The translations under genes and the position numbers were made by a program. DNA of 64,000 nucleotides from Diospyros lotus (lineage: Eukaryota > Streptophyta > Magnoliopsida > Ericales > Ebenaceae), in contig NC_068350.1 of assembly GCF_014633365.1 (NCBI RefSeq), positions 35,641,119-35,705,118 on the forward strand, written 5' to 3'. The notes beneath the pieces are model-generated. The model was not told where the DNA came from. It made no database searches and saw only the letters and a list, made by a program, of their open reading frames with translations. Positions 1 through 64,000 of this stretch are shown here, in pieces; positions within the stretch are counted from its first letter, which is position 1, and every line of letters starts with the position of its first letter.

Positions 1-1240
1 ACTCAAAATGCGTAACAAGTTGTTAGACAATTAGATTAACAATGAAATCAATTGTCAGCTCAAAGAATGTCGAAATCAAATACTTTATATCTGAGAATAG
101 TGTACATAAAAATTATTTTTCAATATTTGGTTTAATTTTCATGTAAAAAAAATAATTTTCAAAAGAATATTTTGGATTCTTTGGTGTCAAGAAAGTATTA
201 GTTTTTGAATTCTGAGTAACAAATGTTGTTGCGGAAGATCAATTACCAAAGCAGAGGGTTAGTACAAATATAAGCAAAACCAAAGAGATATCGAAAACAA
301 GTCAAGAATACAAAAGAGTAATAGTAAAAGAAACTCATTGTAAAATAACTCGTCAAGGCTCAGATCTGGGTCTGTCCAAATGTGTACCACCCAGGTAACT
401 CCAGAAAATAGGGACATCAAGCCTCACGAAAGCACACAAGGAACAAGCGACGGAAACCTCAAATAGGAGCCCAAAACCCTTTCGGCCAGAACACCAAATC
501 TTCTCCCCAAAACCACACAGGTTACATTCACCGCCAGATCCCCAAAGGAGCAAGAACGATCACTCAAATATAGGGCGAAGAACAGTCTAGAAAAGCTTAC
601 CTCAAAAGGATCTACCGAACCAAATAAATACAAGCTACTCACCGATCGACTAGGGGCTTCCAAAGGAAAGGAAGACCCACTGCCATAAAAGGGAAGGACA
701 AGCACATGAAGATCGGCTATCAAAGGAAGTATCGGGAGAGCAAAGAGGGAAGGAGAGAGAGATAGTTTGGTCGTCAAATGAGGGTAAAGAAGGCAAGAAA
801 AAAGACTTAAATATGACGGAGCTAGGGCGCAGCTAATGGGCCATTTGGCTTGGGTTTGGGCTTGGGCTTGGGCTTCCTTAATCCTTGAGCAAATGGGCTA
901 AGCCCATTTCTCCTCCAAATGCTTAATTAGGGTTTATGGCCCAACTTTTTAATAAGCTGCCAATGGGTGGTATATTGGACGGTACTTCAATCTCGGACCG
1001 AAGCCTATGAAGATAAATCCAAATATTCATCATAGCCTTGGGCCTCTTTCGGAAACAAAAAACAACAAATGTCTTAATTAGGAATAATCAAAACAGTACC
1101 GAGTGAAACGAGCGCCAAGGTAAATATAATTAATTATCTTAAATACATATATATAATAAATGCATATACATGATCAACCAACATAACACGAATATGAACG
1201 CAATAATACAACATTTATTTAGACATAACACAAACACGTA
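1..1240. other. non-coding stretch upstream of the P450 3' end
   Basis: No convincing gene is visible. Open frames of up to 117 codons exist on the minus strand (424-777) but are of biased composition and resemble no family I know. A short TTGGGC hexamer run lies at about 849-874, followed by a small palindrome-like segment (GGGCTAAGCCC) near 896. The text may be an old repeat, but I could not find both ends of any element. Confidence 0.5.
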
Positions 1241-1242
1241 TG

Positions 1243-1265
1243 TATATATATATATATATATATAT
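1243..1265. repeat. (TA)n microsatellite
   Basis: About 11 uninterrupted TA units lie only 13 bases beyond the stop codon of the P450, so probably inside its 3' untranslated region or just past it. Such a run is expected to be length-polymorphic. Confidence 0.9.
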
Positions 1266-1277
1266 GTTCTGCTGACA

Positions 1278-3521
1278 CTAACATGAACACATTGTTACAA
1301 CAGCTAATAAAGGAAGCTTTTTGCAGATTATTGACCCTGCAGCTTCACTCATGTCCAACTCCTCTACTCCTCTTGCAGGTAATGCGAAGTCAAACATCAA
1401 CATTAGATTTGCTAATGCAAGCTGAAGAACCGCTAATGAAAACTGAGCTCCTGGACAGCTCCTTCGACCAGCACCAAATGGAATCAACTCAAAATGATGC
1501 CCTTTAAACTCTACAGAGCTATGTAAAAACCTTTCTGGCTTGAAATCTTCAGGCTCATCCCATACCAATGGGTCCCTACCAATTGCCCAAGTGTTTATGA
1601 GCACTTGCGTACTGGCTGTTATATCATAGCCCATTACTTTCACATTTTGGGTTGATTCTCTAGGAATTAGAGGAGCTACAGGGTGTAAACGCATGATTTC
1701 TTTAATTATAGCTTGTAAGTATGGCATTTTTTTCAAGTCATCCTCAATTATTGCTTGCTTGCCTCTTCCTATTTCTCGCACTTCATTTTGGAGTCTCTTC
1801 ATGGATTTTGGATCTTTCAAGAGTTCTGCCATTGTCCATTCTAAAGTTGCATATGTAGTATCAACTCCACCTATAAACATATCCTGAAAGAGGTACAAAT
1901 ATAATTTATTGAGTTTAGTAGAAAAGAAGATTTAAAAAGTAGCAATTTTGGAAAAATTATTTGGTTTCACTATACCATAGATTTTAAATAAATAAATGTT
2001 GGTAATTTTTTATTCAAAGACATCACAATAAATGTTGTACTAAATTAAATTTTAAAACTGGCTTTAATAATTAAAATTTACAACATATTCACTGTTTATT
2101 AAGAAAATAGATTGCAGAGGTCTACCGTAAATAAAGTTTTGAAATTTTTTTATTAAAGGCATCACAGTATTTTTATTTTTTTATTTTAAATACTAAAATA
2201 AGTACTTTTTTTCTACAGACAAAAACAAGATAAAAGAAAAAACACATCTTTTGCTATATGTTTGACTTTAAAAATTACTTCAATATATGTATTTTATATT
2301 AGTCACGAAAAACACTGTTCCCACAAATTTCTTATTTAGAAAATATTATTATATCGAAGCCGATGTTAGTAATTAAATATGAGCACTTGTAAGTTTCTTA
2401 AATCAATATGGAAAGGAAGTAATAGCGCCCCCAAAACCTAGGCCTTACCATGATAAGAGCTTTGACGGTATCCTTATGAAGTGAAAAACCAGCAACTTCG
2501 TCTCTCTGAATTTGAAGCAAAACATCTACAAAATCACGTCGACTTTCACATGTAACTTTGTCACCGTCGTTTCTCTCTCTTTCCTCAACGTGTTCTTGAA
2601 TTACAAGTTCCAGAAAAGTATCAATTTCCTTAGCAACCTTATCAGCTCTACCATATAAACCATTCAAATGGCCCAACCATCGCATCCATGGAACATAGTC
2701 CCCCACATTGAAACCACCCAACAGCTCCATAAACTCCATCAAAATCTCCTTAAACTTCCTCCCTCCTCCCGCTCCGCTGCCGCCGCCGCCATCGTACTTC
2801 CTCCCTAGCACCTCCCTGCACACTACGTTATTGATGTGCTCCGCCAACATTTCGCTTAAATTTATCTGTTAGAATAAATATGGGACTCAAACCAATGAAT
2901 ATGATGAATTATATGGGTATTTATAAATAGACATGGACAGATGATTGAATATATAAGAGATAAATATGAATCCATTGGTTAAATTAATCTCATCATCACC
3001 ACCACCGAGGGAGAGACGGAGCAGAAAGATCCCATGATCTTCTCAATCAGAAGGGCGGTTTCTTCCTCTCTCACGGCGCGAAATGACTGCACCCTCTTGC
3101 TGCAGAGAAGCTCGAGCACGCATATGCTTCTGATCTGCCGCCAATACTCCCCGTAAGGAGCGAAAACCACGTCCTTGCAATCATACATAAGCTTGCTGCG
3201 AATGGGGGATTTGGGTCGGTTGGAGAAGGAGAGGTCGTTGGTTTTCATGATCTCTCGGGCGGCATCGCCGGAGGAGACGACAAGAACCGGGTTGCTGCCG
3301 AAGTGAAGCAGCATCAGTGGGCCATGTCTCAGAGCCAGCGAACGGAGCGTGCGGTGGGGGAGTAAGCCAAGCTGATGCAGATTTCCTATTATCGGAAGCT
3401 TTAAGGGAGATGGCGGAAGGTTCTTTCTGGGATTTCGAATGGTGATCCAACATTTGAGAAGGAAGATGAAGAACAGAAAAATGGAAAGAAAAAAGTAGAA
3501 GGATTGATCTCTCGACCACAT
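1278..3521 (-). CDS. CYP71-type cytochrome P450 monooxygenase
   Basis: Membrane-anchored haem monooxygenase of the plant A-type (CYP71 clan), expected on the ER with NADPH-P450 reductase as partner; substrate unknown. Joining exons 3521-3006, 2865-2449 and 1883-1278 gives 512 residues, the usual P450 length, with both junctions in phase 0 and GT-AG. Visible in order: N-terminal hydrophobic anchor (residues ~8-25), proline-rich hinge PPSPLKLPIIGN, I-helix GGVDTT (~316-321), K-helix EIMR (~373-376), PERF (~427-430), and haem-binding PFGAGRRSCPG with Cys ~454. The start at 3521 is preferred because an in-frame ATG at 3587 lies upstream of the TATA-like box at 3571-3579. The junction into exon 3 matches the classic A-type intron position before DMF. 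The 140-bp first intron is unusual for this clan (separate entry). A Gly-rich stretch follows VLGRKYD. The CYP71A-like assignment is by recognition only; subfamily uncertain. Confidence 0.88.
1884..2448 (-). other. conserved A-type P450 intron
   Basis: 565-bp intron with GTAAGG donor at 2448 and TTTCAG acceptor ending at 1884. It is AT-rich with no open frame. Its position, between the sequences KALIM and DMFIGG, is the single intron position shared by A-type plant P450s, which supports a genuine, unprocessed gene. Confidence 0.85.
2866..3005 (-). other. 140-bp extra intron or insertion in P450 exon 1
   Basis: Without splicing, the frame runs into TAA at about 2979. Splicing from GTGGTG (donor 3005) to AACAG (acceptor 2866) joins SVSPS to INLSEMLAEH in frame, which fits CYP71 proteins at this point. 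The segment is AT-rich. Near-identical stretches (AGATTAATTTAAC and AGATAAATTTAAG) lie at its two ends, as if a small insertion or duplication had created it. It may be a recently gained intron or a disabling insertion; sequence alone cannot decide. Confidence 0.6.
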
Positions 3522-3570
3522 TTGTTGTTTCTTGGATGTATAGCAAAGATGATTCAGTTTTTGGTTTGAA

Positions 3571-3579
3571 TATATACAC
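3571..3579 (-). promoter_or_regulatory. TATA-like box of the P450 gene
   Basis: On the minus strand the text GTGTATATATTC lies about 50 bases upstream of the ATG at 3521, leaving a short leader. No other TATA-like element is nearer. This placement is why the ATG at 3587 is not taken as the start. Confidence 0.45.
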
Positions 3580-3594
3580 AAACCCACCTACCAA

Positions 3595-4021
3595 CTGGAA
3601 AATCTGAACTTGTAACTATCTTATTTGTCAATAATTTATCTACAGATTCTTCTAAATGTTTTCGTGGTTGAGTAATTTTCATCACTTTTTAAATAAAAGT
3701 TTTATTCTACTAAAACTTTAGTCACAAATTTGATAAAATAGTATGGAAATGATAGTTTTGAAAATGATATCGAAACGTTTTGAAATTATAGAAATAGCTC
3801 GAAATGCGTTGATTGATTTGTGTAATGGGGGGGGGGGGGGGGGGGGGGGGGGATTGATACAAACAAACAATTGTTTTCGCTTTTAGTCAATGATATGAAT
3901 CGATATCATCAATATCAACTAATTTAAAAAATATTATACATCCCTTTAATATTTTTAGTTGCTTTCTCTTTTTGGTTTTTTCCAAGCAAAAAATTAAAAA
4001 AAAATGAAAAAGAATAATATA
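3595..4021. other. intergenic, AT-rich, with a 26-base G run
   Basis: No coding potential. A homopolymer of 26 G occupies 3827-3852; its exact length is uncertain because such runs are often mis-assembled. The rest is AT-rich DNA upstream of the P450 promoter. Confidence 0.7.
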
Positions 4022-4602
4022 TGTCCCCCAAGTTGCACGGAAATTGTTGTGGGATGCCTTAAAAAAACTAAAGTTGGAAAATAGCCTAAGTGAAAGCTCG
4101 GATGACTCTGAAAAGTCTCCCGAGGCGAGAGTCCCCCAAAACCTCCGGAAAGTCTTCTGGGATAGCCAAACCTCAACATTGCATATCCCAAAAACTCACC
4201 CAAAGTCTTCTAGGCCGAAGTCACCTAGTGGCTCCAAAGAGTCTTTCGGACCCATCAAGAATGTCTATAAATAGTCGTCCATTACACTGCAAGTGGATCT
4301 TTTGGACCCATTCAGATCTTCTGCACCCTTCTCAGTTCACTCTCTCACCTTAGTCCCGAAGACTTAGACTCTGGACCACTCACTACTCATCGGGAGATTA
4401 CTTCCTCAAAGACCCATAACTAACATATAACCCACACACCTTCATCTACATCCTTGCATATTTATTTTTGGATATCAATGTCTGACTTAGGCATCAAAGG
4501 GCCCGCGTGAGAAAGGTCCTCACGTGTCTTTTGACTATCTCTGTGATTGTAGACCCATCCAAAGTAATAGCCCCGAAGACCTGTCAGGACCCACCCTTAA
4601 AG

Positions 4603-7207
4603 TGTAATACCCGAGAATAAATTGAGGATAAAAATGATATTTGATAAGGGGCATAAATGGAATTTTGAAAAAATAAGACTATAGGGTACACTAACACAGC
4701 TTTGGACGATCGAATTAGTCAGAGGGAGTACCCCGGACCCTAGATAGCCAAGAAAAATTATGTAGTATCGACGAGTGATTTAAATTATAATTTTTAGTGA
4801 TAAAAGAAATGAGATCGGGAACATTTTTTGGTACAGCAAAAATACAGCTGCCAGTTAGGTCGTATTACCGAATTGTTATAAACGATGTCCGAAAAATCAA
4901 TGGAGTGTTTCTAGGACTAATATTTGATGTATAGAACAACCCTTAAGTGGTTTCAGATTGAATCGAGTGGATTTGAGGTCAAATTGATCAATCGGGCCTA
5001 AGTGTAATTTTCTAAAATTACCCAAGGAAGGTCAAAACGGTAATTTTTTAGAAGTTTCCAAGGAGAAATGAGAAGTACTAATCTTGAGGGTCTTGGTGAT
5101 GGTGTTGGAAAGATCAGGGGTTTGAGAATAAGGGCCGAAATGTAAAAGGAAATTCAAGGGGGACCAAACTATAATTTTTGAAAATCTGCCAAAGCATGGT
5201 AGATCTGGCTGCGGATTCGGCCAGAAAATCCAGCGATTTGGCAACCTAGCTTCGTCAGGGCATGGCCAAGGACTGTCCTAGTGGCGTGTGGGAAGAGTTT
5301 TGGCCCAAAATCGGCCACGTGGGGGTGGGTTTTGGCCTATAAATAGCCAAGGGTTTTTGGCTGAAAATGAAGCAATAAATTGCGCGATTTTGAGGGCGAA
5401 TCGAGGGAAGCCAATAAGGGGCTTTTGATCCTTGAGGCAAGGGGAGCAATTCTGGTAAGTTTCGTGAGTTTTGGAGGTGAATCGAAGGCGTTTCGAGAGT
5501 GGCCGGAAAGTCGAGGCGGTTCACCTACCGCGACCTGCAACTCGACTTCCGGTGGCCTTACGGCCTGAAACCGATAGGGTTGAGATCGATTCTTCATGGG
5601 CTTTCAGAGGGTACCGGTTTCAGGGGCATCGAAGCAACCGTCGGTGACTAGCTCGAGGTTGAAGACAGTGGCGCGTGAGCTGCACGCGCCAGCCTTTGCT
5701 TACACCCACGCGCCAAGCGCTTGAAAGCGCGTGACGAGGGGCTTTTTGGTAATTCAACTTCCAGAAATTTCATTTAATTATTTTATGAATTTTTATGTAA
5801 AAATATTTGAGAAAATAGTTGTGTAGATATTTATTTTGGATTATTAAAGAAGAAAAATGGGAGAAAAATAGGAAAAATGTGAGAAAAATTAAGGAAAATT
5901 ATAATTGTTGGATAAATATGATGATTAGGGTGCCTTGAGGGTAGAGACAAAGTGACTCATGCGAAGTTCGAAGAGGGCACGCAAATCGATGCAGGCACGC
6001 AGATCGAGGTAGGCACGTAAATCGAGACGTGCCGCGCTTGTCGAGAAGAATTTGAAATTTCACCAAAGGTGAGTGGTTCTACCCGAAAAGACTTATAATG
6101 GCATGTGAATGATTTACTGTGGGTGTTCATCCCTATGGCTTGGTTTATTGTGATGGTCTGTCCAAATGGTTATTTACACATGCATTAAATTTCGTACGAT
6201 AAATTGCATACATCGAAATGTTGATTTTAAGTTATGCATGTTATGATTTTTCAGCATTGGCATGTTGTGTTGTCCATGTGGGACGTGGGTTGTTAACCTG
6301 TGACGTAGCTCTCGAGTGTCAACACTTGGAATGCGTGCCAAGGGTTAATGCTATGTGACCCACTAGGGACGGGGCTGAGACAGACTTCACCCTACGATAC
6401 TCAAGTGGCGGGGCTGAGAGTGGACACCACCCCAGGTTCCTTTGAGCAATAGCATTAAGGCCGAGGTGTCGTTGATTCCGGGGATAGTGCTGACGTGACA
6501 CTTTTGGGGCTAGGGTTGCGTTGCGTTTTTGAATGCTTTTGAGTAGGAGCGTAATGCCTAACAATGACAATGGGGTGATTCCCGTGTTCATATGTTGAGG
6601 TTGTCCCTCTTAAGCAGGATTGTGTTTGCCAATGGGTCGATATGGTCGTGTCGCCTTTAGAGATATTGCATTTTCCCCGGTTAGGGTTAAGTGCTAGATT
6701 GGATTCTCTTAGGCTGGGACATGTCAAGATTTATCGGTTTTATATATGATTTTGCATATCTACATGAAAATGTTTTTGAACTCCCATTTAGATGATTCAG
6801 CATCTAATTTGGACTATGTCCCTGGAATATTCAAACGTTCTAGGTGAATGCAGTAGCGCCAAGGGAAAGAATGTCATCGAGATGTAGCTGCTATGATTAC
6901 GATGTTTAGAGGTTATGTAATATTTTGATATCTTCATGTGAAACATCGATTTGATTATTGTAAAAGGAATTGTCGGTTATATATTATTGAAGTTTCGATC
7001 TTGCTTCCGTTGATGTGATTAACAATGCCTGTCTTAGTCTATTAATCATTAAATTTTGATATGCTAAGAAGGTACAACCAGGATTGTCGGGAAATGATTA
7101 TGATAAAGGTACGTGTATCGAGAGACTTATGTTGTGTGTTTGATGTTGAAAAAAAAAATTTCTGAAATCTCGAGGTAATGCACGTTGTGGGAAAACGAGG
7201 CGTTACA
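4603..7207 (+). mobile_element. solo LTR, 2.6 kb, Tekay/Del-like, with perfect TSD
   Basis: The unit runs from TGTAATACCCGAG to GAGGCGTTACA and is flanked on both sides by the 5-bp duplication TAAAG (4598-4602 and 7208-7212). There is no internal coding region, primer-binding site or second LTR, so it is a solo LTR left by LTR-LTR recombination. A core promoter is visible as CTATAAATAG at 5337-5346, and the 3' half has the GTGAGTGGT text shared with the other large LTRs in this window. The TGTAA...TTACA ends and the size match the other chromovirus LTRs here. Confidence 0.85.
5337..5346 (+). promoter_or_regulatory. TATA box of the solo LTR
   Basis: CTATAAATAG follows a GC-richer segment and precedes the presumed R-U5 part. 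Equivalent boxes are found in the sister LTRs at about 10221 (plus) and near 47620 (minus strand), which supports it as the conserved LTR core promoter. Confidence 0.6.
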
Positions 7208-7451
7208 TAAAGACTCTCTAGGACCCTCCTGACCTCGGTCCCATGAAAACTCTCCAAGGGCAATCAACCTAAAGACTCTGGAGACCCATCCAAGTCCCCT
7301 GAAGCCTCAACTCTCCTGGACAGCGAATCGAGCTTAGACCCTGTTGATCCCCTAATGGCATCCCGAACCTCACTATCTTATCGAGGAGCTCTACATTGGT
7401 TGTTCCCTAAGATAAATAAATTTAATTATTTTTTTCTGTAGTTAGGCAACA

Positions 7452-8542
7452 ATAGTTTGGCATCGTTTATGATAAACAGGCAAGAAGTCATCCTCCATCA
7501 CAAAAGCCATGAGGTTCATTCGTGTAAGGACGCTATCTCAACGCTTCCACCCCAGCTTGCAGTGCCTCCCAATGAATTATGCTCCAAATCCTCCAAGAAG
7601 GCACCTACTGATTCCTCACATACTTGATCAAATACTAGATTATTTTGAATATATTACTCGATTAAAATCTTATCAAACTTAAGAACATTTCAAATGGTTT
7701 TAGTCATCATCATTGAACCAAATTTACTAAAAAACTTTTTCTCATTAAATCAAAACACAAATTTCTCAACACTTGCTATATATGTTAACAAGTTCTTAGT
7801 AGATTTTGTATACATTTCAAATAATTTCAACTTGGATTCATTGGTAGATTTGATTTTAATGTTCCTGATATTCCTAAAAATGCCATCATAGGAAGTTTGC
7901 ATATTGGATTTTATCAATTTTCTAGGAAAATCTTTGGGTTCCCATAATGGTATTATGTGTTGGAATTTGAAATAATTAATTGGATCTTGGAGTACCAAAC
8001 TTGGTAGGAACCAAAATGTTCAAGGTTCGTTTCTTGCTTATCTATGTATCAAATTCTAATTTTCACTGTAAACCAAATAGTGACTAAATTTTGTTTCTAG
8101 ATATATATTGATTGGAGCTAAATTTTGTGACTTTGGGTAGTCAAATTTCATAGCCATGTCTAATAACTCTAAAACTCTAAATGACAAGAGGTCCAACTTT
8201 GACATCTTCATTATCATCCAACACAAGATCATGGTACCTATAGCTATCAATAGATCATCTAACCTAACGATCCAACCCAAACTCAATGCGAAATTAATAG
8301 GTTTGGGTCAACCCTTAACAAGGTTGAGTCATTATTGGGTCAACCCAACAAGAGCTTATTAGGTTTAGGTTGATAGTAGGTTAACCTAAAACAACCCAAA
8401 ATCGACTTGTTAACAAGGCAAAATTTTGATTGTTTTTAAAGTTGTATTATGGATGATGGATATACTATTCTTGATTTGTGTCTTGACTATTTTGGATTGT
8501 TCAAAAGAATCAGAACTAAACTAATCACATAATCAGTAATTT
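7452..8542. other. decayed DNA, no gene
   Basis: AT-rich text downstream of the Tat LTR, possibly eroded element interior. Frames of up to 82 codons on both strands overlap each other and resemble no protein family. Around 8295-8400 there are several copies of GGTTGA or TTGGGTCAACCC-like motifs in both orientations, probably an old DNA-transposon fragment. Confidence 0.5.
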
Positions 8543-8843
8543 GTAGTGCTCAAGGGTAGGATAATATGATTTTGATGATAATAAAATTATTTTATTGAGA
8601 TAAAAATAAAAATAAAGAATTTTAATCCGTGTAATGTGAAGAAGAAATGAAAATCATGGCTAAGTAACTTAAGTCAACTAATGGTTAAACTTAAATCGAT
8701 TGAAGTAAGGCAATAAATTGGTATCTAATCTTGCATAAATTCAATCGACTTAAGATGAACTTAAGTTGACTGAAATTAACTAGAATCTTAGCCTTTGATC
8801 CTAGGTCGACCGAGTTTCATCCGAAGTTGTGCAGGAAGTCTCT
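8543..8843 (+). repeat. fragment of a Copia-type LTR
   Basis: The text GATTTTGATGATAATAAAA near 8570, followed by repeated GTCGAC or TCAACTT motifs and GGTCGACCGAGTTTC, parallels the first part of the LTR at 38858-40043. It is cut off at 8843 by the next LTR fragment. There are no ends or target duplication, so boundaries are approximate. Confidence 0.45.
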
Positions 8844-9199
8844 TGTAATGGCCCGCCTCCCAGAGCACCCACTAGAATAGGTGATCTGTGAGGAGGTCGC
8901 TAAAGATGGAGCAGAACAAATTTAATTTAACAACCAAATGCAATCTCACATTTCTTAAAGACCATTAAAATCATATAATTCATGTCATTACACAAAATCA
9001 GTTGATATTCCTTTATATTTTATACATCACCAAGTTAAAGGGAAAAATTAGATAAAATTTCAAAAAACAATAACACCCCTTCTGCCCCACCATTACGTAC
9101 TCCCCAGGATATTTTTGCTTATGGTAACTCTGTACGCATGCTAATCTCTACTCACAAGCCACTAGACTCGTCCTTTTCTTTGCCCTTATCCCTACCTTT
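8844..9199 (-). repeat. LTR end fragment of the minus-strand Tekay family
   Basis: It starts TGTAATGGCCCGCCTCCC and continues with GAGGAGGTCGCTAAAGATGG, a diverged parallel of the LTR at 11506 (GGAGGTCGTCACAAAATGG). Further on, the segment ending TTATCCCTACC parallels TTATCCCTTACC there. It is interrupted at 9200, where another LTR begins. Confidence 0.5.
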
Positions 9200-11505
9200 T
9201 GTAATATCCTAGTATTTTGAGAATAATAATTATTATTTTTTTTATTTTTAACATCAATTAGAGATTATAATTGAAAAAAAAATTAATGGATTTAGAGTTA
9301 GTGGTCTAAGTTGAAAAAATAAAAACTAAGTAAATGGGCTTAGAGTTAGTGGGCCAAATTGAAAAAATAAAGACTAAGTAAATGGGGTTAGAGTTAGTGG
9401 GCTTAGTTGAAAAAAATAAAAGGCTAAGTAAATGGGCTAATTAGTAGGTTAAGAAAATAGGTTTAAAATTAATGAATTAAACAAAAAAATAATCTATTTA
9501 GAAGAAGATTTAGTGAAAAATAATTAAGGTGACAAAACAATTAAAGATAGTAGGTGAAATAATTAAGAAATGTGGGAGACAAAGTAGAGTGTGGACAAAT
9601 AATTAAAGATTATGAGTGAGATTTAGTGAAAAATAATTAAAAATGATGACAAAATAATTAAAGATTATGGGTGAAATAATTGAGAAATGTGGGAGACAAA
9701 TTAAGGTGTAGATAAATAATCAAAGATAATGAGTGAAATAATTGAGAAATGTTGGAGACAAAGTAGAGTGTGGACAAATAATTAAAAATTATGAGTGAGA
9801 TTTAGTGAAAAATAATTAAAGATGATGAGAGAAATAATTGAGAAATGTGGGAGACAAATTAAGGTGTGGACAAATAATCAAAGATAATAAGTGAAATAAT
9901 TGAGAAATGTTAGAGACAAAATAGGTTGTGGATAAATAATTAAATATTATGAGTGAGATTTAGTGGAAAATAATTAAGAAAGATGAAAAAATAATTAAAG
10001 ATGATGAGTGAAATAATTCAGAAATGTGGGAGACAAAGTAAGGTGTGGACAAATAATCAAAGATAATAGGTGAAATAATTGAGAAAAGTGGGAGACAAAT
10101 AAGGTGTAGATAAATAATTAAATATTTTTAGTTAGATTTAGTGAAAAATAATTAAGAAATGTGACAAAATAATTAAAGATAATGGGTCACTACAATTATG
10201 TTAAGCTTAATTTAACCTCCTATAAATAGAAGAAACTTGAAAGGTTTGAGAACTTAAATTAGAAGGAGAAATGTTGAAAGAAAGATTTGAGAGTGAGAAA
10301 GAGATTTGAAAAAGAGAAAGAAAAAAAAAATAGAGAGAGAGAGAGAAAAATACCAAAAAAAAATTTCTAGAAAAATCCTATAGGCTGGGTTTAGTAGTTT
10401 GTGTGAAAATTTGTGGTAGAAGGCGTTGTTGGATGCGCAAATCAAGGGTTTGTCGCAATATAGAAGAATACCGAATCGCTCTGCGGAAAGGTGAGTTATC
10501 TTCAAAAGTTTCTTAAAAAATTTCAAAAATATGAGAATGATATTTTAGAATTTTTGGTGATGAAATTGGAAGAGAAATGCATGATTGGTATTTATTATGA
10601 ATTTTTTAGGTAATAGATGCTTGAAAATCAAAGAGAAAATAAGAAATAAATAGAATATGGATTCTGAAAATTATGAGAAAATTTATGAGGCTTAGGAATA
10701 TTGTTTTAGGAATTATTATGAAGAGAAATTGAGAAAATTTTATGAGAAGCTATTTATTTCATAATCTGAAGGAAATAATAGGAGAAAATAGGAGCAATTA
10801 GGAAAATTAAAGAAAATTATAAATCTGATTTTCTTAAGTAATTAAGATGCCCAGGATACATCAAGGTTCATAATTGAGTATAATTGGAAGTCCGACGCAA
10901 ATTTTGATGCAAAATTATATTAAGGGCAAAATTATCTTTTTGCAAGGTAAGTGGTACTTCCTAGCTGAATTTAGTTTTATGAAAATACTTAACTTGTAAG
11001 TGATTCGATCCAAAATCTAATTTTACATAAATGATTTTATCATATTGTCATACCTTGATGTGAGCATGTCATGTAGATTACATTTACATGTTTGATTTAT
11101 GAAATATGCATATGAGCATGATGAGATTCACGGTCATATGTTGCATGGGTTTGGGATTAGGTACTGGCTCTGTTACTTTGCCAAGGGTGCACCCATACAC
11201 CTTGGTCTAGCAAGGAAACTGAAAAAATGGCAGGTAATCTTAAGATGCAGTCAACCCAAACATGAGAGTTATGATGTTATGTGCATTGCATACATACATA
11301 AGCATTAAATGTTTTGTATCCTTAGTTAGATGATTCATCATCTAACTTGCGTTTTACCCCTGCAATATTCTAACGTTCCAGATGAAAATAGTAGCAGAAA
11401 CGAGGATAAATGAGGCATGTAATGGCACTTAGCAAAATGCATGATGAGTTGTATGATCAGTTGAACGTATGTTATGTTGCTCATGTATTTAAGTTCTGCT
11501 ACTTC
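9200..11505 (+). mobile_element. Tekay-type LTR, interrupted at its 3' part
   Basis: It begins TGTAATATCCTAG, has a TATA box (TATAAATAG, 10221-10229), and shares with other LTRs here the downstream text GTAAGTGGTACTTCC (near 10950) and GAGGATAAATGAGGCATG (near 11402). At 11505 it is cut by the element starting at 11506, so its own 3' end is missing. The sequence flanking the copy at 19374-20553 gives no matching target duplication, so the two are not shown to be one element's LTR pair. Confidence 0.65.
9290..10190 (+). repeat. compound minisatellite inside the LTR
   Basis: First come about three copies of a ~60-bp unit (key text GGGCTTAGAGTTAGTGGGC) at 9290-9470. Then comes a long alternating array built on GTGGGAGACAAA, TGGACAAATAATTAAAG and GAGTGAGATTTAGTGAAAAATAATTAA. 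The GTGGGAGACAAA marker recurs at about 9572, 9688, 9752, 9847, 9908, 10027 and 10090. The spacing alternates near 61-64 and 95-119 bases, showing a higher-order repeat of a long and a short unit. Confidence 0.75.
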
Positions 11506-14500
11506 TGTAGCGACCCTCTCCCGGATCATCCCGCTAGCATAGGAAATCCGAAAGGAGGTCGTCACAAAATGGATACAGAAATAATAACTCGGATTTCTCA
11601 CCAATTCCTTTTTTTTTTTTACTTGCTCACTAATCATCAGGAGCCAAAATAAAACATCTCTACATTTGCTTACTATCAATAGGAGCTCAAATTAAATATT
11701 ACACACCCTTAACATTATCATCTTGGGTTTATCACCCATACATTTTTCAAATAAAGGGCATTAAGGTTCTAATAACAAATTGAACCCTCTATTTCCTGCC
11801 CTCACCCATAGATTTTGAGGCTGGGACATCCCTGTACACAACTAAACCCGGGCTCTAGCCTCATTGGACTCGCCCTCAGCAATAGCTTATCCCTTACCTG
11901 GAATGACAGGAATAAGCAAGGTGAGCCACAAGGCTTAGCAAGTATATATATATTACAACAAGAAGGACAATAGAGTCAAGGCATGGATAAATTAAAATGG
12001 AATAGACCCGACTTCCCAAGTACGAGTAACATTTCCCATTAGATCCCATTATTATGATCATTTCCATGCCATTGGCATTATGCAATTCATGCATCATTTC
12101 ATTTCTCAATCATTATGATCATTACCATGCCATTGCCGTTATGCAATTCATGCATCATTTCATTTCTCATGAATATATATAATTTTCCATGCAGCATATC
12201 AGCCCTTAAGGCCTTTCATTCACATGCATGCATACATATACATAGAAAAATCATTTAGCCATTCATTTGGCTTGAGCATCACCTACCGGGTCCATGGCCA
12301 CCTTTCCCGCGTCAGGTGCTCTTTAGGATATCCTTTTCTCACCCCGCGGTACATAACCACCACGCAAAATAATAAGTGCGCAAATAATAATACCATGCAA
12401 TGCTCATGTAGGTTTCAAGTAAACATATGAAACATGCTACATTATTAGCAATGTTCTCCTCATAATCATCATGCGCACTTAGCCATTTCAAGATTATATC
12501 CACACATGAGCCAATGATATTTTCATCATATGATTTGGCATCATTCATTGAGATTCATTCCCATGCCATAAATAATAATACCATGCAATGCTCATGAAGG
12601 TTTTCAAGTAAACATATCGACATGCTTCATTATTAGAAATGTTCTCATCATGATCATCATGCACATTTAGACATTTCAAGATTATATCCTCACATGAGCT
12701 AATGGTATTTTCACCATGCGATTTAGCATTATTCATTGGGATTCATTTCATACTATTTCTCAAGGTCAAACAAGTTGGTTACATGAATTCACCTTTTAAA
12801 AACTCATGATTTTCATCTTTAATTCCCACCATTAATTAACTTCCCCATTTTTGGAACACCTACATATCCACGAGATGGTTTTTGAAGCCAACTAAGACAT
12901 CACAAGAACTTTGGGGAAGAATTTCAAGCATTAGAAAAGAATCGGACCAAAAAGAAAGAATCATTGCATTCTGTTGGTTGACCGAATAAAAGAGTTAGTC
13001 AACCGATGAAAAAGGCTTAGTTGACTAAATAGGGACTTGGTCGACCGAGTAAAAACACTTGGTCGACCAACTGAAATCACTTGGTCGACCGACTGAAACA
13101 CTTGGTCGACTAACAGAAGCTTAAATTATCATTTGGTCGACCGACTGAAATCAATTGGTCGACCGACTGAAACACTTGGTCGACTAACAAAGGCTTATTT
13201 TATCACTTGGTCGACCGACTGAAACCACTCGGTCGACTAACAGCCCACTTGGTCAACCGATTAAAACACTTGGTCGACCGACTAAAATACTTGGTCAACT
13301 AACAGAAGTTTAAATTATTACTTGGTCGACCGACTAAAACACTTGGTCGACCAACTGAAGAACAAAACACATACTTAGTCGACCAATAGAAATACTTGGT
13401 CGACCAACAGAGGCCTAAAACTTAAAAATAATAACGACAACCCACAAAACTCAACATCCCAAGCAAGATACACCAAATCTTGCTTCTCTAACATTCCTAA
13501 TCAATCAAGTGTCATTCCTTTCAGAATTTAGGGTGAACTAGACCCTAATGAAAACTCTTAAAAAGACCCGTCAATGATAAAACATAAGAGTTAAAGAAAT
13601 GAGAAAATAATCCACCGATCAATATAAACTCATGATTTGATCTTCTAATAAAATAGAAAATTCGAAGACAAGGGAACCAAGAAGGAAACCAACTTGACCC
13701 AAGAGAAAAAGAACCAAAGTTTGCATTATCAAGGAGAATCAACGTGAACTTTCAATGAAACAACATAGAAGGAATAATAACTTGCATTTAGAATGAGAGC
13801 TTGCCTCCAAAACGAAACAAGGAGGTAAGAGAACTTGCATAACCAAAAAGAAATGCAAGAAGAACTTGCCTTAATGATGCTTGGTCCAACGAGAAGAACA
13901 CCAGCTGAAACTCCCACCTTTGAAGCTTTAATGGAGATTGAAAATGGAAGAAAAAGAAGAAGGAAAGAAGAAGAGAATGGCCGATCAGGAGAGGAGAGAA
14001 GAAAGAGAAAAGAAAACAAGGAAAAGAAAGGAGTATGGGGGAGGGATGGGCGCCAACCAGCTTTCCAACCACCCCTTAGCTAAATTACCACTTTGCCCCT
14101 CTCCTTTACAAACATACCACAACTCATTAAACCCATTTTGGTCTTTTGCCTCTTTTTCTTTTCTTTTTCATTTTCTTTCTTACACCATAATACTCATAAA
14201 TTCATTTATAATAATACCCATTTATGAAATTCCCATTTCACCTTCACCTTTTTCAATAAAGCAAGGACCATTTGGTCACTTTGCATTTTACAATTCTTTT
14301 CTTCCTTTCTTTTAATCCACAAAATACAAATATATATATATATATAATTTCATTTATTAAATTTCATCTCTTATATTTTACACATGGGCCTAAGCCCAAT
14401 TCAAAAATCCACTCATACACTTACATGAGCCCAAGCCCAACTCATTGACTCAATTAATTATAATAGCCCATTTCCATTAGCCCACCAAAAGGGCCTCAAC

Positions 14501-14914
14501 ATAACATTAAGCCCAATGGGCTTCACAACCATACAACACTTACAAGATACAAAATCTCCCCTTGGGCTTAACCCAAATTTCCAAAGACCAATCCATAAAT
14601 TTAATACATCATTTATTTATATAATTTTTGCCACATCAAGATATGCACACACACATATATATATAAATATATATAATGCCCATGCCCACTTTACTAATTG
14701 CCCACTTCATTTTAGGCCCATGGGATTTCTCTAAACCCATCACATTCGTGGACCTTAAACACTTGGCCCAAATGGGCAACCCAATTCATGAATTTAAATA
14801 CATAAATTTTGACACTTAAGAATATTTCCCAACATTCGATTTAATAAACCAAATCTCCAAATTTTCGTAATTAAAATATTAATAAACTTCTAGACCCACT
14901 AACGGGTCGTTACA
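11506..14914 (-). repeat. 3' LTR of the minus-strand Tekay-type element (3.4 kb)
   Basis: Read on the minus strand it runs from TGTAACGACCCGTTAG to GGTCGCTACA. It contains a TCGACC-motif tandem array (12972-13415), A/T microsatellites near 14332 and 14660, and a pyrimidine-rich segment around 14140-14310. At 3.4 kb it is long, typical of Tekay/Del elements. Confidence 0.8.
12972..13415 (-). repeat. tandem array of a ~21-bp GGTCGACCGACTGAAA unit
   Basis: About 16-18 imperfect copies of CACTTGGTCGACCGACTGAAA and variants (GGTCGACTAACAGA, GGTCAACCGA) are arranged head to tail. The core GGTCGACC is itself palindromic. The array lies wholly within the LTR. Units are unequal in length and diverged, so it is not a CRISPR-like or satellite block. 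Confidence 0.8.
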
Positions 14915-14931
14915 GTTTCTTCCCCCCTTAA
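14915..14931 (-). other. polypurine tract of the minus-strand element
   Basis: On the minus strand, TTTTAAGGGGGGAAGAAAC directly abuts the start of the 3' LTR (TGTAACGACCC at 14914). Position and composition are those of the plus-strand primer of reverse transcription, and they fix the element's orientation. Confidence 0.8.
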
Positions 14932-15187
14932 AAGAATTTGGTCCTCCAAATTCATTTCTAGTCAATCAAAAAGAACTGGGGGGAAATAGACGACTCATCT
15001 CATCCTCATGCTCCCAAGTAGCCTTGCCCAGAGAATGACGTTGCCACTGGGCCTTTACAAATGGAATTGACCAGTTCCTTAGAACTTCATCTTTTCGCTC
15101 CAAAATTCTACTTGGCATCTATTCATATGAAACATCCTCCCCGACCCCAATGGTCTGATAATCACTGATAAGTTGGGAATCCGGCAC

Positions 15188-16160
15188 CTACTTCCTCAAC
15201 ATAAACATATGAAAGACGTTGTAAACACCGGATAACTGAGGTGGCAAAACCCACCTATATGACAAGGTCCCAACTCGCTCCAAAATGACAAAGGGGTCCA
15301 ATGTAAGGGGGACTACGCTCCCCCGAAACTCCGAATCGACGCGCCCTTTATGGGCATTACCCTTAACCACACATTATTGCCCACATCAAACTTCAAGTCA
15401 CGCCATTTCTTGCCCGTGTAACTCCTTTGTCTTTCTTGGGGTGCTTTAATTCAAGCCCTAATGGTTCTAACCTTCTCTGACTTTCTCCCAGCACATAGGC
15501 AACCTACATGGCCTGCCATACAATGCCTCATAAGGTAGCATTCCTATTTATGCATGATAACTATTGTTGTAGGTAAATTCCACTAATGGAAGGTAATCGT
15601 CCCAATTGCCATGATAATCCAGGACACATGCCTCCAATGTTTGGATAATTCTCTCCGTCTGTTCATCGGTCTGCGAATGATATGTAGTACTAAACTTCAA
15701 CTTGGTCCCCAAAGCAACATACAAGGCTTCCCAAAAATGAGAAGTGAATCAGGGATCCTGATCCAACACAATGCTAAACGGGATACCATGCAGTCTCACT
15801 ATTTCATCAATATACATCTTTGACAAACGACTCAAGCGATATATCTTTTTAATAGACAAGAAGTGGGCCGATTTTATCAGCCTATCCATCAACACCCAAA
15901 TGGAATCATTCCCCTTGGCCGTTCTAGGCAAGCTCGACATAAAATCCATAGAAATGTTATCCCACTCTCATTCCGAGATAGGCAACGTCTGCAATAAACC
16001 CACGGCTTCTAATATCCCGCTTTGTCTTGCTTGCAAATTATGCAAATCGAAACAAATTTAGCTACATCATGCTTCATGCCGTCCCACCAAAATTGTCACT
16101 TGAGATTCTGATATCTCTTCGTTGTACCAGGATGGATGGCGTACTGGACTTATGGACTTC
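15188..16160 (-). pseudogene. decayed chromovirus integrase with C-terminal linker
   Basis: Minus-strand pieces read as a chromovirus integrase. Around 16120-16020 is a zinc-binding region remnant (WWDGMKHDVAKF...C..CK). At 15949-15749 is the catalytic core start (MDFMSSLPRTAKGNDSIWV, then VRLHGIPFSIVLDQDP carrying the second catalytic Asp). At ~15740-15500 comes text with the expected [13 protein letters not shown] (catalytic Glu). At 15370-15188 is the terminal linker (ILERVGTLSYRWVLPPQLSG). The pieces are broken by in-frame stops (for example directly after DQDP) and frame changes, so no protein is made. Its nearness to the 3' LTR is as expected for a Ty3/gypsy pol end. Confidence 0.75.
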
Positions 16161-17977
16161 AGATAAAAATCTTTTACCTAATCTTGGCATCATTAGGAAC
16201 GCAAACCCGTCCCTAGAACATCAACAAACCATCATTCCTCCAATAGAATCTCGCTGACGTGAATCTCTCCAAATCTATCATGATATGATGGTTCATCTCT
16301 AGACTGTTGTCCCCAAATTTGCTCAATCAAATATGATTTCACTTTCATATACACACAATGCATAATGGGTCTTTCCTCAGGAAAAGAGATAGTCATCTCC
16401 TCATATACAATATCCTCTAATGATCGAATAATCCCTACGGTCTGCTTAACAGTTGCGGATGAGACACAACACTAGACTTCAACCTAGACCCTAAGGCAAT
16501 GATCTCAATCGTTCTTCAAGGTCATAGAATTAGCTAATACCAAAGCACATGCCACTCGATGTTCAGGTTCTAAAAACCTCTCTATTGATGGTCTTTCCAA
16601 ATAAGTTTAACCCCTTTTTCCAAGTCATTCAAGACCACGGAGCAACAATGCTCAAAATCTCTCTTTAGTACCCTACGGTACACCATGCTGTCTAAGAGAC
16701 TCCTTATATCTAAAATGATCATAAATAGTGATCACTTTTCTACCACTATGACATTGGCAAGATCCACAAAAGACTATTTCTTTTGACCAAAATTCGCATT
16801 TGCTACTCATAGCATACCTTTTGATTTTCCCAACTTGGACAAGGTGATCCACAGGTACTCTTAGCAGGTCTTTTCACTTGGCGAGAATTAAAATACTGAT
16901 TTTGAGATGGCTACCTCCCCATCTCACTATTCATTGATACCATTTGGACCACGTGAGAATCTTGGAAAAAAAAATGCCCACCGCAATAACTATTCCCATA
17001 ATCATCCACTTCTCGCGGGGTTCTTATTTGACATGATAACTTATATCAAGCACCATTCTTTGTGCACGCCCCTACTCTGCCACACTTCCTTCTTTCTTCA
17101 TGAATTAATCCATGATCATCTAAACACTATCAATATATACTAATACCACGTATTGAATAAGAATACACACACATACTTATACTTTTATATTAACTGCATT
17201 ACTATTTTAATGGTTTTAGAAAACCACATTCAGCAAAAACACAATCGACAGATGCAAGGAAACGGGCGACCGTTCGCGACCGGTCAATAGCTCTTCACCA
17301 TCGGTCAATAGCTGCTCTGCTGAGATAGGCTCTCACCTTATTATTTTCTTTCCCTTAGCTCCTCATTAGCCTATAGAATCACATTAGATTTCTATATGGA
17401 CTACCCTAGTTTAGGTTTTACATATCTACATACGCGTGCATTCAAACGGTAGCTTTTACTCTTCCTTTTCCCTCTAGTTCACTGTGCACATCCTCATCCT
17501 AAGACCAAACCAAAAATTCAGGCAAGTAACTACACATGTCTTCATATAATCCCCACTTAATACCTCATTAGTTTAGTTGTGTACTCACCCAATCAACTCA
17601 CCTGTCAGTACTACATATTCCTTGACTATAGATTAATGACTATTCAATCCTCAAGCTCTTCCCTCACATGGAGACATTCCTTCCTTTTTTAGGGCCATGA
17701 AGAATCAACCACGAAAACCCATAGGTCATGCCTATTCCAATGCGTACAGGTCTATCAAAACTGTAACTATTCAATTCAACACCCTGTCACATCATTCACT
17801 CACCCTGCCAAGCATGTAAGACAATTTCATACCACAAATGTTATAAACGGTCCTCATGTGTGACAAAATAAAACTCCTTGTACATTTCACCATTATATAC
17901 AATACATTTCATCCATACTCCACCTACTACATAAGTACAATGCCAGCACTTACAACTTTAATAGTACAACATTTCTA
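16161..17977. other. eroded interior of the minus-strand element
   Basis: I see no intact frame. Protease and reverse transcriptase motifs expected here are not recognisable, implying deletion or strong decay. Short repeated text CGGTCAATAGCT occurs twice around 17278-17310. Confidence 0.5.
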
Positions 17978-18403
17978 CTAAGTGCTACTCTTCTCATCCC
18001 CCTTAGCATAGGATGTGGCCTCATCTGCCAGGCAACCCAAACCTCCATCGCTGCCCACACTTAACTCAAGCCCGATGAGCTCCTCTCTTCGATCAGTTGG
18101 CTCCCACTTCATAGCTTCAGATGGAAATTTCCCAGAAATTGTTATTTCTTCCTCGGAGCCATAAGCTGCAGTTTGACTTGGATCCCATACCTCCACATGT
18201 CGCTCTATAGCATCGACAAAAGCGTCATAATGGAACCGGAGGTGCATATCTTGCATCAGCATCCGGGTAAGCTCTTTCCACTTTTCATTCATGAACTTTC
18301 TCACGAATAACACTTGTTTTTCTGGAAGGCCCCACACATTCCACATGTACTCACTGATGGTAAAGTGGAACACTGAATCCACTCGATGTAGATAGTCTAC
18401 CAC
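17978..18403 (-). CDS. unidentified 141-codon frame near the element's 5' end
   Basis: An open frame about 370 bp inside the primer-binding site, where gag or a leader frame would begin. The protein is acidic in its second half, rich in Glu and Ser, and contains FMNEKWKELTRML and DAFVDAIERHVEVWDP. I do not recognise a gag capsid or zinc-knuckle motif. The same frame can be followed upstream with stops (text LWYHWEKELL near 18450), suggesting a once longer product. It may be the element's own leader frame, a diverged gag, or a captured host piece; I cannot decide. Probably not expressed as a functional protein. Confidence 0.35.
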   Translation of the reverse strand: MVDYLHRVDSVFHFTISEYMWNVWGLPEKQVLFVRKFMNEKWKELTRMLMQDMHLRFHYDAFVDAIERHVEVWDPSQTAAYGSEEEITISGKFPSEAMKWEPTDRREELIGLELSVGSDGGLGCLADEATSYAKGDEKSST

Positions 18404-18776
18404 TTACTCTCTTTACAGTTGTTTTCCTCCCCAGACTGTGAGCAGTTCTTTTTCCCAGTGATACCAAAGTAGGTCTAGCTCCCCCAAACTTGGGTCTGGT
18501 AGTTCAGAACTCAATCCCCTAGGGTCCATGCAGAGGTTTTCTAGAGTCTGCATACAAAGCCAAACATCAACCGAATTACCAAAATAAATCACTCCTCACC
18601 ATAGCACCGAATTTGAGAACATATGCTCCATTGCTAATACAAGCCTAAACAAGCCATATCACATTACATACTTAGAGTACAATCTTAAATTATATCCTTA
18701 CTTTGGACTACTAAGCTTAGTCTTAACTCTACCCGACATTCCTATGTGTACAGAGACTTCTCTTGTCCCAACCTTT

Positions 18777-18788
18777 GCTCTGATACCA
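18777..18788 (-). other. primer-binding site, tRNA-iMet
   Basis: The minus strand reads TGGTATCAGAGC, the classic complement of the initiator methionine tRNA 3' end. It lies four bases inside the 5' LTR end at 18793, which identifies that side as the element's 5' end. Confidence 0.9.
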
Positions 18789-18792
18789 ATAC

Positions 18793-19373
18793 TGTAGCGG
18801 CCCTCTCCCGGATCATCCCGCTAGCATAGGAAATCCAAAAGGAGGTCGTCACAAAATGGATACAGAAATAATAACTCGGATTTCTCACCAATTCCTTTTT
18901 TTTTTTTTACTTGCTCACTGATCATCAGGAGCCAAAATAAAACATCTCTACATTTGCTCACTATCAATAGGAGCTCAAATTAAATATTACACACCCTTAA
19001 CATTATCATCTTGGGCTTACCGCCCATACATTTTTCAAATAAAGGGCATTAAGGTTCTAACAACAAATTGAACCCTCTATTTCCTGCCCTCACCCATAGA
19101 TCTTGAGGCTGGGACATCCGTGTACACAACTAAACCCGGGCTCTAGCCTCATTGGACTCGCCCTCAGCAATAGCTTATCCCTTACCTGGAATGACAGGAA
19201 TAAGCAAGGTGAGCCACAAGGTTTAGCAAGTATATATATATTATAACAATAAGGACAATAAAGTCAAGGCATGGATAAATCAAAATAGAATAGACCCGAC
19301 TTCCCAAGTACGAGTAACATTTCCCATTAGATCCCATTATTATTATCATTCCCATGCCATCATCATTATGCAT
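18793..19373 (-). repeat. truncated 5' LTR of the minus-strand element
   Basis: About 580 bp nearly identical to 11506-12085, starting (plus strand reading) TGTAGCGGCCCTCTCCCGG. Homology stops near GCCATCATCATTATGCA at about 19373, where unrelated LTR text begins. The remaining ~2.8 kb of this LTR is absent. Confidence 0.85.
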
Positions 19374-20553
19374 TTTGGGCGAGAAAATAGTTTAGGCACG
19401 CATTTCGAGAATATGACACGCATACTAAGGAAGCCAGAGAAGTCAAGTTAAGGTAAGTAAAATTTTCTAGAAAATTCTAGAAATTCAAAAATATTATTTT
19501 ATGAATTTTTGTAGTAAAATATTTGAGAAATATTTAGTTTGGATTTATTGAGGAAAAATAGGAAGAAATAAAGAAAAAATCAAGAAAATACAAGAAATTA
19601 TGAAAAAATAGGTTTTAATGTTTATTTAAATAATTATGGTGATTAAGATGCTTTGAGGCCTAAGTTGAAGTGACTTGTGCAAATTTTGAGGTTGGCGCGC
19701 AAATCGAGGTGATACACGCATTTCGAGACACGCTCAAATATCGAGGTAGCTTGATAGTGGTACTTCCCAATTAAAGTTAGTTTTATGGAAAATTCTTGGT
19801 TATAAGTGATTTATGTTTAAAAAAACCCGATCCCCGGGAATGTTTTCATCATATTGACATGCCCTGATATGTCTCCATCACGTAGACTGCATACATGACA
19901 TGACTATGAAATGCATATGTACACGTTGATATAATTGATCACTCGCATTGTGGCCGTAGGGAGTACGAATTGGCACCGCTGCTTTACCAAGGGTACACCC
20001 ATACACCCCCGATTTCGAAAAAGGCGGCCACAAAAATGGTAGTAGCATGAGGAGTGCAGTTGACACCTATGATGAAGGACATTGCATACACACATGATAT
20101 AGCATTATGTACCCTTACTTAGATAGTTCATCATCTAATTTGGACTTTGCCCCTGGAATATTCAAACATTCCAGATGGAGATTGTAGCAGATACGAGGAT
20201 AAATGAGGCATGAAATAGCACTTAGCAGAGTGTATAAAGAATGAAATGTATGTTGTGCAGCCCATGTATTTAAGTTCAGCTACTTTAGATTCTGAACATT
20301 TTGAGGAATGTTGATTTATATTCTTATGGTTAATGAAGATGTAAGAACTGATTTATGATCAATGTTAAGATATCAAGTTTCGATCATTGTTTCCGTATTT
20401 GATGTGTATAATGATTCTTTTTTTTAGATAAAATGTATGAAAATTCTGGGACGAATTCGAGGAATGATGTGGTTTAGCTTTAGTGTTTGAAAGAAAAAAA
20501 TTATCCCAGAATTGTCCCAAGTTATAACGCACCAGGGAAAGCGGGGCGTTACA
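19374..20553 (+). repeat. 3' portion of another Tekay-type LTR
   Basis: It ends GGGAAAGCGGGGCGTTACA at 20553 and shares text with the LTRs at 4603 and 9200, for example GGCACGC...TCGAGA, GTGGTACTTCCC and GAGGATAAATGAGGCATG. Its 5' part is missing at the junction with the truncated LTR at 19373. After the end there is no copy of any flanking 5-mer that would prove an insertion boundary. Confidence 0.6.
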
Positions 20554-21833
20554 AAAATATCATTAAAAAATTAATACAAGAAAATCATATTGTTTAATAT
20601 GAAAAATAAAATAAAATAAAAAATCAAATAAAACAAAACAAAACAAAAAAAACAAATCACAGAAGGGGAAGGGGAGTTGCACCAATCAAAAGAAACCATC
20701 GGTAAAGGGGAGGCGGTACTCAATCGTTTGATGGCAGGCGGTGGCGGGCACAATGCTGGGGTTGTCGGTCAAAGGCAGTTGTTTGTCGACGGCAATGGGC
20801 GGTTGTCAGTCGATGGCGATGGGCAGTGGCGGCCTAGAAGAGAAGAGAGGAGAAAGTAGACAAGGGGTAGTCGATGGCGAGGGGCAGTGATGTAGGATAC
20901 AATGCAAGGGTTTACGACGAGGGGGGTCAACGATTATGGTTGCGATGGCAGTGGCGAAAGCGATCGGCAATGGCAGTGGTGGTCGATGGCCGAAGAAAAG
21001 AGATAAGAAAGGAGAGAAAATAGGAGAGGTGTGGGTCTACGTAGTGGGGTAGGGTGGGGGGGGAAGGCACGCATTTTCTGTGTTTTGGTGTTTTGGGCTA
21101 GTTTTCATTGAAAACACCCAAAGCAACAAAATGTTTGTTGGGTTTCATTTACAAAAATTTTCCTTATTTTCAAAAATATGTTTTTAAAAATAACAAAGTG
21201 AACGTGTTTTTAGTATTTTGATAAACAAAAACTCAAAATGGGTTAAAAACAGCAAAAAGAATGTAGTCTTATATTTTCCTACATCGTTCGTAATCCTATA
21301 TATTATTTACTCTTCACAATATTCACTTAGACATAGTATTCTTAATTTTACAACCGAACATATTTATAATAATAAATCCTAGTTCTCACAACCAATTCCA
21401 TAGGAATAGTAAAGTCCACCTTTTCTTTTTGTCTTTAACTTTGTATTGCATATTCTTGGTTGCCTTTATATAATCTTATTTATATTAATTGTCTTACCCG
21501 ATCACTTAATTGACATGTTATTTTTTATGCAGAACAAGATACTATATGGATATTAGTCGACATCGAACATGAGTTCAATAGTGGAGTAGGAAGTGCCCAT
21601 TAGCGGGTACATATTACCTAACTAAAGTTTTTACTATGCTACACTCCAATTAATTGTATAATTGAGATGAATAATTTTTTATAATATTTTTAGTTTTTTT
21701 AGTGAAAATATAAAAGCAAGACTGCAAAGTCCTTTTTGCTACTACATTCTATCTATATTGTTTCTCATTTGAACAATGATATAAAATTTTATTCTTTAAT
21801 CAATGAAAGGATCTTGAAGTTTATCTCAAAGAA
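20554..21833. other. non-coding, with a G/C-biased patch and a broken small frame
   Basis: The patch 20680-21060 is rich in GGC, GATGG and GTCGATGGCGA-type text and looks like a degraded repeat. From 21540 on there is a possible acceptor (TTTTTATGCAG) followed by a short frame. At 21736 another frame starts that runs to the Athila insertion point and continues in frame on the far side (34781-34841). I recognise no product. Confidence 0.45.
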
Positions 21834-23514
21834 TGATAAGGGTCAATATTTCCTATATCCTAATGAATTATATCCCTATTTTGGTTTTATATTTATACTT
21901 AAAGTAAATAATTATTCGTATTACATATTATTTCAGGATGAAGCAAGGAAGTTGGCTTCTATAATTAATTAGGGGCATAATCGAAGACATTGGATTACCC
22001 ATTTTTTATTGCTCAAATTCAAAGGCCAATTATGGAGTCTAGAGGATGTTTCAAGTGCACTTGGCCCAACTATCAAATGGAATCAAACCAAAGGCCCAAG
22101 ACCAACCAAAGGCCCAACAAAGCCCATTTTGCAGAAGACTTTTCTTTGTTTTGTATTTTTTTTTTATAAGTGATTTACCACCTAAAGTCTTTTGTATTAT
22201 TATGAGTAGTCCACCACCTAAAGTCTTTAGTATTTTTTGTCTTTTACCTAATTTTCTTCCATTAGTTAGGTGAATGTTTTGTGAGTGCCCATTAGATATA
22301 ATTATGTTTAGTTAAATAATTGTGTAGTTTGTATTGCATCTTGTGGGCTATAAATAGCTCACTTGGGTGCATTTGTGAGAAAGTGGTTATTACTTGAATC
22401 AAAGTTTAGTTTTATTCTTAGAGTTTCTCTTAGAGAATTGCTCTTATTCTCTCTCTTGTTTTCTCTTGTAATCTTACTTCCTTCCTTTCTTCTCTTAAAT
22501 TCTTATGTCATTTATTGTTACTTTATTATCTACCGCCTAAATGGCCAGTTAATTTCTGCCTTTAAATTTCTATAATTTTAATTCTTGTCTTTTAATTATC
22601 CACCGCCTAAATGGCCGGTTAGTTTATGCTATCTTAATTCCTATCATTTAAATTCTGTTATTTAAATTACGTCATTTAAATTCTTGTTAATTAACTTTTA
22701 AATGGAAATGAGTAGCTAAATCTAATCTTGGGTTAAGGCAAGGACAGTGTCCAACGCCAATGATTCCCAAAGAAAACTGTGCTTTAAATGAGTAACATTA
22801 ATTTAAATTTCAGTATGAGTGTGTTTTAATTATTGGAAAATCACTAGATTTGGATTGGAGCGTAAGCTTAACTTAGAGCTTTCATGTCATGCATGGGAAT
22901 TACTAGAACTGGAAACGCTATCATACCCAAATTCGGATGATTAATTTAGTTGTTTTGTAAATTAATTGTAATTGGATTTATGGTAGTTGCTTAAATTAGA
23001 ATCTCACATATCATGTATGGGGATTGCTTAAACTAGAACTATCATCATCTCTAATTGCATTTAGTAACAAACCCTCATATCTGAAATTAAATTAATGTTA
23101 CTAACCTTGTCTGCTAAAATTTGGGAATCAACGGGTTAGTACTGAAATTGTCTTAACTCAAGTGCTATCCAATTTTATTTTCACGTCCAGTATTTATTTC
23201 TACCTCTGTCTTGCTTTATTTCCTAGTATCTGTTGTTTAAAAAAAAAAAAAACCATAAAACAATCTTGTTACCAATCCATCTAAATGCGTGTGCGTGTTT
23301 GTGACATTCTTTTTCTTTTGCCATAAATAAATCTCTCAGTGGACTACCTGGACTCATCCAGAAAATATAAATTTAAATTTGGACTACAACTACACTCGTA
23401 CACTGACGAGTATAAACCTCTCACCAAAATAAAATATATATATATATATAAAAGTTTTAATGTGTTTTTATTGTGTTTTTATTGTGTTTTAATTGCAGGG
23501 TAAGAGTGCAGCCA
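21834..23514 (+). repeat. 5' LTR of the Athila element
   Basis: Starts TGATAAGGGTCAATATTTCC and ends GAGTGCAGCCA. It contains a TATA-like box (GGCTATAAATAGCTC near 22348) and a (TA)n run near 23433. It is 15 bp longer than the 3' copy, partly because of the TA run and an extra TTTTTATTGTG unit. Confidence 0.93.
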
Positions 23515-23519
23515 AATTT

Positions 23520-23537
23520 TGGCGTCGTTGCCGGGGA
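23520..23537 (+). other. primer-binding site, tRNA-Asp type
   Basis: TGGCGTCGTTGCCGGGGA lies five bases past the 5' LTR end. It differs at one position from TGGCGCCGTTGCCGGGGA, the complement of a plant tRNA-Asp 3' end as I recall it, the primer reported for Athila-type elements. Confidence 0.75.
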
Positions 23538-23650
23538 GATTGAGGCAAAAACAAAAAGAAAAAAAATAAGAATAAGCATCTCTTGATAAATTCGGTAACT
23601 CTGTTTCTTCTTTTTTTTCTTTTTACTTTATTTTTGTTTGTATATGGTGT

Positions 23651-25231
23651 ATGATACTTAGGTCAGGTAGAACTATAGAATATCAATCACTCATGTCTCA
23701 ACACAACGAGAACATGCATCTTGCACACAACATGTCTGCATATGGTAGTGACCACGGTGACCCTGACCCCATTGATCAAGAGATGATCAGACCCCTTAAG
23801 GAGTATCTTCATCCTCCTAGGCAGACAACCCCTACATGCATTATTCTTCCCATCAACCATCATAGGTTTAACTTCAAACCTGGCACAATCCAATTGTTGC
23901 CAACTTTTCATGGTATGGATTTTGAAAATCCATATACTCATATGAAAGAATTTGAGGAAGTATGTAGCACTTGCATGGACCATACAACAAATGAGGATGT
24001 CATAAGATTAAAACTCTTTCCATTCTCACTGAGAGATAAGGGAAAAATGTGGTTAGGCACTCTCCCACCTAGATTTATAGGAACTTGGAGAGAAATGCAA
24101 GCAACTTTCTTAAAAAATTACTTCCCTACCAACAAAACTACTACTCTTCAAAGACAAATCATGAATTTTGCCTGTAAACCAAATGAGAATTTTGCTCAAG
24201 CGTGGGAAAGGTTTAAAGACCTTCTTCACACTTGTCCCCATCATGCTTTTGAGTAATGAAGAGTGGTTAGTTTCTTTTATGATTCACTCACTCCCTAATT
24301 GAAAATGCTAGTTTCTACAATGTGCAATGGAGAATTCTATGAGAAGACTCCAGAAGAAGCTTTTCACTTCTTTGACACATTAGCTGAGAATACAAGGAAT
24401 TGGGAAGTTGGTCCAACATCTGCTCTTGATTCAAGAGAAAATCCATAACCTAGAGGGAGATACCAACTGAGTGAGAGTGACGATTTAAATGCAAGACTAA
24501 CTGCTTTAACAAAGAAAGTTGAAAACATGCAACCCAAAAAGGTGCAATCTGTTAATCAAGTGGAAGTAAAGTGTGTTGTGTGTGATGCAACAGATCATTC
24601 AACTGAAGAATATCCTACCATACCTGTTTTCAAGGAGGTATTATATGGGTAGACAAATAACAATCATTCACACAACTTTGAGGGGAGACAAAATCAAAAT
24701 CAAAGTGGAGCCTATTATGGGAATAATCAGAACTACAATTCATATCATCCCAATAATAGAAATCACCCTAATTTTTCTTGGAGAAATGATTCTGAAAATC
24801 ATTCTCAACCTCCCTTCCCTGCACAACAACACACTTTCCAACAGAATCAAGGTTCTTCATCCAATACTTACCAACCTCCTCATAGGAGATCTTTAGAAGA
24901 TACCTTGTACCAGTTCATCCAAAGTCAAACAGGCATCAATAATCAAGTTGCCAAAACTCAAGAGCAAACTAACAAAGCCATGGAAGACATTAGGAGCCAG
25001 TTGACCAAGCTAATACAAACATTGAGTATGAGAGAACCCGGAAGGTTTCCATCCCAAACTAATCCTAACCCAATTAGGCAAACCAACCAGGTAGAAGCTT
25101 CAAATAGTGAAACCAATACTCATGAACAAGTGCAAGCGGTGACTGCCCTAAGAAGTGGAAGATTAATTGAAAAACCAACTAATCCTAGGATAAACCAACC
25201 TGCTGTTGAAGAGGAAGAACAAAAAGATTAA
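23651..25231 (+). pseudogene. Athila gag, broken by stops
   Basis: Structural capsid/nucleocapsid polyprotein of the retroelement. One reading frame can be followed across the whole interval. It begins at ATG 23651. The capsid region includes NFKPGTIQLL, FPFSLRDKGKMWLGTLPPRF and AWERFKDLLHTCPHH, typical of plant retrotransposon gag. Tandem stops TAA-TGA stand at 24254-24259, and more at 24296, 24446 and 24650. The nucleocapsid zinc knuckle near 24573-24620 reads CVVCDATDHSTEEY: the expected final Cys of CX2CX4HX4C is Tyr. The tail is Asn/Gln-rich, then continues to 25231. With five stops and a lost zinc ligand it cannot give full-length Gag. Confidence 0.88.
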
Positions 25232-25970
25232 GAATCCACCATGGAAAAAAATGAAAAAAAATGAGAAAAATGAAAAACGAAAAGAAGATGGGAAAGAAAT
25301 TCAATACAGGCTCAAACCACCTTTTCCACAAAGGTTGAGTCATTTGAAAAAAGAGCAACAAAATACAAATATATATGAAGTGTTTAAGCAAGTGAGAATC
25401 AACATCCCGTTGTTGGATGCAATCAAACAAACACCTTCATATGCAAAATTTTTGAAAGATCTGTGCATTGTCAAAAGAAGAACAAATGTGCAGAAAAAGA
25501 CTTTCCTGACTGAACAAGTCAGCGCCATTCTCCAATTGAAAACTCCTCCCGAATACAAGGACCCGGGCTATCCAACCATTACATGCATCATAGGAAGTCA
25601 AAAGGTTGATCGGGCACTCTTGGATTTAGGAGCTAGTGTCAATTTGTTGCCATACAATGTGTATCAACAGTTGGGATTAGGTGAACTAAAACCCATTAGA
25701 GTGACCCTTCAGCTGGCTGATCGATCAGTCAAAGTTCCACGAGGAATTGTGGAGGATGTTCTAGTACAAATCGATAAGTTCTACTTTCTGGTGGACTTCA
25801 TCGTTTTGGACACCCAGCCGCATCAGGGGCCTCAACCTCCTGTGCCAATCATATTAGGTCGACCATTCCTTGCCACATCAAATGCCATCATCAACTGTAG
25901 GAATGGTGTGTTAAAGCTATCTTTTGGGAACATTGAATATCTTCAGGGTAGCCAAACATCAAGACACTGA
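25206..25970 (+). pseudogene. Athila protease region of pol
   Basis: Retroelement aspartic protease domain with its N-terminal linker. The linker text (FKQVRINIPLLDAIKQ, RTNVQKKTFLTEQVSAIL) is characteristic of Athila/Tat pol. The active-site motif is ALLDLGASVNLLP, followed by LADRSVKVPRGIVEDVLV and VPIILGRPFLAT. It is in a different frame from gag; the change falls in a poly-A-rich stretch around 25230-25260. It loses frame again near 25930-25945, after LKLSFGN, where about two bases appear missing relative to the expected continuation NIFRVAKHQ. Confidence 0.85.
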
Positions 25971-27468
25971 GAGTGAAGTGGAGGAGGTAGACTTGATCCA
26001 AACACTTACCGATGATTATTTTGAAGAGGTCATGAGAAAACCCAAAGAAGGAAATCAAGATCTTGAGGAAATAAGAGAAGTGGAAGTCATAGACAAAGAA
26101 AACGAGAAGCCTACATGGATGCCTGGTTTAGAGCCATTAAGGAACTTGGACAGTAAACTCACGGCTTCTGATAGCCATCAGTCCACGCCTGAGAGAAAGC
26201 CGTTACCCAGTGATTTGAAGTATGTCTTTCTAGGAGAAGGGGAAGAATTTCCAGTGGTGATCTCTTCTAGTTTGACACCTCGGCAAGAGCAACAACTGAT
26301 AGAAGTTCTAAAAAGACACAGGAAGTCATTAGGATTGACCATTTCAGATTTGCAAAGTATTAGCCCTTTGATCTGTACTCATAAGATATTCTTGGAAGAA
26401 ACAGTAAAACTAGTTAGGCAAATGCAAAGGAGACTAAATCCCAACATGAAAGAAGTTGTCAGAAAAGAAGTGCTTAAGCTATTGGATGCTGGAATAATTT
26501 ACCTAATCTCTGATTCTAAGTGGGTAAGTCCAACACGGGTAGTACCAAAAAAGTCTGGAGTCACTGTTGTAAAAAATGAGAACAATGAACTGATTCCCAC
26601 GCGCATCCAGACAGGATGGCGTATGTGCATTGATTATAGAAAGCTCAATTCTGTGACAAGAAAATATCATTTTCCTTTACCTTTCTTGGATCAAGTTTTG
26701 GAGAGAATAGCAGGCTAAGCCTGCTATTGTTTCTTAGATGGGTACTCAGGGTACAATCAGATAGAAATTGCACTAGAAGATCAAGAGAATACTACTTTCA
26801 CATGTCCATTTGGGACATTTGCATATAGGCACATGCCATTTGGGTTATGCAATGCTCCATCCACCTTTCAAAGGTGTATGATGAGCATTTTTAGTGAAAT
26901 GGTTGAGCAGATTATTGAAGTATTCATGGATGACTTTTCTGTTTATGGAAGTAACTTTGAGACATATTTGGAGAATTTGAAAAAGGTTTTAGCAAGATGT
27001 GAGGAAACAAATCTGATACTCAACTGGGAAAAGTGTCACTTAATGGTGAAACAGGGCATAGTCTTGGGGCACATTGTTTCATCTAGGGGGATGGAGGTAA
27101 ACAGGTCAAAAATTGAAACCATTCAAAAACTCCCCACTCCTAGAAATGTGAAAGACATCAGAAGTTTTTTAGGACATGCAGGGTTTTATAGGAGATTCAT
27201 TGCTTCCTTTAGCACCATAACAAGGCCCTTGTGTCATTTGTTGTCTCAGGATATTCCGTTTGAATGGACTCCTGCCTGTCAAAATGCTTTTGATAAATTG
27301 AAAGATGCACTCATTTCAGCACCTATCATTCAGTCCCCTGATTGGTCCCTCCCATTTGAACTTATGTGCGATGCTAGTGATTACGCGGTAGGAGCTGTGT
27401 TAGGGCAGAGAAAGGATAAGAAACCTCATGTGATATACTATGCTAGCAAAACTCTTAATGAGGCGTAA
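25924..27468 (+). pseudogene. Athila reverse transcriptase and RNase H start
   Basis: Reverse transcriptase of the element. The visible series is LLDAGIIYLISDSKWVSP, GWRMCIDYRKLNSVT, FLDGYSGYNQIEIA, HMPFGLCNAPSTFQRCM, the catalytic FMDD in VFMDDFSVYG, and LGHIVSSRGMEV. It continues to the RNase H start FELMCDASDYAVGAVLGQR. Catalytic residues look intact, but an in-frame TAA at 26716-26718 lies between ERIAG and CFLDGYSGYNQI, and TAA at 27466-27468 cuts RNase H after KTLNEA. The frame is continuous otherwise. Confidence 0.9.
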
Positions 27469-29112
27469 AAGAATTATACAACTACAGAGAAAGAGTTACT
27501 AGCAGTTGTCTTTGTCCTAGACAAGTTCCAATCTTACCTCGTAGGATCACTAGTGATCATTTTTACTGATCACGCTGCTCTAAAATATCTGTTCACAAAG
27601 CAAGATGCAAAACCCCGTCTCCTCCGATGGATCTTACTCCTACAAGAGTTCAACATTGAAATCAGAGACAAGAAGGGAGTAGAGAATGTGGTGGCTGATC
27701 ATTTGTCAAGGATTCTAGGTCAAGATCTCACACAATTTGATGAACCAATCGATGACAATTTCCCTGATGAGCAACTGTTTGAAGTGAATGCTATTCATGC
27801 ATCATCTGTTGTCCCTTGGTATGCTGACATTGCAAACTACCTGGCAACTAGTCTGATCCTAGACCATTGGAGTAAGCTAGATAGGCATAAATTCTTAAGA
27901 AAAGTCAGAACCTTCTTTTGGGATGAGCCCTACCTCTTCAAGTATTGTCCTGACCAAATCATCCATAAATGCATACCCGATCATGAGCAACAAAGTGTCA
28001 TTAATTTATGTCATACTCTTGCATGTGGAGGCCATTTTTCTGTCAAGAAAACAATTGCAAAAAATTTTCAGAGTGGATTTTATTGGCCAACACTATTCAA
28101 GGATGTGTACAAGTTCTGTTCAAGTTGTAATCGATGTCAAAGGTTAGGAAGCTTGTCAAGGAGAAACATGATGCCATTACATCCGATCCAAGTGTTAGAA
28201 GTTTTTGACTGTTTGGGTATGGATTTTATGGGCTCATTTGTCAATTCATTTGGTCATGAATACATCTTACTTGCTGTCGACTATGTGTCCAAATGGGTCG
28301 AAGCAATCCTGGCTAGAACAAATGACCATAAGACTGTTGTTAAATTTTTAAAAGAAAATATATTCAGTCGATTTGGGATGCCACGAGCAATCATCAGTGA
28401 TGGGGGTTCCCATTTTTGTAATAAATTTGTGGCAGGATTAATGAAGAAATATGGTGTACTGCATAAGGTTGCAACACCATACCATCCCCAAGCTAATGGT
28501 CAAGCTAAGCTAGCCAATAGGGAGATTAAGCGCATATTGGAAAAAATTGTTGCTGCTAATCGTAAGGATTGGTCCTTAAGACTAGTAGACGCTCTGTGGG
28601 CGTACAGGACAGCTTACAAAACAATTTTAGGAATGTCTCCCTAGAGGCTAGTATACGATAAATCTTGTCATCTGCCGGTGGAAATTGAGCATAGAGCATA
28701 TTGGGCAATTCAAAAGATCAACAAGAGTCTAACTGAAGCAGGCCTATTTAGGAAGCTCTAATTGAATGAACTTGAGGAAATTCGGAACGAGGCATTTGAA
28801 AATGCATGATTGGCCAAGGTTCGCATGAAAGAGTTACATGATCGGCATATCATCCGAAAAAGCTTTCAGGTAGGGCAACAGGTACTCTTGTACGATTCTC
28901 GATTGCATCTCTTTCCAGGAAAATTGAAGTCTCGATGGGTTGGTCCCTTTGTAATCAAGTCCATCTCAGAATATGCGGCCTTTGAGATAGAAAATTCGGA
29001 GTCAGGACAACTTCTTACAGTCAATGGTCATAGGTTGAAACCATACCAGGGTAATGTTGAGGAGAATGAAGGTGTTGTGGATTTGGATGATCCACCATCA
29101 TCTGATGAGTAA
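27469..29112 (+). pseudogene. Athila RNase H end and integrase
   Basis: Same frame as the reverse transcriptase. RNase H ends with [26 protein letters not shown] and [10 protein letters not shown]. The integrase zinc region keeps H..H and CSSCNRCQ (near 28020-28140). The core has GMDFMGSF (first Asp) and ISDGGSHF (second Asp). The third catalytic residue is lost: [20 protein letters not shown] has Lys where Glu is expected in the NGQAE consensus. Stops stand at 28642, 28759 and 28807. The tail LFPGKLKSRWVGPFVIK and no chromodomain fit Athila. The integrase would be inactive. Confidence 0.9.
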
Positions 29113-29916
29113 GGGACGTTTCATATTGTCTGGGAATCTGACGTTAAAAGACCACCTTTCCATTTAGGTTAAATGGATGTTTCTAGATTTGAAAAAAAAA
29201 AGTATAATATATATAAATTGTTTCCTTTCTGCATTACTCAAATATTATTTCTCTGTGTGCAGTTTAAACAAAATTTTTGCATACGAGTTCATGCACTGAA
29301 GACTGCCAGGTATGCCTATCTTCTATCCTTTTATTGCCGATTGAGGACAATACGCAATTCAAGTTGGGGGGTAAGGTGTACTTAAGAATTGATTTATTGG
29401 TGTTTGAAATTGATCCATTGTGCAAATAATTTTGTTTGACTCGATAATATTGTCTTGTCTGGTATATATATAATTTTATTAGGCCTCTAAAAAAATAATA
29501 TTAATAATAATAAAATTAAAAAATAAATAATAAAAAAAATTAAAAAAAAAATTAATTGAGGGAGACAGAATTAGCACTGGTGGTAGCCATTTTTTCTCGG
29601 GCAATGCAATCACACTATCCTATAAAGGAAGAGGCACACTGCCAAATATTGAAAAATGAGGCATCGAGCGTTGAAAAAAGAGACGCGTCTGACCCTACAA
29701 TTATGGCGTGCCTCGAGCCGAGTGTAGAATAGTGATACCCATTGCTCTATAAGAGACTCCATATCTGTATGAGGTAAGCCACACTTCTGCAAGTAAGCTT
29801 AGTCTCCTTTCATTTGTGTTGTTCTCTTATCAAGTACTCTCGTTCATTTTGCAAGATTCATAGTTTTTTTTAGTTTTCTTTTATTATAGTTGTTTTTTAA
29901 TTAAAAATTAAAAAAA
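29113..29916 (+). other. leader region between pol and the accessory frames
   Basis: Non-coding. It contains a polypurine-like motif AATTCAAGTTGGGGGG (29355-29372), TATA-like boxes TATAAAGG (29621-29628) and CTATAAGA (29746-29753), and candidate splice donors AG|GTAAG at 29774 and AA|GTAAG at 29793. These signals could serve a sub-transcript for the downstream frames, but that is inference from motifs only. Confidence 0.4.
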
Positions 29917-30462
29917 ATGGATCTTTAACTCTTAAAAATTTGCAAGTACTATCCATCTCTCCCAATGAATGATTTGAAAAAAATTTATACCGCTAGACGT
30001 GAAAAACTTAGAATGTTGATGTATAATAACATCCCTGAAGATATTCGCTAGTTGATCGAAGCAAAAGTTCGATTACTAGGCGAAACTTCACCTAGTTTTA
30101 AGCATTTTCCAGGTTTGGGAAAGAGTAGTTTTGCGAAGAAACGAATAGCGAAAAGAGTGAATGGTTGTCACAAATGTGCTCGTTGGACCTGTAACACACG
30201 ATGCAAATCTGTGGGGTTTACGTCCGTAAATCGAGAAGATAAAATTAGTTTCATAAAGGATGGGCTGAGTAAGGAGTCTTTGCATGATATCCGATTGACT
30301 CTTGAGACGCATCCGTGTGGAATAGTGCAAAGAGAACTTCTTGCTTTATGGACCCAGTTCATAAGTGACTACCAACGTTATAGTCTTGGGAATCTGACTA
30401 AAAACAACCCTGTTTGCCAATCTTTAAGAAAATTGGATGGGAAGCTTATCCCCGCTTCATAG
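29917..30462 (+). pseudogene. unidentified cysteine-containing accessory frame
   Basis: A frame of 182 codons from ATG 29917 (or ATG 29965), carrying TAA at 29926 and TAG at 30049, then open to TAG... end at 30462 for about 137 codons. The centre is basic and cysteine-bearing: SSFAKKRIAKRVNGCHKCAR, then TCNTRCK, i.e. CX2C...CX3C with nearby Lys/Arg, suggesting a small metal- or nucleic-acid-binding protein. The C-terminal part has ETHPCGIVQRELLALW. I do not recognise the family. The basic-plus-CX2C layout superficially recalls small cysteine-rich proteins of some plant RNA viruses, but that is impression, not homology. It lies 171 bp upstream of, and in the same frame as, the LOG-like frame, in the position where Athila elements often hold an env-like gene. 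Confidence 0.5.
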
Positions 30463-30607
30463 AAAGTGTTTAAGTTGTTTCTGGACGTAAAACTAGAGGA
30501 AGATGTGAGCCACAATCACAACTATTTGTACATACACATAATCTTTATTTGTGTTTATTTCTTGTTGAATTTTTGTAGACCTACTTTTGATCACCAAATC
30601 TCTTTTC

Positions 30608-30609
30608 AG
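30608..30609 (+). promoter_or_regulatory. candidate splice acceptor before the LOG-like frame
   Basis: The text CAAATCTCTTTTCAG|GGCATAC has a pyrimidine-rich tract and AG, ending 24 bases before the LOG-like ATG. Paired with the donor-like AG|GTAAG at 29774 it would remove the cysteine-containing frame and place the LOG-like ATG first in an mRNA. Confidence 0.35.
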
Positions 30610-30633
30610 GGCATACATAAAGAACAAATATAA

Positions 30634-31293
30634 ATGGAAGGTCAATTAGTTCGTCGAATCAACACCATATGTGTACTATGTGGCTCTCAACTCGGGAGCG
30701 ACAGTAGTTACGCACTTGCAGCAAGCGAACTAGGCCTAAAATTGGGAGAAAGAAAAATTAATTTGATATATGGAGGGGGAAGTCGTGGATTGAATGGTTG
30801 TGTTTCGCAAGCTGCACATCTTGGAAAATCATATGTGGTAGGTGTAATGCCAATCCCTTTTGCTGAACCACATATTTCTTGGATTACACGCGGTCAACTT
30901 ATAGAAATGACTTCTATGTCTGAGCGCATGGTTTGTAAGATTTATCAATCAGACGCCTTCATTGCTTTACCAGGAGATTTTGGAACACTTGAAGAAATCT
31001 TTTGTATAATCTTCTAGGCCAAGAGTAATCTTCATACCAAACCCATTGGACTTTTAAATGTTAATCATTTTTTCGATGGGTTGCTCTCTTTTCTTGATCA
31101 GATTGTGGATCAAAAGTTCATTTCTCTTTCAGCAAGAAAAATTCTCATTTTCGCATCCACCATTGATGAGCTACTAGAGAAATTACATACTTATGTTCCA
31201 CAGTACGATTTTTATGAGCCACGGATAGATTGGTCTAAGGTAACTAGAAACAAGTGCCAAAGGGGTCCGATTAATTTAGATTTATCCCTGTAA
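30634..31293 (+). pseudogene. LOG-like cytokinin phosphoribohydrolase captured in a retrotransposon
   Basis: LOG enzymes cleave cytokinin nucleoside 5'-monophosphates to free, active cytokinin in one step. Here 219 codons match a full-length LOG: N-terminal ICVLCGSQLG, nucleotide-binding YGGGSRGLNG (residues ~46-55), conserved Arg in MSERM (~98), and IALPGDFGTLEE (~110-121), where the family motif is PGGxGTxxE, so the second Gly is Asp. Then KPIGLLNVNHFFDGLLSFLD and ISLSARKI follow. A TAG at 31015-31017 stands where LOGs have Trp (one-base change from TGG); the frame is otherwise unbroken. Plant LOG genes have several introns, and none are present here, implying capture from a processed transcript. 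It lies in the Athila element between pol and the 3' LTR. Activity is doubtful given the stop and the Gly-to-Asp change. Confidence 0.85.
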
Positions 31294-33109
31294 GACAAGT
31301 CTATAATGAGATGGCTAAGTAAGGAGTACTTTTTGTACTCTTGAGACGCATCTCCTATGACTTGCATGAAATTTTTTTATGTTCTCTTAAAAAAAAAAAA
31401 AAACTGTAGAATGTTGTTAGGCAAGTCTATGATAAGATGGCTGAGTAAGAAGTATTTTTTGTACTCTTGAGACGCATTTTGTTTATCTTATGACTTGCAT
31501 AATTTTTTTTATTTTTTTTTATGTGAAAATATAAATATATATGTTATGCTCATTTGTTTGTTAGAGTTCTAGCAGTTCACAGTAAATCTATGGACTTGTG
31601 GAGTTACAGGTATTTCTAACAACCCTATTTTATCACTGTAATTCAAGTTAGGGGTGTAAGGTCTAATTATAAATTATTTTGTTCATGTTTAGCTGTGAGT
31701 TTGCTATTATTTGCTTGTAGTCTTGTGTGAATTGATTATCTTTATCTGCTTTTATTAAAAGAAAAAAAATTGTGTTTTAAATAACATTATTCCTAAAGCT
31801 TTGGAGTTATGCACTGATAGCTAGTTAAGTCTGCAATACGAAACATGAATGCATTGATTTCTTATTTGAAAACGTATATGCATTGGAACAAGTAATTTGC
31901 ATTCATCGGGTATTCAAAATTAAAAAAAAAAAAAAATTGGTTATCGGTCATAAAGTCAAAGGTGCTAGTAATTAGCTGATTAGTACACTGTATGATCCCT
32001 CAACAGAAGTGGAGACTATTTCCCAAGTGAGTGTTTGAACCTAATAACCGTTAATTCTGAGTGAAATAACACTTACTCTAAATATGCTTTATTGTTTATC
32101 TCATCTTTTCAATGGCTTCAAAACATCAATTCGCCTTGAATGTCTAGTATGATAGCGGATGAATTTGACTGGTTTCAAATTCCGAATTAGATGACTGAGT
32201 AACATTGTTTTGTAGAAGCATGATAGGGGGATCAATTTCTTTTATTTTGGGCCTGTTAACCTTTTTCTTTCTTTACATTAATCTCCATTGCTAGCTCATG
32301 TGAACCATTTGTAGTACAATTTCTTTCGTTACTATCATTTAACCCATAACCATATGAATTTTGTCCAACCTGGTGTGATTTTGGGAATTAGTCTGTCTAG
32401 TTATTTTCATGTTAAAAAAAAAGAGAAAAAAAAAAGAAGAAAAAAAAAAGTGAAAAAAAAAGAAAAAATTCTCTTAGCTATTCAGCACAATTGTTTCAAA
32501 ACAAATGTCAAAAAAAAAAAAAAAAATCCCAGCACACCATTTGCATACTCTATCCTTTTCTTTGACAACCTGTATTAACCTCATAACCCCATTATAACCC
32601 GGTTTGATCCCTTTTGATGCTATAAATTATGTGATCTCAAAATTCGAGTTCGGAGTAGGGAATTATGTTTAAATTCAGAAGTTATTCATCTAGGGCATTA
32701 TTCCAGTCAAGAAGCTATGTCAATTTTCTCGTTCTTTCATGAAAATACGTTCCTTGTATTTGGAATGGCACCGAGTTTTGAACTTGTTTTACATTTACTC
32801 TTATAACGGTGCACCCCCTTGTGTGTACACCTGAGGAATAGTTTTATTGAGAGGAAAAATCCATAGTAAGGTTTAAAGTCAAAACTTCGAGGGAGTAAAT
32901 CTGTGTATTGGTCATCCTGATTGCCATTCTTGAGATTATATGACCTTTAACCAGAAATCTGATTTTGAATGTTCGACTGTATGCCAAACTACTCTACGCA
33001 TTTTGGTTTCGAATTTGAAATTTTTATATTCATGCAAGTATTGCGATTAGATCATGGCTAGTGTATAATCTAATTGCTAAGGGACTAGCAATATTCAAGT
33101 TGGGGGGTG
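31294..33109 (+). other. 3' non-coding region of the Athila element
   Basis: No gene. It begins with two ~110-bp tandem units (31290-31400 and 31415-31515) sharing GATGGCT(A/G)AGTAAG and CTCTTGAGACGCAT. A polypurine-like AATTCAAGTTAGGGG occurs at about 31639-31654, A-rich runs at 32413-32465 and 32509-32526, and the true polypurine tract (TTCAAGTTGGGGGGTG) directly before 33110. Confidence 0.6.
33094..33109 (+). other. polypurine tract of the Athila element
   Basis: TTCAAGTTGGGGGGTG abuts the 3' LTR start TGATAAGG, the expected plus-strand priming site. Two similar motifs occur upstream at about 29357 and 31640. Confidence 0.75.
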
Positions 33110-34775
33110 TGATAAGGGTCAATATTTCCTATATCCTAATGAATTATATCCCTATTTTGGCTTTATATTTATGCTTAAAGTAAATAATTATTCGTATTAC
33201 ATATTATTTCAAGATGAAGCAAGGAAGTTGGCTTCTACAATTAATTAGAGGCATAATTGAAGACATTGGATTACCCATTTTTTATTGCTTAAATTCAAAG
33301 GCCAATTATGGAGTCTAGAGGATGTTTCAAGTGCACTTGGCCCAACTATCAAATGGAATCCAACCAAAGACCCAAGATCAATCAAAGGCCCAACAAAACC
33401 CATTTTGTAGAATACTTTTCTTTGTTTTGTATTTTTTTTTTATAAGTGATTTACCACCTAAAGTCTTTTGTATTCTTATGAGTAGTCCACCACCTAAAGT
33501 CTTTGGTATTTTTTGTCTTTTACCTAATTTTCTTCCATTAGTTAGGTGAATGTTTTGTGAGTGCCCATTAGATATAATTATGTTTAGTTAAATAATTGTG
33601 TAGTTTGTATTGCATCTTGTGGGCTATAAATAGCTCACTTGGGTGCATTTGTGAGAAAGTGATTATTACTTGAATCAAAGTTTAGTTTTATTCTTAGAGT
33701 TTCTCTTAGAAAATTGCTCTTATTCTCTCTCTTGTTTTCTCTCGTAATCTTACTTCCTTCCTTTCTTCTTTTAAATTCTTATGTCATTTATTATTACTTT
33801 ATTATCTACCGCTTAAATGGCCAGTTAATTTTTGCCTTTAAATTTCTATAATTTTAATTCTTGTCTTTTAATTATCCATCGCCTAAATGGCCAGTTAGTT
33901 TATGCTATCTTAATTCCTGTCATTTAAATTCTGTTATTTAAATTACGCTATTTAAATTCTTGTTAATTAACTTTTAAATGGAAATGGGTAGCTAAATCTA
34001 ATCTTGGGTTAAGGCAAGGACAATGTCCAACGCCAATTATTCCCAAAGAAAACTGTGCTTTAAATGAGTAACATTAATTTAAATTTCAGTATGAGTGTGT
34101 TTTAATTATTGAAAAATCATTAGATTTGGATTGGAGCGTAAGCCTAACTTAGAGCTTTCATGTCATGCATGGGAGTTACTAGAATTGGAAACGCTATCAT
34201 ACCCAAATTCGGATGATTAATTTAGTTGTTTTGTATATTAATTGTAATTGGATTTATGGTAGTTGCTTAAATTAGAATCTCACATATCATGTATGGGGAT
34301 TGCTTAAACTAGAACTATCATCATCTATAATTACATTTAGTAACAAACTCTCATATCTGAAATTAAATTAATGTTACTAACCTTGTCTGCTAAAATTTGG
34401 GAATCAATGGGTTGGTACTGAAATTGTCTTAACTCTAGTGCTATCCAATTTTATTCTCACGTCCAGTATTTATTTTTACCTCTGTCTTGCTTTATTTCCT
34501 AGTATCTGTTGTTTAAAAAAAAAAAAACCATAAAACAATCTTGTTACCAATCCATCTAAATGCGTGTGCGTGTGTGTGACATTCTTTTTCTTTTGCCATA
34601 AATAAATCTCTCAATGGACGACCTGGACTCATCTAGAAAATATAAATTTAAATTTGGACTACAACTGCACTTGTACACTGACGAGTATAAACCTCTCACC
34701 AAAATAAAAAAATATATATATAAAAGTTTTAATGTGTTTTTATTGTGTTTTAATTGTAGGGTGAGAGTGCAGCCA
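33110..34775 (+). repeat. 3' LTR of the Athila element
   Basis: 1666 bp, collinear with the 5' LTR and only a few percent different by eye, ending GAGTGCAGCCA followed by the target duplication AAGAA. The A run after TGTTT and the TA run are shorter than in the 5' copy. Confidence 0.93.
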
Positions 34776-34849
34776 AAGAACACTTTTAAAGAGATTATTG
34801 GTCATTTTGCTTTCCTCTTAAGAGACCCGTCGCTAAAATAAACACCCCC

Positions 34850-36515
34850 CACAACAAGAAAAACACGTAAGAGCTACTTACAAAATAAACTTAAGAGTTA
34901 CTTACAAAAATTATTAGTACAAATAAACTTACAAAATTTATTAGTAACTCTCATAGATCTTTTTTCTCTTTTTGGAATATACAGGAACAAAACAACCAAT
35001 CTATTGATACTGCTTAAAGGAGTCTTCCAATGTATCATTGATCGTGAAATATCGATTGCTTGTTGAACCCTGTGAATTGTGTGAAAATAGGATATTCCAA
35101 ATTCTAGATTTTGTTTATTATTTATATATATTATTTTATGTTTATTATTGAGTATAAAATATATTTTTCTCTATATATATTATTTATATTTATGATTTTT
35201 TTAAAGATATTAGTTTTAAAATTTTTGAAAATTTTTAAAAAAATCAAACAGCCTAAACAGCGACAAGCAATTGCCTGTCACTAGCTACACAGCATTTAGC
35301 AACGGGCATCTACCCATCACTAAACAAATTAACAGCGTTTAGTGATGGGGAAAACGCCAGTCACGAAACAGTGATGGGCATCTGCCTATTACTAACCCCC
35401 CCTCCTCGCGCCCTCTCCCTTTGAATTTTTCAAGCCCTTTGAATTTTCCCACCCCCTCCCCCTCCCCCTATATAAATCCCACCCCCACCCCCACCCCCAA
35501 ACACTCTCTGTCTCCCCCCTTTCTTCTCCCTCTACACTTTCAAAATTCTATTTAATTTTTTTTTTATAGTCTTCATTTAGAAGATACGAGCATCACCAAA
35601 ATTTATAAAATATTTTTTTTTCTTTATACATTATATTTTTTAGTATTTTATTATTTTACCTTTTAAATATATCTTTGAATGTTTTTTAGATGAAAAATAT
35701 CTATGTTAGTTATAGAATGGTTCGTTTTAACTTATATGTTAAACAAATAAAATGACCGCAACATATCATTTTTAGCTATTAATTTTAATTATTAATTTAT
35801 AATAATTAGCTATTACTTGATTAATATCTCTTATAGTTACTTTTTAAAGATTAACAGTTAATTTTAATTTATTTATTATTTATATTTATTGCATGTATAT
35901 TATTGTTTATTTTACATTTATAGAGTTGTATATTCTGTATATATTATTGTGTATTGTGTATATATTATTGATGATTTAAACAAGAAATCATTAGAAAATG
36001 TGTAAATTAAAAACAAAAAATTATAATGTCAATTTTTTTAATGAAATACTAATTATAAAATATTAAAATGTATTTTTTAATGAAATAATGTCATGTTATT
36101 TTAAAATATTTTAATATTTATTTTATCTCTAAATTAATGATTATATAAATAAAATTTTAATTTCTATTAAATTAATTAAAATAAATTATTAATTATCAAA
36201 AAATTATTTATATATATATAAAAATTTTAGTCCAAATTTTAATTTATATAATTTATATTTTTTATATATTTTATTTTTATTATTTTATTTACATTTAAAT
36301 TTTTAATTTTTTTAATTTTTTTTATTTAGAGATAGAATCAGTGATGGAAAAATTCCTCGTCACTAAAACCTTTTCTCCCTAAAATTTAGCAACGCCAATT
36401 TTAATAACAAAATTTGTCCATCACTAAATTCGTAGCTAAATAATTTAGCGACTGAATTTTTAGTTTTAGCGATGAATTTTTGCATCGCTAGAAGTTGGAT
36501 TTTTTTGTAGTGTGT
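34850..36515. mobile_element. non-autonomous CACTA-like element
   Basis: The right end reads GTTGGATTTTTTTGTAGTG, i.e. CACTACAAAAAAATCC on the other strand, the CACTA terminal motif. The left end CACAACAAGAAAAAC is one base from CACTACAAGAAAAAC. Both sub-terminal zones carry repeated AGTGATGGG/CCCATCACTAA and TAGCGA/TCGCTA motifs (35255-35405 and 36330-36495), as CACTA elements do. No transposase frame is present. The 3-bp flanks do not match clearly, so the left boundary is less certain. Confidence 0.6.
35465..35560 (+). promoter_or_regulatory. core-promoter-like TATA plus pyrimidine patch in the CACTA-like element
   Basis: CCCTATATAAATCCC is preceded by C-rich text and followed by a long CT-rich stretch (ACTCTCTGTCTCCCCCC, TTCTTCTCCCTCTAC). 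This is the layout of a plant TATA box with a Y-patch leader. No frame follows, so any transcript would be non-coding or derived from a lost gene. Confidence 0.4.
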
Positions 36516-36975
36516 ATATATATATATTCCCTTTTTCTTTTCATTTCCATTTTCTTTTTCTTTCTCTTTTGTTAATTCCCAATTTACCCTCTTATAATTT
36601 CATTTATTCCCACTAAGACATGGCCGGCAATCCATTCCAATTCAAGACATCAATTTTGACTTTTGAACTCCCTTTCTCTTGGACTTTTCCACTTCATCCC
36701 ATTTGACTTTTCAAGGTTTCATTGCTTTCGAATTTTTTACAATCACACCTAGACTTATAACTTCTCTACAATTTACTTTCATATGGTTGCTTAGAATTTC
36801 AACCTCTTGGCTTATCCCATAAAATTTTTATCTTGACTTCTCACACACACAAAATCCCATTCATTTTAAACATTTCACGCTCATAAAATAATTTCAACAT
36901 TTAGCTCAAATACTATCAATTATGACACACACAATATAAGGCCACATTACCTAAACCCATTTATGGGCCATTATA
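36516..36975 (-). repeat. LTR fragment related to the Tekay-type LTR at 11506
   Basis: The pyrimidine-rich text and the closing AAACCCATTTATGGGCCATTATA parallel the end of the LTR at 14895-14914 (ACCCACTAACGGGTCGTTACA). Only part remains. Confidence 0.35.
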
Positions 36976-38031
36976 TCTCTAGACAACTTAAATTGACTAA
37001 AGTGGAAACTTCAGTTGACAAAAGTCCAATAGACATCACTGATAAACTTAGTTTCTTAATTTTTTTATAGCATGTTCAAAAATAAAAACAGATAGATGTT
37101 ATTATCATCTTTTCTTTTGAAATCATAATTTGATAAGCTCATCTTTCCTATTTCAAAATCTCATACAAAAAGTAAAATCACTTTTAACGTAAAAAGGTAG
37201 TTTGACTTTAGATCTGCCCCCATTTGCATATTCTGTTGATTTCACTGATCTTCTTATCTCTCACTCTTAGGAATTTTTTGTCTCAAAAGTTTATGCTTAA
37301 TTCTAATCTCAAGCTGTCTCCTTATACCTTTTCCCAGCTTTATCTGGTTTTCCTTAAGAAATCATATATTTTTTCTTGTACAAAATATATTTCTAATATT
37401 TCTAAAATCAAAGATACCTACAGATCCTGAAATGAATTAAGTTGCAGTTTGACAAAGCTTGAAGACTTTTTTGAATCTCAAAATTGCTAATAGTCTTTCT
37501 CTCTAACAGCTAGTTTTCTAGAGAATAATATATATAAGGTAAGTATGGTGTCTCAAAAAAAACAACGAACTGATTAAAAGAGCATTCAAACAAGAGTAAA
37601 AGAGTTCAAGAGTTGGAAGTGTGCTGGCTAGTGGAATTCTCAAAATTGGTAACTTATTTGGTTTGTCTCTATTTGTAAGTTGTGTTTTTACTCACCAATT
37701 ATGTGAGGGGTTTGTATTTTCTAGGAGTGTGCTAGTGGTTCTTGCTTAGGCAAGGGATTGTATCTTAATTCTAACTCCAATCAAAAACTAGTAATATATT
37801 GCACATAGTAAAATCTTAAGCTTAATCTTGAGATAAATGACTAGGCTCTTATAGCCAAACCTCTATAAAAATTCCATGTTATTTTTAGTTGCTTGCTGTT
37901 ATTACTGCTCTTATTCCAAGAGCAATCACTAAATATCAAGATCACAATTTAAGAGTTTTCAACTAGAATTAAAATCTTAAGCTTTTGAAAAACCCAATTC
38001 ACCCAACCTCTTGGATATTTTCTAGGCAACA
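36976..38031 (+). repeat. Copia-type LTR fragment, 3' part
   Basis: Collinear with 39070-40043: both carry TCAAACAAGAGT, GGAATTCTCAAA, TTGAGA(T/G)AAATGA, AACCTCTATAAA and a closing AAACCCAATTCACCC...CTCTTGG...CAACA. The 5' part is diverged or lost. No target duplication was found. Confidence 0.55.
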
Positions 38032-38504
38032 TGTGGGTTATTTTATTTTTTATTTTTAATATTTTGATTAGTATTTAAATTTAAATGGGTACTTAAATAG
38101 GTTAATAAGTTAATCTAATTTATACATGTTAATCTTGACAAATATTTAATAGATTAACTGATTTACCTATTTTGTTAATGTGTCTAGGTAAAGATTCTTA
38201 ACCCAATAAGATAACAAATTAGATTAGGGTTAAGTCTAAATAGATCAAGATCCGATAATGAACCGACGCGAATTTAACTTGTTTACCTATTTTGACTTCC
38301 TTAATGGTAGCACCCTCAAATTCCCAAAAGGAGTTCCTATTGAGGAGAGGTTAAATTGCTCTGACGTTGTTTTCCTACAAATGTGTTTGATGTAAAGGGT
38401 GCAACTACATTGAGTTGTTAGGGGAAAAAGTCAACAAGGACAAAGGCTTTAAGTGTGGGTTTCAAGCAAGGGATGTGAACTTGTGGATAGAATGAACAAT
38501 ATGG
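38032..38504. other. non-coding spacer
   Basis: AT-rich text with repeated GGTTAATAAGTTAA or TTAACC-like motifs between 38095 and 38220, probably an old DNA-transposon fragment. No gene. Confidence 0.4.
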
Positions 38505-38857
38505 AGACTAACGCAGCAGATAGTGAGTGTGTAAAGAAACACACGAAAGAAACCCTTGAAAACAAGCTTCAATGGCCGAAACTTTGCTTTTAAAGAGGCA
38601 CAAAACTAAACATGTTTTGCTGAAAAGAAACTCAAATAGGTTGTTGTAATTGAATTGATAAAAAGTTTATTACAAATCCTAGTTTCTAAACATATCTATA
38701 TAGTTTTCGACTAATCCATCTAATACTTGTAAATAAAATCCAACTAGAATCCTAAAAGAAGTAGAACCCTAATGAACATGAAATAAAATTAATATCCTAA
38801 AACATATAAAGTATTAAAATCCTAAAAACTTATGAAGTTTTGGGCTTTTAAGCTCAA

Positions 38858-40043
38858 TGGTAGATAAATAAGATTTTGATGATAACAAAAATTAATATAA
38901 ATTATTTAGGCTAATTAAATTCTTGCAATGAAATTCTTTATTCATCGAATACGTACATCTTCGGTCGAATGATAATTTATCTAAGTCAATTGAAGTGAGG
39001 CAGTATACTTGACTTTCAGAGATATGCCATTTAGGTTGACTGAAGTTATTCTTCGGTCGACTAAGTTGACTAGAATGTTGGTCCCATGTTTTAGGTCGAC
39101 CTAAGCTTCGATCGAAGTTATGATTTTGGTCACTGGAAAACTTCGGTCGACCGAAATTATTCCTTCAATCGGCCAAAGTCTAACGGTCATTCTTGAATGT
39201 CGTGTTTTCTGCATATTTTTCTATTGCACGTGAAGTGTACATATTTTCAAATATAATGTCGTCTTGTTCCTTAAAGTCATAGATTGATTCTCTCTTGCTA
39301 ATTATATAATCTAATGCTAGAGAAAAATGTTTCTTCAGCCCTCACAAATTGACTTTTGCATTAAAATCTCTCAGCTATTTTTAAGTTGTCAACAGATGCT
39401 AGGTGGAGATGAAGAATCTGAAGATTTTCTTGAAATTCAAATGTTGCTTCATCCTTTCTATGTAACAGCCATTTTCTCTAATATTATGTATAAATAGAAA
39501 ATGAGTATGAAGAAGACATTGTGACAGAGAAATACAATACAGTGAACAAACTTGACAGAAGGATTCAAACAAGAGTGAGAAGGTTCCAATGCTGCAAGTT
39601 TGTTGACGAATGGAATTCTCAAATTGTTAGTAACTTGTTTAAGTTGGGCTTTGTTGTAAGTTTGTTATTGTTACTCACTTGTTGTGAGGAGATTGTATTT
39701 GCTAGCTATGTGCTAGTTGTTCTTGTTTTAAGGTAATGGATTGTATGTTAGTTCTAGCTCCATTTTAAAGCTAGTGTTGGTTTTAATTCCAATTAAAAGC
39801 TACAGTACTTGATTCTCCCTAATGGAACCTCAAGCTAAGTCTTGAGAGAAATGAGTATGCTCTTTAAAGCTGAACCTCTATAAATTCTCTTGTTCTCTAT
39901 GGTTACTTCATTTTATTGTATTTATTCATATTGCAATCACCATTTAACTAAGATCACATTTTAAGAGTTTTCAAAAAGTTCTAAAATTATTAATTTTTTA
40001 AAAACCCAATTCACCCCCCTCTTGGCTATTTTTCTGAACAACA
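38858..40043 (+). mobile_element. Copia-type solo LTR inside the chromovirus LTR
   Basis: It starts TGGTAGATAAATAAGATTTTGATGATAAC and ends CACCCCCCTCTTGG...GAACAACA, the end style of plant Copia LTRs. It includes a cluster of GGTCGAC motifs at 38960-39180 and a TATA-like box (TATGTATAAATAG near 39486). The host LTR text resumes beyond it, parallel to the copy at 44270-44440. I could not define a clean 5-bp duplication, perhaps through later mutation. Confidence 0.6.
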
Positions 40044-40144
40044 CGGCCCGATAGAATTGAGCCCTTCCCATGGACTGTTCATCTACTGTGTGGGGGTCGT
40101 TCTGGACTATCCAGTTTAGGTAGGGTTAGTCTTGGGTCGAGTCT

Positions 40145-40771
40145 TCAAATAGAACCAATGACCACATCATTCACCTCCACTTGAGAAGAATTCGACCTCG
40201 AATTATGATCTAGGTATGATAATTCCACATCCGACAAATACAAAAAAATATCAGCAATATTAAAGGTTTTGAAAATACCCATATAATTAGGCAAATCCAC
40301 AACATCAGCATTGTCATCGAACATAGTAATCTTGTTGATTACTCTACTGTCAACACACATCCTCCAACTCCCATCTTTCTTTCGTGTCAATAATGTTGGC
40401 ACTGCACATGGACTCATACTAGCCTAAATGTGCCCTTTTCTCAACAATTCCTCTACTTGCTCCTGCAAAATCTCATTCTTCCTAAGACTCATCCTGTAGT
40501 GTGGTAGGTTAGGTAAACTAACACCAGGAACCAAATCAATGTGGTGTTGAATATCCCTCAAAGGAGGTGGCTCATTAGGCAGCTCCTCAAGAACCATATC
40601 ATGAAATTCATCCATCAATCCTTGCACCTCCACTGGAATTTGATTCACCTTCAATGGTTCACTCACACTCTTCCCCTTGACAACCAACGAATGACCGTCT
40701 CGGGTATCCCTACACTCCCTCACAAACTCAATGTGCTTATGTGTAATGGTAAGAAAATTCCTCCCCTCCAC
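40145..40771 (-). pseudogene. chromovirus RT start fused to the pol tail by deletion
   Basis: One minus-strand frame reads HHIDLVPGVSLPN, LRKNEILQEQVEELLRKGHI, a TAG at 40424-40426 where Gln is usual, then [20 protein letters not shown] and [12 protein letters not shown]: the N-terminal half of reverse transcriptase. It then jumps straight to [20 protein letters not shown]...[14 protein letters not shown], which resembles the extreme C-terminal tail of chromovirus pol. The palm, YxDD, RNase H and integrase are all missing, so the copy has a large internal deletion, and it ends next to the polypurine tract. Confidence 0.75.
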
Positions 40772-41060
40772 TTTAGAAGCTTTGGTTTAGTTCTTTTCCA
40801 CTATGAGTAACAAAGTATAACGCACACCCTTTTTCTCAAACTAATGAGTTCTTTCCACCCGAATGCTTAGCATCCATATCAAATTGCCAAGATCTCCCAA
40901 ATAAAATATAGCAAGCATCCATATCAACAATATCACAATAGACTTCATCAAACTACTTACTAATAGAGAAAAGCACACTACAGCGTTCATCCACACATAT
41001 GTTAGCAACTTCTTTGATCCATTTGATCGTATAAGGGTTTGGATGCTTTTCAGGGATCAA

Positions 41061-41408
41061 CTACAACTTTTCCACCACATCTCTTCCTATAATGTTCTCC
41101 TGGCTTCCACTATCAATAATCAACTCAAAGATCTTTCCTTTTACCTTACTCCTCGTGAAAAAAAGCTTATGTCGCTGAGTAGTATCCTCATTCTTTTGAG
41201 ATAGCATTAGCTTCCTTACTACACATGTATATGCTTCATGGTCATACTCTTCTTCGTCATCCTCCCCATCAGGCCCGCAATAGACTTCCTCATCGGCCAC
41301 ATCTTCCTCCTTCATTTCAACAATGTTAATTGATCTCCTCATTAGGCAATCACTAGATCGATGTTCAACCTCATTGCACTTAAAACACTTAAAGAATAGG
41401 CTTTGCAT
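41061..41408 (-). pseudogene. gag zinc knuckle and protease remnant
   Basis: The minus strand reads CFKCNEVEHRSSDC (CX2CX4HX4C, all four ligands present), an acidic spacer (EEDVADEEVYC, EDDEEEYDHEAY), then the aspartic-protease motif LIIDSGSQENIIG. The order and spacer fit Ty3/gypsy gag-pol. It is followed (40772-41060) by decayed text up to the reverse transcriptase remnant. Confidence 0.75.
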
Positions 41409-41596
41409 AAGGATTACAGGATTTTGGAAGATTAGACGTAGTACCTTGAATGTTTCCCCCCGTTGTAGCCTAATTAAGGTTGACTATATAAGGTGGATTA
41501 GAGGGTTGCGCTTCCTAAACTGACTTGCCTCTATCAAAATTTGCTTGTTTATTTTCATTCCCACTATACCGGTAATAGTTGTCATTGCGGGCTCTC

Positions 41597-41785
41597 TCAC
41601 TCAATATTTAAAGCTAAGTTCATTGCTTTTTGCACACTTAGAACCATCTGAATCCCAATTTTATCATGAATAGCAAGCTTTAACCCATTCAAATAACAAG
41701 TTGCTTGTTGATTATCACTTTCTGACAATTGGTTACTCTCCGCTAATCTTAGAAACTCAGAGATATATTCATTCACACTCCTCAT
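41597..41785 (-). pseudogene. gag capsid remnant
   Basis: Minus-strand frame with SVNEYISEFLRLAESNQLSE and QQATCYLNGLKLAIHDKI, the end of a gypsy gag capsid domain (the usual pattern has V.EY...F..L.....L.E.....Y..GL). The upstream part (41786-42420) is broken. Confidence 0.6.
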
Positions 41786-42496
41786 TCCCTGTGCACATCT
41801 TTGATAAGCTTCAAATTAACATGTTTTATTCATAATAATTAGGGGGTAAAAACCTACCTCTTAATAACTATTTCATTCATCTCCATGCCTGAACTGGATG
41901 TCGTCCTTCCTTCAATTGAGTATCTCTCAATCGTTCCCACCAAACAGATGCGCCTCACTTCAATCGATAAGCTACTAGCTTGACTTGTCTTTCCTTTGGG
42001 TCCATGTATTCGAAAAAATGATCAACTTCAGTGATCCAATACAGGAATCCCTCAATATAAAGATATCCATTAAAGGTAGGAATATCAACCTTTAGTTTAT
42101 GCTCACTGTTGCCCTAATGGTTATGTTACTGCACATTCCTTCTAACTCCTCTACCACCAGGGTTAGCTATTACTCAACCAAGATCATCCTCTTCATCGCT
42201 ATCTTCCATCATTGGTCTTCTAGGATTAACAAGGACGTGATTATTGGCTGGTCTTCTAGCTCTGGCTTGATTCACGCCAATATTTTGATTCCTATCATCA
42301 TTAACTCATAGTATGGTGCCCAATTGGTTGATGATTTGCTCCAATTGTTGTTGGATGATATGAGTTACTTCTCGTTGTTCTTCGATTGCTCTCCAAATCA
42401 CGAACAGCCTCTAATCATCGTCATGAGGCTAGTTGCTACCATTATCTTCAAGATTGGCCATTTGATTTATTGATTAACCGCTCTGATACCACCTAA

Positions 42497-43873
42497 TGTA
42501 ACGGCGCTAAAAACTTGTTCATCATTTTATATAACTCACGAATAACAAGCAAGTATACGCGGTCAAGACAAGTAAAGTGATAAATAAAATATCGTTCCCA
42601 TGGAGATTGGTTACTAACCTTTTAAATACTAAAATTTATTCATAATTAATTATATTTGGATAATTGATTAATTAAGAAAATTAATAAATATATAACTAGC
42701 AATTAACTAAGAATTAAAAATCAATTGGTTAAGATCTAGAGTTTTCTAAATTCACCTAGCAAATCCACTTTATCAAATTACCTCAATTTTTGGTTGATTA
42801 GATTACAAACTATGTCAATGGAGCACTATAATTTATTAGTTAGCCTATGTCTAGGTCTAACAAGTTTATTCAACTAACCTAACTCACTATATGTCTATGT
42901 GAATTAGAATTAGAAAACACATTAAGCATAGGTACTCATTATATGAAATATTCATTACAAATATAATCACAAATTGCACATGTAATCAAGTGAATGTCTT
43001 TCCCAATTAACATATGTTATTTTGTCCAAAGTCTATTTCTTATTTATCTATGTCTAGTATCATAAGAAATCTCAAATCATGTAATTGGTGATCAAGCAAT
43101 TACAAGCATTAAGTTTAGAACAAAATAAACATAGTTGATGTAACATTTACAACCAAAAATTGAGTAACCAATAAAGTTTCAATGCATAAGATCCTTTAAA
43201 AACCCTAGACAATTATTATTTAGCCACTCATAATGAATAAAATATTCTCAAAATTAACCAAGAGTTGCTGCATAATTGAAATCCTAAACAATTACAGAAA
43301 ATCAGAAACAGAAATACAGCAGAAAAATGAAAGGATCTCCTTGCCCAGATCTGAAACAAATCTGTATTTGCTTCTTAAATCTATGCGCCTCCCTTTAATA
43401 CCTCTACTCTGTGTTTCCTCTCTCTAATTCTTCAATGTCCCGCCCAAGTCTCCTTCTCTTCCCCCCTCGATTTTCTTTAATGGCCGCCACCCACTAGTTC
43501 TCCAATTGCCTTCCCAGCCTCTTCCCTAATTCCTTCTCTTATTATAATATATATACACATGGGCATTAGCAAAGTAATGTAATATATATATAAGTAATGT
43601 AATATATAATATATAATTTAATATTTAATATACTATTAACGTTAATTATATTATAATATTAATTATTTATAATATATATTATTTTTTGTCATATTTTTCT
43701 TTTCTTTTTTTATTTATTTTATGCCCAAATCTTTAAATTTATTTCATTTGCTAGATTATTACAAAAAGATTAAAATAATATAAAATCTATATAAACACAC
43801 ATTTTTTATAGGAAAATAGCACAAGGTTAAGATAAAAATTAGATAAAAATATGCAGACAATTAAGCCCAATCA
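42497..43873 (-). repeat. LTR-like segment flanked by two copies of the primer-site region
   Basis: It opens TGTAACGGCGC and closes CCCAATCA, so on the minus strand it runs TGATTGGG...GCCGTTACA. Near-identical ~75-bp texts ending GATTTATTGATTAAC(C/T)GCTCTGATACC flank it (42420-42494 and 43868-43935), each carrying the tRNA-iMet primer site. This suggests two related elements joined by recombination rather than a simple insertion. No gene inside. Confidence 0.5.
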
Positions 43874-45154
43874 CTAATTGCTACCGTTACCTTCAAGATT
43901 AGCCATCTGATTTATTGATTAACTGCTCTGATACCACCTAATATAGCGAATAGCGTATTTGTAAAGAAATACACGAAAAAAAATTATTGAAAACAAGCTT
44001 CAATGGCCAAAGCTTAGCTTTTAAAGAGAAACAAAACTGAACCTATTTTGCTAGAAAAAGAACCCAAATAGGCTGTTGTAATTGAATTGATAAAAAGTTA
44101 ATTACAAACCCTAGTTTCTAAGCATATCTATATAGTGTTCGGTTAATCCATCTAATACTTGTAAATAAAATCCAACTAGAATCCTAATAGAACTAAACCC
44201 TAACAAACATGAAATAGAATTAACATCCTAAAATATATGAAGTATTAAAATCCTAAAAACTTATAAAGTTTTGGCCTTATGAAACTCAGCCCCCCCCCCC
44301 CCCTGGATTGTTTCGCTACTGTTCCGCTACTATTTGGGTCGTTCTAGACTACTCAGTTTAGGTTGGGTTGACCTTGGGCCGGGTCTTGGACAAGCCAGGT
44401 CGTTGGTCTTGGGTTGGGTCTTCAAACAAGAACAATGACCGCATGAAAGACAAACTTGACCTAACTAAGCAATTATAAGCATGGAGAAGTTAAGCCATTG
44501 ACTAAGCAGATTAAAAAAGAGGATAAGACTATTGGGGAAGTCTTTGTTGTACATGTAATAAGGAGAACTATACTTGTGACAACCCAGAATTTCCTGGATC
44601 ATTATCTACAACTAGTTAATAACTTAAATGCATGGGTTGAAAATTTGCCCCATTATTATACGACAGCGGAAGCAAATTAAATATAAATATACATCTCAGG
44701 GGCATTTTCTTACTCAATAAAGCATCAATCAATCAAATACCACATATACATAATCAGAGCCCCTGATCACAACTCACACCCCAATGATCTTTTTGGCTAG
44801 GATTGTCTTGTACACATAGAATCTAAAGAATAAGAATAACAACTGCTATAGCATCCATTCTCGAGCACCATTCTTCACCACCTAGAGTAATGGTAAAACA
44901 AAGTGAGCCACAAGGCTCAGCAAGCACAATAGAAGAAATATGGTAAGGCTGAGAATAAACCCACATTGAATACCACCCATCAAATGTCGTGATGGAAATC
45001 AAAGTGCTATGCCATGCCATGCATTATGATATCCATCCATCAACATAAATAAATAAACCAATGCACATAATGGCAATCCTTGGGAACCACATAAGAAATG
45101 CACAACCTGGCACCCAAGTCCGCATACAAACATATCGCTGCCATGGATTGGCTA

Positions 45155-45295
45155 ACACACACTATATGGGCCTGAAGCCCTAGCATAAATCATATGAGCC
45201 CAAAGCCCTAATTAGCAAAGACATATGAGCCCGCGACACTGGCTAGCAAAGATATCTGAGCTCGAGGCCCTGGCTAGCATAAATATACAATATTG
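45155..45295 (-). repeat. ~40-bp tandem repeat in the outer solo LTR
   Basis: About four units of ATATGAGCCC(A/G)AAGCCCT..CTAGCA(A/T)A are seen head to tail, diverged. They lie within the outer solo LTR, before the nested insertion point. Confidence 0.6.
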
Positions 45296-45385
45296 TAACC
45301 ATGCAATGCAACAAGTAATAAATGTAATGGCTTCTGCAATATTAACATGATGACAAAGCCCCCATAAGCCAAGCATCAGGCCATG

Positions 45386-48300
45386 TGTAACACCCCGCTC
45401 CAATTGAGGGGCGTTAATATATGCAGAATAAACCATCATGAATTTTGGGAATATATTTTTTCACAAACACAGCGTCTGTACGTGAATAGTACACCAGGTA
45501 AGTTCCCGAAAAGAGAGGTGGGTCACATGGGACACACTTAAATATCAAGTCTTTCCTTAGCCAAAACTTTCCTAGACATGCACATCTATTACATAACACT
45601 TAAATCCATAATTTCCTCGACAATTCCGATTACCTTCTCAGCATAACAAACTTAAAGACATAAAGCTAAGACAGGTAATATCATCATTAAACAAATGCGG
45701 AAGCTAGATCGAAACCTGATGTGATATATAACCAAACCATTTTATACATAACATCAAAACTGTATCATCGTCTAACATCATCAAAATGAAATACATATAA
45801 TCCGAAACATATACTATGATCCACCTATGAGTTGCCGTCACTCCTCGGCAATTTCTTTTCCTTTGAAACAGCTACTATCACCTGGAACGTTAGAATATTC
45901 CAAGGATCAAAGTCCAACATAAGATGATGAATCATCTAAGTGAGAGTTCAAAACGTTTTCATGAATATATGCAAGGATATGAAACAACATAATATCATGA
46001 CAAAACCCGACCCAAGAGAAACCCACCAAGCACTTAACCCTAACCGGGGAAAATGTAATCTCTCTAAAGGCATCACAACCACATTGACACATTGGCACAA
46101 CACAGTCCTGGCTTAAGAGGGAGCAACGTCAATGCATGAGCCCGGGAATCACCCCGTCACCATTACGTTCCCACTCAAAAGCTTACGGAGCACACGTCAA
46201 CACAAGTCCCGGCTAAATGATGATCAACACCAATCCTGGGAATCCACGTCCACATCGGAAACAATACTACTGCGCAAAGGCCTCATGGGATCCTACCTAC
46301 TCGCAGCCCCACCATACTATCAGTCTGGGGTGGTGTCCACTCTCAACCCCGCCATTTGTCGATTCACGAGGGTAGTGTCCACACTCAACCCAAGTCAACA
46401 AACTGGGTATTTTCCCTTGGCACGCTTCCCTAGTGCTATCACTCAAATGCCGTATCACAGTTTGACATCCCAATCCCAACCCACAAAAATGACACGCCAA
46501 TGCCACATACCATGACTCAATGCATCATATGAAACAACATTTCATGTACATAATTTATCACCAAATTCAATGTACATGCTTAAAATATTTCAAGACAAAT
46601 CCCTACGAAAGCAACCATCACAGGTTAAAACCATTCACATGTAGCAAAACATTTGCATGGATCAAATCAATGTTTAAGAGAACAACTTTGAATAAACAAT
46701 TTTTGGGGTTAGAATAGCTCACTTTTGACAAAATTTAGGATACCTTAAAAAACGCGCACCGCCTCGATTTGCATACCCAACCTCGATTTTCGTGTCAAAC
46801 TCAAAATTTGCACAAATCACATCACTTTAATCCTCAAGGCACTCCAATCAACATATAATAATCAGAAACCTATTTTTCTCACAATTTCTCCCTTTTCTTC
46901 TATTTTTCTTCTATTTTCGCCTCTAAAAGTCCAAATAAATCCCTCCGAAGCTATTTTCTCCAATCTTTCTTCACAACAAATCATAATAACCTATGAACAT
47001 CAATAGAAAAATAGTGGACTTACCCGGATGCTGCGTTTTCATGCAAAATGAGGCTCCTTGATGCTAGAATAGAGCCTAGAGAACTCCAAATCTAAATCTT
47101 TTTTTACAGGACCTAGATCTCGAATTTAGAGGAATTTATCAATTTTTTCAGAATTTTCTGAGCTCAGACGCACCCTCACTCGCCCATACAAGTTGGCTCA
47201 CGCGCCTCCAGTCGCGGGTCCCAGTTAGAGAGTATGCTGCACGCGCCGGTCGTTTTCAACCTCTAGATTCCGGCCAATTCCAACGCGTTCTAGTTTAATG
47301 GACATAACTTCTTCATCCGACCTCCGTTTTGACCCCCGTTTGTTCCTACACCTTTCTCTCTTCGCCTTCTACAAGATGGTACCAAAAAATCCCACAAACC
47401 GAGCTATTTTCAGACTGCTCCAAGCGATTTTCCGGCGAGCTCATTTTTCCGACGAAGCTTCGGATTTCCCTCAACTCTCAACCAAAATGGCTCAAATTTC
47501 ACAGGAACGAAGCTTAAGACATGGGCAACAAAAGCCCCTTATCCGATTCTCCCAATTTATTCCCGAATTTGCAGATCTAACATCTTAATTTTTCAAAGGC
47601 ATTCGGCCATCTTCTATTTATAGGCGAACCGAGCTTCCAAACGCTCAAGGCTTGCTAACCCGACCCCTCTGAGGCTCCTACCGCCCCTGGATCAACCCAA
47701 TTGTAGCAAAAACCGACCGTGATGATGACTTGCAGATCTTCCAAGATCCGACCGAAAACTTGATCGGAAATCTTCCAAATCTGACCACCACGTGTCCGAT
47801 TGTCGACCCAAACCCAACCCAAAGGCATCCCCGACCCATTTGGCTCCATTCCCAACTGTCAGTAGGCGCTGGTCGGCGACCAGAAATGGTCTCTCGACCA
47901 TGGCAGCTTCCTTCCTCCTTCCACTTTCAAAAATTGCACTTCCACCCCACTTAATTTTGTCTCTTATGCCTTAGCCCATTTTCACAAAGCCCATGAACTT
48001 TCTAATATTGCCATTAAGTCCCTAAGGTCATAAAAACTTTTATTCCTTCTCAGAAGATTCCAAAAACTCCCCATCTCGACCTCCCTCCGGCCAATTCGGT
48101 AAATTTTAAGAAATTACACTTTGGCCAGAATCTCTGTTTTAGCCCCAAATCCATTAGTTTCTTCCTGAAACCACTGAAGGGTTGTTCTACACACCAAATA
48201 TGAATACCCTCGGGGTTCCGTTGTCTTTCCGGAGGCCCCCTACAATAATTTAATTTTACAGCCTATCCCGAAGCTGCATTTTTAGCTGTACCGAAAACTA

Positions 48301-48509
48301 TTCCCGACTCAAATTCTTTCGATGCCATAAATCATATCTCAAATTAATCGACACTGCCATATCATTTTCTTTAGGCATCTCGGCTCCAGGGTACTCCTGG
48401 CAGTCGATTCGATCAATTTCTCGGACTATTCTGATACTTATTTTCCTTAAATCTCATTTTTCTTATAAAATATTCATTTCTTAATTACCCAAAGTTCTCG
48501 GGTATTACA
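45386..48509 (-). mobile_element. nested 3.1-kb solo LTR with perfect TSD
   Basis: It runs TGTAACACCCCGC...TCGGGTATTACA and is flanked by the 5-bp duplication CCATG (45381-45385 and 48510-48514). Its minus strand begins TGTAATACCCGAGAAC, the same opening as the solo LTR at 4603 (TGTAATACCCGAGAAT). It has a TATA box (CCTATAAATAG, minus strand, near 47620) and the same GGCACGC/CCTTGGCACGC texts. No interior. Confidence 0.88.
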
Positions 48510-49506
48510 CCATGCTACGCCCACATAGGAATTCACACAAGCGAATGCTCTAAATATATATGCTCGCCTAACATACACAAGTCAACACTCAGCAAGCCAA
48601 CTGTGTCATGCCAATGCTCACACCCCCAACACATACAAGCATGATTCCCAATAAATACAAACCCAGTCCGGTGCACTACAATATCATGCAATATGTCACA
48701 TAATGGCAAAGCCGGTCAATAGTGACCAGGCACCAATCGACAATCTGTGACTAAAGATTAACTAATCAACTACCATCCCTGACCCGGTCGACGGTTCGCT
48801 CCAATGTCACTAAATGGTCCACACGTCACCTCACCGATCAACAGCTCATGCCTTCATTTGTCAAGACTCTTACTCGCAGGAAACCATAACCATAACCAAA
48901 TCTCGCCAATCCTCTAGGAACTTAGCCCCGGATTAGGTTTGGCATCATTCCCAAAAAAATATGAGCAATGCAATACCCCATAGGCACATAACAAATAAAA
49001 CCTCAACGAGTCTCATATTCAACTTAAATTAATTCATACTAATCAAATCCTTAACTCGTATAATTAATACGCAAAATCGAATCAAATTAAGGAAAGGCCC
49101 GAAATTCATAAAATAAAGGGAGCTCACAAAGGAAGTAAGGAGCTTGCCTTTATTTAGCAAATCTCAGTGTTTTTACGTTTGCACGCCACCAAATTAATAT
49201 ACGCTACAAAATAGTATAATATCCCAAAATTAACAAAATTGCACCCAAAATTAAATTCTAACCGTACAGAATTATTAATACATACTTCCCTACTTACTTG
49301 ATTAATTAATCTTCAATTAAACTAGATTTAATTCCAAATTTCTTCCACTTTCACCACCATTCGTCTTCTTCTTCCTCTCCTTATTATTTCCCTATTGTTT
49401 GCTACTCGAAATGAACCTCGAAGCTCTCTGAAATCGAGGGTTTAAATGGTAAAAAGAAGGCTGCTTAGCGCGCGCCGCGTGCGTGGCAGCCAAGGGCTGC
49501 CCACCG

Positions 49507-49538
49507 CCTTGCCCAAAATGACGTCGTTTTGGGCAAGG
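49507..49538. promoter_or_regulatory. 32-bp near-perfect palindrome centred on GACGTC
   Basis: CCTTGCCCAAAA-TGACGTCG-TTTTGGGCAAGG: 12-bp perfect arms and a GACGTC core of the bZIP/CRE type; only one pair (T/G) fails to match. It lies in the outer solo LTR, just after a GC-rich GCGCGCCGCGTGCG segment, so upstream in LTR terms on the minus strand. It could bind bZIP factors or form a cruciform. Confidence 0.7.
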
Positions 49539-49959
49539 AATGGTTGAATTAATTCAGCCAAAATTGCGCCCTCGCAAGTTAATCTCGTGACCTTACCCAA
49601 CACATGCGCACACGCGACCGCCCGTGCTAGCCACCATACTCAACATATAAGTGCACCAAATTAATTTTAAAGTGACCTCACCACAATTTCGAGAAATTAC
49701 ATTTAGACCCCATAACTTCTAGAGATTATCACATACACCCTACTAAACAATAACTCTTATACCCCAAATTTTTCAACAATTACTTGCCCATCTCTCTAAC
49801 ACTAAAATAGATTAATATTTCATTTTAACCCACAAATACAATAATTAATAATTATCAACTGTCCACTAAATTATTCAAATTTAATAAATCAAAAATTACT
49901 TCAAATGCAAAATTTAATAATTATTAACTACTCTCAAATTATCGGGATGTTACAATACT

Positions 49960-51182
49960 ACTAGACAAAACAAGGAAGCTAAAAGGTAAAGGAGAAGACA
50001 TTTTAGTGAAAAAAAAAAAAAAAAAAAGCTTGCTCAAATTTCTTGATGGAAATGGCATGGTACAACCCTCTATTTATAAGGCTCGAAAGACCCTTCTGCA
50101 CTACACCTTCTTCCAACACCCAATTCCCAACTATCATCTACCTCAATCAATTTTATCTTCCACCTACCACCTACCATGCATCAAGGGCAGATCCAGGGAG
50201 CAAGCGGGCAGTGGCTTGCGTAGGGTGGAAGAAGATGGTGTCTGGACTGCAAGTTCTGGGAGCAAGAAGATGGTGTCTGGGCTGGAAGTTCTGGGAGCAA
50301 GAAAATGGCGTCCGGCTGGATGGTGTCTGGGCTGAGGCTCCCTCCCTTGGATCCACCCATGCCATGCATCTACCATCTACTATAGATAACTACACTCTTT
50401 CAATATATAACAAGTGAGAGGCTCTTCCACAACTTGAGGTAAATAAAGGGCCCTATAACTAAACTTTAAAACCCAAACATGATGAGAGCCCAATTATTTA
50501 TAAAAGGGTCCAAAATATTATTTGGATTATAAATTGGACTAGCATTTTGTAACATGTCTAGCTTCTATGCTTTACTGTTCTCGATGAAATCATTGAGTTT
50601 ACTTTCAATCAAGGTGTAATTTGTGACAGCATAATTCAGATTTATTTTGAATCATTCAGCAGCAAGCTCCAATTGATGTCTTTACCCGTGGATATGCTGA
50701 AGGTATGACTTCTCTCTTCTGGTAATTAGCTACTAATCTGTACCGTTTTGGTATTGATATGGTACAGTATTGATAAGTATGAAGGAGAGAGGGAATTGCC
50801 ATCCTCGGGAATATTTCAAAAAAAAAAAAAAAATTTGTTTTGACCGTGGAAGGGTACTAACTGTTACCCTAATACCTACTGATATTAGTAACATTTTGCA
50901 TCTAGAGCAGTTCGTACCAGCTGAAATGGTATAATATTCATAAGCCTGACTTGAACAACACCAATTTATAGGTATTTCCAAGCTAGTGAAACAACTTGAT
51001 GGGTGGCATGTCCTATAGTACCTAAGAGTCGCAATTTATATATTATTCTCCTTTATTGTCAGTTTTATGAACTACTTCATAGAAAAAGACACTCCTAGAG
51101 AGGATAAAAGTTAAATTTGTTCTTTAAATTTTTCGTCACTTTAAACATTAAATTTTTTTTAGCTTAATAGACCCACATACTT
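49960..51182. other. intergenic with a 35-bp tandem repeat
   Basis: At 50231-50345 a 35-bp unit (AAGATGGTGTCTGG...GTTCTGGGAGC) repeats two full and two partial times; 35 is not a multiple of three, so the overlapping frames on both strands are not coding. Around 50562-50613 and 50667-50702 two short segments could be exons of an unidentified gene (see findings). A poly-A run sits at 50010-50027 and another at 50818-50833. Confidence 0.5.
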
Positions 51183-51399
51183 TACAAATTGGTTTTTTGT
51201 TTTTTTTTTTTTTTTAGATAACACCCAATCATGAGCGTCCTCACCTACCAGCTTCAGAGTACAATGAAGCAAGTAAATTAAGAAACTCGATAACCCTTGA
51301 TTTTGATTCTAAAATAACACTCTAACCATAACAGAACAGACTCCTAAATAGAATCGCCAAAACCACCAAACTATGCCCCTGAGGGCTACAAATTGGTTT
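51183..51399 (-). mobile_element. SINE-like insertion with 13-bp target duplication
   Basis: The 13-bp TACAAATTGGTTT occurs at 51183-51195 and 51387-51399. Between them is ~190 bp which, on the minus strand, begins AGCCCTCAGGGGCATAGTTTGG and ends in a long A tail (T run 51196-51216 on the plus strand). Internal texts (CATAGTTTGGTGG and GGTTATCGAGTTTC) loosely resemble pol III A and B boxes. Long exact target duplication plus A tail plus no coding content fits a SINE or a retroposed short RNA. Confidence 0.75.
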
Positions 51400-51870
51400 G
51401 CTTTGATCGTATGAGGAACAGACTCTTAGTCACCATTGATCAAAGGGTCAAAATGGATCAATTTGTAAACAATAAGGTTGTATTTAACTCAAAAAAAAAA
51501 AAAAATCAAGAGTGTAATCATAAACTTATTTTGGTTCAGATACATCCTTATATTTACAAATCAATCCACTTTCATCTTATCGTTAGTCATAGGATAAAAA
51601 TGGATGAATCATAAAGTACAAGAGTGCATTTTTACAAACAAAAAAAAAATCAAAAACTACAATAATGATAAATTATGAAAAGTTTAAGGTCAAATTGAGC
51701 TTTTAACCTTCTTGAAAACTCTCCTAAATTCTCCCGTCCCTCCAAAATTTTATCTCCTAGTAGCCTTATTAGCCTCTAATCAAATCCCTCACCAACCTTA
51801 ACCAACTTTTAAAAATGTATGTTCTTATAATTCTCCTAGTACACCTTACAACGTATTAAAAATTAATTAG
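51400..51870. other. intergenic
   Basis: AT-rich, with A runs at 51490-51505 and 51640-51650. No gene or element end recognised. Confidence 0.5.
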
Positions 51871-52194
51871 AGTAATGCTATTCGGTCATCCTCAATGTCA
51901 CCCAACAAAATCTCGCAATATATTTTCAATGAGAAGAGCTGCCTAAAATTTCAAATTTATCTTCTCTCTCTCACCCTCTTTTGTGTTCCTTTCTGCTCAT
52001 CCTTCTTCCCCCCCCCCCCCTCCCCCTCTCTCTCTCCCCCTTCCGCCCATTAGACCAAGCTTCCTCCATTGCAGCAACTCCGACCCTCTCTCTTTCTAAT
52101 CTCCCGTTCATTACACGTCTCCATTGGCTCAGATCTAGAAGGAGGTAAGTCTTTTAAAGCTATTCACAATGAGTTTCAGCACGATTGCATGATA

Positions 52195-52545
52195 TATACA
52201 TATATCCACTATTTGGATTTGGCCAAAACTTTAAACTTAGATCTACGGAGATTCGGTTGTTGGATCTTACTGATTTTGGGGTATGTTGGTTGATGGGCCT
52301 TTGGGTGTCGAGTGATTGCCTTTGATCATCGGAAACCACCGACCACGGTGGTCGATGGCGACTAGCAATGCCTATATATGCGTTATTGGGGTTTGGCCGA
52401 AACTTTAAGTTTAGATCTACAGAATTTCAGCCGTTAGATCTTGCTGGTTTTTTAGTATGTTGGTCTATGGACCCTTGGGTGTCAGGCAGTTACCTCTGAT
52501 CGCCAGAAATTACCGGTCACGATGGCCAGTGGCAACTGGCAATGC
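52195..52545. repeat. ~175-bp tandem duplication in the left arm
   Basis: Units 52195-52370 and 52371-52545 share TTTGGCC(A/G)AAACTTTAA, TTAGATCTAC, TTGGGTGTC and GGCGACTAGCAATGC/GGCAACTGGCAATGC. The right arm (55440-55790) has a comparable doubled structure in inverted order, so the duplication predates or was copied with the inverted repeat. Confidence 0.65.
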
Positions 52546-53550
52546 ATTTTTAAGTTATAATCAAAAATTAAAAATTAAATTTACTAAAATCCAACCGTTA
52601 AATACATCCATCTTCAGCGGACTATGGTCACTGAAGGCCGCTGGCGACGGAGTTGTGACTGGTTAAAAAACTTGATTTGGTTTTTTATTGTGTTCTGTGA
52701 ATGTAGATGAGAAGAGTCAGATTAGGAGGAAGCGCAAAGGAGAGGGATAATTAAGGGGAGAATTAGGTTTTTGTGTTTAAATATTATTTTTTAATTATTT
52801 TAATTTATGTTATGAATGTTGATATTTATTTATGAGTTTGTATTGTATATATTGAAGTTGAATATTAAATTTGTGATCTTTTAAATATTGTGAAGGTTAA
52901 AATGAAATGATTGATTGAAATTTAAATGTTAATAAATTGAATTAGTTTGTATTTGTTTTGTAAATTTTTAGAGGAAAATCATTAATTTTATTAAAGAATT
53001 GAATGATAAATAGTTATGATTAATTTTATTTGAATTTAGATATTTATTAATGTTTATATATATTTTAAATTGATATTAAATAGAATTAAAAAATATTAAT
53101 TAAATTTAAACTATGTCAAGCCTTTTTTGATAATAAATTGAATTCTTTAAAATGAAAATTTTTAATTTTAATTTTTTAATTATATTTAGATACATATATA
53201 ATATAATAAAAAAATAAATTATGTTTTATTGCTATCGGCCTTGCATTTGGTTTATTCGTTCAAGTTGTGCTCGTCGCCATCACTCCCACCAAAGTCGGTC
53301 CTCCTCCGCCACCTTCCAATGGTTTGCATAAGATTTCGATTGTATTGCTCATTCAAAAATAATGTTTGTTATTTATTTTTAAAAAAATAAATATATATTT
53401 ATATAAAATATATTAATAATTTTTTACATTAAATTAGTGGTCAAGTGGGTGAAATGTGACAAAGTGGATATTTTTGGGGGCTGAATTTAAGTGTATTATA
53501 AAGAATTAGTGATAAAAGGAAAATACTCTCGGATCCATAATTACTCTAAT

Positions 53551-54055
53551 ATCCCGGGAATATAGCTAATGGCAGCGGTGACACGTGCCCTCCAAAGAGC
53601 CACTCCACTGACGTCATCCTGCTTAAGCCTGGAAGGGACACATGGCAGATACATCTCAACACACCAGCTAACCCGTTACTTAGCGAAGATTCTCTAAATT
53701 CCTCGAGATTAGTCATCGCACCGAGAATCATGACGATAGGGACTACCCTGAACTCCTCAGAAACAATTATGGTATCCATATCAGTAAGATCGCAGCTCCG
53801 CAAAGAGCGGGAGAAGGATCCCGACGATTTAGAGGAGAATCCTTACCCTGGAAAGAGGATAAAGAGGAAAGGACCGGCAACGGGTAAAGGATTCCAACTT
53901 GTTCTTTCTCTAAGTTCGACATTGCGTACTTTAAGTTGACAGTAATCCGGTGAACTGATTTGAACGTCGGAGTGATCCCGGGAAAGCAAGTCCCCGACTT
54001 CATTGCAGGTACCTAATCCGAGGCAAAGAAAGATGATCGGCCACCGCATCATCAA
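53551..54055. other. GC-richer insert in the loop of the fold-back element
   Basis: Roughly 500 bp of distinctly higher GC content inside AT-rich surroundings. It contains a perfect TGACGTCA (53609-53616), CCCGGG at two places, and overlapping frames on both strands with no recognisable product. It looks like captured or inserted foreign repeat DNA, possibly LTR-derived. Confidence 0.5.
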
Positions 54056-57000
54056 TTATGTATTCAGTATATTGGAATGGACATTGATTTAAAAGTAATA
54101 TATATTTATAAATATGTATTAATTGATTATAATAATCTAATTAATATAATATTTAAGAAAATAAATAGATTTACAAGTTTATGAGATATGCATTTATCTC
54201 ACATTATTTCAGTAAAAAATCACATATTATAAATAAATTAGTATAAATTTTATTTTTAATCCACAATTACCTATATATGATAATCTTCTGAACAATAAAA
54301 TGAGTCATGCAAATTAAGAGAGGGTTTTAATCAATATAAATTTTTACATCAAATATTAAAATGGTTTAATAAGAATTATCAAATTTAAAACCCACACGTG
54401 AAGAATTTTCTTTCAAAATTAATCCTAATCCATAATGTATAACACTAAATTAAAAATCATAATTTCTAAGAATAAAATTTACCTAAAATTTGATGTAGTT
54501 AAATCCAAAATTGAAATATTATCAATATCTTTCAATTTATACACTATACAATATGTAAAATACATTACTAATGAGTGTATAATACATGAATAATTTTATA
54601 TTTTTAAATATTTAAATATTTGACTGAATGTTTTTTGAATATTTTTTTATAACAAATGTTTAATCAATTTTTAATTATATTTAAAATATATCTAACTCAT
54701 GAATAATTACTCATATTATTATCATTTTAAATATTTTCTGTATGTCAAATTACTGACAAAGCTCTCATGGAACACATTAATAAATATTTAAATTCAAATA
54801 AAATTTAAAAAAACTATTTACAATTTAATTCTTAAATAAACTTAATAATTTCACTTCAAAAATTCACAAAATAAATACAAACCAATTCAATTTATTAACA
54901 TTCAAATTTCAATCAATAATTTCATTTTAACCTTTACAATATTCAAAAGATCATAAATCTAGTATTTAACTTAACAATCAAGCAATACAAACTCATAATT
55001 AAATATCACATTAAATATTAAAATTTACAACATAAACTAAAATAATTATAAAATAATATTTAAACACTAATATGCAAACCCCCCCTCCTTTGCGAATGAG
55101 ACCCAAAGTCCTTGATTGTAGAACATAATAAAAAAAATAAATTAAATTTTTTAATTTCCACTTTCACAACCAAATCATCATCATCATCTCCATCAAAAAA
55201 AATATAAGAAAACAAGAAAAATTATGTAAAATAAAAGAAAATATATAAATATATGTATGTATGGACGAAAACTAGCCTAATCAATCACAGTCGTCGCCAC
55301 CAGCGATCACCGGCGACCACCACCGGCCTAAGAATCCTTCTATCAGAGCCTACCATTAGAAATACCAAATCAAGAGAAGTAACATACAAAAAAATGAGCT
55401 AGATTTAATAGTTAAATTTTAATATATCTGATTTTTAATTTTTGGCCAAATTTAAAAATGTACCGCTAGCCACCACCGGCAACTATGGTCGGTGGTTTCC
55501 AGAGATCAAACGCAATCACCCGACACACAAGAGCCCATCGATTAACATACTCAAAAACTAGCAAGATCCAACAATTGAATCTTCGTAAATTTAAGCTTAA
55601 AACTTTGGTCAAACCCAAATAACGTGAAAAATGGATTGTGTGGCTGGTGATTTTCGACAACCAAAGACAACTATTCAATACCCCTATTCCCATCGATCAA
55701 CGTACCTAAAAACTAACAAAATTCAACGGCTAAAATTTTATAGATTTAAACTTAAAATTTTGGCTAAACTTAAATAAGTTTAGAAGACTTATCTAAATCG
55801 AGGTCAATGGAGACGTGTAACGAAAGAGAGAGAAAGAGAAAGGGTCCAAGTTGCTGCATTGGAGAAAGGTCGGTGGCACGGGTAAGGGGGGAGTATGAAT
55901 AGAAATAAAAGCACGAGAGAGAGAGAGAAAGATGAGTTAAGAGTATATATATATTGATGATATATTTATAATTATAATAATGACTAGATTTGTACCTTTC
56001 TTCGAGGTGACACTAAGCGTGGCCAAATAGCATTACTAAAAAATGTACTCACACAAATCATTATTTAGTCCCCAAATTTAAGAGAAGTGACGACCCGTCA
56101 TTTCAAAACCACTTTTCAACTTTCATGTTCTCCTTCATAAATCATTTCTTTATCTATTGAAAGCAGTGCAGTACTAACCATTGAAAAGAATTGAGAAAAT
56201 TTCACCTAATCTGAGGAGAGATTAAGAATTAAGCTACTTGTAGAGAAGCGTTTACCGAAAATTTTATCGAATTAATTTATTTTATTTCTGATTTATTTTA
56301 TTCAACTTTTATCTTTCCAGAAGCCCATCATTTTCTCTCCCTCTCCCCCATTTTCACTCTCAAACCCATTGCTGCAAAGAGCACCGGCCGTCATCACTGC
56401 CGTGAGCACCTTCCGCCGTCGAGCCCCCCACCGCCGCGAGCACCTTCCGTTGTCGCCCTCCCCCCCGTCGCAAGGATCGACGTCGCCCCTCCAGACGGTC
56501 ACGCCCACCCCCCGGCCCCCCGCCGTTCACACCGCCTTCCGTCGCCCCCACCCGCTGGCCCCTCCGACCAACCATCGCTGCCCGTAGGTTGCCCCCCCGC
56601 CCCCTACTGTCGTTTGTCCCCACCCACTACCGCTTGCACCACACATAATAGGGAGCTAGGGTTTGTAAAGATGGCCAAATCTTTTTTTGTTTTGCTTGCG
56701 AGCTGTGAAACTTCTGATTGCAATTGCACTTCATTTATAGCGATTCTGTTCTCCAAGTGTCTTTTCTCCACGCATCTATTTGTGCAAATGTATATATTTT
56801 GATATGTACTCATTCACTGGATGTTATTGTTGTATTTTATGTTTAAGAAATTTCTGGGTTTCAATTGTTCCCTTGACAATGCTTGTATTTTATGTTTAAA
56901 TTCGAAGACAATGAACATGGGAGGATATCACAGTTACTGCTATAAGTTTCGTGTTCTGCAAAAATCATAGATGCAAACTGTTGCTGAGTTGCTGGAACCG

Positions 57001-57883
57001 ACGCCAATTTGATCCTGCTTTTGCTCATTAGCAGGGCTTTCTGAGATGTTGAATTTAAGGTCACTACGCTACACAAGATTTTGCAATTTTATACTTACCA
57101 AAACAGAGATTTCATTTTGAATAACAGATTGATGTTCGCACGTATTGACAAATGCAATTCACACACTTAATTTGCGGTGTGAAAAGTCTGATAACAAATG
57201 ATAATATTTGATGAACTTTGAATTTATCTTTGGAACTGAGTGGAGGCAAATTCAATACTTGAATATGGAAATTTCAGTGATTAAATGAGAACATTTGTTA
57301 AAAATTTCTTGTTCATACATCACTCAACTCCATCTGTTCCCTCTGTTGAAAATTAGACCATTTTTTTTTTTTTTTTGGAGATTCTGTTTAGAACATTATA
57401 GAGTTAGTCTAAAATTTTGTCTCCGTTATTGTTGCTGGCAGTAGATACCAAGGCCCTAGTCAAGGAGCCCCCAAGCATTGCATTCTTCTGCAACACATGA
57501 AATTTTAAAGATGTTTCTCAATTGACACATCTATTGACTTATATTTATTGTTCAAATTATCAAAAATTATGTTCGTATTTTAACACTAAGACACAACCAT
57601 CAAGATTAGTTAATAGTTAGAAACATCTAAATAAACAATCAATATGATTTTCTTGCTTGGAAAATTATTCTGGGCCAGGTTGATTAATCATTCTAACTGA
57701 CCAATTAAACTAATACAATAAAAAACATAGTGTATAATCTGTATCAAATCTAGAACTATTCTCTTAATTAAATATATCTAAATTGAAAATGATTTCAGTA
57801 TCAGTTTCCACTCAAGTCTCTTTAAGTCACAAACAGCCTCTACTTGATGCACAAGGTTTCTGCCCTCTGTTACAAATACTTGA

Positions 57884-57967
57884 TCACGCAGCTATACCAC
57901 CTGATATGGCGTGATCCGGATCAAACCCATGATTGTGGATTGCATTTGCTCTGGCTGAGTGCATAAC
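57884..57967 (-). pseudogene. possible captured terminal exon, unidentified
   Basis: On the minus strand TTTGCTTTGCAG|GTTATGCAC opens 27 codons (VMHSARANAIHNHG, FDPDHAISGGIAA) ended by TGA. Acceptor quality and protein-like composition are better than the surroundings. I cannot identify the parent gene. It lies within the Mutator-like element, so it may be part of captured DNA. Confidence 0.35.
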
Positions 57968-59385
57968 CTGCAAAGCAAACATTTCTATTACACGTAAATG
58001 CAAGTACATAAAATATTATGAATTTGCAACACTGTCAAGCTAAGTCATCCCTTGTCCCCAACCCCCATCCATCCTTCACAAATGAAAAGAAAGAATTGGT
58101 TCTTTATTCATCAGTCCACATGAATATTCATACCAGACCTAAATTATAAAAATGAACTCAATTATCGGATATATGACATGCTTCTTGTAAGGTCACTCTT
58201 AGGGTCTATTTGACACTAGTTTTTTTGAGCTACTTGCATTTCTTTTTTCTTTAAAAAAAAAAAGAAAAGATAAAGGTTATGGGTTGCATTCCGATATTCC
58301 AACGCATAGTATCAAATAGAACAGAGACTAAAGAAAAAAAATTAAGAGACAAAAAAACAAAATGTGCATTTTATTTGTGAAATCAGATTCTCAAAATGCA
58401 AAAATGCAATATACACAATAGAGAACTAAGAAAACAGGGCTTTGCACATAGCTACAGGGAAAAAATTTGTGCAATTGGAAAACAAAGACAGATACAGATA
58501 TATAAATCAACAAGAAGAAATAAATCAACAAGAAGAAAAGAAATTTATAGAAATTGATGTTCAGTTGAATAAGCATGGCACAAATAGCCATGAACAAGAC
58601 ACTCAAACAACAAAAAGCTTTGTACATCAGACCAGGGCAACAACCACAATTGTTGCTTTTCCAGCAATGTAAATATGTAATTGATGAAAAATTAAATCTA
58701 CAAATTCAATTTTCTATTCAAGCAAATCAATACCGAATGGATCTGCACATCTAAGAATGTGAACTCACACACAGATACTAATCATGCAAGAAACTGTATC
58801 AGTGTGAAATAAGTCAAAACTGTATCAATCAGCAACTTCCACGAATTGGGTATGTTCTCTCCAGCCAATAGCCTTCCTTTGAGCAAGTCAAAATACAGAA
58901 AACAACTACGCATAGAACAGTTGGAAATTCAATATAAACCCAAAACAAATAGGGAAAAGATAGCAAACTGAAATCAGATGTAAAATTAATCAGCCTATGA
59001 GGTCCAGAATCAAATAGTTAAAAGCTGTAAGTATGTTAATTTGTCAAACCCATTTGAAATATGACCGAGAACGAGGAGCCAGGTAATCCTAAGAATTTCT
59101 CCATCAAAGAACAGTGCGAGAAAGATGAAACGCCATATAAGAAAACCACCATTAGCGGGCATAAGGAAGATCAAATACAGGCAACTAATGCAGCAAACCA
59201 CAAGGCTATTAGTACCTAAGAAAGATCAAAGATAAAGGGAAAGGGGCGCAACAAAACTACATGGCACCACCATTAGCGGGCGGTGAAACAGAACCAGCCT
59301 AGAAACTAACTCTAGTCATGAAGGCGGATGACGATGATGAAGACGACAAAGACGAAGGAGATGAGATCCAAGGGACGCCAGACGA

Positions 59386-59589
59386 TCAGAGGTGAAGGAG
59401 ACGTAGTCGCCGGTCACGCACTCGCACGGAGTTGGAGCCAGCTCTGATGGATCCGCTGTTGTGCTGAGAAAAGGAGGTGGATGGGCATGAGGGCTTAAGC
59501 GTATGTTTGGTGGGGTCGGCGATAGAGATGTCGAACATCTTGCCGAGCTCGCCAGACCTCTTGATGTTGCCGCCAGTGTACAGAATGAC
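59386..59589 (-). pseudogene. captured fragment resembling the At1g16860-type membrane protein N-terminus
   Basis: Minus-strand frame of 67 codons plus stop. It contains VILYTGGNIKRSGELGKMFD, which I recognise as the conserved YTGG-x-IK-x-SGELGKMFDI segment near the N-terminus of a plant family of uncharacterised membrane proteins (At1g16860-like). The following residues diverge into a Ser/Arg-rich tail and end at TGA. Only this piece is present, next to the right terminal repeat of the Mutator-like element, so it is a captured gene fragment rather than a gene. Recognition is from memory of the motif. Confidence 0.55.
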
Positions 59590-59949
59590 GCCGGAGAGAG
59601 AGACAGTGGGTGAGGAAGAAGCAGGCGTTGGGCAGGCGACGTTGATCCTTGCGATGGGGGGGGCGATAGTGGAAGGTGCTCGCGGCGGTGGGGGGCGCGA
59701 CGGCGGAAGGTGCTTGCGGCGATGGCGACAGGCGGTGCTCTTTGCAGCAATGGGTTTGAGAGGGAGAGTGTGGGAGAGACAGTGAAAGAGGAAGAGAGAG
59801 AGAGAGAGTGAAAATGGGGGAGAGAGAGAGAAAATGGGCGGGCTTCTAGAAAGATAAAAGCTGAATAAAATAAATCAAAAATAAAATAAATTAATTCGGT
59901 AAAATTTTTGGTAAACGCTTCTCTACAAGTAGCTTAATCCAGAGATTAA

Positions 59950-60732
59950 ATAATGTAACAATGATATTAATATCTAAAATATCAACCAAAATGATGTTTC
60001 AAATTGGCAAAAGAACCACTTTGCCCTTGCAATAGACACGGGTTTAATGCAAAGGCAAAGTAATCCTTTGGCCAACCAACCACCATTTTGGGCAAAAATT
60101 TCCTGCCTGCCTGCCCTTTTTTTTTTGCCAAATAATTTTTAAATCAAAACCAGAATGGCGTGCAAGTAGGTTCTCTATTAATCGATTTTCAAAACACTGT
60201 TTTTTATTGCTATGGAGTTGCAGGTTGATCCAGCCACATCAACGTACAAACCAACATGAATGATACATTAGGAATGCGTATGCATACATCCAAGCAAAAG
60301 AATCAAATCCCCACAAGATGACCACCATTTCAATTTATGATTTAAACATTTGACTGGATGATAGGCGAGCCATTCAAAAACAGAATCTGGAAAGTAACTT
60401 CGAGAAAGATCCATAAATAAAGCAAATGATTTAACGACATAACAAGAAAGGAATTCTGAACTTTCGACATAAAAGACATGATTGTATAACAAGCAAACCA
60501 AAGCTTACTTGCTCAAATCCCCCTCCATCTGCCATAAAACATAAACCCTGGAGAGTGGAAAGAAACTTCGCCGTTTCTGGACTCTCCTGTAACGACTACA
60601 ACAGATATGTAGGTAGGAACTGTAAGGAGGGAGGGAAGGAGACTTCATCATTACAGACACAACATTCATATCACAAAACATAGGGCCACAGCAGAAGGGG
60701 GGGCATTGGTTTTACGTTTCTCTCATATTCTT
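59950..60732. other. region downstream of beta-tubulin
   Basis: The part nearest 60732 should be the tubulin 3' untranslated region on the minus strand. A 77-codon frame at 60268-60501 (minus) shows no family features. No other gene seen. Confidence 0.5.
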
Positions 60733-62540
60733 TCACATATTCTCTATACCTTCTTCCTCCTCATCCTCATATTCACCCTCCTCATCGGCAGTAGCATCCT
60801 GATACTGCTGGTACTCAGACACGAGATCATTCATATTGCTCTCAGCTTCTGTGAACTCCATTTCGTCCATACCTTCTCCAGTGTACCAATGCAAGAAAGC
60901 CTTTCTCCTGAACATAGCAGTGAACTGCTCACTCACTCTCCTGAACATTTCCTGGATGGAGGTCGAATTTCCAATGAAGGTGGCGGCCATGGAGAGTCCC
61001 CTCGGTGGAATATCACACACACTAGATTTCACATTGTTAGGGATCCACTCCACAAAGTAAGAAGAGTTCTTATTCTGAACATTAATCATTTGTTCATCCA
61101 CCTCTTTTGTGCTCATTTTACCCCTGAACATGGCTGAGGCAGTGAGGTAGCGACCGTGACGCGGATCAGCAGCACACATCATGTTCTTTGAATCCCACAT
61201 TTGCTGAGTCAGCTCAGGGACTGTAAGGGCGCGGTATTGCTGGGAACCACGTGAGGTAAGGGGAGCAAAACCCACCATGAAAAAGTGAAGACGGGGGAAG
61301 GGGATTAAGTTCACAGCGAGCTTTCGGAGGTCAGAGTTGAGTTGACCGGGGAAACGGAGGCAGCAAGTCACCCCACTCATGGTTGCAGATATCAAATGGT
61401 TCAGGTCACCAACTACATCAAGAGTTAAAAACAGAGGCATCAATAACTTGTACAAAAAAATCTGTCAACTCCAGGATTGAACTAACAGAACAACGGCAGC
61501 ATGAATTTCTGAGGATGGCACAGCATCAATCAGAAAAATAAACTCAAATAATCAGAGACACAAACCAATCAAGAAAAGATTGCAGGATATACTCACAGCT
61601 TGGAGTGGTCAGCTTAAGAGTCCTGAAACAGATATCATACAGGGCTTCATTATCAAGCACCATGCACTCATCTGCATTCTCAACAAGTTGATGAACAGAA
61701 AGGGTGGCATTGTATGGCTCAACCACTGTATCAGACACCTTTGGAGATGGAAATACGGAGAATGTGAGCATCATCCTGTCAGGATATTCCTCTCTAATCT
61801 TTGAGATTAGCAAGGTACCCATCCCAGAACCCGTTCCTCCACCCAGAGAGTGGCAAACTTGAAAGCCTGAAAAGAGACAATTTATTTGACCATAAGGCAG
61901 ATAACATTGCCAAGAAAACTTGATTTGCTAAGCATGTTCACCTCGAATCATAATCAACAAAATAACCACCATCATCGCCATGTATGAAAAAATGTAAAAA
62001 TGTAAGGTATAAAAAAATATAATCTCTAAATTTGTCTTAAAGAAACATAAAAACCTGCTGAAAATATAATTTTGGGGGGGAAAAAAAAGGTGCTTTGCAA
62101 AGTGATCAGAAAGGTCCTGAAAAGCCAAAATATCAAGTGATTGTACCTTGAAGACAATCACAGTTCTCTGCCTCCTTCCTCACAACATCAAGCACTGAAT
62201 CAATAAGTTCGGCACCTTCAGTGTAATGTCCTTTTGCCCAGTTGTTCCCAGCACCAGACTGACCAAAAACAAAGTTATCGGGGCGGAAGATCTGACCATA
62301 GGGACCAGTGCGAACACTGTCCATGGTACCAGGCTCAAGATCCATGAGCACAGCACGAGGAACAAACCTCCCACAGGAAGCCTCGTTGTAGTACACATTA
62401 ACACGTTCCAGTTGCAGATCTGAAGTTCCGACATATCTTCCAGTTGGATCTATACCATGTTCGTCACAAACAACTTCCCAAAATTTTGACCCAATCTGGT
62501 TTCCACATTGTCCACCTTGCACATGAAGAATCTCTCTCAT
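60733..62540 (-). CDS. TUBB: beta-tubulin
   Basis: Beta subunit of the alpha/beta-tubulin dimer that polymerises into microtubules; binds exchangeable GTP. Exons 62540-62147, 61866-61597 and 61412-60733 (394, 270 and 680 nt) join to 447 residues plus TGA, a normal plant length. The intron positions are the two standard ones of plant beta-tubulin genes (after CDCLQ-G and inside TTPSC/F). Visible: N-terminal MREI, the signal for co-translational autoregulation of tubulin m[15 protein letters not shown]; the tubulin signature GGGTGSG in exon 2; [33 protein letters not shown]; and an acidic C-terminal tail [16 protein letters not shown]. No stops or frame changes, splice sites all GT-AG. One of the two intact host genes here; isotype not assignable from sequence alone. 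It is transcribed from the promoter near 63505 through a leader intron. Confidence 0.96.
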
Positions 62541-62545
62541 TTTTC

Positions 62546-63381
62546 CTGAAAATTTAAGAGAAGCAAGAAATTCAGTTCACCTATGGCAAATGAGAAACAG
62601 AAAGATCTATGACAAACCAAATAATTTACTCCCGATTTTGCAAATTATACGTGATTGAAGGAGACTCTGAAATTGACTATGATAATTCCAAACAGATGGC
62701 GTCGATATAGAAAATATGAGTTAGATGAAGATAAGTTAGCAAAGCTATCACAAAATTCAGACTCAACTTCATACTGAATCATAATCACATACAATCAAAA
62801 AGATCAAATTTTAGGAAAACTGAAGCACATAAATAAATCAGAGGAGAAATTGATACAGCGCAAATTTTAACTAAGAAAATGACTATCTCATAATTCCAAA
62901 TGAACCAGATCTCGAATAGATCAACACAAAAACGAGCACACTATTAGCCGCATCGTACAGATTACAAGGATCTCCAACAGATCTAGGAACAAAATGAACT
63001 CAGAAATATAGATCAACTTTGAACAGAGTGTATATACAATTCGGCATCAGAAAATCTGCAAAACATATCGAACTAGGTCTCGCAACAATCGGTTTCCAGA
63101 AATGTCACGAAAGGTCAGAGATCCGAAAGGATCAGTACCTAAAGAGTACACTACTCTCTTGAATTATAGAAGAATTAACAATAAACCAACTTACTTCAAT
63201 TGGTGTCTCCATATGCACAGATCAAACCAGAGATACATATGCAATGCAGTGCAGGATTTCCAGATCTAGAATTGTACATTTTCTGAAATTCAATCTAAAT
63301 AAGAAAACGAACTAATGCAAGAAATTGAATACGACATTACAAGATCTTCACGATATCTGGTGGCGGAGAGTAGAGATTTAC
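62546..63381 (-). other. leader (5' UTR) intron of beta-tubulin
   Basis: Donor CGCCG|GTAAATC at 63381 and acceptor AAATTTTCAG ending at 62546, five bases before the ATG. The 836-bp intron is T-rich on the coding strand. Leader introns of this kind are known in plant tubulin and actin genes and often enhance expression and set tissue pattern. Predicted from splice consensus and position; not confirmed by transcript evidence. Confidence 0.7.
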
Positions 63382-63510
63382 CGGCGAAGAGGAGACGACG
63401 CAATTCAAGAACCGAAGATCGATGGAGAGTTTCCTCACTCACTCGACCGACAAGGAGAGAGTGAGAATGCTTCCGTGGAGAGAAAGGTGAACCCTAGAGC
63501 GGTTTATGTA
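63382..63510 (-). promoter_or_regulatory. core promoter and first leader exon of beta-tubulin
   Basis: On the minus strand a TATA-like TACATAAACC (63501-63510) is followed by TCTAGGGTT (a telo-box-like AACCCTAG on the plus strand, 63490-63497). Next comes a CT-rich leader (CATTCTCACTCTCTCC) leading into the leader-exon donor at 63381. Telo-box and pyrimidine-rich leaders are common in genes active in dividing cells, consistent with tubulin. Confidence 0.5.
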
Positions 63511-64000
63511 CGCGAGCGAACGGTAACGGCGAGATCTAACGGCCAGTGTTATTTCCCTCCTATTTCTTACAGACTGTTGGATGCCGTCCGATGGTGGAAA
63601 TGGACGATCTGGATGGAATCTATTAGTCACGGTGATTAGTGAGATTTGATTTTTGAAAACTATGTCAGCCCATTGACAAATACACCCTTGATAAAATTAC
63701 GAGAATGCCCTTTCCGAATATATTGGGGTTAAATTCCATTGAATTCTGAGGTCTTGTCTCTTCACCATTTTTACTCATATTTTTATGATTTTATTAAGAG
63801 AGTGTTTGACTTACACTTTTGACCACTTTTAAGTTGCTAGTAAAATTTAAATATAACTAGTTACATATTTGTTAAAATTAAAAAATTTAAAAATTATCAA
63901 ATTTAAACATTAGTTTTTAATAATTATATATAATTTATTAATATATAATGATAAATTTTTTATCAGTTAGACATTAATTTATAATTTTTTATTAAAAAAT
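63511..64000. other. upstream intergenic region
   Basis: Upstream of the tubulin promoter. Composition moves from moderate GC (63511-63620) to AT-rich by 63830. The motifs CCGTTAGATC and CCGTTACCG near 63520-63545 may be promoter elements, but I cannot support specific factors. No gene. Confidence 0.4.

What the first reader, a model, noticed from the sequence alone, without database searches (positions are those of the whole stretch)
30634..31293. A LONELY GUY-type cytokinin-activating gene carried inside an Athila retrotransposon
Seen: a 219-codon intronless frame with YGGGSRGLNG, MSERM and PGDFGTLEE lies between pol and the 3' LTR of a bounded LTR element with a perfect target duplication. 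Known: LOG enzymes release active cytokinin and use a PGGxGTxxE motif; plant LOG genes contain several introns. Inferred: a spliced LOG mRNA was captured into the element and once travelled with it. An element that could raise active cytokinin in dividing cells would gain from meristem or germline proliferation, an interesting selfish strategy. This copy has one TAG (Trp position) and a Gly-to-Asp change in the motif.
Basis: partly seen in the sequence, partly recalled or inferred. Interest (0 to 1): 0.88.

Follow-up and report, generated by a model that had tools for sequence, protein, structure and literature searches.

The report
Retrotransposon with hormone and virus genes
A plant jumping gene carries decayed copies of two extra genes, one for a LONELY GUY-type plant-hormone-activating enzyme and one resembling a plant-virus protein; relatives of both occur in several flowering-plant groups, and together they would likely help the element by quieting host defences and encouraging cell division.

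Summary
An intronless LONELY GUY (LOG)-type frame (30634-31293, one TAG, PGD for PGG) lies between pol and the 3' LTR of an Athila-like element (21834-34775, TSD AAGAA, LTR K2P 0.033). So the element carries a CRP-LOG cargo. Relatives of each protein occur in rosids and asterids. Sampled element-type LOGs form one branch apart from host LOGs (58 of 58 rows, 98/86), 98 of 113 keep the catalytic motif, and 91 of 121 end in LxLxL, an EAR-like tail seen in 0 of 120 LOG1/3-type host proteins (and in 0 of 9 Xanthoceras rows). A plant contig in a public bacterial bin has integrase plus an intact CRP frame and no detectable LOG, so the two genes are separable. LOG (YgdH) in Citrus and Populus LTR elements was already reported; my ten searches showed no report of the CRP, the pairing or the tail. 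Predicted, untested: CRP suppresses silencing and LOG raises active cytokinin. Host-genome copies could not be searched.

The parts
21834..23514 (+). 5' LTR (1681 bp, TG...CA)
21829..21833 (+). target site duplication AAGAA (left)
34776..34780 (+). target site duplication AAGAA (right)
23520..23537 (+). primer-binding-site-like sequence TGGCGTCGTTGCCGGGGA (resembles the complement of a tRNA-Asp 3' end; recalled)
   Evidence: sequence; tRNA identity recalled, not tested
23651..24256 (+). gag fragment (Retrotrans_gag PF03732, 1.9e-15)
25206..25970 (+). protease fragment (Asp_protease_2, 1.8e-6)
25924..26718 (+). reverse transcriptase, 5' part (by inspection; not scanned)
26833..27468 (+). reverse transcriptase / RNase H
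27553..28644 (+). RNase H end and integrase (H2C2 zinc part and core)
   Evidence: 27531-28861 aligns to L001 at 68% nt
28810..29112 (+). frame taken as the C-terminal end of pol (no Pfam match)
   Evidence: inference from position
29357..29372 (+). polypurine-tract-like copy ATTCAAGTTGGGGGGT, between pol and the cargo
29917..30462 (+). CRP/NABP-type gene, broken by in-frame stops at 29926 and 30049; stop-free part 30052-30462 has a basic stretch and C-x2-C-x4-C-x3-C
   Evidence: not read through
30484..30530 (+). 47-nt block identical to L001 2369-2415, function unknown
30588..30609 (+). 3' splice-site-like sequence 25 nt before the LOG start (joint best of 773 AG sites in a simple score of my own)
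   Evidence: splicing not tested
30634..31293 (+). LONELY GUY-type phosphoribohydrolase frame, one TAG at 31015, PGD in place of PGG
31276..31290 (+). LDLSL C-terminal EAR-like (LxLxL) tail of the LOG frame
   Evidence: TOPLESS binding predicted, not tested
31289..31477 (+). two tandem degenerate copies (31289-31351, 31415-31477) of a CRP/NABP gene segment, downstream of LOG
33093..33108 (+). polypurine tract next to the 3' LTR
33110..34775 (+). 3' LTR (1666 bp)

Best explanation
A plant Athila-like LTR retrotransposon (21834-34775) carries between pol and its 3' LTR a decayed copy of a two-gene cargo, a Cys-rich protein related to flexivirus CRP/NABP silencing suppressors and a LONELY GUY-type enzyme, which likely helped the element by dampening RNA silencing and raising active cytokinin in the cells where it moves. 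Shown: the element's ends, both frames, their families, the single branch of the sampled element-type LOGs, the LOG active-site motif in most relatives, and the LxLxL tail in most relatives. Inferred: an ancestor already carrying the CRP gene gained a LOG coding sequence from a spliced plant mRNA (template switching during reverse transcription would do it); both proteins are made from spliced subgenomic RNAs; the CRP enters the nucleus and suppresses silencing and/or acts on host transcription as reported for Chrysanthemum virus B p12; LOG releases free cytokinin bases; its basic-plus-LxLxL tail recruits TOPLESS-type corepressors. This copy is dead: gag-pol, CRP and LOG frames are all broken. 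At 7e-9 to 1.3e-8 substitutions per site per year (recalled rates) it inserted about 1.3-2.4 million years ago.
For: Element bounds and TSD. LOG: PF03641 7.5e-28; AlphaFold model of relative P0002, pLDDT 88, best PDB matches Arabidopsis 2a33 and 1ydh and P. aeruginosa LOG. Relatives: 1216 proteins at E<=1e-3, host LOGs doubtless among them, best 120 seen; nearest named is Diospyros lotus, 84%. Tree: element-type 58 of 58 on one side of a branch, 98/86; host 17 of 17, 100/98. Constraint: at 73 columns where the host consensus, AtLOG8 and a bacterial LOG agree, 102 element-type rows keep the residue 81% of the time, against 33% at 111 other columns; exact PGGxGTxxE in 98 of 113. Tail: LxLxL in the last 15 residues of 91 of 121 rows of the LOG search (window included), 0 of 120 host rows; Leu at -1, -3, -5 nearly fixed while -2, -4 vary. 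CRP: PF05515 and PF01623 above curated cut-offs; each is matched by 15 of 16 rows scanned, window included; 322 relatives; dN/dS with L001 0.255/0.604 (NG86), 0.238/0.865 (YN00) over 136 codons. Element context elsewhere: L001 has integrase then an intact CRP frame; Xanthoceras P0006/P0007 join LOG to a gag-protease piece, 53% over 38 aa, E 1e-8 in a search of seven window frames. CRP biology: passages of PMC8839810 and PMC12172455.
Against: No activity, expression or copy-number data: the host genome was never searchable. The window is the only DNA locus read that has both genes; co-location elsewhere rests on four shared genera and on 4 equal contig lengths (47 against 54 lengths) where 120 shifted controls gave a mean of 0.76, one of them reaching 5. 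L001 lacks LOG, so the pairing is not obligatory (119 LOG queries, best short match E 0.009). The CRP finger spacing (C-x2-C-x4-C-x3-C) differs from the carlavirus C-x2-C-x12-C-x4-C. The CRP model is poor (pLDDT 65) and no BFVD match reaches E 1e-3. 30 of 121 LOG rows lack LxLxL in the last 15 residues, some of them cut short, and 0 of 9 Xanthoceras rows have it. 15 of 113 depart from the catalytic motif. dN/dS was measured for CRP only, on one pair, one member of which is dead. The splice-like site before CRP (29262) ranks only 25th of 773.
Confidence: 0.5

Rival explanations
1. Passenger: LOG and CRP were captured and copied by hitch-hiking, with no benefit to the element.
For: This copy is broken in both frames; L001 has CRP without detectable LOG; many captured gene pieces in plant elements are inert (general knowledge).
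Against: LOG frames of about 217 aa at 43-55% identity with the exact catalytic motif in 98 of 113 and deep residues kept; one branch over rosids and asterids; CRP dN below dS.
Confidence: 0.2
2. Immune-type role: the element LOG mainly acts as a host-directed effector, its LxLxL tail recruiting TOPLESS-type corepressors to mute defence or silencing genes, with cytokinin release secondary.
For: LxLxL tail with Leu positions nearly fixed and spacer residues free, behind a basic stretch, absent from 120 of 120 host rows; tail has pLDDT under 50; a fungal effector with an EAR motif binds TOPLESS (PMC7748000 passage).
Against: No binding data; tail missing in 9 of 9 Xanthoceras rows; the catalytic motif is also kept.
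Confidence: 0.2
3. The CRP-like gene is not of viral descent: it is a plant or element gene that converged on a basic-plus-Cys-finger design, or from which flexiviruses took theirs.
For: Pfam scores are modest (26.9 and 22 bits); finger spacing differs; about 180 aa, with an N-terminal helical part; the direction cannot be told without a tree that includes viral proteins, which I did not have.
Against: Two Pfam families matched above cut-off, each by 15 of 16 rows; 13 of the top 15 BFVD rows are named silencing suppressors or nucleic-acid/RNA-binding proteins of plant viruses, though all are weak.
Confidence: 0.3
4. Recent single-copy host retrogene that happened to land in the element.
For: The frame is intronless. 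Direct repeats do bracket LOG (30263/31313/31439 and the polypurine-like 29357/31641), although these are CRP-segment and polypurine copies; a target duplication shorter than 14 nt was not tested.
Against: The tree places it outside the sampled host LOGs; its nearest relatives are other element-type LOGs (75-86% for the nearest full or near-full ones).
Confidence: 0.03

Closest known systems
YgdH/LOG-containing Ty3/gypsy elements of Citrus and Populus (Steinbauerova 2011 as cited in PMC9289625)
   Same: LOG-family domain inside plant LTR retrotransposons; Populus LOG proteins fall in the same branch as this one
   Different: The PMC9289625 section read gives no cargo pairing, no CRP gene, no tail and no tree for it. 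Steinbauerova 2011 itself is not held.
Carlavirus/flexivirus Cys-rich proteins (NABP, e.g. Chrysanthemum virus B p12)
   Same: Basic stretch followed by a four-Cys finger; Pfam PF05515/PF01623
   Different: In a retrotransposon; finger spacing C-x2-C-x4-C-x3-C; commonly 182 aa; viral descent not shown
Plant LOG1/3-type cytokinin riboside 5'-monophosphate phosphoribohydrolases
   Same: Fold and active-site motif
   Different: Separate branch; intronless in the window; LxLxL tail, seen in 0 of 120 host rows
Phalaenopsis Gypsy elements with an AlkB-type RNA demethylase ORF (PMC9289625)
   Same: LTR element with a retained, enzyme-coding extra ORF
   Different: Different enzyme, found in Phalaenopsis; no second cargo gene in the parts I read
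Endogenous flexivirus replicase-like sequence in cucumber (PMC3136472, passages)
   Same: Flexivirus-related sequence in a plant chromosome
   Different: Replicase piece, not a CRP, and not described there as cargo of a retrotransposon
Oncogene-carrying retroviruses and Agrobacterium T-DNA (works-like analogy, recalled)
   Same: Mobile DNA carrying a growth-promoting gene
   Different: No infection or tumour shown here

Membership tests
LTR retrotransposon (Ty3/gypsy) | Two LTRs with TSD, gag, and RT, RNase H, integrase in that order | tested here: met
Athila lineage | No archaeal-type RNase H as in Tat; RT placed with Athila references | tested here: inconclusive
   No extra RNase H family in the pol pieces scanned (25924-26718 was not scanned); PBS looks like tRNA-Asp (recalled); no RT tree against references was made. 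PMC6317226 passages state the aRH difference.
LONELY GUY family | PF03641 domain and LOG fold | tested here: met
   Domain in the window frame; fold for relative P0002
LONELY GUY family | PGGxGTxxE motif | tested here: not met
   Window copy has PGD; 98 of 113 relatives have the exact motif. This copy is a decayed member; most relatives meet it.
LONELY GUY family | Release of cytokinin base from the nucleotide | not testable with these tools
   needs an enzyme assay
Carlavirus-type CRP/NABP | Pfam PF05515/PF01623 above curated cut-off | tested here: met
   each matched by 15 of 16 rows at E<=0.01
Carlavirus-type CRP/NABP | Finger spacing C-x2-C-x12-C-x4-C (PMC8839810 passage) | tested here: not met
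   C-x2-C-x4-C-x3-C in 110 of 120 relatives; hence called CRP/NABP-related, not filed as a carlavirus CRP
Carlavirus-type CRP/NABP | Silencing suppression, nucleic-acid binding | not testable with these tools
   needs bench assay
EAR-motif repressors | LxLxL motif (consensus recalled) | tested here: met
   window tail LDLSL; 91 of 121 rows
EAR-motif repressors | TOPLESS binding | not testable with these tools
   bench assay

The most novel reading that the evidence does not exclude
An ancient retrotransposon lineage of eudicots is a hormone-wielding selfish element: it pairs a virus-type nuclear Cys-rich protein that defeats RNA silencing with a cytokinin-releasing enzyme that has grown a TOPLESS-recruiting tail, so that it both unlocks its own expression and multiplies the dividing, germline-fated cells it transposes in, the plant counterpart of an oncogene-carrying retrovirus that stayed in the genome.
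Probability: 0.25. Interest if true: 0.93.

Novelty: new variant of a known kind. Interest (0 to 1): 0.78.

Why it matters
Extra ORFs of plant LTR elements often lack known domains. Here two have recognisable chemistry, one hormone-activating and one like a viral silencing suppressor, and relatives are kept in distant eudicots. If active, they would show that transposons manipulate host development and silencing with dedicated proteins, and that plant elements and RNA viruses share genes. Intact relatives exist in public databases, so the idea can be tested directly with a LOG assay, a TOPLESS binding test and a silencing patch test.

Tried and rejected
Host-genome copy count, dN/dS of LOG between copies, and a hunt for copies of this family: not done, the genome search gave 'busy' each time. 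IMG/VR scans with the CRP and LOG alignments: 38 and 48 pattern stretches, no relatives. Genome-contig scan with the CRP alignment: 157 stretches, one relative, L001. LOG in L001: 119 queries gave 12 short matches at E<=1, best 0.009, none LOG-like. Rfam on 28900-33300: none. RNA fold of 30455-30575, which holds the 47-nt block: z 0.73, nothing unusual. Viral-structure search with the CRP model: no E<=1e-3. Recent host retrogene: judged unlikely. Stop readthrough of the CRP as the reason for the 47-nt block: left open; the block is identical at every position, and one relative, P0203, has the extension in frame.

Rows and choices: the tree used 58 of 121 element-type rows (alternate rows of 180-230 aa plus eight named ones; P0115, a Miscanthus protein, was put with the hosts), 15 of 120 host rows plus P0115 and an AtLOG8 fragment, and one bacterial fragment; its bootstrap had not settled (0.989). 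One search used 102 element-type rows (205-225 aa) against 89 rows (87 host, AtLOG8 and the bacterial fragment). Contig lengths were compared only from 1300 to 20000 bases (47 and 54 lengths); equal lengths of 873 and 905 seen were left out as too short for both genes. A first count of the catalytic motif (100 of 113) used a looser pattern; the exact count is 98 of 113.

Full report
WHAT IS THERE. The element runs from 21834 to 34775. Its LTRs are 1681 and 1666 bp, begin TG and end CA, differ at 54 of 1666 aligned columns (K2P 0.033; 44 transitions, 10 transversions) and are flanked by the same five bases, AAGAA. Pieces of gag, protease, RT/RNase H and integrase lie in order between them, broken into several frames. 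The Athila label is likely but was not tested with an RT tree: no extra RNase H family was found in the pol pieces scanned, the feature by which PMC6317226 separates Tat from Athila (passages), and the primer site looks like a tRNA-Asp complement (recalled).

THE LOG FRAME. Window 30634-31293 is an intronless frame with one TAG at 31015. Read with X at the stop it matches PF03641 at 7.5e-28. Its catalytic motif reads PGD where 98 of 113 full-length relatives have exact PGGxGTxxE. The nearest named relative is an intact 219-aa protein of Diospyros lotus, 84% identical; others named from Populus, Xanthoceras, Diplodiscus, Primulina, Rehmannia, Orobanche, Parasponia and Melia are 43-51% identical (best 120 of 1216 seen; one further row, Miscanthus P0115, looks like a host LOG). 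Diospyros and Orobanche are asterids, Xanthoceras a rosid. The host species of the window is not known to me.

A FAMILY OF ITS OWN. In a maximum-likelihood tree of 76 rows, 58 of 58 element-type LOGs fall on one side of a branch (98/86) and 17 of 17 host LOGs group together (100/98); the window pairs with Diospyros (100/56). The bootstrap had not fully settled, and the bacterial row is long. Host sampling is mainly LOG1/3-type (best 120 of 7997) plus an AtLOG8 fragment and P0115; because AtLOG8 groups with the other host rows, an origin within the sampled host subfamilies is not supported. 'Element-type' is a label by sequence. Direct element context was seen for the window; two Xanthoceras gene models join LOG copies to a gag-protease piece matching window frame 25206-25970 (53% over 38 aa, E 1e-8 against seven frames); and PMC9289625 reports the domain in Citrus and Populus LTR elements (section 12).

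CONSTRAINT. At 73 columns where the host consensus, AtLOG8 and a bacterial LOG agree, 102 element-type rows keep the residue 81% of the time, against 33% at 111 other columns; column variability correlates between these rows and the 89 comparison rows (rho 0.56, 215 columns). An AlphaFold model of P0002 (pLDDT 88) matches Arabidopsis structures 2a33 and 1ydh best. A protein database lists open frames only, so survival of frames alone proves little; the residue pattern is the better evidence.

THE TAIL. 91 of 121 rows (120 search hits and the window) have LxLxL within the last 15 residues; none of 120 host rows does, nor within the last 40. In 90 of 102 rows of 205-225 aa hydrophobic residues sit at -1, -3 and -5; among those 90, Leu is at these places in 90, 89 and 88 rows, while -2 and -4 vary, and Lys/Arg fill -10 and -11 in 88 and 79. 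That is the pattern of an EAR motif (consensus recalled) behind a basic stretch. In the model the tail (206-219) has pLDDT under 50, as a disordered end would. None of nine Xanthoceras rows has it; two of them, in the tree, branch first among the element-type rows, so the tail was either gained after that split or lost there. Host controls are LOG1/3-type only.

THE MISSED GENE. Directly upstream, 29917-30462 is a second gene, stopped at 29926 and 30049. Its stop-free part matches PF05515 Viral_NABP (5.5e-6, 26.9 bits, cut-off 23) and PF01623 Carla_C4 (1.6e-4, 22 bits, cut-off 20.9). 322 relatives were found (best 120 seen, 52 of them 182 aa), some named from Rhamnella, Populus, Xanthoceras, Orobanche, Acer and Parasponia; four of these genera also have element-type LOGs. 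Each Pfam family is matched by 15 of 16 rows scanned; 110 of 120 carry C-x2-C-x4-C-x3-C and 104 of 120 a basic cluster just before the finger. A weak model (pLDDT 65) finds no significant viral structure, but 13 of the 15 top rows are named silencing suppressors or nucleic-acid/RNA-binding proteins of plant viruses. The finger spacing differs from the carlavirus one quoted in PMC8839810 (passage), so I call it CRP/NABP-related and do not file it as a carlavirus CRP. Carlavirus CRPs are reported as silencing suppressors, and that of Chrysanthemum virus B as a transcription factor that induces hyperplasia (passages of PMC8839810 and PMC12172455).

A SECOND ELEMENT. A scan of bacterial and archaeal genomes with the CRP alignment returned one contig, L001 (DAIEQH010000041.1, 3330 bp, filed under Candidatus Nomurabacteria), which I read as plant retrotransposon: integrase, then an intact 186-aa CRP frame, then a polypurine-like tract. 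119 LOG queries find no LOG in it (best short match E 0.009); 983 bases follow the CRP frame. CRP is thus separable from LOG and perhaps the older cargo. Over 136 codons CRP gives dN 0.255, dS 0.604 (NG86) or 0.238, 0.865 (YN00). Behind the CRP stop a 47-nt block is identical in both (window 30484-30530, L001 2369-2415), the longest exact match between L001 and window 27001-33200, in a region otherwise 74% alike; it has no Rfam match and no unusual fold.

HOW IT LIKELY WORKS. Inferred: an Athila-like ancestor carrying a CRP gene took up a LOG coding sequence from a spliced mRNA. Both would be expressed downstream of pol, perhaps by splicing: an acceptor-like site 25 nt before the LOG start has the joint best score of 773 AG sites, by a score of my own, while the one before CRP at 29262 ranks only 25th. 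CRP would bind nucleic acid and suppress silencing or act on host genes; LOG would release active cytokinin; the tail would recruit TOPLESS. Two degenerate CRP segments downstream of LOG (alignment scores 35 and 33 against maxima of 25 and 29 in 200 shuffles each) could be footprints of template switching, but they look too well kept for so old an event.

CO-LOCATION ELSEWHERE. Only the window shows both genes on DNA that I read. Among 47 contig lengths of LOG hits and 54 of CRP hits (1300-20000 bases), four are equal (2128, 2425, 4511, 8723); 120 shifted controls average 0.76 and one reaches 5. This is a hint, not proof.

NOVELTY. LOG in plant LTR elements is known. In ten full-text searches (listings) I saw no report of a CRP/NABP gene in a retrotransposon, of the pairing, or of the tail. 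Steinbauerova 2011 is not held and no supplementary files were read, so part of this may be in print.

Noticed in passing
L001 (DAIEQH010000041.1) 1-3330: A plant-type Athila-like integrase plus CRP frame filed in a bacterial genome bin (Candidatus Nomurabacteria): probably contamination of the public record.
   Followed up: partly
window 30484-30530; L001 2369-2415: 47-nt block identical behind the CRP stop in two elements whose CRP regions are otherwise 74% alike in DNA; purpose unknown.
   Followed up: partly
window 31289-31351 and 31415-31477: Tandem degenerate copies of a CRP gene segment (like 30253-30313) downstream of LOG.
   Followed up: partly
window 29357, 31641, 33093: Three polypurine-tract-like copies ATTCAAGTTGGGGGGT (the middle one degenerate); the cargo lies between the first two.
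   Followed up: no
window 1278-3594 (-): Frames that look like a cytochrome P450 gene split by an intron (by inspection).
   Followed up: no
window 60733-62540 (-): Frames that look like a beta-tubulin gene with introns (by inspection).
   Followed up: no
window 40424-41408 (-): Pieces that look like another gypsy-type element on the minus strand (by inspection).
   Followed up: no
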